From: a virus
Reading direction: 5' to 3' (one strand)
IMG/VR virus record: IMGVR_UViG_3300048912_000294
Coordinates: 1-34,839 of that record
DNA length: 34,839 nucleotides
Shown here: positions 1 to 34,839 of the stretch, in pieces
Layout of the letters: every line of letters starts with the position of its first letter
Numbering within the stretch: the stretch's first letter is position 1
Position numbers and translations under genes: made by a program
Notes under the pieces: generated by a model
The model's database searches: none
What the model was told of the DNA's origin: nothing
What the model saw: the letters and a program-made list of their open reading frames with translations, nothing else

Positions 1-354
1 CAGCGCGACCTGATCGACCTCGGCTACACCCACGTGCGGGTGACCCGCATCGAGGCCTCCAACTCGCTGCTGAGCCTCTACCCGCTCAAGTCAGCCGGCG
101 ACGACGGCAAGGCCACGCCGCTCCAGGTCAAGAGGCACGGCGGGACGATCGTCGAGCTGCCATGGTCCGTCCAGGGGTGGCTGGGCTCCGACTGGACCCA
201 CTACTTCAAGGGCCGCGGGTGGGTCACGGTCGACGTGCGGCGCGGCGAGGTGGACAAGGGCTACTCCATGAGGCTCCTGCTGCCAAGCAACGACCAGCTG
301 ATGCAGGCCCGCCTCAAGCTGGCCCAGCTCCCCACCTACCCGGAGTTCGACTGA
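1..354 (+). CDS. Phage hypothetical protein, 5' end outside window
   Basis: The reading frame is open from the first base of the window, so the gene begins upstream. A GTG at 34 is only an internal candidate start. About 117 residues are visible and end with TGA at 352-354. The visible part is a compact soluble protein with a Trp-rich middle (LPWSVQGWLGSDW, then a second short aromatic stretch) and no membrane segment or cysteine motif. I do not recognise the family. The stop overlaps the ATG of the next gene (TGATG), which suggests translational coupling in the same rightward operon. Confidence 0.75.
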   Translation, partial: QRDLIDLGYTHVRVTRIEASNSLLSLYPLKSAGDDGKATPLQVKRHGGTIVELPWSVQGWLGSDWTHYFKGRGWVTVDVRRGEVDKGYSMRLLLPSNDQLMQARLKLAQLPTYPEFD

Positions 355-728
355 TGAGCCGATTTAGCAACCTACACGATGACGGCATGTCCCTGGGCAA
401 CCACCGCGAGCGCACGACCGTGACCATCTCGGTCCTCGCCGAGCAGCTGCAGGGCTATATGGTAGAGCGGGGCGTCTCCTACCTGATCGAGGAGAGCAAG
501 TTCGCCAACGTGGCCTTCATCATCCGCGCCCTGCCACGCGAGCGGTTCTCCGAGGGCATCATGCTGATGCGCAAGAAGAACGGCCGCTACGCGCTCGAAG
601 CCCGCGCCTCGACGTGGCCCGCCGTCCAGGCCTACCTGGACCGGGGCTACGTCGGCACCCAGGTCACCGACGTCCGGAACCATCCGGATGAGGGCACCAT
701 CTGGGTCTACTACCCCAAGGAGGACTGA
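354..728 (+). CDS. Phage hypothetical protein, 124 aa
   Basis: The start is ATG 354, sharing its A with the preceding stop codon. The frame is also open upstream to 162, but that part is a shadow of the previous gene. The product is soluble and mixed alpha/beta, with the sequence FANVAFIIRALPRERF in the middle and a C-terminus rich in Tyr and Asp (GTIWVYYPKED). It has no Cys pairs, signal peptide or membrane segment, and I do not recognise it. Only a short spacer follows before the TOPRIM protein at 732, so it is probably co-transcribed with the replication genes. Function unknown. Confidence 0.75.
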   Translation: MSRFSNLHDDGMSLGNHRERTTVTISVLAEQLQGYMVERGVSYLIEESKFANVAFIIRALPRERFSEGIMLMRKKNGRYALEARASTWPAVQAYLDRGYVGTQVTDVRNHPDEGTIWVYYPKED

Positions 729-731
729 CCC

Positions 732-1859
732 ATGCCAATCATCGCCTACCGCGAGCAGCGGTTCAACCGGAAGTCCGAGGTGGTCGTCCAGCAGGCCATC
801 TCGATCATCGAGGACATGCGTGCGCAGGGCTACGTCCTGACCCTCCGCCAGCTCTACTACCAGTTCGTCAGCCGCAACTGGCTGGAGAACACCGAGCAGA
901 GCTACAAGCGCCTCGGCTCCATCGTGTCCGACGCCCGCGAGGTCGGCCGGATCGACTGGAACGACATCGAGGACCGCGGCCGCGCGGCCATCCTCCAGGG
1001 GCACGTGCCCTCGCCCGAGGACGTGCTGAAGGGCATCGAGCACGCCCTGCGCCTCGACCCGTGGCTCGAGCAGGACGTCTACGTCGAGACCTTCGTCGAG
1101 AAGTCCGCGCTCGAGGGCGTGGTCGCGCGGCCCTGCGAGCGGTGGCGCGCCCCGTACATGGCCTGCAAGGGCTACCTGTCCACGTCCGAGGCGTGGCGCG
1201 CCGGCCGGCGCTTCGAGAGGGCCATCGAGCGCGGCAAGCGCCCCGTGCTGATCCACCTGGGCGACCACGACCCCAGCGGCCTGCAGATGACCGAGGACAA
1301 CGACACCCGGCTGGCCCTGTTCGCCCGCCAGGGGGTCGAGGTCCGCCGCATCGCCCTCAACATGGACCAGGTCCAGCAGTACTCGCTGCCGGAGAACCCC
1401 GCTAAGACCACGGACAGCCGGTCGACCGGCTACATCGCCAAGCACGGCCCGCACAGCTGGGAGCTCGACGCGCTCCTGCCGAAGGTCATCGATGACCTCA
1501 TCGACGCGGAGCTGCGGTCGCTCATCGACCACGACAGGTGGGCCGCCACGCTGCAGCGCGAGAAGGACGAGCGCGAGCCGCTCCGCCTCCTGGGCCTGCG
1601 GTGGGACGAGGTCAAGGAGCTGGCGCTCTGCGACGAGGTCCACCCGATGCGGCGCCTGAGGGCAATGGACGAGGCCGCCTTCCAGGTGCGCGGCACCGTC
1701 CGCAGCTACGCCCCGGTCCAACTTGAGGTCCTTAATGCCGCCATGGCCAAGAAGCCGTACGTGCGGCCACCCGTAGCGGCCAATGAGGACGACGCCTACG
1801 ACGAGGTCGACGACCTGTACGACGTCGCGGACCCGCTCGACCCGACCGTTGAGGACTGA
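732..1859 (+). CDS. Spo11/topoisomerase VI subunit A-like protein with TOPRIM domain
   Basis: The 375-residue product has the two-part layout of topoisomerase VI subunit A/Spo11. An N-terminal winged-helix (5Y-CAP) region carries TLRQLYYQFVSR, where Tyr42/Tyr43 sit at the place of the DNA-cleaving tyrosine (compare R-E-I-Y-Y of Topo VI-A). A TOPRIM domain follows, with the invariant Glu in FVEKSAL (Glu123) and the Asp-x-Asp-x-x-Gly motif in GDHDPSG (Asp178, Asp180, Gly183). The length is close to the family's usual 360-400. No GHKL-ATPase B subunit is visible in this window. B-less relatives are known in mobile elements (described as Mini-A), and JetD of Wadjet systems is another relative, but no JetABC is present. 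The likely role is DNA cleavage or topology control in replication or recombination; that is inference. ATG 732 follows the AAGGAGGACTGACCC ribosome-binding region. Confidence 0.85.
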   Translation: MPIIAYREQRFNRKSEVVVQQAISIIEDMRAQGYVLTLRQLYYQFVSRNWLENTEQSYKRLGSIVSDAREVGRIDWNDIEDRGRAAILQGHVPSPEDVLKGIEHALRLDPWLEQDVYVETFVEKSALEGVVARPCERWRAPYMACKGYLSTSEAWRAGRRFERAIERGKRPVLIHLGDHDPSGLQMTEDNDTRLALFARQGVEVRRIALNMDQVQQYSLPENPAKTTDSRSTGYIAKHGPHSWELDALLPKVIDDLIDAELRSLIDHDRWAATLQREKDEREPLRLLGLRWDEVKELALCDEVHPMRRLRAMDEAAFQVRGTVRSYAPVQLEVLNAAMAKKPYVRPPVAANEDDAYDEVDDLYDVADPLDPTVED

Positions 1860-2097
1860 GCCGCGCGTCCTCACGGACGCGGAGCTGGAGGCCCTCATCG
1901 ACCACATCCGCGGCACGGTCAAGTCGCTGGATGATGGCCTCGAGGCGCTCGGCTACGAGGAGGACCTGACGCAGCTCGCCCAGGAGAGCCTCGAGCGCAT
2001 AGACGCGGAGCTCTTCTGGTGCGAGACCTGCGGCTGGTGCTGCGGGCGGGACGAGGAGAGCGACGAGCCGGAGGTCTGCGACGACTGCGCGGACTGA
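1849..2097 (+). CDS. Small zinc-ribbon-like protein, about 82 aa
   Basis: The C-terminal part has closely spaced cysteines, CETCGWCCGRDEE then VCDDC, consistent with a zinc ribbon or rubredoxin-like knuckle. The N-terminal part is an acidic helical region (LTDAELEALIDHIRG). The frame extends upstream to 1783 but that part is a shadow of the TOPRIM gene. The nearest usable start is TTG 1849, only 11 bases before the end of that gene, with no clear ribosome-binding site, so the start depends on re-initiation and is uncertain. Such small Cys-rich proteins recur in this phage (10598 and 16030). The function is unknown; metal binding is inferred from the motif. Confidence 0.6.
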   Translation: MRTEPRVLTDAELEALIDHIRGTVKSLDDGLEALGYEEDLTQLAQESLERIDAELFWCETCGWCCGRDEESDEPEVCDDCAD

Positions 2098-2111
2098 TGG
2101 CGCTCCAAGCA

Positions 2112-2138
2112 TGGAGGTCCTGGCATCCAGGGCCTCCA
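2112..2138 (+). promoter_or_regulatory. Leader hairpin before the small membrane protein gene
   Basis: TGGAGGTCCTGG (2112-2123) and CCAGGGCCTCCA (2127-2138) pair over 12 positions with one G-U wobble and a three-base loop. No T-run follows, so it is not an intrinsic terminator. The ribosome-binding site AAGGAG (2143-2148) for ATG 2156 lies just downstream. It may be an mRNA stabiliser or processing site. It is preceded by the 10-base word CCAAGCATGG, also found at 11533 and 18090. Confidence 0.5.
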
Positions 2139-2155
2139 CTGCAAGGAGCAAAAGC

Positions 2156-2407
2156 ATGGATAAGATCGCCGCAGCCTTCCTGATCGGCCTCACGACCCTG
2201 GCCCTCATCCTCCTGAGCGTAGTCGCGGGCACCCTGTTCGGCGCCGTCTCCGGCGCGATCGTGGGCTACTTCTTCCCGGGCACGGTCGGCCTCGTGGGCT
2301 CGGTCCTGACCGGTGGCGCGATCGTCCCGGCCTGGCAGATCGGGGCGGCACTGGGCTTCGTCGGCGGGTACTTCCGCAAGGTCGTCTCGATCAGCCAGCC
2401 CGACTGA
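2156..2407 (+). CDS. Small two-helix membrane protein, 83 aa
   Basis: The start is ATG 2156, preceded by AAGGAG at 2143-2148; the in-frame ATG at 2111 lies in a hairpin and has no such site. Residues 1-37 form a hydrophobic segment (AAAFLIGLTTLALILLSVVA and continuing). A second Gly/Ala-rich hydrophobic stretch lies at about 42-70 and a short basic tail follows (FRKVVSISQPD). Two membrane passes without a signal peptidase site suggest an inner membrane protein. It is far from the lysis genes, so a holin role is unlikely. Possible roles are superinfection exclusion or membrane anchoring of replication proteins, but nothing in the sequence decides this. Confidence 0.7.
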   Translation: MDKIAAAFLIGLTTLALILLSVVAGTLFGAVSGAIVGYFFPGTVGLVGSVLTGGAIVPAWQIGAALGFVGGYFRKVVSISQPD

Positions 2408-2450
2408 CCTTGATCCTTTGATGGATCGATTTTCCAACTAGACCTGGTAC

Positions 2451-2479
2451 GGAATGCCCATGAAGTTCATGGGCATTCC
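2451..2479. repeat. Perfect 29-base palindrome spanning the HNH gene start codons
   Basis: GGAATGCCCATGAA (2451-2464) and TTCATGGGCATTCC (2466-2479) are exact reverse complements around a single base G2465. All three in-frame ATGs of the following HNH gene (2454, 2460, 2469) lie inside it. As RNA it could fold, with a few central bases opened as a loop, and hide the start codons. As DNA it could be an operator or the recognition site of a dimeric protein. The local base composition is much poorer in GC than the surroundings. Confidence 0.85.
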
Positions 2480-2897
2480 AAACCGCACTAAGCACCCCTC
2501 ATACAGCTGCTGGCTGATGATGCGGGCGCGCTGCAATACCCCTGGAGCTACAGGCTATGCCCACTACGGCGGCCGAGGCATACGGGTCTGCGAGCGCTGG
2601 GCCAGCTTTGAGGCCTTCGTCGAGGACATGGGTCCTCGCCCCTCCCCAAGACACACAGTAGAGCGCCGCGATGGCGAAGGGCACTATGAGCCCTCCAACT
2701 GCTTCTGGGCTACTCGCCTTAAGCAGGCGCGCAATCGTCCGGACTACAACAGGCTTGACCTGGATAAGGCTCGAGAACTGCGGCAGCGCCATGCCAAGGG
2801 CGAGAGCATGAAGTCGCTCTCCCGCCAAACAGGCATATCCTACAGCGCCGTGCGATCGGCAATTATCGGCGATACATGGAAGGAAAATGCGGAGTGA
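2454..2897 (+). CDS. HNH-type endonuclease-like protein with C-terminal helix-turn-helix
   Basis: The 147-residue product has the layout of free-standing phage HNH/homing-type proteins. Residues 15-50 (CWLMMRARCNTPG, then YGGRGIRVCERW) lead to a core at 64-86 containing HTVERRDGEGHYEPSNCFWA, where His67, Asp73 and Asn82 fit the HNH finger pattern. The last 40 residues (LRQRHAKGESMKSLSRQTGI and on) look like a small DNA-binding helix-turn-helix of the resolvase/NUMOD kind. Three ATGs (2454, 2460, 2469) are possible starts; all lie in a perfect palindrome and none has a good ribosome-binding site. Base composition is clearly less GC-rich than the neighbours, which suggests acquisition. It overlaps the first codon of the DNA polymerase gene, a common place for homing endonucleases. 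Confidence 0.75.
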   Translation: MPMKFMGIPNRTKHPSYSCWLMMRARCNTPGATGYAHYGGRGIRVCERWASFEAFVEDMGPRPSPRHTVERRDGEGHYEPSNCFWATRLKQARNRPDYNRLDLDKARELRQRHAKGESMKSLSRQTGISYSAVRSAIIGDTWKENAE

Positions 2898-5242
2898 AGA
2901 CCAAGTTTCTCTCAGGCACTCATCTCACTCCGCCCAATGCTCCACGAGCAACGGTGGACTTTGAAACCCGTAGTGCATTCGACATCCTGAAGGGCGGCGG
3001 CTGGAAGTACAGCTGCGACCCGACCACCTCGGTCATGTGCCTCGCGGTCCGCCTGCCCCACTGGCCAGAGGCGCGCCTCTGGCTCCCCCGGTTCCGCTAC
3101 AGCTGGGGCTGGCAGGAGGAGGAGGGCCGCGACGTCCTCGACGAGCTCTTCGTCTGGATCGCACGGGGCGGCCTCGTCGAGGCCCACAACGCCTTCTTCG
3201 AGCAGTCCGTATGGCGCAACATCTGCATGGAGCGCCTCGGCTGGCCCGAGGTCCCGCAGGGCCAGTGGCGCTGCTCGGCCATGAAGGCCTCCGCCCACTC
3301 CCTCCCCCGCTCGCTCGGCGGCGCCTGCGAGGCGCTCGGCCTGGACGTCCAGAAGGACGGCGAGGGCCGCAGGCTCATGCTCAAGCTGTCCAAGCCCCGC
3401 AAGCCGCGCAAGTCCGAGCTGGCCGCCAAGCAGATGTGGCACGACATGGTCGCGGCCGGCGACGACCGCGAGGCCGAGTGCCTCGAGGACCTGCGGCGCA
3501 TGGGCTACGACCCCGAGCACGACCTCTGGTGGCACGACGACCCGGCCGACCTCCAGGGCCTCTACAGCTACTGCCGCACCGACGTCGACTCCGAGCACGG
3601 CCTCAGCGAGGTCCTGCCCGACCCGTCCCAGCTCGAGCTGCGCATCTGGCAGATGGACCAGCGCACCAACCTCCGCGGCGTGCTCGCCGACGTGCGGCTC
3701 GCCAAGGCGGCGCTGCGGCTCGTCCGGCGCGTCACCGACCAGCTCAATGCCGAGCTGGCCTCGATCCTGGGCGACCCGGATGTGCGGGCGACCAACCGCG
3801 CGGCCATCCGCAGGTGGCTCGCCGACCGCGGCGTCCACCTGTCGGACACGCAGGGCAAGACCCTGGACGAGTGGCTGAAGAAGGAGGACTTCCGGGCCGA
3901 GAAGCCGCACTGCCACCGCGTCATCCAGATCGTCCGCGAGGTCAACCGGACGTCGACGGCGAAGTACAAGTCCTGCCTCGCCATGGCGTCCGAGGCCGAC
4001 GGCCGGATGCGCGACCTGATGCTCTACCACGGGGCCTCGACGGGCAGGTGGTCCGGCAAGGGCCTCCAGCCGCACAACTTCCCCCGCGGTGACGTGAAGG
4101 ACGTCGAGCAGCTCTGCGACGTGCTCCTGTCCGAGGACGTGGCGTACATCCGCGCCCTGTACGGCGAGGTCATCAAGGCGCTGTCCGACGCGCTGCGCGG
4201 CCTCATCGTCGCCTCGGAGGGCAAGGACCTCATGGTCGCCGACTACGCGGCCATCGAGGCGCGCGTGATCGCGTGGCTAGCCCACGAGGAGGAGGCGCTG
4301 GACGTCTTCCGCTCCGGCAAGTGCATCTACATGGACATGGCCACTTCGATCTACGGCTACCTCGTCCACGACAAGAAGAAGCAGGCCGACGAGCGCCAGA
4401 TGGGCAAGCAGGCCATCCTCGGCCTCGGCTTCGGCATGGGCTTCGTGACCTTCCTGCTGACGTGCCGCAAGTACGACATCACCTTCACCCGGGAGCAGGC
4501 CCGCCGGATCGTCGGCGACCGGTGGGAGGAGCTCGAGCAGTACATGGAGTTCTACTTCTTCCCAGAGAGGAAGCCGACCTGCCAGAACCCCGCGGCGATG
4601 CGGAAGGTCGGCGCCGGCCGCCGCAACCGCCTCACCAAGGCGGGCCTCGAGCTGAAGCAGGTCGTCCACGAGCTCATCCTGATGAAGCACATCGTGGACG
4701 CCTACCGCGCCAAGTACCAGGGCGTGGCCGCGATGTGGGAGGCCGTCGAGGCCGCCGCCGTCGAGGCCGTGCAGAACCCCGGCAGGCTGGTCCGGTCGCA
4801 CCTCGGGCGCTGCGCCTTCCGCGTCGAGGGCCGGTTCCTCAAGTGCTACCTGCCCAGCGGCAGGCCGCTCTACTACTGCGACCCACGGATCGTCTACCGG
4901 ACGCCGCCGTGGGGCGGGGACGACAAGAAGCCGGTCATCCTGTTCATGGGCGTCAACCCGGTCACCAAGCAGTGGTCGGTCCAGGACACCTACGGCGGGA
5001 AGCTGGTCGAGAACATCACGCAGGCGACGGCGCGGGACCTCATGGCCGAGGCCATGCTCCTGGCGGACGACAGCCTGATCTACGACGTGATCCTCTCTGT
5101 CCACGACGAGCTGATCGCCGAGGTGGAGGTCGGGATCGGCAGCGTCGAGGAGTTCGAGGAGCTCATGTCGACCACGCCGGAGTGGGCCGACGGGTGCCCG
5201 GTCAAGGCAGAGGGCTGGCGTGGGCCCAGGTATCGCAAGTAA
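2894..5242 (+). CDS. Family A DNA polymerase with 3'-5' exonuclease domain
   Basis: This is the replicative polymerase of the phage. From GTG 2894 (GTGA overlap with the HNH stop, AAGGAAAA eight bases upstream) it has 782 residues; an ATG at 2876 is the alternative. The proofreading domain starts with VDFETRS (Asp22, Glu24), continues with EAHNAFFEQSVW and ends with YCRTDVDSEHGL. The polymerase domain has motif A DYAAIEARVIAW (Asp450), motif B RQMGKQAILGLGFG (Arg501, Lys505) and motif C SVHDEL (His737-Asp738-Glu739). The O-helix residue equivalent to Phe762 of E. coli Pol I is Leu509, and the Tyr766 position is Phe513. No 5' nuclease domain is present. The first 30-40 codons share the low GC of the upstream HNH gene, and the switch to normal composition lies near 2990. 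Confidence 0.93.
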   Translation: MKTKFLSGTHLTPPNAPRATVDFETRSAFDILKGGGWKYSCDPTTSVMCLAVRLPHWPEARLWLPRFRYSWGWQEEEGRDVLDELFVWIARGGLVEAHNAFFEQSVWRNICMERLGWPEVPQGQWRCSAMKASAHSLPRSLGGACEALGLDVQKDGEGRRLMLKLSKPRKPRKSELAAKQMWHDMVAAGDDREAECLEDLRRMGYDPEHDLWWHDDPADLQGLYSYCRTDVDSEHGLSEVLPDPSQLELRIWQMDQRTNLRGVLADVRLAKAALRLVRRVTDQLNAELASILGDPDVRATNRAAIRRWLADRGVHLSDTQGKTLDEWLKKEDFRAEKPHCHRVIQIVREVNRTSTAKYKSCLAMASEADGRMRDLMLYHGASTGRWSGKGLQPHNFPRGDVKDVEQLCDVLLSEDVAYIRALYGEVIKALSDALRGLIVASEGKDLMVADYAAIEARVIAWLAHEEEALDVFRSGKCIYMDMATSIYGYLVHDKKKQADERQMGKQAILGLGFGMGFVTFLLTCRKYDITFTREQARRIVGDRWEELEQYMEFYFFPERKPTCQNPAAMRKVGAGRRNRLTKAGLELKQVVHELILMKHIVDAYRAKYQGVAAMWEAVEAAAVEAVQNPGRLVRSHLGRCAFRVEGRFLKCYLPSGRPLYYCDPRIVYRTPPWGGDDKKPVILFMGVNPVTKQWSVQDTYGGKLVENITQATARDLMAEAMLLADDSLIYDVILSVHDELIAEVEVGIGSVEEFEELMSTTPEWADGCPVKAEGWRGPRYRK

Positions 5243-5256
5243 CAGGGAGACAAGAC

Positions 5257-5445
5257 ATGAAGGTGACAGAGATGACGGACCTGCAGCGGCACAAGCTCTA
5301 CGCCGCCCAGCTCCAGCACCAGTGGTTCGCGGGCTTCTTCGACCGGCAGGCGCGGCGGTTCGTGGAGGCCCTCGAGGCCTCCCCGGCCCCGCGGGCGGTC
5401 CCCAAGCGCCCCTCCCTAACGCTGGTCGGCCGCCAAGGGGACTGA
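5257..5445 (+). CDS. Small phage protein, 62 aa
   Basis: ATG 5257 directly follows GGAGACAAGAC, a variant of the ribosome-binding word repeated in this genome. The product is a short basic, probably helical protein (LYAAQLQHQWFAGFFDRQAR) with a Pro-rich linker and a tail PSLTLVGRQGD. It has no cysteine motif or membrane helix. The gene sits 14 bases after the polymerase stop, so it is expected to be co-transcribed. I do not recognise a family. A polymerase accessory role is possible only from its position. Confidence 0.7.
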   Translation: MKVTEMTDLQRHKLYAAQLQHQWFAGFFDRQARRFVEALEASPAPRAVPKRPSLTLVGRQGD

Positions 5446-5483
5446 GGCCACAAGGGGGGACACCAAACAGCATGGAGACAGAC

Positions 5484-6020
5484 ATGAAGACGAACTTCCT
5501 GGCCCTCAAGTCCTTCCGCGACGCCCGGGAGGCGGCGGGCCTCCCGGTCGCGACCGCCGAGCAGCTGAAGCGCACCAAGCGTCTGATCGAGGGTAACCCC
5601 CTCCTCCGCGGCCACCGCACGCCCCTCGGCATGGAGCTGCTGGCCATGCGCCTGCCGCTCGACAAGAACGAGCGCCGGCTGAAGGCCCTCGAGGGCGTCA
5701 AGTACGAGCCGGTCGACGTGCGCAGCGACGAGGCCCTCAAGCAGCTGGCCGAGACCCCCGCGGTCGCCCAGCAGTTCTTCGAGAGCGTCAACCCGCGGGA
5801 CGAGGCCGAGTGGATGGAGGCCGTCTGCGGCGCCAAGGGCATCGACCACGCCACGCTGGTCCGGCAGGGCAAGCGGATCGCCCGCTTCTTCGCCGGCCCG
5901 ACCCGCCGCGTACCCTCCCACATCCGCGAGAAGATGACCACGATGGCGGTCGCCGCCTACGGCATCAACCGGCTGAAGGACGAGGCCGCCAAGGACGCGG
6001 CCGCGGCGGGTGCAGCCTGA
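5484..6020 (+). CDS. Phage hypothetical protein, 178 aa
   Basis: ATG 5484 is chosen because GGAGACAGAC (5474-5483) lies directly in front of it; an ATG at 5472 in the same frame is the alternative. The product is soluble, charged and largely helical: LALKSFRDAREAAGLPVATA at the start, a basic middle, and an Ala/Lys-rich tail (DEAAKDAAAAGAA). It has no catalytic motif that I recognise. The stop TGA overlaps the ATG of the HD-domain gene (TGATG), so the two are probably translationally coupled. The function is unknown, and its place between the polymerase and the nucleotide hydrolase suggests a replication-associated role. Confidence 0.75.
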   Translation: MKTNFLALKSFRDAREAAGLPVATAEQLKRTKRLIEGNPLLRGHRTPLGMELLAMRLPLDKNERRLKALEGVKYEPVDVRSDEALKQLAETPAVAQQFFESVNPRDEAEWMEAVCGAKGIDHATLVRQGKRIARFFAGPTRRVPSHIREKMTTMAVAAYGINRLKDEAAKDAAAAGAA

Positions 6021-6901
6021 TGGGCCGCCTGCTGGACCGGGTGATCCGGGCCTTCGCCTGCGAGCCCGAGGTGCTGCCTCGGGCCGAGTTCAAGACGCCC
6101 CTGCCTTCGGCACCAGGACTTAAGGTCCGCGTGTCCGACCTGGAGCTGGATGCCGACGGGTACGTCAAGGGCTTCCGCCTGGAGGACGGGGACCTCCTCT
6201 CGGTCGCGGCCCCTGTGCCAAACCCGAAGGGCTTTGCCGACTGGCGTAAGGACCTCGGCCCTGAGGGGCGCGAGCGGGTGGACGCCCTCAAGGCGGAGCT
6301 GATGCCGGTCGAGGACGTCGGCATGATGCGGGCCGTCGGCGAGACCCGCAAGGGCGACTGGATGGAGACCTCGACGGGCGTGCGGTTCTACCCGCTGGAC
6401 CCGCGGCCCGAGGAGGTCTACGTCGAGGACATCGCCCACCACCTGTCGCGGATCAACCGCTACAACGGGGCGCAGCGCATCGAGCACTACACGGTCGCGG
6501 AGCACTCCGTCAAGATGGCCATGTGGGTGCTCGTCGACACGAACGACATGCACCTCGCCTTCGAGGCGCTGATGCACGACGCCTGCGAGGCCTACATCGG
6601 CGACATGGTCCGTCCGCTCAAGCGGAACATGCCGGACTTTGAGACGGCCGAGGAGAACCTCTGGAAGAAGGCCATCGCTCCACGCTTCGGCCTGCCCCGC
6701 GTGCTCAGCCCGTTCGTAAAGGCCGCGGACAACCGCATCCTGGTCGACGAGCGGCGGCAGGTCATGAACCCGTCGCCGAACCCCTGGGGGATCGACGGGC
6801 TCGAGCCGCTCGGGATCGTCATCGACGGCTGGCGGCCCGACGACGCCAAGCGCATGTTCCTCCAGACTTTCAACATGCTCTGGGAGGCGATCGAGACGTG
6901 A
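6020..6901 (+). CDS. HD-domain phosphohydrolase (YfbR/5'-nucleotidase-like)
   Basis: The 293-residue product carries the HD-superfamily metal-binding pattern. It has His140/His141 in VEDIAHHLSRINRY, His162 in YTVAEHSVKMA and the His186-Asp187 doublet in EALMHDACEAYIGDMVRP. The segment TGVRFYPLDPRPEEVYVEDI just before is typical of phage proteins related to YfbR, which hydrolyse (deoxy)nucleotides. The first ~110 residues are an extra region without a known motif. Known relatives remove phosphate from dNMPs or dNTPs, so a role in reshaping the nucleotide pool fits the deoxynucleotide genes at 12-18 kb. The substrate cannot be told from sequence. The start overlaps the preceding stop, and the end overlaps the helicase start (GTGA). 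Confidence 0.85.
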   Translation: MGRLLDRVIRAFACEPEVLPRAEFKTPLPSAPGLKVRVSDLELDADGYVKGFRLEDGDLLSVAAPVPNPKGFADWRKDLGPEGRERVDALKAELMPVEDVGMMRAVGETRKGDWMETSTGVRFYPLDPRPEEVYVEDIAHHLSRINRYNGAQRIEHYTVAEHSVKMAMWVLVDTNDMHLAFEALMHDACEAYIGDMVRPLKRNMPDFETAEENLWKKAIAPRFGLPRVLSPFVKAADNRILVDERRQVMNPSPNPWGIDGLEPLGIVIDGWRPDDAKRMFLQTFNMLWEAIET

Positions 6902-8382
6902 CGGACTGGGCCAGCAGGTTCAGGGAGCCTGCCTGGCCCCACCAGGTGGAGGAGTTCGAGGCCCATCGCGACGCGAAGGTCCGGGCCCTCCACTGGCAGC
7001 CCCGCACGGGCAAGTCCAAGGCGATGGTGGACCTCGCCTGCTACCTCTATGAGCAGGGGAAGATCGACGCCGTCCTGGTGCTCGCCCCGATGAACGTCCA
7101 CGCCAACTGGCAGCGCAACCAGATATTCCGGCACACCTGGGAGGGCGTCGACAGCCGAGCCTTCACCTGGAGCTCCACGGACCGCCGGACGGACCCGAAG
7201 GCCTACGACAGGGCCTTCGGCGGCCTCCTGGCGCACGAGGGCCTCGCCTGGTTCGCCGTGAACGCGGAGGCGACCACGCTCGCCGTCGCCAAGCCCTTCC
7301 TGTCCGCCTTCGTCCGGCGCCGCCGCATCCTGCTCGTGGTCGACGAGACCCACGAGTGGCGCAGGCCGTCCTCCAAGCGGTCCTCCTACGCCCGCGGCCT
7401 CGCCCGCAAGGTGGCCTACGTGCGCTGCCTCTCCGGCACCATGGTCGACAACTCCCCCTTCCACGCGTGGGCCCAGTACGAGCTGCTGGCGCCGGCCGCG
7501 CTCGGCTACAAGGACTACGGGGACTTCGAGCGCCACTTCGGCATCTGGGAGAAGCGCCAGATCAAGGTCAAGGGCGGCAGGACCCGGCTCGTCCCGGCCT
7601 GCACCGGCTACCGCAACCAGGACGAGCTCCGCGAGCGGATGGCGCGCTGGACCAGCTACGTCCACAGGTGCGACGTCCCGGGCCTCCCGCCCCTGGTCAA
7701 CTCCAGGACCGAGTTCGAGCTGACGGCCGCCCAGCGTCGGGTCTACAACGACCTGGTCAAGGGGGCCATCGTCAAGCTGGACAACGGCGAGTACATGGGC
7801 GAGGCCGAGGGCGCGGTGCTCATCACACGCCTGCAGCAGGCCGCGTCGGGCTTCGCGGTCGACGAGGACGGCGCGGTCGTCGACCTGGTCAAGGACGAGG
7901 AGAACCCCCGCCTGCTGGCCCTGGAGGCCGAGCTCGCGCTCGTCGGCCGCAAGACAGTGATCTACTGCCGCTACCGCGAGGACGTGGTCCGGGTCATGGC
8001 AGCCTGCCGTCGATGGGGCTATAAGCCCGTCGACTACTACGGCGGAACCCCGAAGGCTCTTCGGGGCGACCACGAGAGGCTCTTCCAGGAGGACGAGTCC
8101 GTGGGCCCGCTCGTCGGCAACGTCAAGGCCTGCGGGGCTGGGCTTGAGTTCAGCAGGGGCACCGACATCATCTGGTACAGCCACACCCACGGTGACCTCA
8201 TCGGCCGCAGGCAGGGCGACGAGCGCTGCACCAAGGTCGGAGGGGAGTCCGTTGGCGTCTGCGACTTTATTGCCTTGGGCACGGTGGACGAACGCATGAT
8301 CCGAGACCAGGAGGAGAAGATAGACGTGACTGAGTACCTGACAGGCGACGGCCTCCGTCGCTACCTGGAGCTGCTGCGTTGA
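6898..8382 (+). CDS. SNF2/DEAD-type superfamily 2 helicase
   Basis: The 494-residue ATPase has two RecA-like halves. Motif I is QPRTGKSKAM (residues 34-43), motif Ia VLVLAPMNVHANW, motif II VVDETHEW (Asp149-Glu-Thr-His) and motif III CLSGTMVDN. The second half has YCRYREDVVRVM, YYGGTP, the motif V region KACGAGLEFSRGTDIIWYS and the motif VI region GRRQGDERCTKVG. This is the pattern of compact phage SNF2-like helicases that often sit beside the DNA polymerase and may open the origin or remodel DNA during replication or recombination. GTG 6898 overlaps the HD gene stop (GTGA). The next gene starts with a TTG inside its stop codon. Confidence 0.9.
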   Translation: MTDWASRFREPAWPHQVEEFEAHRDAKVRALHWQPRTGKSKAMVDLACYLYEQGKIDAVLVLAPMNVHANWQRNQIFRHTWEGVDSRAFTWSSTDRRTDPKAYDRAFGGLLAHEGLAWFAVNAEATTLAVAKPFLSAFVRRRRILLVVDETHEWRRPSSKRSSYARGLARKVAYVRCLSGTMVDNSPFHAWAQYELLAPAALGYKDYGDFERHFGIWEKRQIKVKGGRTRLVPACTGYRNQDELRERMARWTSYVHRCDVPGLPPLVNSRTEFELTAAQRRVYNDLVKGAIVKLDNGEYMGEAEGAVLITRLQQAASGFAVDEDGAVVDLVKDEENPRLLALEAELALVGRKTVIYCRYREDVVRVMAACRRWGYKPVDYYGGTPKALRGDHERLFQEDESVGPLVGNVKACGAGLEFSRGTDIIWYSHTHGDLIGRRQGDERCTKVGGESVGVCDFIALGTVDERMIRDQEEKIDVTEYLTGDGLRRYLELLR

Positions 8383-8723
8383 GCCGCGTGTTCGTCGTCC
8401 AGCGACCGGCCACCCGATCCGGCGAGCGTGGCTGCTGGGTCGAGAAGTTCGACCTCGCGCCGGCCGAGGCCTTCGGCGAGCTCGTGACGATCCTGCCCTA
8501 CGGGAACATCTCCCGGGAGCCGAGGGCGCTCCAGGCCGTCAAGAGCACCGTGTCCGGGGCGCTGTGCGCCTTCAACCCGGATGAGGACTACGTCCTGCCG
8601 GTGGGAGACCCGGTGGCGATCGCCATCGTGCTGATGGAGCTCGGCGCCCGCCGCTTCCACCCCGTGAGGGCGCTCAAGTTCGACCGCCGCCGCGGCTGCT
8701 ACGAGAGCTACGTCGTCAGCTAG
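8379..8723 (+). CDS. Phage hypothetical protein with TTG start, 114 aa
   Basis: No ATG or GTG fits near the start. TTG 8379 overlaps the helicase stop (TTGA), the same arrangement as at 32309, which supports it. The product begins SRVFVVQRPATRSGERGCW and has a middle of mixed strands and helices (GDPVAIAIVLMELGARRF). It has no membrane segment or metal site, and I do not recognise the family. It closes the tightly overlapped replication operon, since 87 non-coding bases follow. Function unknown. Confidence 0.7.
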   Translation: MSRVFVVQRPATRSGERGCWVEKFDLAPAEAFGELVTILPYGNISREPRALQAVKSTVSGALCAFNPDEDYVLPVGDPVAIAIVLMELGARRFHPVRALKFDRRRGCYESYVVS

Positions 8724-8810
8724 GGACTGCTGGCCCCAATCCTCCCCCGCTTGGGGGCATGAGGGGTCCCTGGAGCGACACCCAAGCAACCCGACCACCA
8801 GGAGTTTCAA

Positions 8811-9059
8811 ATGAGCGAAGAGAAGGCACCCAAGCGCGGCATCGGCACCGTGATCGTCGAGCAGCTGCGCGCCGGCGCGACCAACGAGGAGGCGCTCGCC
8901 GCCGTGAAGGTTGAATTCCCGGAGAGCAGCACGTCGAACACGACCGTCAGCTGGTACCGGAACGACCTCCGCAAGAAGGGCGAGGCGATCCCGACCGCCG
9001 CCGAGGCCCGCAGGGCGAAGGCCCCTGCCGAGGCGCCGGCGGAAGACCCGCTCGACTGA
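8811..9059 (+). CDS. Small phage protein with WYRNxLRKKG motif, 82 aa
   Basis: ATG 8811 has CCAGGAG ten bases upstream. Residues 8-55 form a compact helical unit: IGTVIVEQLRAGATNEEALA, then VKVEFPESSTSNTTVSWYRN, then DLRKKG. The same kind of unit (hydrophobic helix, EFPE-S-T, RWY) occurs at the C-terminus of the protein at 15454. I have seen similar small domains in other phages without an assigned function. The basic motif and size would suit DNA binding, which is inference. An Ala/Glu/Pro-rich tail follows (AEAPAEDPLD). The gene is immediately followed by a strong terminator and so is the last gene of its operon. Confidence 0.8.
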   Translation: MSEEKAPKRGIGTVIVEQLRAGATNEEALAAVKVEFPESSTSNTTVSWYRNDLRKKGEAIPTAAEARRAKAPAEAPAEDPLD

Positions 9060-9101
9060 GCTTAGAGCCGCGGAGGACCTGTCTCCCCTCCGCCGGATCG
9101 G

Positions 9102-9131
9102 AAAGAGCCGCCTTTGGGCGGCTCTTTTTTT
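9102..9131 (+). terminator. Strong rho-independent terminator
   Basis: AAAGAGCCGCC (9102-9112) pairs perfectly with GGCGGCTCTTT (9117-9127) around the loop TTTG, and a run of seven T (9125-9131) follows. It ends the first rightward operon right after the gene at 8811. A new promoter follows within 25 bases. Confidence 0.95.
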
Positions 9132-9152
9132 AGCCTTGACCGCTTTTCTCCA

Positions 9153-9181
9153 TTTACGCCGCATGGAACGCGGCCTATAAG
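9153..9181 (+). promoter_or_regulatory. Sigma70-type promoter, rightward
   Basis: TTTACG (9153-9158) and TATAAG (9176-9181) are separated by 17 bases, close to the sigma70 consensus, just downstream of a terminator and ahead of ATG 9207. The flanking words CTTTTCTCCATTTACG and ATAAGGGGTC recur almost unchanged in the leftward promoter at 20328-20356. The spacer holds a short dyad GCCGC (9158-9162) / GCGGC (9170-9174) that could be an operator. Predicted start is near 9188. Confidence 0.8.
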
Positions 9182-9206
9182 GGGTCATCAACACGGAGAC
9201 AGACAG

Positions 9207-9515
9207 ATGCCCGCCATGATCGTCATGAAGAAGACCCCTCAGGGCTTCAAGCTGATCCCCGCCACCGAGTGCCGCGGCAGCAGCTTCCGCGTGATGGGCC
9301 ACAGCGACAGCATGGCCTTCCGCACGAAGGAGGTCATGGATGAGCTGATGCTGGTGGCCAAGCACCACCGCCTGTACAACGCCTCCCTCAAGGAGCTGTT
9401 CGACCTCGCCATCCGCAAGAACGATGGGTCCAAGCTGTTCGGCAACCCCATGCAGGACGTCAAGCTGCTCCCCTCCTCGGGCGAGACCCCCGCCCGCCTC
9501 CTCATCAACCCCTAA
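9207..9515 (+). CDS. Phage hypothetical protein, 102 aa
   Basis: ATG 9207 follows GGAGACAGAC (9195-9204) and is the first gene behind the promoter at 9153-9181, with a predicted leader of about 20 bases. The product is small, basic and soluble. It starts PAMIVMKKTPQGFKLIPATE, has a helical middle (TKEVMDELMLVAKHHRLYNA) and a region NDGSKLFGNPMQDVKLLP. It has no recognised domain. As the first gene of a strongly initiated unit it is probably made in quantity. Homology search would be needed to say more than conserved phage protein. Confidence 0.8.
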   Translation: MPAMIVMKKTPQGFKLIPATECRGSSFRVMGHSDSMAFRTKEVMDELMLVAKHHRLYNASLKELFDLAIRKNDGSKLFGNPMQDVKLLPSSGETPARLLINP

Positions 9516-9525
9516 GGAAGACAGA

Positions 9526-10347
9526 ATGGCAACTGACCCACGAGACGTCGCCTCAGCGCCCATGGCGTTCGGCGACGGCAGCCTCAGCGACCGCGACAGG
9601 CTCCGCGAGCCCAACGTCGTCAGCGACGAGGTCCGCCACGGCCGCATCTACTGGCTCTACGGGGCGAGCCCCGACCCGCTCCACCCGAGCGAGGTGGCCG
9701 ACCCTCCGTGCAGCGGATGGGGAGCGGTGTTCCTCCTCGACGAGACCGACAGGACCGTCCGCCTCTACGCCCCGTGGGAGATGAAGTCGTGGGTGGTCAG
9801 CAAGGGGGCCTACGAGCTGCTCTCGCTGCAGGGCACCTTCGAGGGGTTCAACATGCGGGCCCGACAGTACTTCATGCTCTCCCTGCCCAAATACTGGGCG
9901 GAGGCGAAGCTGCGCGGGTGGGACAAGGACTTCGCCACGGCGGAGCGCGTCATGGCCGCCGTCGGCTGCAAGCCCCCTCCTGAGGAGGAGTGGCGCCGCC
10001 TCGCGGGGCAGGCCGTCCAGCGCTCGAGGCCGAGCCTCGTCCTCGCGTCGGGCTCGGCCCCGGTGATGCAGCAGGCGGTCGGCGGCAAGCCGCCCGCCAA
10101 GGAGGCCGAGGGCCTCAAGAAGCCCGTCAAGCGGACGGGCCGCAAGGGCGAGGTGCTGGCCTTCTTCATGGAGAAGAGCTCCATAAATGAGGCCATGGCC
10201 AAGTTCGGCGTCACGCGGTCCAACCTGCTCAGCCAGCTGTTCCTGCTGCGCAAGGACCACGGGATCGGCTACACGGTCGAGGGCGACAGCGCGAGGGTCG
10301 AGCTGCCTGCGGGCATTACGGACCCGTTCGAGAAGGAGGACGCATAG
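9526..10347 (+). CDS. Phage protein with C-terminal winged-helix-like domain, 273 aa
   Basis: ATG 9526 is preceded by AAGGAAG (9514-9520). Residues 30-150 are a globular region (GRIYWLYGASPDPLHPSE, later LYAPWEMKSWVVSKGAYELL) that I cannot assign. Residues 150-215 are a linker rich in Lys, Pro and Ala. Residues 213-265 look like a winged helix: GEVLAFFMEKSSINEAMAKF, then GVTRSNLLSQLFLLRKDHGI, then GYTVEGDSARVELP. This is the kind of domain found in phage DNA-binding accessory proteins. A role in DNA binding or regulation is inference. The next gene starts directly after its stop. Confidence 0.75.
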   Translation: MATDPRDVASAPMAFGDGSLSDRDRLREPNVVSDEVRHGRIYWLYGASPDPLHPSEVADPPCSGWGAVFLLDETDRTVRLYAPWEMKSWVVSKGAYELLSLQGTFEGFNMRARQYFMLSLPKYWAEAKLRGWDKDFATAERVMAAVGCKPPPEEEWRRLAGQAVQRSRPSLVLASGSAPVMQQAVGGKPPAKEAEGLKKPVKRTGRKGEVLAFFMEKSSINEAMAKFGVTRSNLLSQLFLLRKDHGIGYTVEGDSARVELPAGITDPFEKEDA

Positions 10348-10605
10348 ATGTACGACAGCACGGGTAGGGCCGTTCCGATGGCCAAGCAGGTGGCCCTCAA
10401 GAAGGCCCAGGACTTCACGACCGCGGCGGAGATGGGCATGCGGGCCCGCAGGCGGATGTACGAGGCGCTGTTCAACATGCCCAACATCTCGGACGGCGCG
10501 CTCGACGCCGCGAGGCTGGATGTGCTCTCGGCCATGGAGGTCGTGCTCGACGCCCAGCGGGAGCAGAACCGCATCATCCGCGACATCGTCTACCCCAGTG
10601 GCTAG
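10348..10605 (+). CDS. Small helical phage protein, 85 aa
   Basis: ATG 10348 directly follows the stop of the previous gene, with AAGGAGG (10333-10339) inside that gene's end as ribosome-binding site. The product is almost all helix, with a basic first half (AKQVALKKAQDFTTAAEMGM, RARRRMYEALF) and a second amphipathic helix (LDVLSAMEVVLDAQREQNRI). It has no cysteine and no membrane segment. It may form a coiled-coil dimer. The function is unknown. Its end overlaps the start of the next small gene by eight bases. Confidence 0.75.
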   Translation: MYDSTGRAVPMAKQVALKKAQDFTTAAEMGMRARRRMYEALFNMPNISDGALDAARLDVLSAMEVVLDAQREQNRIIRDIVYPSG

Positions 10606-10753
10606 GCACTGGTCCGAGCAGCTGTCGTGCTTCGCCTGCGGCAAGGCCTTCCGGTCTGCGGTCGCCGAGGCGAGGCACCGCCACAACTTCCCCGTCCTCT
10701 GCACGCGCAACAAGGCGTTCGAGGCCTTCATGAAGGAGCACGGCAATGGCTAA
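10598..10753 (+). CDS. C2H2-type zinc-finger microprotein, 51 aa
   Basis: GTG 10598 overlaps the preceding stop (GTGGCTAG). The 51 residues contain CFACGKAFRSAVAEARHRHN, a Cys-x2-Cys-x12-His-x-His spacing close to a classical zinc finger, and a further Cys in FPVLCTRN. The C-terminal helix (KAFEAFMKEHGNG) carries AAGGAG, which serves as ribosome-binding site for the next gene. Zinc-binding microproteins are common in phages as DNA-binding or host-takeover factors, but no target can be named. It is one of three Cys-rich small proteins in the rightward half. Confidence 0.7.
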   Translation: MARHWSEQLSCFACGKAFRSAVAEARHRHNFPVLCTRNKAFEAFMKEHGNG

Positions 10754-11030
10754 GAAGGCGTCATACCTCACCTTCGAAGAGCGGATGCCTGTCCGTATGG
10801 ACAGCGTGACGAGGTGGTGGTCCGTGCGGTCGGCCTGCGGAGAGCACCTGCTCGGCCACGTGATGTGGTGGACCCGCTGGCGTCGGTACGTCTTCGTGCC
10901 GGTGGCCGATCCGGCGACCGATACGCTGCACGACGCCAAGTGCCTGCGAGAGCTCGCTGACTTCCTAGACGAGCAGACGAAGGCCCAGCGAGCCGACGCG
11001 GAGGCGCGCCGTGCAGCTAAGGCTCCCTGA
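10746..11030 (+). CDS. Phage hypothetical protein, 94 aa
   Basis: ATG 10746 has AAGGAG (10734-10739) upstream and overlaps the preceding gene by eight bases. The first half is Trp- and Arg-rich (VTRWWSVRSACGEHLLGHVM, WWTRWRRYVFVPV), suggesting a beta-rich nucleic-acid-binding or small globular fold. The second half is an amphipathic charged helix (CLRELADFLDEQTKAQRADA). No known domain is recognised. Its end overlaps the GTG start of the next gene by 20 bases. Function unknown. Confidence 0.7.
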   Translation: MAKKASYLTFEERMPVRMDSVTRWWSVRSACGEHLLGHVMWWTRWRRYVFVPVADPATDTLHDAKCLRELADFLDEQTKAQRADAEARRAAKAP

Positions 11031-11301
11031 GCCGACCGGCTCCCGGGACCCCACGGGGACGCACATCTCCATCCGGGGTCCACTCCTCAAGGAGTGGCAG
11101 TTCGAGGCCTTCGGCGAGCTCCTGTGGGGCTATGGATGCCCCGACGACGCGCTCGAGCGCGTCCTGTCCAGCCTCGCCGCCTGCGGCCGCTACGACTGCG
11201 TGGTCGTGACGCGGGCGTTCCCCTCCCTCCGCGCCGGGCTGTCGGACTTCGGGTATGAGCTCATCACGCAGGCGACCTGCGAATACCGCAAGGCGGCCTA
11301 A
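11011..11301 (+). CDS. Phage hypothetical protein, 96 aa
   Basis: GTG 11011 lies inside the end of the previous gene. The product reads ISIRGPLLKEWQFEAFGELL, then CPDDALERVLSSLAACGRYD, then CVVVTRAFPSLRAGLSDFGY, a compact alpha/beta protein with three scattered cysteines. I do not recognise it. Its last 47 bases overlap the probable start of the glycosylase gene in another frame. Confidence in the gene is moderate and rests on base usage and on the tight packing around it. Confidence 0.65.
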   Translation: MQLRLPEPTGSRDPTGTHISIRGPLLKEWQFEAFGELLWGYGCPDDALERVLSSLAACGRYDCVVVTRAFPSLRAGLSDFGYELITQATCEYRKAA

Positions 11302-11731
11302 GGCCGGCAGGCTCTTCCAGGAGGACCTCCTCAGCGAGCCCTTCTGGCTGGTCGTGGCCTGCCAGCTCGTCAACCTCACTACATGGGACCAGGCGCGCCC
11401 AGCCCTAGAGTGGCTGATGGTGCGCTTCGTCGTGCCCCGCGTGCTCGCGGCCGCCGACCCGTCCAGCCTCCACGACGCGCTCAGGCCCCTCGGCCTCTGG
11501 CGCCGTCGATCCGCCACCCTCGTCAAGTTCGCCCAAGCATGGGTCCTCCATCCGCCCCAGACGGCCCAGGAGCTTAGGCTGATGCCAGGCTGTGGGAATT
11601 ATGCGTGTGACTCGTGGAGCATCTTCGTCGAAGGGAAGACGGACCTATCAGTGTCCGACGGCAAATTGCTCTGGTTCTTGCAGCAGCTGCGAGAAGCGCA
11701 AGAAGCGGCTAGCCCAGCAACGAGCCTATAG
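11255..11731 (+). CDS. MBD4-like HhH-GPD DNA glycosylase
   Basis: The 158-residue product resembles the glycosylase domain of MBD4. FQEDLLSEPFWLVVACQLVN matches its first helices, LRPLGLWRRRSATLVKFAQA matches PLGLYxxRAKTIxKFS, and LMPGCGNYACDSWSIFVEG matches the helix-hairpin-helix and the catalytic Asp (GIGKYGNDSYRIF in MBD4), giving Asp119 here. GKLLWFLQQL fits the end of that domain. MBD4 removes T or U from T:G and U:G pairs, above all where 5-methylcytosine has deaminated. No iron-sulfur cysteines are present, unlike endonuclease III. ATG 11255 is the only usual start and gives a basic N-terminus (MSSSRRRPANTARRPKAGRL); its ribosome-binding site is weak. The 3' end overlaps an HNH gene in another frame, and GC drops from about 11580 on. 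Confidence 0.75.
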   Translation: MSSSRRRPANTARRPKAGRLFQEDLLSEPFWLVVACQLVNLTTWDQARPALEWLMVRFVVPRVLAAADPSSLHDALRPLGLWRRRSATLVKFAQAWVLHPPQTAQELRLMPGCGNYACDSWSIFVEGKTDLSVSDGKLLWFLQQLREAQEAASPATSL

Positions 11732-12311
11732 CAAGAAGCGCTACGAGACCGACCCGCAGTTCGCGGAGAAGCACAAAGCTAAAGCCCGCAAATGGCACGC
11801 GGATAATACCGAGCAGGCTGCTGCGTACAAGCGGTCTTGGCGCGCAGATAATCCCACCTATTTTCGAGACTACATGCGCGAGCTGCTCACGCAGGATCGT
11901 TGGCGCATTCATAATGCGGTGAGTAGCCGTCTGTCTAAGGCAATGAAAGGAAAAAGGTCTAAGACCCTGGAGAGACTTCTGGGCTGCACTATCCCAGAGT
12001 TGTTGGTCCATCTCGAGGGACAGTTCCAAGTAGGGATGACCTGGGAAAACTATGGCTTGGGAGGCTGGGAGGTCGACCACGTCAAGCCTTTAAGGGCATT
12101 TGACCTTGAAGACCCAGATCAGTTAGCGGAGGCAATGCACTTCACCAATCTCCAGCCTCTATGGGCGCCGGAGAACAGGTCGAAGGGCGGACGCTACCCC
12201 TGCGACAAGGAGCAAAGACAGCATGGCAGTCGACATCTTCCGCCTCACGGCGGACTTCAATCGGGAGGTGATCGGGTACCCGACGCCGGCGAGGCCGAGC
12301 CGCCTCTCTGA
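11601..12311 (+). CDS. HNH homing-endonuclease-like protein overlapping both neighbours
   Basis: From ATG 11601 (GTG 11592 and 11607 also possible) the frame encodes a basic N-terminus with cysteines (CSGSCSSCEKRKKRLAQQR), a Lys-rich helical stretch (YSKKRYETDPQFAEKHKAKA) and an HNH core. The core runs from LGGWEVDHVKPLRAFDLEDP to HFTNLQPLWAPENRSKGG, with the Asp-His pair, the conserved NLQPLW and the final Asn. This is the arrangement of intron-type and free-standing HNH endonucleases. Base composition is lower in GC than both neighbours, as in the HNH gene at 2454. It overlaps the glycosylase by about 130 bases and runs on for 89 bases into the next gene, where the sequence looks like a shadow (HGSRHLPPHGG). 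The true start and end are therefore uncertain and the gene may be decaying. Confidence 0.7.
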   Translation: MRVTRGASSSKGRRTYQCPTANCSGSCSSCEKRKKRLAQQRAYSKKRYETDPQFAEKHKAKARKWHADNTEQAAAYKRSWRADNPTYFRDYMRELLTQDRWRIHNAVSSRLSKAMKGKRSKTLERLLGCTIPELLVHLEGQFQVGMTWENYGLGGWEVDHVKPLRAFDLEDPDQLAEAMHFTNLQPLWAPENRSKGGRYPCDKEQRQHGSRHLPPHGGLQSGGDRVPDAGEAEPPL

Positions 12312-13140
12312 GGCCCGCAAGGCGTGGGCCAAGCTCTGCCTCCTCGAGGAGGTGAAGGAGTTCGACGACGTCGGCAAGGGCCCCCTCTTCATCCACTCCG
12401 AGCAGGAGATGCTCGAGGACGAGGTCGATGCGCTCATCGACCTGATCTACTTCGCGGGCGGCCGCCTCTACGAGATGGGCGTCGACGGCGGCGCGCACTT
12501 CCTCGAGGTGCACTGCCGCAACATGGCCAAGGAGCGCGGCGAGAAGTCCACCCGGCACGGCTCGGCGGGCTACGACGCGGTCAAGCCCGAGGGCTGGGTC
12601 GGCCCCGACCACGCGTCGGTGCTCACCCGTCGGCCGAAGGTGATCCTGCTCGGCCACGCGCGGCACGGCAAGGACACGGTCGCCGAGCTGCTCCGCGACG
12701 TGCACGGCTTCGCCTTCCAGTCCTCCTCGATGTTCTGCGCCGAGCGGGTCCTGATGCCGTACTTCGCGGCCCACGGCGTGCCCTACGCCTCGGTCGAGGA
12801 GTGCTACGAGGACCGCGTCAACCACCGGTCGACCTGGTTCGAGCGGATCGAGGACTACAACCGCGACGACCCGTCCAGGCTGTGCCGCGAGCTGTTCGAG
12901 ACGAACGACGTCTACGTGGGAATGCGCTCGGCCTACGAGTTCGCCGAGGCCCGCAAGCACGCCGACTTCGTCGTCTGGGTGGACGCCATGCAGCGGAAGG
13001 ACCCTGAGCCGCGCAGCAGCTTCAACATCGACTTCGACCCGGAGACGATGATCCTGCTCGACAACAACGGCCCTGAGGTCGACCTGGTGAACAACGTCCA
13101 CGCCCTGGTCGACCACCTGCGCGAGGAGTTCCGCCCATGA
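12223..13140 (+). CDS. Fusion of MazG-like NTP pyrophosphohydrolase and dNMP kinase
   Basis: ATG 12223 has AAGGAG nine bases upstream. Residues 1-105 are MazG-like: helix one carries LCLLEEVKEF (Glu42, Glu43, Glu46) and helix two LEDEVDALIDLIYFAGGRLY (Glu65, Glu67, Asp69, Asp73), the metal-binding acidic pattern of enzymes that split NTPs to NMP and pyrophosphate. Residues 138-305 are a P-loop kinase: VILLGHARHGKDTVAELL (Gly144-Thr152), SSSMFCAERVLMPYF, and a region MRSAYEFAEARKHADFVVWV like phage deoxynucleoside monophosphate kinases. The first half would turn a dNTP into a dNMP, and the second would re-phosphorylate a dNMP. Placed directly before a dCMP-type C5-transferase (ATGA overlap), this parallels T4 gp56, gp42 and gp1. 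Substrate assignments are inference. Confidence 0.8.
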   Translation: MAVDIFRLTADFNREVIGYPTPARPSRLSEARKAWAKLCLLEEVKEFDDVGKGPLFIHSEQEMLEDEVDALIDLIYFAGGRLYEMGVDGGAHFLEVHCRNMAKERGEKSTRHGSAGYDAVKPEGWVGPDHASVLTRRPKVILLGHARHGKDTVAELLRDVHGFAFQSSSMFCAERVLMPYFAAHGVPYASVEECYEDRVNHRSTWFERIEDYNRDDPSRLCRELFETNDVYVGMRSAYEFAEARKHADFVVWVDAMQRKDPEPRSSFNIDFDPETMILLDNNGPEVDLVNNVHALVDHLREEFRP

Positions 13141-13976
13141 GGAACAACAACTTCCGATGGCAATACGAGGGGCTGCTCGGCAAGCTCCTCTCGACGACCT
13201 GCCCTGCGGCCCGGGAGACCAACGCCCGGACCGGGGAGGTCATCCGGGCCCTCGACCCCTTCAGCTTCAGCCTCGACCTGTCGGACGGCAAGCTGCCCGT
13301 CTGCGGCGTCCGGAAGACCTTCCCGCGCTCGGCCGCGGCCGAGGTGGCGTGGTTCCTCCTGGGCACGAAGAGCTCGGAGTTCATCCGTCGCTACGCGCCC
13401 TTCTGGGACAAGTTCCTGGAGGAGGACGGGGACACGGTCGCCGGCGCCTACGGCTATCGGTGGAGGCACCACTTCGGCAGGGACCAGATCGCCGACGCGA
13501 TCGCGACGCTGCAGCACGACCCGACGAACCGGCGGGTCTGGATCAGCGCGTGGGACCCAGCGCAGGACGGCCTAGGCCGTCCGAGCAAGAACGTGCCCTG
13601 CCCCGTCGGCTTCACGCTGTCGATCAGCGAGGGCCGGCTCAACTCGGCGCTGATGATCCGGTCGTCGGACGTCTTCGTGGGCCTCCCGTACGACGTCATG
13701 GGCCACGCGCTCCTGATGGCTGCGGCGGCCCAGAGCCTCGGCTCCGCGCTCGGCCGGATGCACGTCACCCTCGCCCACCCGCACCTCTACGAGAAGCACC
13801 TGGACATGGCCTTTGAGGCCCTGCGTGGCCAGCCGAGCGACGACACGATCTACCTGCCGGTCTGGGACGTCGACGAGATAACCCAGGAGCCGGAGATGTA
13901 CGTCGAGGCCGTCGCCAAGATGGCCAAGAAGATCGCGCAGCCGTCCTTCGCCTGCAAGCCTGAGGTGATAGTCTGA
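13137..13976 (+). CDS. Thymidylate-synthase-family dCMP C5-(hydroxy)methyltransferase candidate
   Basis: The 279-residue protein has the thymidylate synthase fold signatures: AWFLLGTKSSEF, YGYRWRHHFGRDQI, RRVWISAWDP, catalytic Cys155 in KNVPCPVGF, RSSDVFVGLPYD and LAHPHLYEKHLD. Two substrate-reading residues differ from true thymidylate synthase. The Asn of GLPFN, which recognises dUMP, is Asp186 (GLPYD), and the His after the catalytic Cys is Pro156. Asp at that position is the known mark of dCMP hydroxymethylases and converts thymidylate synthase toward dCMP in mutants. I therefore favour dCMP as substrate. Whether it adds CH3 or CH2OH is open; the DHFR-like gene two genes down favours methyl. 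An ordinary thymidylate synthase remains possible because a dCMP deaminase follows. It is coupled to both neighbours (ATGA, TGATG). Confidence 0.8.
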   Translation: MRNNNFRWQYEGLLGKLLSTTCPAARETNARTGEVIRALDPFSFSLDLSDGKLPVCGVRKTFPRSAAAEVAWFLLGTKSSEFIRRYAPFWDKFLEEDGDTVAGAYGYRWRHHFGRDQIADAIATLQHDPTNRRVWISAWDPAQDGLGRPSKNVPCPVGFTLSISEGRLNSALMIRSSDVFVGLPYDVMGHALLMAAAAQSLGSALGRMHVTLAHPHLYEKHLDMAFEALRGQPSDDTIYLPVWDVDEITQEPEMYVEAVAKMAKKIAQPSFACKPEVIV

Positions 13977-14425
13977 TGGGAAACTGGGACGCACGCTTCC
14001 TGGGCATGGCCCAGTTCGTCTCCACGTGGAGCAAGGACCCGCGCAAGCAGGTCGGCGCCGTCGTGGTATCCCCCGACCGCCGGCGCTTCAGCGCGGGCTT
14101 CAACGGACTGCCGAGGGACTGGGAGGCCCTCTCGGCCCGGATGGGCGTCGGCATCATGGACAAGGCGACCAAGAACCGGTACAGCCTCCACGCCGAGGCG
14201 AACGCCATAGCGCAGGCCGGGGCCGAGCTCAACGGCTGGACGATCTACGTGACCGAGGCCCCGTGCCTCGACTGCGCGCTCGCCATCCACCGCGCGGGCA
14301 TCGCCAAGGTGGTGACCGTCCCGATCGACGAGGGCAGCTCCTGGGCCGCCGACCAGATCGACGCCCAGAGGCTGCTCGCGGCCGCGGGCATTCCGGTCCT
14401 CACGGTGGAGGTGTCCGATGCTTAG
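13976..14425 (+). CDS. Deoxycytidylate (dCMP) deaminase family protein
   Basis: The 149-residue product has the zinc-binding deaminase signature LHAEANAI (His72, Glu74) and APCLDCALAI (Pro96, Cys97, Cys100), with the upstream motifs DPRKQVGAVVVSP and GFNGLPR typical of dCMP deaminase. Members convert dCMP to dUMP, the substrate of thymidylate synthase. Next to a TS homologue that looks dCMP-specific, it could balance dTTP supply against modified dCTP, as T4 Cd does, or instead act on the modified nucleotide. TGATG overlap joins it to the TS-like gene, and it overlaps the DHFR-like gene by eight bases. Confidence 0.88.
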   Translation: MGNWDARFLGMAQFVSTWSKDPRKQVGAVVVSPDRRRFSAGFNGLPRDWEALSARMGVGIMDKATKNRYSLHAEANAIAQAGAELNGWTIYVTEAPCLDCALAIHRAGIAKVVTVPIDEGSSWAADQIDAQRLLAAAGIPVLTVEVSDA

Positions 14426-14930
14426 GCTCATCCTCGCGGTCAGCCAGGACGGCTTCCTGGCGAAGGGGCCTGCAGATGATATGCGGTGGACGTCGAAGGA
14501 CGACAAGCGCATGTTCCGGGCCCTCACATCGGTCGGCGGCGTGCTCGGCGCAGGCAGCAGGACTTTCGACCAGCTGCCGAAGCTGCCGGGGAGGCGGGTC
14601 ATCCGCCTGACCTCCTCGCCCCGGGCTGAGGACGCCCCCGTCGGACGCGCGGGGGCGCTGGAGATGACGCTCGGCCGGTTCTGCCACGCTCACCCCGACG
14701 CTTGGCTCATCGGCGGCCCGACGATAGCGCGGGAGGCCCTGGAGCTGGGCATGGTGGGCGAGGTCTTCATGTGCAGGCAGATCGGCACCTACCTCGGCGA
14801 GGGCATGCCCGACCTGGTCACGCCCTACGTCGAGGGCCGACGCGGCGGCGAGGGCGGCCGCGGGCGTCCATGGGGCAGGCAGGTCGTCTACTCCAAGGAC
14901 TGCCTGGAGGTGGTGCGATGGGCAGCCTGA
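14418..14930 (+). CDS. Dihydrofolate reductase-like protein
   Basis: The 170-residue product starts LRLILAVSQDGFLAKGPADD and continues MRWTSKDDKRMFRALT, GGVLGAGSRTFDQLP, RRVIRLTSSP and WLIGGPTIAREAL. These are the DHFR/RibD-C order of first strand, substrate loop, NADPH-binding segments and the Gly-Gly turn. Length fits bacterial DHFR. The C-terminal third is rich in Gly and Arg. DHFR restores tetrahydrofolate after thymidylate-synthase-type methylation, a step that hydroxymethylation does not need. ATG 14418 lies inside the end of the deaminase gene, and the stop overlaps the next gene by 13 bases. Catalytic residues were matched by eye only. Confidence 0.8.
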   Translation: MLRLILAVSQDGFLAKGPADDMRWTSKDDKRMFRALTSVGGVLGAGSRTFDQLPKLPGRRVIRLTSSPRAEDAPVGRAGALEMTLGRFCHAHPDAWLIGGPTIAREALELGMVGEVFMCRQIGTYLGEGMPDLVTPYVEGRRGGEGGRGRPWGRQVVYSKDCLEVVRWAA

Positions 14931-15373
14931 GGGAGGACCGGTCCAAGGAGACGAGCCTCTGGCAGTGGCTGAAGCGCGCGGGCGATAGGATGGGGAAGCT
15001 GTGCGACCTCCAGCGCATCGAGGACAGCACGAAGAAGGGCACCCCCGACGTCGAGGGCTGCCTCGACGGGGAGACCTTCTGGTGCGAGCTTAAGGTGGCC
15101 CACGAGATGGCCGGCGGGAGGTGGAGGGTGAAGCTCACCACCGCCCAGGTCCTCACCGCCCGCCGCAGGCGGCGGGCGCGCGGGCGTTCCTGGGTGCTCG
15201 TCCGCGTGGGCTCAAGCCCTTGCCGGCACTACCTTTTCGACGGGCTCGACGTCGAGCAGCTGCATGAAGCAGCCGCACCGCTGACTGAGGTGCAGCTGCA
15301 ATCGGGCTCCGTGCTCGCGGGCGCGGATGCCAGTGCGAGCACTATCATCGAAACGCTGGCAGGAAAGACCTAG
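14918..15373 (+). CDS. PD-(D/E)XK nuclease, Holliday-junction resolvase/VRR-NUC type
   Basis: The 151-residue product has KKGTPDVEGCLDGETFWCEL followed by Lys, giving Asp44, Glu57 and Lys59, the metal and catalytic triad of PD-(D/E)XK nucleases. A Lys/Trp-rich first helix precedes it (ETSLWQWLKRAGDRMGKL), and TTAQVLTARRRRRARGRSWV with the strand VLVRVG follows. This size and order fit phage resolvases and VRR-NUC proteins that cut branched DNA. Its role would be to resolve replication or recombination intermediates. ATG 14918 lies inside the DHFR gene end. The C-terminal 40 residues (SGSVLAGADASAST) carry no motif. The last codons lie upstream of a possible promoter. Confidence 0.78.
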   Translation: MGSLREDRSKETSLWQWLKRAGDRMGKLCDLQRIEDSTKKGTPDVEGCLDGETFWCELKVAHEMAGGRWRVKLTTAQVLTARRRRRARGRSWVLVRVGSSPCRHYLFDGLDVEQLHEAAAPLTEVQLQSGSVLAGADASASTIIETLAGKT

Positions 15374-15380
15374 CCGCGGA

Positions 15381-15435
15381 TATACTTTGTCTCCACACGG
15401 CCGCATCCGGATACTCAGCTGCACGGATGCGGCCG
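15381..15435 (+). promoter_or_regulatory. Possible -10 element followed by a 12-bp leader hairpin
   Basis: TATACT (15381-15386) is a good -10 word, but no convincing -35 lies 16-18 bases upstream. Directly after it CGGCCGCATCCG (15398-15409) pairs perfectly with CGGATGCGGCCG (15424-15435) around a 14-base loop, and the ribosome-binding word GGAGACAGAC follows at 15442. No T-run follows, so it is not a terminator. A leader or mRNA-stabilising hairpin is more likely than an attenuator. Confidence 0.5.
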
Positions 15436-15453
15436 CATACAGGAGACAGACCA

Positions 15454-16026
15454 GTGACCCAGAAGACCCCCAGCAAGCCCAAGCCCACGCCCACGTCCAC
15501 CGAGCGACTGGTCGAGCACTACAACTCCCAGGTGCCCGCGTACAACGCAGCCGTGTCGGCGATGCCAGAGAAGAAGCGACCGGCGACTGGCCTCCAGCAC
15601 GAGGCACACTACGTGCGAGCCGCTGGGCATGAGTTCGTAGAGCTCACCGACTGCGACGGATCGATCATTACCCGCCATGACCTGATCCTCCTCATCCGCC
15701 GCCAGAACCACCGCCTCAAGCGCCACATCAAGGCCCGCAGCCACGAGCTGCTGTTCGAGAAGGTCCGCGAGGCGACCGAGGCCGAGGTCGAGGGCATGGA
15801 GCGCGTCGAGCAGGCTCCCCTCCTCCTCAAGGACGGCAAGTACACCGTCGGCCACCCCTACTCCCACATACTGGACGTCCTCGCCGAGGAGTTCCCCGAG
15901 GCCTCGACCACGGTCGCCTGCCTCCGCTGGTACGTCGTCCACATCCGCGGCAACGCGAACGACGAGGGCCTCTCCTGGTCCGACCTTCCCCAGTACCGCC
16001 CCCGCTCGTCCAGCCAGAGGGGCTGA
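15454..16026 (+). CDS. Phage hypothetical protein with WY-type C-terminal unit, 190 aa
   Basis: GTG 15454 directly follows GGAGACAGAC, better than the ATG at 15427 which lies in the leader hairpin. After a Pro/Thr-rich start (TQKTPSKPKPTPTSTERL) comes a helical region with LVEHYNSQVPAYNAAVSAMP and an Arg/His-rich stretch LLIRRQNHRLKRHIKARSHE. The C-terminal part (HPYSHILDVLAEEFPEASTT then VACLRWYVVHIRG) resembles the small protein at 8811, so the two share a domain. The basic helix suggests nucleic-acid binding. The function is unknown, and its place before the reductase may be incidental. Confidence 0.75.
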   Translation: MTQKTPSKPKPTPTSTERLVEHYNSQVPAYNAAVSAMPEKKRPATGLQHEAHYVRAAGHEFVELTDCDGSIITRHDLILLIRRQNHRLKRHIKARSHELLFEKVREATEAEVEGMERVEQAPLLLKDGKYTVGHPYSHILDVLAEEFPEASTTVACLRWYVVHIRGNANDEGLSWSDLPQYRPRSSSQRG

Positions 16027-16029
16027 GCC

Positions 16030-16254
16030 ATGGCTTCGTGCCCACACTGCGGGACACAGATGATAGAGCAAGGCGAGTGCAGCTTCTGCGATGAGGAGGA
16101 GACCGAGGAGTGCGGCTTCTGCGAGCAGCTCTTCCCGTCCGACGAGCTCCACGACAGCGACGCCTACGGCGGCCCGCCTATCTGCGAGAACTGCAGGGCC
16201 TCAAGGCGGGCAGCTTATGAGGCGAGCTCCGACTACCGGCACCGCGCGCTGTGA
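16030..16254 (+). CDS. Small double zinc-ribbon protein, 74 aa
   Basis: Two pairs of CxxC knuckles are visible: CPHCGTQMIEQGECSFC near the N-terminus and CGFCEQLFPSDEL with CENC further on, enough for two zinc sites. The protein is acidic in the middle (DEEETEECGF). The C-terminus has a basic/aromatic tail (ASRRAAYEASSDYRHRAL). ATG 16030 starts three bases after the preceding stop with a weak AGAGGGG upstream. Such ribbon proteins may bind nucleic acid or act as adaptors. Its place before the reductase gene is the only contextual hint. Confidence 0.78.
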   Translation: MASCPHCGTQMIEQGECSFCDEEETEECGFCEQLFPSDELHDSDAYGGPPICENCRASRRAAYEASSDYRHRAL

Positions 16255-16265
16255 TCCTCAGGCAT

Positions 16266-16294
16266 CCGGAGAGGCCTTTCAACCTCTCCGGAGA
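16266..16294 (+). promoter_or_regulatory. Hairpin overlapping the ribosome-binding site of the reductase gene
   Basis: CCGGAGAGG (16266-16274) and CCTCTCCGG (16283-16291) are exact complements with an eight-base loop. The last two G of the second arm are the first two of GGAGACAGCC, the ribosome-binding site of ATG 16306. Folding would partly hide that site and could reduce translation; no T-run follows. Confidence 0.55.
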
Positions 16295-16305
16295 CAGCCA
16301 ACATC

Positions 16306-18075
16306 ATGGGACCACAGACCGCCTACTCCGACCAGCTACACTCCGAGAAGTACCGACTTCCGGGTGAGACTTTCCGAGACGCGATGAACCGCGTCGCCAA
16401 GGCCATGTCGGACGACGACGGCCACTACCACGCCTTCCGCGAGGTCATCCTCGACCAGCGCTTCATGCCGGCAGGCCGCGTCCAGGCAGCGATGGGCAGT
16501 CCCAAGGGCGTGACCCCCTACAACTGCTACGTCTCCGGCAACATCCCCGACAGCTTCGTCACCCGCGACAACCCCGAGCAGTCCAGCATCATGCACCGCG
16601 CCGAGCAGGCCGCGACGACGATGCGGATGGGCGGTGGCATCGGCTACAACTTCTCGGGCCTGCGCCCCGACGGCGCGCTGATCCACAAGCTCCTGAGCCG
16701 CTCCGGTGGGCCGCTGAGCTTCATGCCGATCTTCGACAAGGTCTGCGGCGCGACCAGCTCCTACGGCAACCGCCGCGGCGCCCAGATGGGCGTGCTCAAC
16801 GTCGACCACCCAGACATCATCAAGTTCATCAACGCCAAGCACAACGGCGACGCGCTGACCGGCTTCAACATCTCGATCGGCATCACGGACGAGTTCATGG
16901 AGGCCAAGTACGCTGGCAAGCCATTCGACCTCCGGTTCGGTGGGGAGGTCTACCAGACGGTGGACGCTTCCGAGCTCTGGGAGATGGTCATGCGGTCGAC
17001 CTGGGACTGGGCGGAGCCGGGCGTGCTCTTCCTCGACCGGATCAACAAGCTCAACAACCTCTGGTACTGCGAGACCATCCTCGCGACCAACCCGTGCGGC
17101 GAGCAGCCCCTGCCCCCGTTCGGCGCTTGCCTGCTGGGCTCGTTCAACCTGGTCAAGTACCTGGTGAATGGCCCCGGAGGCTACGGCTTCGACTGGGACC
17201 GCCTCGCGGCCGACATCCCCGAGGTCGTCCGGGCCATGGACAACGTGGTCGACCGCGCCGTCTACCCGCTGCCCGAGCAGGAGCGCGAGGCCAAGTCGAA
17301 GCGCCGCATGGGCCTAGGCGTGACGGGCATGGCGAACGCCTTCGAGGCGATGGGCATGCCCTACGGCTCGTTCGAGTTCGTCGCGATGGAGAACAGGCTG
17401 CTGGCCTTCATCACCCGCCACTGCTACATCGCGTCGGCCCACCTGGCCGCTGAGAAGGGCGCGTTCGAGCTCTACGACGAGCGCTACCTCGAGGGCGAGT
17501 TCTTCAAGACGCTCGACCACGACGTGCAGGACCTCATCCGCCGGAACAAGCTGCGCAACAGCCACCTCACGTCGATCGCGCCGTGCGGCACCATCTCGAT
17601 GAGCGCGGACAACATCTCGTCCAGCATCGAGCCGGTCTACAAGTGGCAGCAGCAGCGCACGGTCATCATGAACGGCGGCCCCGAGGCGGTCGACCTGTAC
17701 GACTACGGCTTCGCCAGCCTCCGGGTGCGCGGCCGCCGGACGTCCATGGGCGAGGTCACGGCGAAGGAGCACGTGGACGTCCTGGTGGCGGCCCAGAGGC
17801 ACGTCGACAGCGCGGTCAGCAAGACGGTCAACTGCGACGGCTCGATGCCCTGGGCGGAGTTCAAGGCGATCTACGACGACGCCTACGCCGGCGGGGCCAA
17901 GGGCTGCACGACCTTCAACTCGTCGGGCAAGCGCGCCGGCCTCTTCAAGGAGACGCCCGAGGCTTCCGACCTGCCCTTCCCCGCGCAGGGCTGGGGCCAG
18001 GGGGTGACGGAGACGCTGACCGGCGGGCCCACCTGCGAGTGGGACCCGGCGACCGGACGGCGCTCCTGCGAGTAA
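16306..18075 (+). CDS. nrdJ: Class II (adenosylcobalamin-dependent) ribonucleotide reductase
   Basis: The 589-residue enzyme reduces ribonucleotides to deoxyribonucleotides for phage DNA synthesis. Motifs in order are RFMPAGRVQAAMGSP, YNCYVSG (Cys74), MRMGGGIGYNFSGLRP, YGNRRGAQMGVLNVDHPDI and NPCGEQPLPPFGACLLGSFN. In the last, Cys264 with Asn262 and Glu266 is the thiyl-radical site and Cys275 the second redox cysteine, an 11-residue spacing as in NrdJ. The C-terminal half has RMGLGVTGMANAFEAMG and IAPCGTISMSADNISSSIEP. No ATP-cone is present, so it is compact. Two cysteines in the tail (TCEWDPATGRRSCE, Cys577 and Cys588) may shuttle electrons. No small subunit or activase gene is nearby, which agrees with class II. 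ATG 16306 follows GGAGACAGCC. Confidence 0.9.
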   Translation: MGPQTAYSDQLHSEKYRLPGETFRDAMNRVAKAMSDDDGHYHAFREVILDQRFMPAGRVQAAMGSPKGVTPYNCYVSGNIPDSFVTRDNPEQSSIMHRAEQAATTMRMGGGIGYNFSGLRPDGALIHKLLSRSGGPLSFMPIFDKVCGATSSYGNRRGAQMGVLNVDHPDIIKFINAKHNGDALTGFNISIGITDEFMEAKYAGKPFDLRFGGEVYQTVDASELWEMVMRSTWDWAEPGVLFLDRINKLNNLWYCETILATNPCGEQPLPPFGACLLGSFNLVKYLVNGPGGYGFDWDRLAADIPEVVRAMDNVVDRAVYPLPEQEREAKSKRRMGLGVTGMANAFEAMGMPYGSFEFVAMENRLLAFITRHCYIASAHLAAEKGAFELYDERYLEGEFFKTLDHDVQDLIRRNKLRNSHLTSIAPCGTISMSADNISSSIEPVYKWQQQRTVIMNGGPEAVDLYDYGFASLRVRGRRTSMGEVTAKEHVDVLVAAQRHVDSAVSKTVNCDGSMPWAEFKAIYDDAYAGGAKGCTTFNSSGKRAGLFKETPEASDLPFPAQGWGQGVTETLTGGPTCEWDPATGRRSCE

Positions 18076-18089
18076 CGCTGGGACGCCTC

Positions 18090-18099
18090 CCAAGCATGG
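18090..18099 (+). repeat. Copy of the 10-base word CCAAGCATGG
   Basis: This intergenic copy between the reductase and the terminator matches the words at 2105-2114 (intergenic, ahead of the membrane protein gene) and 11533-11542 (inside the glycosylase gene), all on the same strand. In two copies the flanks extend it toward CTCC-N-GGAG, a weak dyad. No function is known. Confidence 0.4.
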
Positions 18100-18113
18100 A
18101 GAACTAGAAGGAG

Positions 18114-18141
18114 ACCCAGGGGAGCGATCCCCTGGGTTTTT
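18114..18141 (+). terminator. Rho-independent terminator after the reductase gene
   Basis: ACCCAGGGGA (18114-18123) pairs perfectly with TCCCCTGGGT (18128-18137) around the loop GCGA, followed by TTTTT (18137-18141). The next gene starts 18 bases later without a visible promoter, so either read-through is intended or the promoter lies upstream of the hairpin. Confidence 0.9.
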
Positions 18142-18158
18142 CATATGGAGCGAGACAG

Positions 18159-18719
18159 ATGCTTGGCAAGGTAGGGTTCTGGGGCAACACCCATAGGGGA
18201 GGGCTGTCGGTGGCGTTCGGCCCCGAGATGCTCGCGTGGCTGCGGTCGCAGGGGGTCTGCGGCATCGACATCGTGGTGACGGCCGACCGCGCGGTCATCC
18301 TCATGCCGGACGAGAACGGGCTCGCGGTGACCAACAACGGCGAGCGGTCCACGACGGGCTTCGAGCACATCGTCCGCACGGCCTTCAAGCCGCAGTGCCT
18401 CAGCATCGACGTAGACCTGCCGGTCTTCGGCCTCACGGAGATGGAGTTCATCGCCGAGGAGGGGTGCCTCACCGGGTACCTGCCGAGCGACCACGAGCTG
18501 GAGTGGCCCCGCCTCGACGAGAGCTGCGCGACCTACGACGCCGCGCAGGTGGCCAAGGAGACGCTCCAGGCCCGCCTGATAAGCCTCGTCGCCTCGGGGC
18601 AGACCAGCTTCAAGGACGCGCACCGGATGCCCATGCGGCTGCGCCGGCTGCTCCCGCCGGGGGCATGGGCAGAGTGCCTGTCCACGGCGAAGGCCCTCGC
18701 CGGAGGGCTGGTGGCATGA
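18159..18719 (+). CDS. Phage hypothetical protein, 186 aa
   Basis: ATG 18159 follows GGAGCGAGACAG directly behind a terminator. The first ~100 residues are rich in predicted strands (GKVGFWGNTHRGGLSVAFGP, GIDIVVTADRAVILMPDENG, CLSIDVDLPVFGLTEMEF). The last 70 are helical and basic (LQARLISLVASGQTSFKDAH, MPMRLRRLLPPGAWAE). I recognise no family. The stop overlaps the start of the winged-helix regulator (ATGA), so the two are probably made together and may work together. A DNA-binding or regulatory partner role is conceivable but not shown. Confidence 0.75.
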   Translation: MLGKVGFWGNTHRGGLSVAFGPEMLAWLRSQGVCGIDIVVTADRAVILMPDENGLAVTNNGERSTTGFEHIVRTAFKPQCLSIDVDLPVFGLTEMEFIAEEGCLTGYLPSDHELEWPRLDESCATYDAAQVAKETLQARLISLVASGQTSFKDAHRMPMRLRRLLPPGAWAECLSTAKALAGGLVA

Positions 18720-19174
18720 GCAAGGCACCCATCGCCATAGACCCGCTGGACATGTCGCCTCCCGGCGAGTGGCCCTACTCGACCCACGACGAGGTCAGCC
18801 ACCTCGCGATCCTCGACGTCGCCGTCCTCCGCGCCCGCATAGACATGCTCCTCGAGGAGCGCCGGAACCGCAAGACGGAGCTGCGCCTCGGCCTCACGCG
18901 GCCCAAGTCGGTGTGGAGGTTGACGCGGACGGAGGGGCGGTTCGTCCAGCGGCTGCTGGACGCCGAGGGCTTCGTGACGAAGTCGCAGCTCCACGTCGCA
19001 CTGTCCGACGGCGACGAGCCCGACACGGACCAGAAGATCGTCGACGTGATCGCCTGCAAGGTCCGCAAGAAGCTGCGGGCCCACCTCCCGGAGGGGGTGG
19101 ACCCGCTGGTGACCCACTGGGGCCAGGGCTACGAGGCGTCCGACGCGCTGCGCGCCGCAGTGGCGGCTAGCTGA
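18716..19174 (+). CDS. OmpR/PhoB-type winged-helix DNA-binding protein
   Basis: The 152-residue product ends in a domain with the order of OmpR-family C-terminal winged helices: WRLTRTEGRFVQRLLDAEGF, VTKSQLHVALSDGDEPD, KIVDVIACKVRKKLRAHLPE, then VTHWGQGYEAS. This matches the LT-x-E, recognition-helix (VD-x-x-x-x-x-LRKKL) and GxGY wing elements. There is no receiver domain; the first 60 residues are a linker plus a helix (LRARIDMLLEERRNRKTELR). It is probably a phage transcription regulator that does not need phosphorylation. It is the last rightward gene, facing the leftward late genes, so control of the early-to-late switch is an attractive inference. CtrA-like proteins are common in alphaproteobacteria. 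Confidence 0.75.
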   Translation: MSKAPIAIDPLDMSPPGEWPYSTHDEVSHLAILDVAVLRARIDMLLEERRNRKTELRLGLTRPKSVWRLTRTEGRFVQRLLDAEGFVTKSQLHVALSDGDEPDTDQKIVDVIACKVRKKLRAHLPEGVDPLVTHWGQGYEASDALRAAVAAS

Positions 19175-19703
19175 GGCGGCGGACGGCCTCGAGGAGCTGC
19201 TCGTCGCTGAGGAGGTTGAGGGGATAGTACCCCTTGGCCCTCGTCCCCTCGACCAGCTTCGCGAGGCCCTCCTTCGTCCGCCCCGTCGGCGAGAGGGGCA
19301 CCTCGTACAGAGCCGCGTCCTCCTTCTTCTCGGGCAGCTGCGGCACCTTGAAGAAGACCAGCTTGGTCTTGAGCGTCCGCTTGAGCGACTTGAGGATGCG
19401 GTTGTCCTCGACCAGCTGGTGGCAGATGCTCTCGAGGTCCGCAGGGAGTGGCTCCATGCCGTACTCCGACATGTCGATGGGCGGGAAGGTGTCCTTCACG
19501 GCCGCCTCGATCGAGGCGATCATGCCGTACGTGATCCCCTTGACGGGCTCTATCCGGTCGGGCCCGCCGTGCCCATGGTTGCTGACCTTGGCGACGAGCG
19601 CGCCGTTGTGGTAGAGCGACGCCGTGTAGCACGGCGTCTCCTCGCTCATGCTCTCCATGACTTGTATGTTCTTGAGCTCGATCTTGGGCTTCTGCGTCGT
19701 CAC
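19167..19703 (-). CDS. Phage hypothetical protein, 178 aa
   Basis: GTG 19703 overlaps the stop of the upstream gene (GTGA), with AAGGAAGAAGAGAA in front. The frame extends further but as a shadow. The first half is strand-rich (ELKNIQVMESMSEETPCYTA, SLYHNGALVAKVSNHGHGGP). The second is helical (IEAAVKDTFPPID, LESICHQLVEDNRILKSLKR) with a C-terminal region GLAKLVEGTRAKGYYPLNLL. Similar proteins occur in other phages without function. Its stop codon overlaps the stop region of the convergent gene at 18716-19174 by eight bases, with no terminator between them. Confidence 0.75.
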   Translation of the reverse strand: MTTQKPKIELKNIQVMESMSEETPCYTASLYHNGALVAKVSNHGHGGPDRIEPVKGITYGMIASIEAAVKDTFPPIDMSEYGMEPLPADLESICHQLVEDNRILKSLKRTLKTKLVFFKVPQLPEKKEDAALYEVPLSPTGRTKEGLAKLVEGTRAKGYYPLNLLSDEQLLEAVRRLS

Positions 19704-19960
19704 TTCTCTTCTTCCTTCTTCATAACGTAGAGGGCGTAGCCGATGGGGCACTCGTGCTGGCCCCAATCGAAGTCGTATAGGCGGTCCCGCTGGACGCCGA
19801 GCAGCACGGCGTCGTCGTGGCTGACGACGCCGCTGAGGCAGTCCGTGGGATCATCGTCGAAGTGCCACATGAGGTCCTCGTCGATGAGGGCCTGCACGAA
19901 GGCCTTAGCCTCCTCGAAGTCGCGGATCGGGCCGCGCGTGGCGTCTGTGAGATGCTTCAT
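19700..19960 (-). CDS. Small acidic phage protein, 86 aa
   Basis: The start is ATG 19960, four bases after the stop of the upstream gene. The product is acidic (IRDFEEAKAFVQALIDEDLM, WHFDDDPTDCLSG) and ends with GQHECPIGYALYVMKKEEEK. It has no recognised domain and resembles small hypothetical proteins carried by many phages. It is the second of three small genes transcribed leftward from the promoter at 20328-20356, and its stop overlaps the next start. Confidence 0.75.
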   Translation of the reverse strand: MKHLTDATRGPIRDFEEAKAFVQALIDEDLMWHFDDDPTDCLSGVVSHDDAVLLGVQRDRLYDFDWGQHECPIGYALYVMKKEEEK

Positions 19961-19963
19961 GGC

Positions 19964-20296
19964 TCAGGACTTCATGTAGCAGATGAAGTGGTAGGCGTTG
20001 CTCTCGCGGCGGATGCGGAGGTAGTCGCCGTAGTCGGGGTGCCACGACACCAGGATTTGCTTGTCCTCGGCGTAGGTCGCCTCGCGGATGTTCTTGGCAA
20101 TCTCCTCGAGCTTGGCGCGGTCGAAGCCGAGCAGCGGGCGGTCGAGGGTGCCCGCGCAGCGGATGAAGTGCTGAGGCACGCCGTGGTCGGGTGAGGCCTC
20201 GCACTCCTCGACGTAGGTGCCCATGTCGCGGAGGAGGTTGACCGCCCGCATGGCCTTGAGGGCGTCGGTGGTCAGGTTGGGGTACTTGCCGAACAT
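19964..20296 (-). CDS. Small phage protein, 110 aa
   Basis: Two starts are possible. ATG 20311 lies inside a perfect dyad without a ribosome-binding site. ATG 20296 has GGAGA about ten bases upstream, formed by one arm of the dyad, and is preferred. The product has a helical first half (LTTDALKAMRAVNLLRDMGT) and a second half with FDRAKLEEIAKNIREATYAE and strands ILVSWHPDYGDYLRI, ending NAYHFICYMKS. No family is recognised. It is the first gene behind its own promoter, in a unit separate from the lysis and tail genes. Confidence 0.75.
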   Translation of the reverse strand: MFGKYPNLTTDALKAMRAVNLLRDMGTYVEECEASPDHGVPQHFIRCAGTLDRPLLGFDRAKLEEIAKNIREATYAEDKQILVSWHPDYGDYLRIRRESNAYHFICYMKS

Positions 20297-20299
20297 GAA

Positions 20300-20330
20300 A
20301 AGGGTCTCCATCGCTCTGATGGAGACCCTT
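20300..20330. promoter_or_regulatory. 13-bp perfect dyad overlapping -10 and start region of the leftward promoter
   Basis: AAGGGTCTCCATC (20300-20312) and GATGGAGACCCTT (20318-20330) are exact reverse complements around GCTCT. The right arm covers part of the predicted -10 (20328-20333) and the transcription start near 20321, so a complete RNA hairpin would not form from this promoter. A DNA operator is therefore the better reading. If transcription starts further upstream, the same sequence would form a hairpin hiding the ribosome-binding site. Confidence 0.65.
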
Positions 20331-20356
20331 ATGCCCTATAGCCCGCAGCTCGTAAA
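20328..20356 (-). promoter_or_regulatory. Sigma70-type promoter, leftward
   Basis: Read leftward, TTTACG (20356-20351) and CATAAG (20333-20328) are 17 bases apart. The upstream word CTTTTCCCCATTTACG and the word ATAAGGGTC match the rightward promoter at 9153-9181 almost base for base, so the two are probably controlled alike. It drives the three small genes at 19167-20296. Confidence 0.7.
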
Positions 20357-20361
20357 TGGGG

Positions 20362-20384
20362 AAAAGTGGCCTTGGCCGCTTTTT
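20362..20384. terminator. Weak bidirectional terminator-like hairpin
   Basis: AAAAGTGGCC (20362-20371) faces GGCCGCTTTT (20374-20383) with a two-base centre. On the + strand one pair is G-U and TTTTTA follows. On the - strand there is one C-A mismatch, and the hairpin starts at the stop codon of the gene at 20383. It could end the leftward late transcript or stop rightward read-through from the early genes. Confidence 0.4.
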
Positions 20385-21849
20385 ATGCCCTCCAGCGGCC
20401 CCGCCACATGGTGACGATCGTCCGCGTCCCCTCCGGGTACTGGACGATGTGCGAGTGGCTCCACGAGCTCGGGCCCCGGTTGTAGCCGATCCGCATCCGC
20501 GTGCAGGTCCCGGCGACCCAGTTCCATAGGTGGATGCCGGCCGTGTGCTCGTGGCCCGTCGAGGCGGGGCGGCCCAGCTTGGCGAAGGCCCTGTGGTTCC
20601 CGCGGGCGCCGTTGTGGCCGAGGTGGCCGTGCTGGCCCAGCTCGACGCCGGCGACCACGAAGCTCTCGTCGGTGCGGAGGAACCTCGCCTTGGCCAGCCG
20701 CACGTAGTCGACCTCGTTGCGGACCCTGCGCGTGCACGCCCACTCGAAGACGTCCTCCTTGCCCCGCAGCAGCGCGAGCGTCGCCTCCAGGTAGAACTCC
20801 GCATTGACGGGGTCCTTCTTCCAATCGGCCTCCTTGATCCAGCGCTCCATCGCCTCGTGGTGGTTGGAGGGCACGATGACCGACTGGCACCACGACCGGT
20901 GCGCCCGATCGACCAGGAAGCGCACGACCTCGTCCACCTCGCCCTCGACGCTCTCGCCCTTGCTCCTCCACTTGCGGTAGGCCGCGATCGGGTCCTTCGC
21001 CTCGTGGTGGTTGCGGCTGCGGAAGTCGATGACGTCGTGGATCATCTGGTAGGACGGCCGGAGGACGTCCAGCATGCCTCCCTCGCCCCATGCCGTCTCC
21101 GCCACCGCCTCGTCGAGCACCCGGACGTGCACGTCGCCCCAGGTGACCGCCGAGACCTCACAGCCCTCCTGGACCTCGCCACCGACCACCCGCAGGTCGA
21201 GGTCGCGAACGACGCCCTCCTCGGTGGCCTGCAGCTGGCGGACGAACCACACGCCGTCGTCGCAGACCTCGACGAGGACCGCCCCGTAGCCGTGGTACTG
21301 CTCGGATAGGATGCCTATCCGCTTCTGGAGGTAGTTGCGCTGCGTGACCGTGCCGGTCGTGTAGTTGTGCTTCGTCCCCTCGTCGCCGAGCGAGCCGATG
21401 CCCGTCATGGCGAACTTGGCGTGGGGCACGATGTTGCTGTCGCGGCCGTTGTAGGCCTCCATCTGGCCCAGCGGGTTCATCGAGGTGGGGAGGATGTTGA
21501 GCTCGCCGCACCAGACGAGGTGCGGGGCCAGCTCGACGCGCTCGTCGCAGATGTGCTCGACCACCTGTGGGTCGTACCAGACCTCGGTCTCGGTGTCGAC
21601 CTCGGAGCCGCGCTTGACGGCCTTCTGCCCGAAGGCGGACTTGTTGTAGGTGTAGGTCCCGACGAGGAGCTCGGCGCCGTAGTGGCTGGCCAGCGCCAGG
21701 AGGTTGACCCAGAGGTCCTCATGGACCCGGGTGTTGTTCTGGGCGGAGGTGAGGATGTACCTCTTCACATCGCCGGATGCGGGAAGGGCGCGGACCTGAC
21801 GGCCGCGCCCGCTTATGGTGCCCTTCACCTTTACGACGTCAGAGGCCAT
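20383..21849 (-). CDS. Metallophosphoesterase-like phage protein, resembling T5 A1 DNA-transfer protein
   Basis: The 488-residue product starts with a region (KRYILTSAQNNTRVHEDLWV, then HYGAELLVGTYTYNK) that I associate with A1-type proteins of T5-like and other phages. Later it has His-rich phosphoesterase-like motifs: VPSNHHEAM near residue 325, GQHGHLGHNGARGN near 406 and TGHEHTAGIHLWNWV near 432, matching the Asn-His-Glu, Gly-Asn and Gly-His-x-His blocks. A1 of T5 acts in the second step of DNA entry and host DNA breakdown. Whether this homologue does the same is not known. It sits after the lysis genes and so is probably expressed late. ATG 21849 overlaps the preceding gene by 11 bases. 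The A1 link rests on memory of family patterns, not on a search. Confidence 0.6.
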   Translation of the reverse strand: MASDVVKVKGTISGRGRQVRALPASGDVKRYILTSAQNNTRVHEDLWVNLLALASHYGAELLVGTYTYNKSAFGQKAVKRGSEVDTETEVWYDPQVVEHICDERVELAPHLVWCGELNILPTSMNPLGQMEAYNGRDSNIVPHAKFAMTGIGSLGDEGTKHNYTTGTVTQRNYLQKRIGILSEQYHGYGAVLVEVCDDGVWFVRQLQATEEGVVRDLDLRVVGGEVQEGCEVSAVTWGDVHVRVLDEAVAETAWGEGGMLDVLRPSYQMIHDVIDFRSRNHHEAKDPIAAYRKWRSKGESVEGEVDEVVRFLVDRAHRSWCQSVIVPSNHHEAMERWIKEADWKKDPVNAEFYLEATLALLRGKEDVFEWACTRRVRNEVDYVRLAKARFLRTDESFVVAGVELGQHGHLGHNGARGNHRAFAKLGRPASTGHEHTAGIHLWNWVAGTCTRMRIGYNRGPSSWSHSHIVQYPEGTRTIVTMWRGRWRA

Positions 21850-22132
21850 TGAGGTTCCTCTCCCTCGAGCGCGTGTCCAGGTCGTCTATCTTGCCCTCGA
21901 TGCGCATCATCGTCTGGGCCAGCGCGTCCTGCTTCTCCTCCATCCGTGCGAGCCGCTCGCGGATGACCGGCGCGCCGTTCTTCGTGAGGTCGTCGACCCG
22001 CACCTCAACCTGGTCGATCTGGGCATCCGCCCTGACCATCGAGGCGCCGCCTATCATCAGGGCGAACAGGATCGGCCAGAAGACCTGGAGGAGCTTGGCG
22101 CTCCGGGGGATGTCGTTGCTCGGGTCGCTCAT
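21839..22132 (-). CDS. Membrane-anchored coiled-coil protein in lysis region, 97 aa
   Basis: The start is ATG 22132. Residues 12-33 form one hydrophobic helix (KLLQVFWPILFALMIGGASM), followed by a charged coiled-coil region (IDQVEVRVDDLTKNGAPVIR, ERLARMEEKQDALAQTMMRI, EGKIDDLDTRS). This layout of a short cytoplasmic start, one membrane pass and a coiled coil is that of many phage small membrane proteins beside spanins. It could be a second holin/antiholin component or a spanin accessory. No signal peptidase site is seen. The stop overlaps the start of the A1-like gene. Confidence 0.75.
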   Translation of the reverse strand: MSDPSNDIPRSAKLLQVFWPILFALMIGGASMVRADAQIDQVEVRVDDLTKNGAPVIRERLARMEEKQDALAQTMMRIEGKIDDLDTRSRERNLNGL

Positions 22133-22153
22133 TCTTCGTCTCCGTCGCGCCCG

Positions 22154-22444
22154 TCAGGGCGCCGTGCACTTCGCGAGGGCCTGGTCGGCCTTCTCGCCGT
22201 ATCCGCCCTCGCCGGCCCACTCGGCCAGCTTGGCGGTCAGCGCGTCCACCAGCCGCCCGCTGCTCTTGGGCAGGGGCCTGTCGAGGGGCTTCGGCCGCTC
22301 GGGCCGCTCCACAGGGCAGGGCCGCTGCACCTCCTTCACGACCTCCCTGTACTCGACCCTGATCCCCGGCTCGGGCCGAGGCCCGCAGCCGGGGAGGGCG
22401 AAGAACAGGAATGAGGCCATGGCCAAAGTCGGTACGATCCGCAT
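22154..22444 (-). CDS. o-spanin (Rz1-like outer-membrane lipoprotein)
   Basis: ATG 22444 overlaps the stop of the Rz-like gene (TGATG). The 96-residue product begins with a lipoprotein signal (MRIVPTLAMASFLFFALPGC; lipobox LPGC, Cys20), followed by a Pro-rich segment (CPVERPERPKPLDRPLPKSS), the hallmark of o-spanins. The C-terminal 35 residues are helical (LVDALTAKLAEWAGEGGYGE). Paired with the membrane-anchored partner encoded just upstream it would fuse inner and outer membranes at lysis. The frame continues upstream inside the partner gene, but only as a shadow. Confidence 0.88.
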   Translation of the reverse strand: MRIVPTLAMASFLFFALPGCGPRPEPGIRVEYREVVKEVQRPCPVERPERPKPLDRPLPKSSGRLVDALTAKLAEWAGEGGYGEKADQALAKCTAP

Positions 22445-22848
22445 CAGAGCTTCTCCAGCATCTTGAGCGCCGCGGGCGAGGGCTCGCAGCTGTCCGCGCC
22501 CTTCGACTCCTGCACGAGGACGTCGATCTGGGCCTTCGTGCCCCTCCAGCGCTCGGCCGATCGGGCCTGGTCGGCCGCCGCGGCGAGCCGGACCTCTTCG
22601 AGCTTTCGGGCGCTCTCCTCGGCTCTGGCGTTGGCCGCGTCGAGGTGCCCCTGGCAGGCCTGCAGGCTGGCGTTCGTGATGCCCGTCCTGAGCTCGGCCG
22701 TCTGGGCCTTGTAGCGGGCGGTCTCGAGGCTGCCGCTCAGCGACCACGCGTAGAGGCCGAGGCCGAGGATCGGGAGCACGTACCAGAAGCGCCCGAGGAG
22801 GCCGAGGCCTCCCTTAAGCGCCGGGATTGCTAGGATCGGTAGGGGCAT
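22444..22848 (-). CDS. i-spanin (Rz-like)
   Basis: The 134-residue product has a short start, one membrane helix at residues 15-36 (LLGRFWYVLPILGLGLYAWS) and a long periplasmic coiled coil (ETARYKAQTAELRTGITNAS, ARAEESARKLEEVRLAAAAD). The end is ADSCEPSPAALKMLEKL. This is the classical i-spanin plan, and its partner o-spanin overlaps its stop codon. The start ATG 22848 lies 35 bases inside the end of the holin-like gene. Together these genes complete the Gram-negative lysis cassette. Confidence 0.87.
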   Translation of the reverse strand: MPLPILAIPALKGGLGLLGRFWYVLPILGLGLYAWSLSGSLETARYKAQTAELRTGITNASLQACQGHLDAANARAEESARKLEEVRLAAAADQARSAERWRGTKAQIDVLVQESKGADSCEPSPAALKMLEKL

Positions 22849-23059
22849 CTGATCCCTCCTGCTTCTGCCTGAAGTGGAGCCAGCCTGCCGCGCCGGCGAA
22901 GAGTGCCGCGGCGCCGGAGCCGACGGCGATCGGGTCGAACCCCGTGACGAAGAACACGCCGGCCCAGAAGCACCCGATGGAGAACAGGATGCTCACCCTC
23001 GTGATGTCCAGGGCGTGGTTGCCCTTCGTGTACAGCAGGTCCTGGAGGAGCTTCTTCAT
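22814..23059 (-). CDS. Holin-like membrane protein, 81 aa
   Basis: ATG 23059 overlaps the endolysin stop. Two hydrophobic helices are predicted (ISILFSIGCFWAGVFFV-like segment around residues 22-40, and IAVGSGAAALFAGAAGWLHF at 44-63), with a charged start (MKKLLQDLLYTKGNH) and a polar tail (RQKQEGSDAPTDPSNPGA). Size, two membrane passes and position between endolysin and spanins fit a class II holin. It would make the inner-membrane lesion that frees the endolysin. Assigned by topology and context only. Confidence 0.72.
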   Translation of the reverse strand: MKKLLQDLLYTKGNHALDITRVSILFSIGCFWAGVFFVTGFDPIAVGSGAAALFAGAAGWLHFRQKQEGSDAPTDPSNPGA

Positions 23060-23490
23060 CAGACGCCCCAGAGCTCGAAGTGCGGGCTGTCGGTCTCGCC
23101 GCGCTCGCGGGGCTTACCGTCGCGGTCCCAGTCCGCGCCCCAGCGGATGCCTACACCCAGCTCCTTGGCCGCGGCGAGCATGGCCTTGGCCACCCGATCG
23201 AAGTTCTTGAGGTCCTTCCAGTCGTACGGCGCGGGGAGCAGGTCCACCGCGTGGCCGTAGCCGGTCTTGGGGTTCTTGAAGTGGTTGGAGTTGAGCGTCC
23301 AGGTGACGACGTTCCCCGGCTTGGTGCGGCCCTGCGCGTACAGCTCGCGCTGGCGCTCCGGCGTCCGGACACCCTCGATGACCCTGAAGTCAACCTCGGA
23401 CAGCTGGATGGCGCGCTCTACGACTGCGACCATCTTCGGATGGACGCCGGCGAGCTTTGCTCGGCTCGACTGCCCCAGTGCGAAGGTCAT
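23059..23490 (-). CDS. Endolysin, M15-type L-Ala-D-Glu/D-Ala carboxypeptidase
   Basis: The 143-residue product has the M15 (VanY/phage T5 endolysin-like) order: HPKMVAVVERAIQLSEVDFR, VIEGVRTPERQRELYAQGRT, SNHFKNPKTGYGHAVDLLP, then RWGADWDRDG and DSPHFEL. The zinc ligands are His80, Asp83 and His137. Such enzymes cut the peptide cross-link of peptidoglycan. There is no signal sequence, in line with release by a holin encoded next. The gene is the first behind the terminator at 23515-23560, with GGAG upstream of ATG 23490. TTTACA lies upstream, but no good -10 was found at the right distance. Confidence 0.92.
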   Translation of the reverse strand: MTFALGQSSRAKLAGVHPKMVAVVERAIQLSEVDFRVIEGVRTPERQRELYAQGRTKPGNVVTWTLNSNHFKNPKTGYGHAVDLLPAPYDWKDLKNFDRVAKAMLAAAKELGVGIRWGADWDRDGKPRERGETDSPHFELWGV

Positions 23491-23514
23491 TTGGAGTTAC
23501 TCCGTTCGGATGTA

Positions 23515-23560
23515 AAGAAAAAGCCCGCCTCCACGACTGCCGTGGAGGCGGGCTCTTTTA
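23515..23560 (-). terminator. Rho-independent terminator between tail and lysis genes
   Basis: A perfect 14-bp stem, AGCCCGCCTCCACG (23522-23535) with CGTGGAGGCGGGCT (23541-23554), has the five-base loop ACTGC. Read leftward it is followed by TTTTTCTTT. Read rightward it is followed by CTTTTA, so it may work in both directions. It separates the gene at 23584 from the endolysin. Confidence 0.9.
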
Positions 23561-23583
23561 GACCGTCGCTGCGGGCGCAGCGA

Positions 23584-23868
23584 TCAGCTGGCGGCGAGCT
23601 TCGCCGCCACCAGCAGCCCCTGCACCGAGTTCTGGTGCGCCTCCACCGAGGAGGCCACGTTGCCGGCGAAGGTGCGGAGCTGCGGGTCTCCGGCCCGCTC
23701 GGCGTAGAGCTTCAGCCGCAGGAAGCGCTCGTCGGCCGCTATCCCGGACAGGATGTCGAGTACGTCCTGCGCCTCCTGGGCCCCGGCGGTGGCCAGCGCC
23801 TTGGCCATCTGCGCGCGGCCCTCGGGGGTTGCGGCCAGCGCCGCGAGGTCGGTGGGTGTGTCTGCCAT
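23584..23868 (-). CDS. Phage hypothetical protein, 94 aa
   Basis: ATG 23868 has GGAAGGA upstream and is preferred over ATGs further up that overlap the previous gene. The product is helical and Ala-rich (DLAALAATPEGRAQMAKALA, TAGAQEAQDVLDILSGIAAD), with a second half RFLRLKLYAERAGDPQLRTF and VEAHQNSVQGLLVAAKLAAS. It has no membrane segment. The gene is the last before the terminator, downstream of the tail-fibre genes. A virion or chaperone role is possible but not shown. Confidence 0.75.
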   Translation of the reverse strand: MADTPTDLAALAATPEGRAQMAKALATAGAQEAQDVLDILSGIAADERFLRLKLYAERAGDPQLRTFAGNVASSVEAHQNSVQGLLVAAKLAAS

Positions 23869-23890
23869 CGTCGTGTTCCTTCCTTCTTGG

Positions 23891-24391
23891 TCAGTCGTCG
23901 TCATCGCCGGACGGCAGCGCCTGCACGTCCTCCATCTTCTCGAGTATGGCGTCCACGTCGTCCTCGACGTAGAACGCCACGGGCTGGCCGGCCTGGGACC
24001 GGAGGCTGGTGGTGACCAGCGCCACTGGCTCCGGCTCGTCGCCCTCATTCGCCTTGAGGTCCACCTCCTGGACCGTCGCCACGCTGGAGGTCGCCACCGA
24101 CACGCGGCGGCCCTTGCGCCCGCGGAGCTCCATGCGGACCTGCCCGTCGCCGATCTGGCCGACCAGCCAGCCGAACTTGTCCTTGAGGACGGTCGAGAGG
24201 ACCGCGCCGTTGCCGTGCATGTCGAGCCACACGACGGCGGCGCTGCCCTCGAAGGCCTCGAGCCCCTTGAGCTGGCGCACCTCCGCCTCGGTCAGCGTCT
24301 CGATCGCCTTGATGGCGTGGCCCGGGACGAGCAGCCGCTTGCCTATCGCCTGCGTCAGCTTGACGTGGCGGGCCTGCTGCGGTGGGATCAT
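23891..24391 (-). CDS. Phage hypothetical protein, 166 aa
   Basis: ATG 24391 has AAGGAG (spacing six) and is preferred over ATG 24427. The product opens with IPPQQARHVKLTQAIGKRLL. The middle is strand-rich (SAAVVWLDMHGNGAVLSTVL, KDKFGWLVGQIGDGQVRMEL, RGRKGRRVSVATSSVATVQE) and the tail is very acidic (ALPSGDDDD). No known domain is recognised. A possible promoter (24406-24435) lies just upstream, so this gene and the next may be transcribed on their own as well as from the tail operon. Confidence 0.75.
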   Translation of the reverse strand: MIPPQQARHVKLTQAIGKRLLVPGHAIKAIETLTEAEVRQLKGLEAFEGSAAVVWLDMHGNGAVLSTVLKDKFGWLVGQIGDGQVRMELRGRKGRRVSVATSSVATVQEVDLKANEGDEPEPVALVTTSLRSQAGQPVAFYVEDDVDAILEKMEDVQALPSGDDDD

Positions 24392-24405
24392 GCTGTGCTC
24401 CTTGC

Positions 24406-24435
24406 AATATGGTTGCGTCCCCGGCATCTAGCCAA
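24406..24435 (-). promoter_or_regulatory. Possible leftward sigma70 promoter
   Basis: Read leftward, TTGGCT (24435-24430) and CATATT (24411-24406) are 18 bases apart, each matching four of six consensus positions. It lies in the 71-base gap before ATG 24391. It does not share the flanking words of the promoters at 9153 and 20328, so it is weaker evidence. Confidence 0.35.
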
Positions 24436-24462
24436 GGGGAGGAGCGGGGCGGACCCTCGAGC

Positions 24463-24747
24463 TCAGTCGTCGAGGCCGCGGTAGCTGAGGTATGCGCGGC
24501 GGCAGTGGTCCGGGCCGTCGCCGAGCAGCCGCGCGAGGAAGTCTATGGTGCCGGCCGCGCGAAGCCCCCACCTGTGCCCATTGTGGGCGGCCCTGCCGAC
24601 GTACGAGCTTATCATCTGCCTGCCGCTCGGCCTGTCGGCGAGGCCGACGACGTAGAGCGGCGCCAGCCAGACCGTGCAGGCCAGGATGTCGAGCGCCTTG
24701 AGCAGGGCCCAGCACGAGGCCCAGAGCCGCTCGACCACCGGGGTCAC
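24463..24747 (-). CDS. Small membrane-associated phage protein, 94 aa
   Basis: GTG 24747 overlaps the stop of the lipoprotein gene (GTGA). Residues 10-36 are hydrophobic (ASCWALLKALDILACTVWLA, PLYVVGL), giving one membrane helix. The rest is basic (RAAHNGHRWGLRAAGTIDFL, ARLLGDGPDHCRRAYLSYRG). The family is not recognised. Coupling to a lipoprotein with an HEXXH site suggests that the two act together at the envelope, for example in exclusion or lysis, but this is inference only. Confidence 0.7.
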   Translation of the reverse strand: MTPVVERLWASCWALLKALDILACTVWLAPLYVVGLADRPSGRQMISSYVGRAAHNGHRWGLRAAGTIDFLARLLGDGPDHCRRAYLSYRGLDD

Positions 24748-25073
24748 GAGTGGAAATTCCCGAAGCGGCAGTGCATGATCTCGTGCCCGACGAGCTCGGG
24801 GCGGTAGCGCTTGGTCGGCGTCAGCATGTGGATGGTGCACCGGTTGGAGCGGGGGTCGAGCGCCGAGAAGGCGAGCGTCGTGTCGACCCGCCCGTAGGGC
24901 AGGTTCAGGCGCTTGGCCTTCTCGAAGGTCCACCGGTTGGGGTAGTCGACGAAGGTGACCACCATCTCGGCATGGTCGTAGTCGGCCCGCTCCAGCCGGT
25001 ACCCGTCCAGCGCGTCGGGGGTCTGGCAGGCTGCCGTGAGGAGCAGCAGGGCCGCGGTGAGTGTGCGTCGCAT
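24744..25073 (-). CDS. Lipoprotein with HEXXH zinc-protease-like motif, 109 aa
   Basis: ATG 25073 follows AAGGGAGAACGACC. The N-terminus is a lipoprotein signal (MRRTLTAALLLLTAAC, lipobox Cys16). The mature part is small (FVDYPNRWTFEKAKRLNLPY, STIHML-like CTIHMLTPTKRYRPE) and ends in LVGHEIMHCRFGNFHS, where His97-Glu98-x-x-His101 is the metal-binding core of zinc metallopeptidases and the third ligand may be the terminal His108. It would be exported and lipid-anchored. It lies among tail-fibre and lysis genes. A role in superinfection exclusion or wall degradation is inference. The frame upstream of 25073 is a shadow. Confidence 0.75.
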   Translation of the reverse strand: MRRTLTAALLLLTAACQTPDALDGYRLERADYDHAEMVVTFVDYPNRWTFEKAKRLNLPYGRVDTTLAFSALDPRSNRCTIHMLTPTKRYRPELVGHEIMHCRFGNFHS

Positions 25074-25141
25074 GGTCGTTCTCCCTTTGAGGTTCCAGGT
25101 CGCAGCATGCCACAAGTGTCGGCGCTCGTATGCGGCCTTTC

Positions 25142-25927
25142 TCAGGGGACCTCCGTCTCCCACGTCACGGCGTCGATCGCGTCGAGGTCCTCGAGCCCGT
25201 CCACGTGGGCCTTCAGCGCCCACGATCGGGCGTAGACCGCCGCCAGGTGGCCGCTCACCTCCAGGCTGGCCTGCACGAACTGCGCAGGCGTGAAGGTCTC
25301 CAGCGTGTTGTCGGCCAGTCGGAACGGTATGTCCGGGTGGCTCTCGATCCCCACCGCCATGATGCCGGTGACGATCCCGCTGATGTTTATCTTGTCCTCA
25401 GGCTTGCTGTCGAAGGTGAAGCCCAGGGACGTAGGAGAAGTGGCCATGGCCACGGATCGGGCGGCGTTGATCTCGGCCTTCTTGGCGTCGCGGTGCTGTC
25501 CTAGGTCGACCGCCTCCAGGAGCATGGGCTCGCTGCGGTGCGGGCCGCCGAGGCTGACGACGTGCGTCCCCGCCGAGGTCGACGCCAGCTCGAACGAGCC
25601 ACCCTCCACGGAGTGCGCCTCGCCGTCGACGACCACGGTGCACGGGTCGGGCAGCCCCGATAGGACGGCCGCGTCCTCGCCGTCGGCCCTGATCCGCGCC
25701 TTGGACAGCGAGGGAGAGCAGGCGGCGCGGACGTGGCAGGCCTTGCCCTCGGACGCCGTGTCCATCCAGTAGTCGTGCGGCGCCAGCCTCTCGAGGATGG
25801 CCCAGTGCTGCTCGGAGGCCTCTATGGCCTCCAGGCCCGCATCGGACCACGGCCAGTCCAGCGTGTACTTCACCATGCCGGCGTCGTCGAAGGCATAGAT
25901 CGCCTTGGTGGTCATGTCGGTCGTCAT
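25142..25927 (-). CDS. Tail-fibre-associated protein with DUF4376-like C-terminus, 261 aa
   Basis: ATG 25927 overlaps the preceding stop (TGATG). The first 150 residues (KAIYAFDDAGMVKYTLDWPW, later VVVDGEAHSVEGGSFELAST) are strand-rich. Residues ~155-255 have the pattern of DUF4376: HRDAKKAEINAARSVAMATS, GFTFDSKPEDKINISGIVTG, FRLADNTLETFTPAQFVQAS, VYARSWALKAHVDGLED. This domain is common in phage tail-fibre and fibre-assembly proteins. The gene follows three small paralogous tail proteins and is coupled to the last of them, so it is probably a virion or assembly protein of the fibre. Confidence 0.78.
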   Translation of the reverse strand: MTTDMTTKAIYAFDDAGMVKYTLDWPWSDAGLEAIEASEQHWAILERLAPHDYWMDTASEGKACHVRAACSPSLSKARIRADGEDAAVLSGLPDPCTVVVDGEAHSVEGGSFELASTSAGTHVVSLGGPHRSEPMLLEAVDLGQHRDAKKAEINAARSVAMATSPTSLGFTFDSKPEDKINISGIVTGIMAVGIESHPDIPFRLADNTLETFTPAQFVQASLEVSGHLAAVYARSWALKAHVDGLEDLDAIDAVTWETEVP

Positions 25928-26280
25928 CAGTAGGCTCTCACGTTGAACAGGCTGACCCGGTACTGCAGCCCGGATATGAACTGGATGCGCGCGCACGTCA
26001 CGTTGCTCGCGTCGATCGTCGGAGGGGCTAGGCCGCCCGCGGTGCTGAACCCCTGCGCCCAGTCCAGCCCGGTGCGCTTGAACTGGTACACCATGACGGG
26101 GATAAAGCCTGGGTACGGGTACGCCACCGGGGTGTGGGTGGTGATGAGCGCCGTCCAGAATGGCTGGATGCCGAGGTTGTCCGTGTCGAAGGACAGGTTC
26201 TGGACCGCCGCGGTGTTCACGTCGAAGCCGGGCTTGGAGACCTTGAGGCCGGACGAGTTCATGAGGATGCGGTCGACCAT
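25927..26280 (-). CDS. Small tail/fibre protein, paralogue 3 of 3, 117 aa
   Basis: ATG 26280 overlaps the stop of the preceding paralogue (TGATG). It begins MVDRILMNSSGLKVSKPGFD, followed by VNTAAVQNLSFDTDN, the start shared with the two upstream genes. The rest differs: GIQPFWTALITTHTPVAYPY, a Pro/Gly/Tyr-rich stretch, then ARIQFISGLQYRVSLFNVRA. A conserved N-terminus with a variable strand-rich C-terminus fits virion decorations or receptor-binding subunits. The exact role is unknown. Confidence 0.78.
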   Translation of the reverse strand: MVDRILMNSSGLKVSKPGFDVNTAAVQNLSFDTDNLGIQPFWTALITTHTPVAYPYPGFIPVMVYQFKRTGLDWAQGFSTAGGLAPPTIDASNVTCARIQFISGLQYRVSLFNVRAY

Positions 26281-26627
26281 CAGCTGCCTATCTGCGTGAA
26301 CAGGTGCGCGTATATCGTGAAGGCCGAGGCGCTGTTGCCCTTGCGCGCCACGAACAGGGTGGAGGTGTTGACCCGTAGGACCCAGGTGGAGAGGGAGTGC
26401 CCCGGCCACACGACTATGGGCACCACCCCTAGGCCGTGCGTGATCGTGACCGACTGGTCCGTCCCTGCAGGGACTGTGATCGAGTAGGAGGCGCGCTTGC
26501 GGAGGATGCCAGACGACGTCGCGTCGAACAGCAGGTCCCCGACCGCCGCGGTGTCGACGTCGTACCCCGGCTTGGAGACCCTGAGGCCGTACCCGCTGCC
26601 CGTGTTGCCAAGTATGACCCTGTCCAT
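26280..26627 (-). CDS. Small tail/fibre protein, paralogue 2 of 3, 115 aa
   Basis: ATG 26627 overlaps the preceding stop (TGATG); the frame reaching to 26672 is a shadow. It begins MDRVILGNTGSGYGLRVSKP and continues YDVDTAAVGDLLFDATSSG, matching the neighbours. The C-terminus is beta-rich (ASYSITVPAGTDQSVTITHG, VVWPGHSLSTWVLRVNTSTL). It is predicted to be a virion protein near the tail fibre. The adjacent paralogues and tight overlaps point to local duplication. Confidence 0.78.
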   Translation of the reverse strand: MDRVILGNTGSGYGLRVSKPGYDVDTAAVGDLLFDATSSGILRKRASYSITVPAGTDQSVTITHGLGVVPIVVWPGHSLSTWVLRVNTSTLFVARKGNSASAFTIYAHLFTQIGS

Positions 26628-27061
26628 CAGCTCCCTCCCGGCTGCCGCAGGACGAAGTATTTGATATACCACCCCGCCCCCTTATCCTGCGCCTGCGACA
26701 CGCGCAGCTGCCCTGCCTGCACCTCCACGTAGGGGCCGAAGAAGTTGGTGGTCACGCCGCCCCAGGTGCCGCCCGCCGAGAACGTCTCGGCCTGCGCATA
26801 GTAGTAGTAGCCCGTGGCGCTCTCGTACCACCCCGCCAGGACGTGCGGCACGTAGGGAAGGGTGGGGAAGGTCACCCAGCTGCTCCAGTTGACGCCGTTG
26901 AGGGCGATCAGCCCCTCCGCATGGATGGCCGCGGCGTGCCCCCACTGGGTGGAGAAGCCGAGCGCGTCGTCGGCGGCTGTGTAGGCGTTGACGCCGGGAG
27001 GGGAGACGAACAGGCCGTAGTTGCCGTTGCTCCGCTGCCCCAGGACCACTCTGTCCACCAT
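26627..27061 (-). CDS. Small tail/fibre protein, paralogue 1 of 3, 144 aa
   Basis: ATG 27061 lies four bases after the stop of the large fibre gene. The N-terminus MVDRVVLGQRSNGNYGLFVS then PPGVNAYTAADDALGF is the most diverged of the three shared starts. The rest is rich in aromatic residues and Gly (WYESATGYYYYAQAETFSAG, GTWGGVTTNFFGPYVEVQAG), typical of strand-rich tail decorations. It is predicted to be a virion component located at or next to the central fibre. Confidence 0.78.
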   Translation of the reverse strand: MVDRVVLGQRSNGNYGLFVSPPGVNAYTAADDALGFSTQWGHAAAIHAEGLIALNGVNWSSWVTFPTLPYVPHVLAGWYESATGYYYYAQAETFSAGGTWGGVTTNFFGPYVEVQAGQLRVSQAQDKGAGWYIKYFVLRQPGGS

Positions 27062-27064
27062 GGC

Positions 27065-30000
27065 TCAGGTCCCGTCGTTCACGCGGAGTGCGCCGCTCGA
27101 CCAGGTCAGGGACGCGCCGCCGCCTGGCTTCACGATGGAGAAGTAGTCGGCGTTGATGATGAACGACCCCGTCGATCCGTTGTTGAGCTGCTGGAAGCCG
27201 GTCATGTAGCCGTTGACGTCCAGCGTCACGCCGTACTTGGCAAGGACGCCGTTGACGCTGGTCTGGATGACCTCGATGGACGCGCGGTCGCCGGAAGGGA
27301 CGTAGGCTGAGGGTCCAACGAAGTCGGACGTGACCTCCCTAACCATGGGGCGGCAGAACCACATGTAGCTGTCGCCCTGACCGGAGAAGGTCGAGTACTT
27401 CCGTACAAAGAAAACACCACGAACCGTCCCAGAGGGCGCCTGACCCTTGACCCAGAGGTGGCCGTAGTTGGCAATGTAGGGGCCACCGTCCGGGGGATCG
27501 CTTGCGCCGCTCCACGCAGTGCCGATCTCAGCATCTGCGCTGTTACGCCAGCTAATACCCAGCTCGACATTGCAGCGGTGAGTCGCCACACGCGCGCTGA
27601 ACTCGTACCACTTATTAGCCTCGACATTGATAACGGTGTAGTAGTCGGCCAGTTGTCCCTGGGTGGCGTTGTTCTGCTGGATGCCGAGGACGTGCTCGCC
27701 CAGCGGGCGCCAACTGTCGCCGTCGCGATCTCGGCCCGGGAAGAAGCCGGAATAGGGGAGCCAATTCCCCCACTCATCAGCTGCTCTCGCGAAGGACGAG
27801 TTGGCCAGTAGGTTGCCGGAGCCCGTCGTCACCTTCGTCTTGAGCGTGGCCACATCACCTTGGGCCGTGGACATGGACGACTGGAGGGTGCTGATGCTCG
27901 CGCCCTGCGTCGAGACTGTGGATGACAGAGTGGAAACGGTGCTGTTTAGGCCAGAAACCACGGTGAAACTTTGGGTCAGCGACGCCTCACCGGAGTAGGC
28001 GGTCAGTACCTCTCCAACTTCGAGCTTGGCCTGACGGAAGGCGAAAGCGTTGAGGTTGGTTCCGTTCGCGGTGTAGCAAACAACTCTAGCTATAACCTGC
28101 GTGGTGTTGGTGGGGGCAGCCGCAGTGAGCTTAATCTGCTTACGGTTAGCGCCATCGACGGCGAACGACCTATTAGCCCATATCGGGGTGGGACTGCCCG
28201 GCTGTGACAGCACGCCTCCGCTGCTATTGAGGAAGACCAATTCCACATACGCGTAGGAGCTACCTGTAGAGGCATAGAGGTCGACGTCGCAAGTGAAGGT
28301 GTACCAAGTATTGGCAGCAATGGGGACAGCGCTGTGCTGTAGGTAATACCACTTATCGCCGCTAGACCCCGCGCTGTTGACGTAGAAATAGGACCCCCAG
28401 AGATTACCGGCAACGCCGACTGTGCTCCACGTGCCGAAACCAGAAGTCCAGTCCGTCAGTCCCTGCTCAGCCGAGCCGTTGGTAATAAGGTTGGGGTTGC
28501 CCGCAACAAGCCTATTCTCAAGTGAAGCAATGTTGCCCTGCGCCGTCGTCATCGACGACTGGAGCGTGCTGATCGAGCTGCCCTGCGTGCCCACCGTGGT
28601 GGAGAGGCTGGCGAAGCTGCTGTTTAGCGTCGAATAGGCGCTATACATCTGGCTGGCCGAAGCCTCGCCAGAGTAGGGCGTAGCGATGCTGCCCAGCTCC
28701 ATCTTGACCTGTCGCCAATTCATATCGGAGATGGTGATGCCAGAAAGGGCCGCTTGGATGACGAGGCGGGGGACGACAGTAGCTGTCCCAGCGGGCGTCA
28801 CGACCTGTCCCGTCAGCTTGATACGCTGCGATCCATCCGCCGTGAAGTGTAGATCATTATTGGATACGCCAGGGCCGCTGACATAGCTGATGACCCCGCC
28901 GCTGCTGTTGAGACATTTGAGCTGGAGGTAGGCGAAGGTGTTGGCTGTATTGGAGGTGACGATGTCCACCTCGCCCGACAGGGTATAGGTCAAACCTGCG
29001 CCCGCGCCGAACGCTTCCCCGTCCAGCACCGCGTATGAGTTAGGGGCCGCAGATGTCCATGGCGTAGTGTTGCGAGCATAATAGCCCCACGACCACACCT
29101 GCTGGAACCAGTTTCCAGTCACCTGACCGTTGGCTACCCAACCCGAAAGACCATTTTCAAAACCGCCGTTGCGGACAAGGTTAGGACTGGAGCTGGCGTT
29201 CACCTTGTTGGTCAGCGTCGCCAGACCAGAGGTCAGCGTCGAGATCGAGGTTCCCTGCGTGCTGACGGTGCTGTTGAGCGTCGAGACGGTGGAGTTGATC
29301 GTCGCGATGCTGCCGGTGTTGCTGACGCCGGTCTGATAGGCGGTATAGGCCGATGCTTCCGAGGTGAAGGCGGTCGCCTTATCACCCAGCTCGAATTTGA
29401 TCCGGCGAACGGCAAGGGTGGAGCTAGTCACCCCTGTCATGCCGGAGAAAACGACCTTGACGGTAGCCTGGGTCGCATTCGTCGGGACGTTGCCGGTCGC
29501 CTTGTAGAGCTTCCGGTTCGTATCGGCGGTGCTGAACTCCGTCCCGGACGGGACCAGTGCACCTTGGGTCGTGGACAGCAGCGTGCCCGAACTGTTGCGC
29601 CACTCGATGATGAGGTAGGCGCTGCCGCCCGTGGCGAGGTTACGAATGTCTGCGGCCAGCGTGTAAGTGGAGCCTACGGCACCGACCGGGACCAGCTTCT
29701 CAAGCGTGTAGGTGCCGTTGGCGGCCGGGGCGAAGACGTGCCAGCCAAACTTCGGGCCGTTATTAGCGGTCCAAACGCCTCCGTCCTGCGTCCATCCCGT
29801 CAGGCCATTCTCAAACCCGCCATTCTCCAGCAGGTTGGGCGTGGCCGACGGGTTGATGCCCGCGATCTCGGTCTCCATCGCGGTGATGTCCGACGTCACC
29901 GACGTCTGGAACGCGGTCATGTCCGACTGAAGGTCCGTCATGTCGGTCTGGAGCGCAGAGATGTCGGTGTCGACCTGGGTCTGCACGGCCGCCACCGTGG

Positions 30001-31879
30001 CCTCTGCCGCGGCGACGTCGGCGTCCAGCTGTGCCAGCCGCGCGGCCATGCCGTCGGTGGGGTCGAGGATGACGTCCTCCAGGATCGAGCCGTCGGACAT
30101 GACGACGTGTCCGGAGGTGACCCGCGTCGCGTTCCCGGTCGTGTCGCCGGCGTAGGTCCAGGGGCCGGGCACCTCGAAGACCGAGATGTGCCGCGCCCTG
30201 ACGTCGTACAGCGCGGTCGGGAGCAGCGGGCCCACGAAGAGCTCCACGGCGTCCGCCTGCGTCGTCGACGAGGACTGCCAGACCTCCTCGGTCTGCAGCT
30301 TGAACTGCACCTCGGTGCGCCGCACGTTCCCCGGCGGGTCCGCCCAGCTGACCAGCAGGCCGTCTATCACCGAGTCCCCGGACTGGCGCGTGGACGCCGC
30401 GACGACCAGGTCGTCGAGCTCGATGCCTACGGACGGGTCGTACTTGACGAGGGCCGACGGCGGGATGTGCGGGCTGACGGTGCCGCCCGCGTAGATGGAC
30501 GGGTCCTCCTCGCGCAGCACCATCTCGATGCCAGCCGGGGTGATCTGCTGATCGAGCACGCGGAAGAGCTTGTTGTCGAAGCCGTAGCGGTCGATGGTCA
30601 GCTCGACCACGTCCCAGGCCCTAGCCCGCAGCGCCTCCAGGCTGAAGGTGGCGCGGAACTCGCCCCCGTAGCGGTTGCGGTTGAGGAGGAGCCGGCCGAG
30701 CCGCTGCGCCAGGTCTGCGCTCTGCACCGCCTGGAAGTTCTGGGTCTTGCGCTTCTTGAAGCCGTCCTCGGCGTAGTACGCCGGGTCGTAGACCATCGGG
30801 TACGCCCGCTCCTGGTACAGCGACGTCGGGTCGATGAACGTGCCCGCGACCTCGTTGTACTGCTCGGACATCTCCGTGAACGGGTGCCACGCCACCTCGC
30901 CGGGGAGGACGTCGTCCTCGCCGAGGCTGACGGCCACGTCGGCCGTGTCGTCCTTCGTGACGCGGTAGACCCAGCGGCCGCCGGGATCGAGCAGCTCGCC
31001 GAGCAGGCCGTCGGCGGTCAGGACCCCCTCGTTGTTGGAGTGGTCGTCGCCCGTCGAGAGCAGGCAGTCGGTGTAGTACTCGAGCGCCTCCGCGTCGTTC
31101 GCGGCCGCTATGAAGGCGGCGAAGTCTATGTCGTCTGGGCTGACGCCGCGGCCGGCCACGAGCACCTGCTCCCCCGTGCTGGGGTTGGCTATCCGCCAGC
31201 CGAGGAGGTACCACAGCACCTGCAGCGCGTTGTTGCGGCCGATCGGCACGCCGTTGCTGTCGAGCGGGGCGTACTGCCAGGTCGTCTGGTCGTCGGCGCG
31301 GTGGGTGCCGGAGCCCCCGCGGGTGCTGTCGCGGCGGGGGTCGTAGACGAGCGCGCCCTTGACCACCTGGGTGTACCGGCTCGGCACGCCCTGCGGCAGC
31401 TTCTTCTCGCTGACCTTCCACTTGAGGGCGTAGCTCGCGACGCCCGTGAACTTGCAGGTGCTGTCCCAGTACGCGCCGTCGCCCACCGTCATGGCGGCCT
31501 GCCCGGGGGTGCCGAGCGCGAGGCTGCGCCAGAGCACGCCGGCGTACTTGCCCGTCGCCGCCCCCGCGCCGTCGAGCAGGACCTTCTCCTCCTCGAGATA
31601 CAGGTCCGTGAAGCCCTCGATGCGGTGGGAGGCCACGGCGATGACCTCGGAGTAGAGGTCCTTCTTGGCGCCGTGCACCTCCCAGAAGCGGAGGTCCACG
31701 CCGCCCGCGGTCTCGCCGAACACGATCTTGCGGAAGTCCTCCGGCTGCAGCGTCTTCGACAGGCGGTTCGCGGAGCTGGCGGACTTGCCCTTCGGCTTCG
31801 CGCCGCCGAGCACGGCGCCGAGCAGGCCGGTCGCGACCTTGCCGAGGAGCTTGAACGGCGCGAGGATGACTTTACCCAA
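27065..31879 (-). CDS. Central tail fibre / tail tip attachment protein J-like, 1604 aa
   Basis: This is the largest protein of the window and the likely host-recognition protein. Residues 1-480 are the conserved J-like hub part (FRKIVFGETAGGVDLRFWEV, NALQVLWYLLGWRIANPSTG, AQRLGRLLLNRNRYGGEFRA). About 490-590 resembles a fibronectin type III domain (DGLLVSWADPPGNVRRTEVQ). About 610-670 is coiled coil (LQTDMTDLQSDMTAFQTSVT). Then four modules start with NLLENGGFENGLTGW (~680), NLVRNGGFENGLSGW (~898), NLITNGSAEQGLTDW (~1127) and NLLANSSFARAADEW (~1353), like carbohydrate-binding jelly rolls, divided by Ser/Thr-rich coiled coils (STVSTLNSTVSTQGTSISTL). The end (VNGVLAKYGVTLDVNGYMTG) fits the DUF1983 region of J proteins. 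The module part is less GC-rich than the rest. Confidence 0.88.
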   Translation of the reverse strand: MGKVILAPFKLLGKVATGLLGAVLGGAKPKGKSASSANRLSKTLQPEDFRKIVFGETAGGVDLRFWEVHGAKKDLYSEVIAVASHRIEGFTDLYLEEEKVLLDGAGAATGKYAGVLWRSLALGTPGQAAMTVGDGAYWDSTCKFTGVASYALKWKVSEKKLPQGVPSRYTQVVKGALVYDPRRDSTRGGSGTHRADDQTTWQYAPLDSNGVPIGRNNALQVLWYLLGWRIANPSTGEQVLVAGRGVSPDDIDFAAFIAAANDAEALEYYTDCLLSTGDDHSNNEGVLTADGLLGELLDPGGRWVYRVTKDDTADVAVSLGEDDVLPGEVAWHPFTEMSEQYNEVAGTFIDPTSLYQERAYPMVYDPAYYAEDGFKKRKTQNFQAVQSADLAQRLGRLLLNRNRYGGEFRATFSLEALRARAWDVVELTIDRYGFDNKLFRVLDQQITPAGIEMVLREEDPSIYAGGTVSPHIPPSALVKYDPSVGIELDDLVVAASTRQSGDSVIDGLLVSWADPPGNVRRTEVQFKLQTEEVWQSSSTTQADAVELFVGPLLPTALYDVRARHISVFEVPGPWTYAGDTTGNATRVTSGHVVMSDGSILEDVILDPTDGMAARLAQLDADVAAAEATVAAVQTQVDTDISALQTDMTDLQSDMTAFQTSVTSDITAMETEIAGINPSATPNLLENGGFENGLTGWTQDGGVWTANNGPKFGWHVFAPAANGTYTLEKLVPVGAVGSTYTLAADIRNLATGGSAYLIIEWRNSSGTLLSTTQGALVPSGTEFSTADTNRKLYKATGNVPTNATQATVKVVFSGMTGVTSSTLAVRRIKFELGDKATAFTSEASAYTAYQTGVSNTGSIATINSTVSTLNSTVSTQGTSISTLTSGLATLTNKVNASSSPNLVRNGGFENGLSGWVANGQVTGNWFQQVWSWGYYARNTTPWTSAAPNSYAVLDGEAFGAGAGLTYTLSGEVDIVTSNTANTFAYLQLKCLNSSGGVISYVSGPGVSNNDLHFTADGSQRIKLTGQVVTPAGTATVVPRLVIQAALSGITISDMNWRQVKMELGSIATPYSGEASASQMYSAYSTLNSSFASLSTTVGTQGSSISTLQSSMTTAQGNIASLENRLVAGNPNLITNGSAEQGLTDWTSGFGTWSTVGVAGNLWGSYFYVNSAGSSGDKWYYLQHSAVPIAANTWYTFTCDVDLYASTGSSYAYVELVFLNSSGGVLSQPGSPTPIWANRSFAVDGANRKQIKLTAAAPTNTTQVIARVVCYTANGTNLNAFAFRQAKLEVGEVLTAYSGEASLTQSFTVVSGLNSTVSTLSSTVSTQGASISTLQSSMSTAQGDVATLKTKVTTGSGNLLANSSFARAADEWGNWLPYSGFFPGRDRDGDSWRPLGEHVLGIQQNNATQGQLADYYTVINVEANKWYEFSARVATHRCNVELGISWRNSADAEIGTAWSGASDPPDGGPYIANYGHLWVKGQAPSGTVRGVFFVRKYSTFSGQGDSYMWFCRPMVREVTSDFVGPSAYVPSGDRASIEVIQTSVNGVLAKYGVTLDVNGYMTGFQQLNNGSTGSFIINADYFSIVKPGGGASLTWSSGALRVNDGT

Positions 31880-32309
31880 GGTAGCTGTGCTCCACTAGTG
31901 AGGTGTCCAACGTCACTAGCCCGGCCTGGCCCGCACTGGTGCCCACGAATAGCGAGCGGGCTCCGTAGCACACGCCGAGCGCGGGGCCCATTCGGCCGCC
32001 CTCCCCCGGAGGCGTCCACGCCACCACGTCGCCTATCTTGGCCATGGCCGCTATCCGCCTCTCGCCCAGCGCCGCGTCCGCGGCGTCCACCGGCAGGCGG
32101 TGCCCGCGCGCCCGAAGGGCCCTGAGCGCGCCGGCCGCGGTGGAGTAGGTCCCGCGGTAGTCCGCCGCGAGGTCGAAGCCGCGGATCGCCAGGACGGCGT
32201 CGGCGGCCCAGAGGCAGCAGTCGTGCTGGCCCCACACGAACGGGGCCCTGCGGCGCTCCCGGATGAGGGCCGCGAGCCGGTCGGCCCAGCCGGCGGGGCG
32301 GGGCGTCAA
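31872..32309 (-). CDS. Tail tip NlpC/P60-like protein (DUF6950-like), 145 aa
   Basis: The only suitable start is TTG 32309, overlapping the stop of the upstream gene (TTGA); the frame further up is a shadow. The product has GWADRLAALIRERRRAPFVW then GQHDCCLWAADAVLAIRGFD, with the Cys of the DCC motif as in NlpC/P60-type and DUF6950 proteins. It continues with GTYSTAAGALRALRARGH and GDVVAWTPPG. In siphophages and gene transfer agents such a protein lies between the minor tail proteins and the J-like protein and may help cell wall passage or tail tip assembly. It overlaps the J-like gene start by eight bases. Confidence 0.8.
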   Translation of the reverse strand: MTPRPAGWADRLAALIRERRRAPFVWGQHDCCLWAADAVLAIRGFDLAADYRGTYSTAAGALRALRARGHRLPVDAADAALGERRIAAMAKIGDVVAWTPPGEGGRMGPALGVCYGARSLFVGTSAGQAGLVTLDTSLVEHSYLG

Positions 32310-33004
32310 AAGAGGTTCTTCCGCTGCGCCTCTGCGGTGGCTATGGCCCGGGCCCAGCTGCTTCCGCCCATGGACGGCAGCTGCGCCGTGCCCGGGATTA
32401 TGTTCGCCTTGCCGATGGCCGGCGACATGTTGGCCAGCTGCCAGACGTACCTCTGGCTGTTGTCCGCCGGGTCGAGCTCCTCCTGCTCGGAGTAGCGCGT
32501 GCCGAGGGGCTCGCCGGCGTAGGACTGCTGGCTCTCGATGCGGGCCTTGACCGTGCCGGTGTCGCCGTTGTCGTCCTCGAGGACCTCCATGCTGTCCATG
32601 CGGCCGGTCTTGAGGCGGATCGGGTTGCCCACCACGAGGCCGCTGTCGTTGAGGAAGGCCATCCACAGCCACGCCTGACGGCGCTGCCACCGGCGACGGT
32701 CGTAGACCACCTGCCGCATGGCCTCGTCGGTCAGGTCGACGCCCGGGAGCTGCACGTCCAGGGCGCCGGAGCCGCCCTGCCCGTCCTTGACCGGGCCGAT
32801 CTCGCCCACCAGGTGGGTGATGCCGCTGAAGGTCAGGCCGTCGAGGGCGGTGTCGCCAGTCGAGCCGGCCGGGAAGGCATAGTCCCCGAGGCCGGTGTAG
32901 ACCTGGATGGGGTCGGACTCTATGTCCATCCGGAGGAAGTACACGAGCGTGAGGTTCTGCTTGCTGAGCTCGGCCGAGGTGGCCGAGTGCATCGGGCGGG
33001 CCAT
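32306..33004 (-). CDS. Minor tail protein (tail tip), 232 aa
   Basis: The start is ATG 33004, directly after the preceding stop. The product is strand-rich (LTLVYFLRMDIESDPIQVYT, LDGLTFSGITHLVGEIGPVK), with a middle RRRWQRRQAWLWMAFLNDSG and a C-terminus QRYVWQLANMSPAIGKANII. Content and position fit the DUF2163-like minor tail protein that precedes the NlpC/P60 gene in siphophages and gene transfer agents. It would form part of the distal tail between tube and central fibre. No membrane segment is present. Confidence 0.78.
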   Translation of the reverse strand: MARPMHSATSAELSKQNLTLVYFLRMDIESDPIQVYTGLGDYAFPAGSTGDTALDGLTFSGITHLVGEIGPVKDGQGGSGALDVQLPGVDLTDEAMRQVVYDRRRWQRRQAWLWMAFLNDSGLVVGNPIRLKTGRMDSMEVLEDDNGDTGTVKARIESQQSYAGEPLGTRYSEQEELDPADNSQRYVWQLANMSPAIGKANIIPGTAQLPSMGGSSWARAIATAEAQRKNLF

Positions 33005-33005
33005 G

Positions 33006-33614
33006 TTAGAAGTCCTCCATCAGCTTGAGCTTGATGCCGTGCCGGACGGGCCGCTTCAGCGACCACGTGCCGCTGTCGTCGTCCTGCCCGGTCATGAGCA
33101 TGGTCGGCGTCTGCACCACCACCACGTCGTTGACGAGCGCGCCCTTGCGGAGCTGCGGCTGGAAGTCCAGCGTGCACGTCCCGGTGCCGCTCGAGCTGAC
33201 CGTCGACGTGGCCATCTTCAGCTCGTCGTTGATCGTGAAGTAGTCGCCCTTGCGGAGCACGGGCACGCTGTTCGACCAGCTCTTGGTCGCGAGGGAGGTG
33301 ACCCCTGCGGCCGCGGCCGTGGCCACCAGCCCGTTGGGGCCGGTGTAGCCGGACGAGGGCTTGTCGTGCCCCGGCACCTTGAGGCGGAAGGAGTTGCGCT
33401 CCCCCTCCAGCTGGACGAGGAACGCCCGCAGGTCGGCCGCGTCCGTGCCGTCCGTGTCTATGAGCGTCCCCTCCAGGACCCACACGGCGAACGGGAAGTT
33501 GACCCGCTTGCGCTTGCCGGTGTACTTGCTGCGCATGCTGATGCCCGCGCGGAGGAGCTGGAACTTCTCCACCGACGCGAACATGAGGTTGGATGGGGGT
33601 GTTATTATGGCCAT
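33006..33614 (-). CDS. Distal tail / minor tail protein, 202 aa
   Basis: The start is ATG 33614, eleven bases after the tape measure stop. The product has ITPPSNLMFASVEKFQLLRA, NFPFAVWVLEGTLIDTDGTD, LRAFLVQLEGERNSFRLKVP and a second half rich in Ser/Thr strands (FTINDELKMATSTVSSSGTG, TLDFQPQLRKGALVNDVVVV). Its position directly after the tape measure gene fits the distal tail or first minor tail protein of a siphophage. It would close the tail tube and carry the following tip proteins. Assignment rests mainly on gene order. Confidence 0.72.
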   Translation of the reverse strand: MAIITPPSNLMFASVEKFQLLRAGISMRSKYTGKRKRVNFPFAVWVLEGTLIDTDGTDAADLRAFLVQLEGERNSFRLKVPGHDKPSSGYTGPNGLVATAAAAGVTSLATKSWSNSVPVLRKGDYFTINDELKMATSTVSSSGTGTCTLDFQPQLRKGALVNDVVVVQTPTMLMTGQDDDSGTWSLKRPVRHGIKLKLMEDF

Positions 33615-33624
33615 GGCCTGCTTC

Positions 33625-34839
33625 TTACCTCCTGCCGCCTATGCGCTGCCGGTTGGCCGCGTCGCGGTCGTCCTTAGCCCTCTGCGCCCTGGAGCGGGCG
33701 ATGAAGACCGGCATCGCCTCCTCGAGGGCCCGCTCGATCTGCTCGCGGACCGCCTCCGGGTCGTTCGAGGTGATGTCGCCGATCGAGAGGGAGTACGTGT
33801 CGCCCCCGCCGACCGCCGAGACGCCGGCCTGCGCGGTCGGCACCGACAGGAAGCCTCCCGACGACGGTGAGCCGGAGACGTAGCCGCCGTCCGCGAAGGC
33901 CGGCATGCCCCTGCCGGAGTTCATGGCCTCCAGGATCGGACCGTACTGGTCGACCGCCTTGGCGTTCATGACGAACTCGCCGTTGGAGACCATCGCCAGC
34001 AGGTTGTCCTGGCGCGGGCCGCCGCGGCCCTGGATGAGGCCGCCGTCCGCGAACTTGCCGGCGATCGACAGGCCCTTCGTCAGGGCGTAGGTGGCCGTGA
34101 TGCCTGCCGAGGCGGGGATCGCGTTCGCGCCGAAGGACGCGAGCGAGACGGCCGCCGCGGCCGGGGCCCATGCGGCCGCTGTGGTCGTGGCGGCCGCGAC
34201 CGACGCCGCAGTCTGCGCGGCCATCATGGTCTGGCCGAGGACGGCGGTCAGCAGCCACTGGATGCCCATCTTGATGAGGGCCCCGATCAGCTCGGCCAGC
34301 GCCGAGCGCGCGACGTCCTTCAGCGCGGCGCCGAGGTTCTCGCCGTAGACGATGGCGCGCCCGATGGAGTTCGCCGCCCCGTCGGCCAGCTTGGTGAAGA
34401 AGCCGCCCCAGGCCTGCGACAGCCCTGGGAGGACGCCCTTGAAGTCGGCCACGAAGGACGCGAGCCCGCCGCGGATGACGTCGAAGGCCGAGGCGTCGCC
34501 GATCTGCACCTTGAGGTTCGACATCTCGAAGGACATCTTCTGCATCTCGAGGTTGTACTGGCCGGCGCTGATCGTGCCGTCGGCGAAGAGCTGGTTGAGC
34601 GCGGCCTGCGTCGCCTGCATCTCCTTCATCTGGGTCTCGCCCGTCAGCTGCTCGCGGGTCGACTTGTACGCGTCCGCGGCCCTGGAGGCGTCGCCGTCCT
34701 TCAGGTTGCCCTCGAACTGGGACTTGCCCAGCGCGAGGCCGGACGCGGTGTCGGTCTTCGTCCTCAGGAACTCCTCACGGATGCCGCGCAGCGCCCGCTG
34801 CGCCTCCTCGGCGTACTGCGGGAACTGCTGCAGGACGCG
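33625..34839 (-). CDS. Tail tape measure protein, C-terminal part (gene continues beyond window)
   Basis: The frame is open to the right end of the window, so only the last 404 residues are seen; an internal ATG at 34629 is not the start. The visible part begins RVLQQFPQYAEEAQRALRGI and has helical repeats (MKEMQATQAALNQLFADGTI, GLASFVADFKGVLPGLSQAW). A hydrophobic Ala-rich region follows (MGIQWLLTAVLGQTMMAAQT onward), which in tape measure proteins inserts into the membrane. The Gly-rich end FADGGLIQGRGGPRQDNLLA then EFVMNAKAVDQYG is a signature of lambdoid tape measure C-termini. It sets tail length and is ejected ahead of DNA. Confidence 0.88.
   Translation of the reverse strand, partial: RVLQQFPQYAEEAQRALRGIREEFLRTKTDTASGLALGKSQFEGNLKDGDASRAADAYKSTREQLTGETQMKEMQATQAALNQLFADGTISAGQYNLEMQKMSFEMSNLKVQIGDASAFDVIRGGLASFVADFKGVLPGLSQAWGGFFTKLADGAANSIGRAIVYGENLGAALKDVARSALAELIGALIKMGIQWLLTAVLGQTMMAAQTAASVAAATTTAAAWAPAAAAVSLASFGANAIPASAGITATYALTKGLSIAGKFADGGLIQGRGGPRQDNLLAMVSNGEFVMNAKAVDQYGPILEAMNSGRGMPAFADGGYVSGSPSSGGFLSVPTAQAGVSAVGGGDTYSLSIGDITSNDPEAVREQIERALEEAMPVFIARSRAQRAKDDRDAANRQRIGGRR

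Follow-up and report, generated by a model that had tools for sequence, protein, structure and literature searches.

The window, by which we mean the whole stretch of DNA that was analysed, comprises the 34,839 bases of the IMG/VR record IMGVR_UViG_3300048912_000294, a partial virus record. On its plus strand an ATG opens a reading frame of 375 amino acids situated exactly at 732-1859. The features of this gene, together with two genes of its surroundings, are listed here with the evidence for each.

732..1859, plus strand: Mini-A gene, Topo VI-A/Spo11-like, 375 aa (reading frame, phrog_6247, NP1 homology, structure model, Foldseek)
840..860, plus strand: 5Y-CAP motif TLRQLYY, aa 37-43 (conservation; likeness to the Top6A motif; tyrosine alignment by hhalign)
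858-860, plus strand: Tyr43, putative catalytic tyrosine (conserved in 119/119)
1095..1109, plus strand: TOPRIM glutamate motif VEKSA, aa 122-126, with the putative catalytic Glu123 (conservation; structural matches to the TOPRIM region)
1260..1280, plus strand: TOPRIM motif GDHDPSG, aa 177-183, with Asp178 and Asp180 as putative metal ligands (conservation; aligned with Top6A DGDPYG)
1458..1475, plus strand: WELDAL motif, aa 243-248, with Glu244 as candidate clasp partner of Arg39 (conservation; motif likeness to Top6A E342)
1758..1856, plus strand: acidic disordered C-terminal tail, aa 343-375, beyond the conserved core (pLDDT; end of the phrog_6247 match)
2876..5242, plus strand: family A DNA polymerase (PolA), context and not part of Mini-A (PF00476, E 3.9e-18; phrog_17, E 3e-98)
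6898..8382, plus strand: SNF2-type helicase of the same module, context (PF00176, E 1.4e-08; phrog_62, E 6.6e-76; syntenic in relatives)

In a profile search the window protein matched phrog_6247, a family annotated as DNA topoisomerase, over aa 5-296 with an E value of 8.5e-103. Because of this match a chance origin of the reading frame is excluded. By tblastn 74 annotated phage records were found to match the window protein, the best with about 55% identity, and among them are Rhodobacter, Roseobacter, Microbacterium, Brevundimonas, Pseudomonas, Salmonella, and Flavobacterium phages. An alignment-based scan yielded at least 588 relatives on the viral contigs of one virus collection and 213 on bacterial and archaeal genome contigs; the latter are presumably prophages. 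The protein of Pseudomonas phage NP1 is 38.9% identical across 80% of the query (tblastn) and itself matches phrog_6247 with an E value of 1.2e-137. Since a review draws this NP1 protein as the Mini-A exemplar in its Figure 4, citing Takahashi et al. 2020 (PMC7614492), the window protein is, judged by homology, a member of the already described Mini-A family. In reviews Mini-A figures as a shortened homologue of Topo VI-A that occurs in viruses of archaea and in bacteriophages, and no archaeal Mini-A is reported there as characterised (PMC7614492). The attributes of the family are found here as well: the gene is encoded by viruses, as the virus record and the 74 phage records show, and the CAP tyrosine, the TOPRIM glutamate, and the DxD motif (Y43, E123, D178, and D180) are invariant in 119 sequences. 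In the literature searched we found neither a functional study of a phage Mini-A nor a measured activity for any Mini-A.

General domain libraries were of little help. No Pfam family matched the window protein, the Pfam model TP6A_N was detected in just four of 119 relatives (best E 0.0013), and a sequence search of the PDB returned nothing credible, with the single sequence and with the profile alike. The control genome of Methanosarcina acetivorans also matched phrog_6247, the match being due to its own Top6A or else to a Mini-A integrated there. In one bacterial assembly, a Phycisphaerae MAG (G053), a Mini-A locus (L137) coexists with a distinct Top6A gene of the cellular type (L183).

Conservation was assessed in an alignment of 119 diverse sequences, the relatives being 40-59% identical to the window protein. 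The residues R39, Q40, Y43, E123, K124, D178, D180, P181, G183, and W243-A247, including E244, are conserved in 119 of 119. The sequence-only reading had recognised a Spo11/Topo VI-A-like protein of a mobile element with its catalytic motifs in place, and both points hold: LRQLYY (within aa 37-43), VEKSA (aa 122-126), and GDHDPSG (aa 177-183) are present with all key residues retained. It had further named Tyr42/Tyr43 as the residues on which covalent DNA-protein complexes might depend. Not one relative lacks both, but they are not equally conserved: Tyr42 is kept in 117 of the 119 sequences and is a phenylalanine in two. For this reason Tyr43 is the likely nucleophile, as far as conservation can tell. 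In the Top6A protein of Methanosarcina mazei the last residue of the motif TLRELYY is the catalytic Y106 (PMC13040014), and the window motif TLRQLYY ends in Tyr43 in the same manner. When the profile was compared with 21 Top6A proteins by hhalign, the tyrosine, the TOPRIM glutamate, and the DxD motif were aligned in order, in a weak match (E 0.0063, probability 6%).

The gene is under strong purifying selection, with dN/dS values between the Mini-A copies of the Roseobacter phages RDJL Phi 1 and RDJL Phi 2 of 0.02 (89 codons) and 0.09 (209 codons). In RDJL Phi 1 (L176, 6001-6905) a single-base frameshift relative to Phi 2 splits the Mini-A reading frame. As the coding constraint persists on either side of the deviant base, the frameshift probably stems from faulty sequencing or arose very recently. 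The annotation of RDJL Phi 1 labels the N-terminal part of Mini-A as an antisense open reading frame.

An AlphaFold model computed on the 119 sequences reached a mean pLDDT of 87.8 and a pTM of 0.79, with pLDDT values of about 40-50 in the C-terminal tail (aa 343-375). Long acidic tails are likewise borne by two relatives (L001 and L002). In a Foldseek search against the PDB the significant matches were Topo VI-A entries only, led by 1d3y (E 2.7e-05). With the structural aligner VIA, Topo VI-A (Z 10.6), MksG (10.3), JetD (10.0), and Spo11 (8.3) were found at or near the top. The VIA match spans only the model residues 98-264, which is the TOPRIM region, and the winged-helix part is situated outside of it. 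A few unrelated Rossmann-like designs score near Spo11, so that the TOPRIM match alone cannot tell the family. The structural comparison suggested earlier thus bore out the TOPRIM fold, which is shown by prediction. For the putative 5Y-CAP fold, the model has helices at residues 13-31, 38-47, and 55-70, with Tyr43 within the second. Both the structural and the family comparisons could have spoken against the assignment to Topo VI-A/Spo11, and they support it.

That no B subunit is encoded in the window would by itself mean little, the window being a partial record of 34.8 kb. Relatives were therefore included in the search for a GHKL ATPase. The Topo VI-B transducer (PF09239), HATPase_c_3 (PF13589), and HATPase_c (PF02518) were detected in none of 50 Mini-A virus contigs. 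PF02518 and PF09239 were also absent from eight complete phage genomes (RcRudolph, RDJL Phi 1, Commonplace, Delta, Pam3, NP1, SPN19, and FPSV-S1) and from the RDJL Phi 2 record, and the positive controls of these searches gave the expected matches. With 50 contigs and eight complete genomes negative, the missing ATPase is a property of the family and not an artefact of contig ends. The suspicion that no B subunit is encoded alongside the protein has been put to the test in complete relatives and has held. An A2B2 enzyme of the Topoisomerase VI type, with a GHKL/transducer B subunit, does not fit these phages since no Top6B is encoded by the relatives with complete genomes. The 375-aa reading frame itself gave no match to a GHKL domain in Pfam or PHROG, and it thus lacks the ATPase part that marks Topoisomerase VIII.

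The Mini-A gene precedes the PolA gene (2876-5242) by 1 kb and is read in the same direction; its place upstream of the polymerase had been noticed from the sequence. PolA was found near Mini-A at four further loci (L001, L015, L175, and L176), and the window and its closest relatives have a replication module of Mini-A, PolA, SNF2 helicase, and a Pam3 gp32-like protein in common, to which several of these relatives add a MazG/kinase-like protein and thymidylate synthase. In RcRudolph an exonuclease (phrog_69) and a Gp2.5-like annealing protein (phrog_112) are encoded upstream, and in NP1 Sak4 follows Mini-A directly downstream with a Cas4-type exonuclease nearby. Across 148 dereplicated loci PolA was detected within 8 kb of Mini-A in 18 and the SNF2 helicase in 20. 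An obligate partner gene was considered and rejected as far as tested, as the neighbours vary: no PHROG family is represented more than three times among the immediate neighbours (136 downstream, 133 upstream), and the most frequent of the conserved families located within 1.5 kb is found at eight of the 148 loci. These counts are lower bounds, since neighbours were chosen by a simple reading-frame rule instead of by gene calling and contig ends cut off many of the loci.

Recombination genes were counted on 25 Mini-A contigs and on 25 random large viral contigs of similar size that are free of Mini-A. The Gp2.5-like family phrog_112 was found on six Mini-A contigs and on none of the controls (p = 0.02), an excess that may reflect the lineage of the window. 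Sak4 (phrog_124, E < 1e-6) was found on four contigs of either set, and RecT (phrog_561) on none of the 50. Taken together, annealing proteins are encoded on 10 of 25 Mini-A contigs and four of 25 controls; with p = 0.11, in statistics that ignore phylogeny, the expected excess is not significant. A general tie of Mini-A to recombination genes is therefore unproven. The sequence-only reading had derived from the position upstream of the polymerase a use in replication start or recombination; with PolA nearby at 18 of 148 loci and no significant excess of annealing proteins this role is not established. Its observation was right, and the role that it proposed is hypothetical.

Some other genes of the window deserve mention. 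A reading frame of 147 aa at 2454-2897 overlaps the start of PolA, lies in a stretch of lower GC content (62%), appears HNH-endonuclease-like by eye, and has a weak helix-turn-helix match (HTH_58) below the cut-off. No homologue of it was detected in the syntenic relatives, for which reason it may be a mobile insertion of the homing type. A second reading frame that is HNH-endonuclease-like by eye, with no significant Pfam match, is found at 11592-12311 between HhH-GPD glycosylase-like and MazG/kinase-like genes. The region 6014-18075 carries a dense set of genes for nucleotide metabolism, namely a YfbR-like 5'-nucleotidase, MazG/kinase-like, thymidylate synthase, dCMP deaminase, DHFR-like, and ribonucleotide reductase genes.

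We propose, with a probability of roughly 0.55, that phage Mini-A is an A subunit of the type IIB topoisomerase/Spo11 lineage that acts alone, that is, a dimeric, tyrosine-dependent enzyme making double-strand breaks for replication or recombination without ATP gating. On the basis of the invariant residues and the fold, Mini-A would act as a homodimer in which the winged-helix Tyr43 attacks the DNA, assisted by a magnesium ion held by Glu123, Asp178, and Asp180. The product would be a double-strand break with the protein covalently attached to the 5' ends. Stand-alone cleavage has a precedent because MksG, a relative that is likewise B-less, cuts DNA without ATP (PMC10123090). As there is no control by an ATPase, restraint on cleavage must come from elsewhere; it might be exerted by the shape of the DNA (bends, crossings) together with a clasp of Arg39 and Glu244. 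In M. mazei Topo VI a clasp between R102 and E342 keeps the tyrosine off the DNA, and the E342Q mutant is cleavage-prone (PMC13040014). The Mini-A residues W243-A247 within the WELDAL motif resemble the E-x-x-A motif around E342, and by this motif E244 is the likely counterpart of E342; it is not so by profile alignment, as hhalign placed the Mini-A tail differently and did not align E244 with E342. By motif, Mini-A thus appears to retain the two residues of the 'electrostatic clasp' of Topo VI, a detail that is new. The breaks might then feed recombination or recombination-dependent replication of the phage DNA, for which the genomic context gives a weak hint. In a further-reaching and quite tentative version, Mini-A would be the bacterial-virus counterpart of Spo11, a programmed double-strand break enzyme with the Arg39-Glu244 clasp as restraint in place of an ATPase gate, and would initiate recombination-dependent replication in a large number of tailed phages.

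We considered three alternatives to a stand-alone break-forming enzyme. Mini-A could be a true topoisomerase that borrows a host GHKL protein (e.g., GyrB, ParE, or MutL) or relaxes DNA free of ATP, thereby untangling the replicating phage DNA instead of leaving breaks in it. The annotation of phrog_6247 as DNA topoisomerase and the location within a replication module in the window are in line with this, as is a report that the related Topo VIII of M. marina relaxes DNA independently of ATP (PMC7614492). Nevertheless, we regard it as unlikely: neither the 50 contigs nor the eight complete genomes encode a GHKL or transducer gene, and Mini-A is devoid of the N-terminal stretch of Top6A. With the tyrosine at position 43 instead of 106, Mini-A is too short at this end to accommodate an equivalent of the DNA latch at 44-67.

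The structural matches to JetD and MksG, which are among the best obtained, and a weak match of the NP1 Mini-A to the PADLOC JetD model (E 0.0014) would rather suggest a nuclease directed against host or competing DNA, serving host take-over or the exclusion of rival phages and plasmids. The CAP tyrosine, however, is absent in JetD and MksG (PMC10586767, PMC10123090) and present in every one of the 119 Mini-A sequences, and none of JetA, JetB, and JetC is among the top 25 families listed for the 136 downstream and 133 upstream neighbours, which makes such a nuclease a doubtful candidate, at rather long odds. Finally, the label 'DNA binding protein' in some actinophages and the frameshift in RDJL Phi 1 could be taken to indicate that Mini-A is a remnant which has lost its catalytic activity, or is dispensable, and does no more than bind DNA. 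This is very improbable given that all catalytic positions are invariant in 119 diverse proteins, that dN/dS is as low as 0.02-0.09, and that coding constraint flanks the deviant base of RDJL Phi 1 on either side.

Meiotic recombination is initiated by Spo11, among whose relatives are Topo VI and the Wadjet nuclease. The way in which a Topo VI-A protein could break DNA without an ATPase has an immediate bearing on how Spo11 arose. Mini-A, a minimal form of Topo VI-A provided by nature, is abundant in phages, at least 588 relatives having been found in one virus collection. The role of Tyr43 as nucleophile, the absence of a phage-encoded ATPase, and a clasp possibly replacing ATP gating can now be tested.

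Compared with the known systems, the window protein has JetD and MksG of Wadjet as structural matches (Z about 10) and would, like them, be a dimeric CAP and TOPRIM nuclease related to Top6A and independent of a GHKL subunit. Those proteins work with an SMC motor and have no CAP tyrosine, whereas in Mini-A the tyrosine is retained and no SMC gene is among the neighbour families listed. Spo11, a relative that makes breaks, shares the fold (Z 8.3 in the structural match to the TOPRIM region); it differs in working with partners of the Rec102/104 or TOP6BL type, none of which was seen here, and there is no match at the sequence level. Topoisomerase VIII is also a type IIB protein of mobile elements. 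It keeps an ATPase part, mostly with A and B fused, in contrast to the window Mini-A, which is without any.

With Top6A the protein shares the motif TLR[EQ]LYY, the TOPRIM glutamate and DxD motif, the best structural match and, apparently, both clasp residues. Unlike Top6A, Mini-A has no detectable Top6B partner, its N terminus is about 60 residues shorter and lacks the DNA latch region 44-67 (latch: PMC13040014), and the Pfam models of Top6A fail to reach the window protein. From the NP1 Mini-A the window protein differs in being about 75 aa longer at the C-terminal end, with the acidic tail, and in the position of its gene 1 kb upstream of PolA, the NP1 gene adjoining Sak4. In all other respects compared, the Mini-A of NP1 (Takahashi et al. 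2020; PHROG 6247) is alike: both are phage-encoded proteins of the same profile family, with about 39% identity over 80%, the same motifs, and no B subunit.
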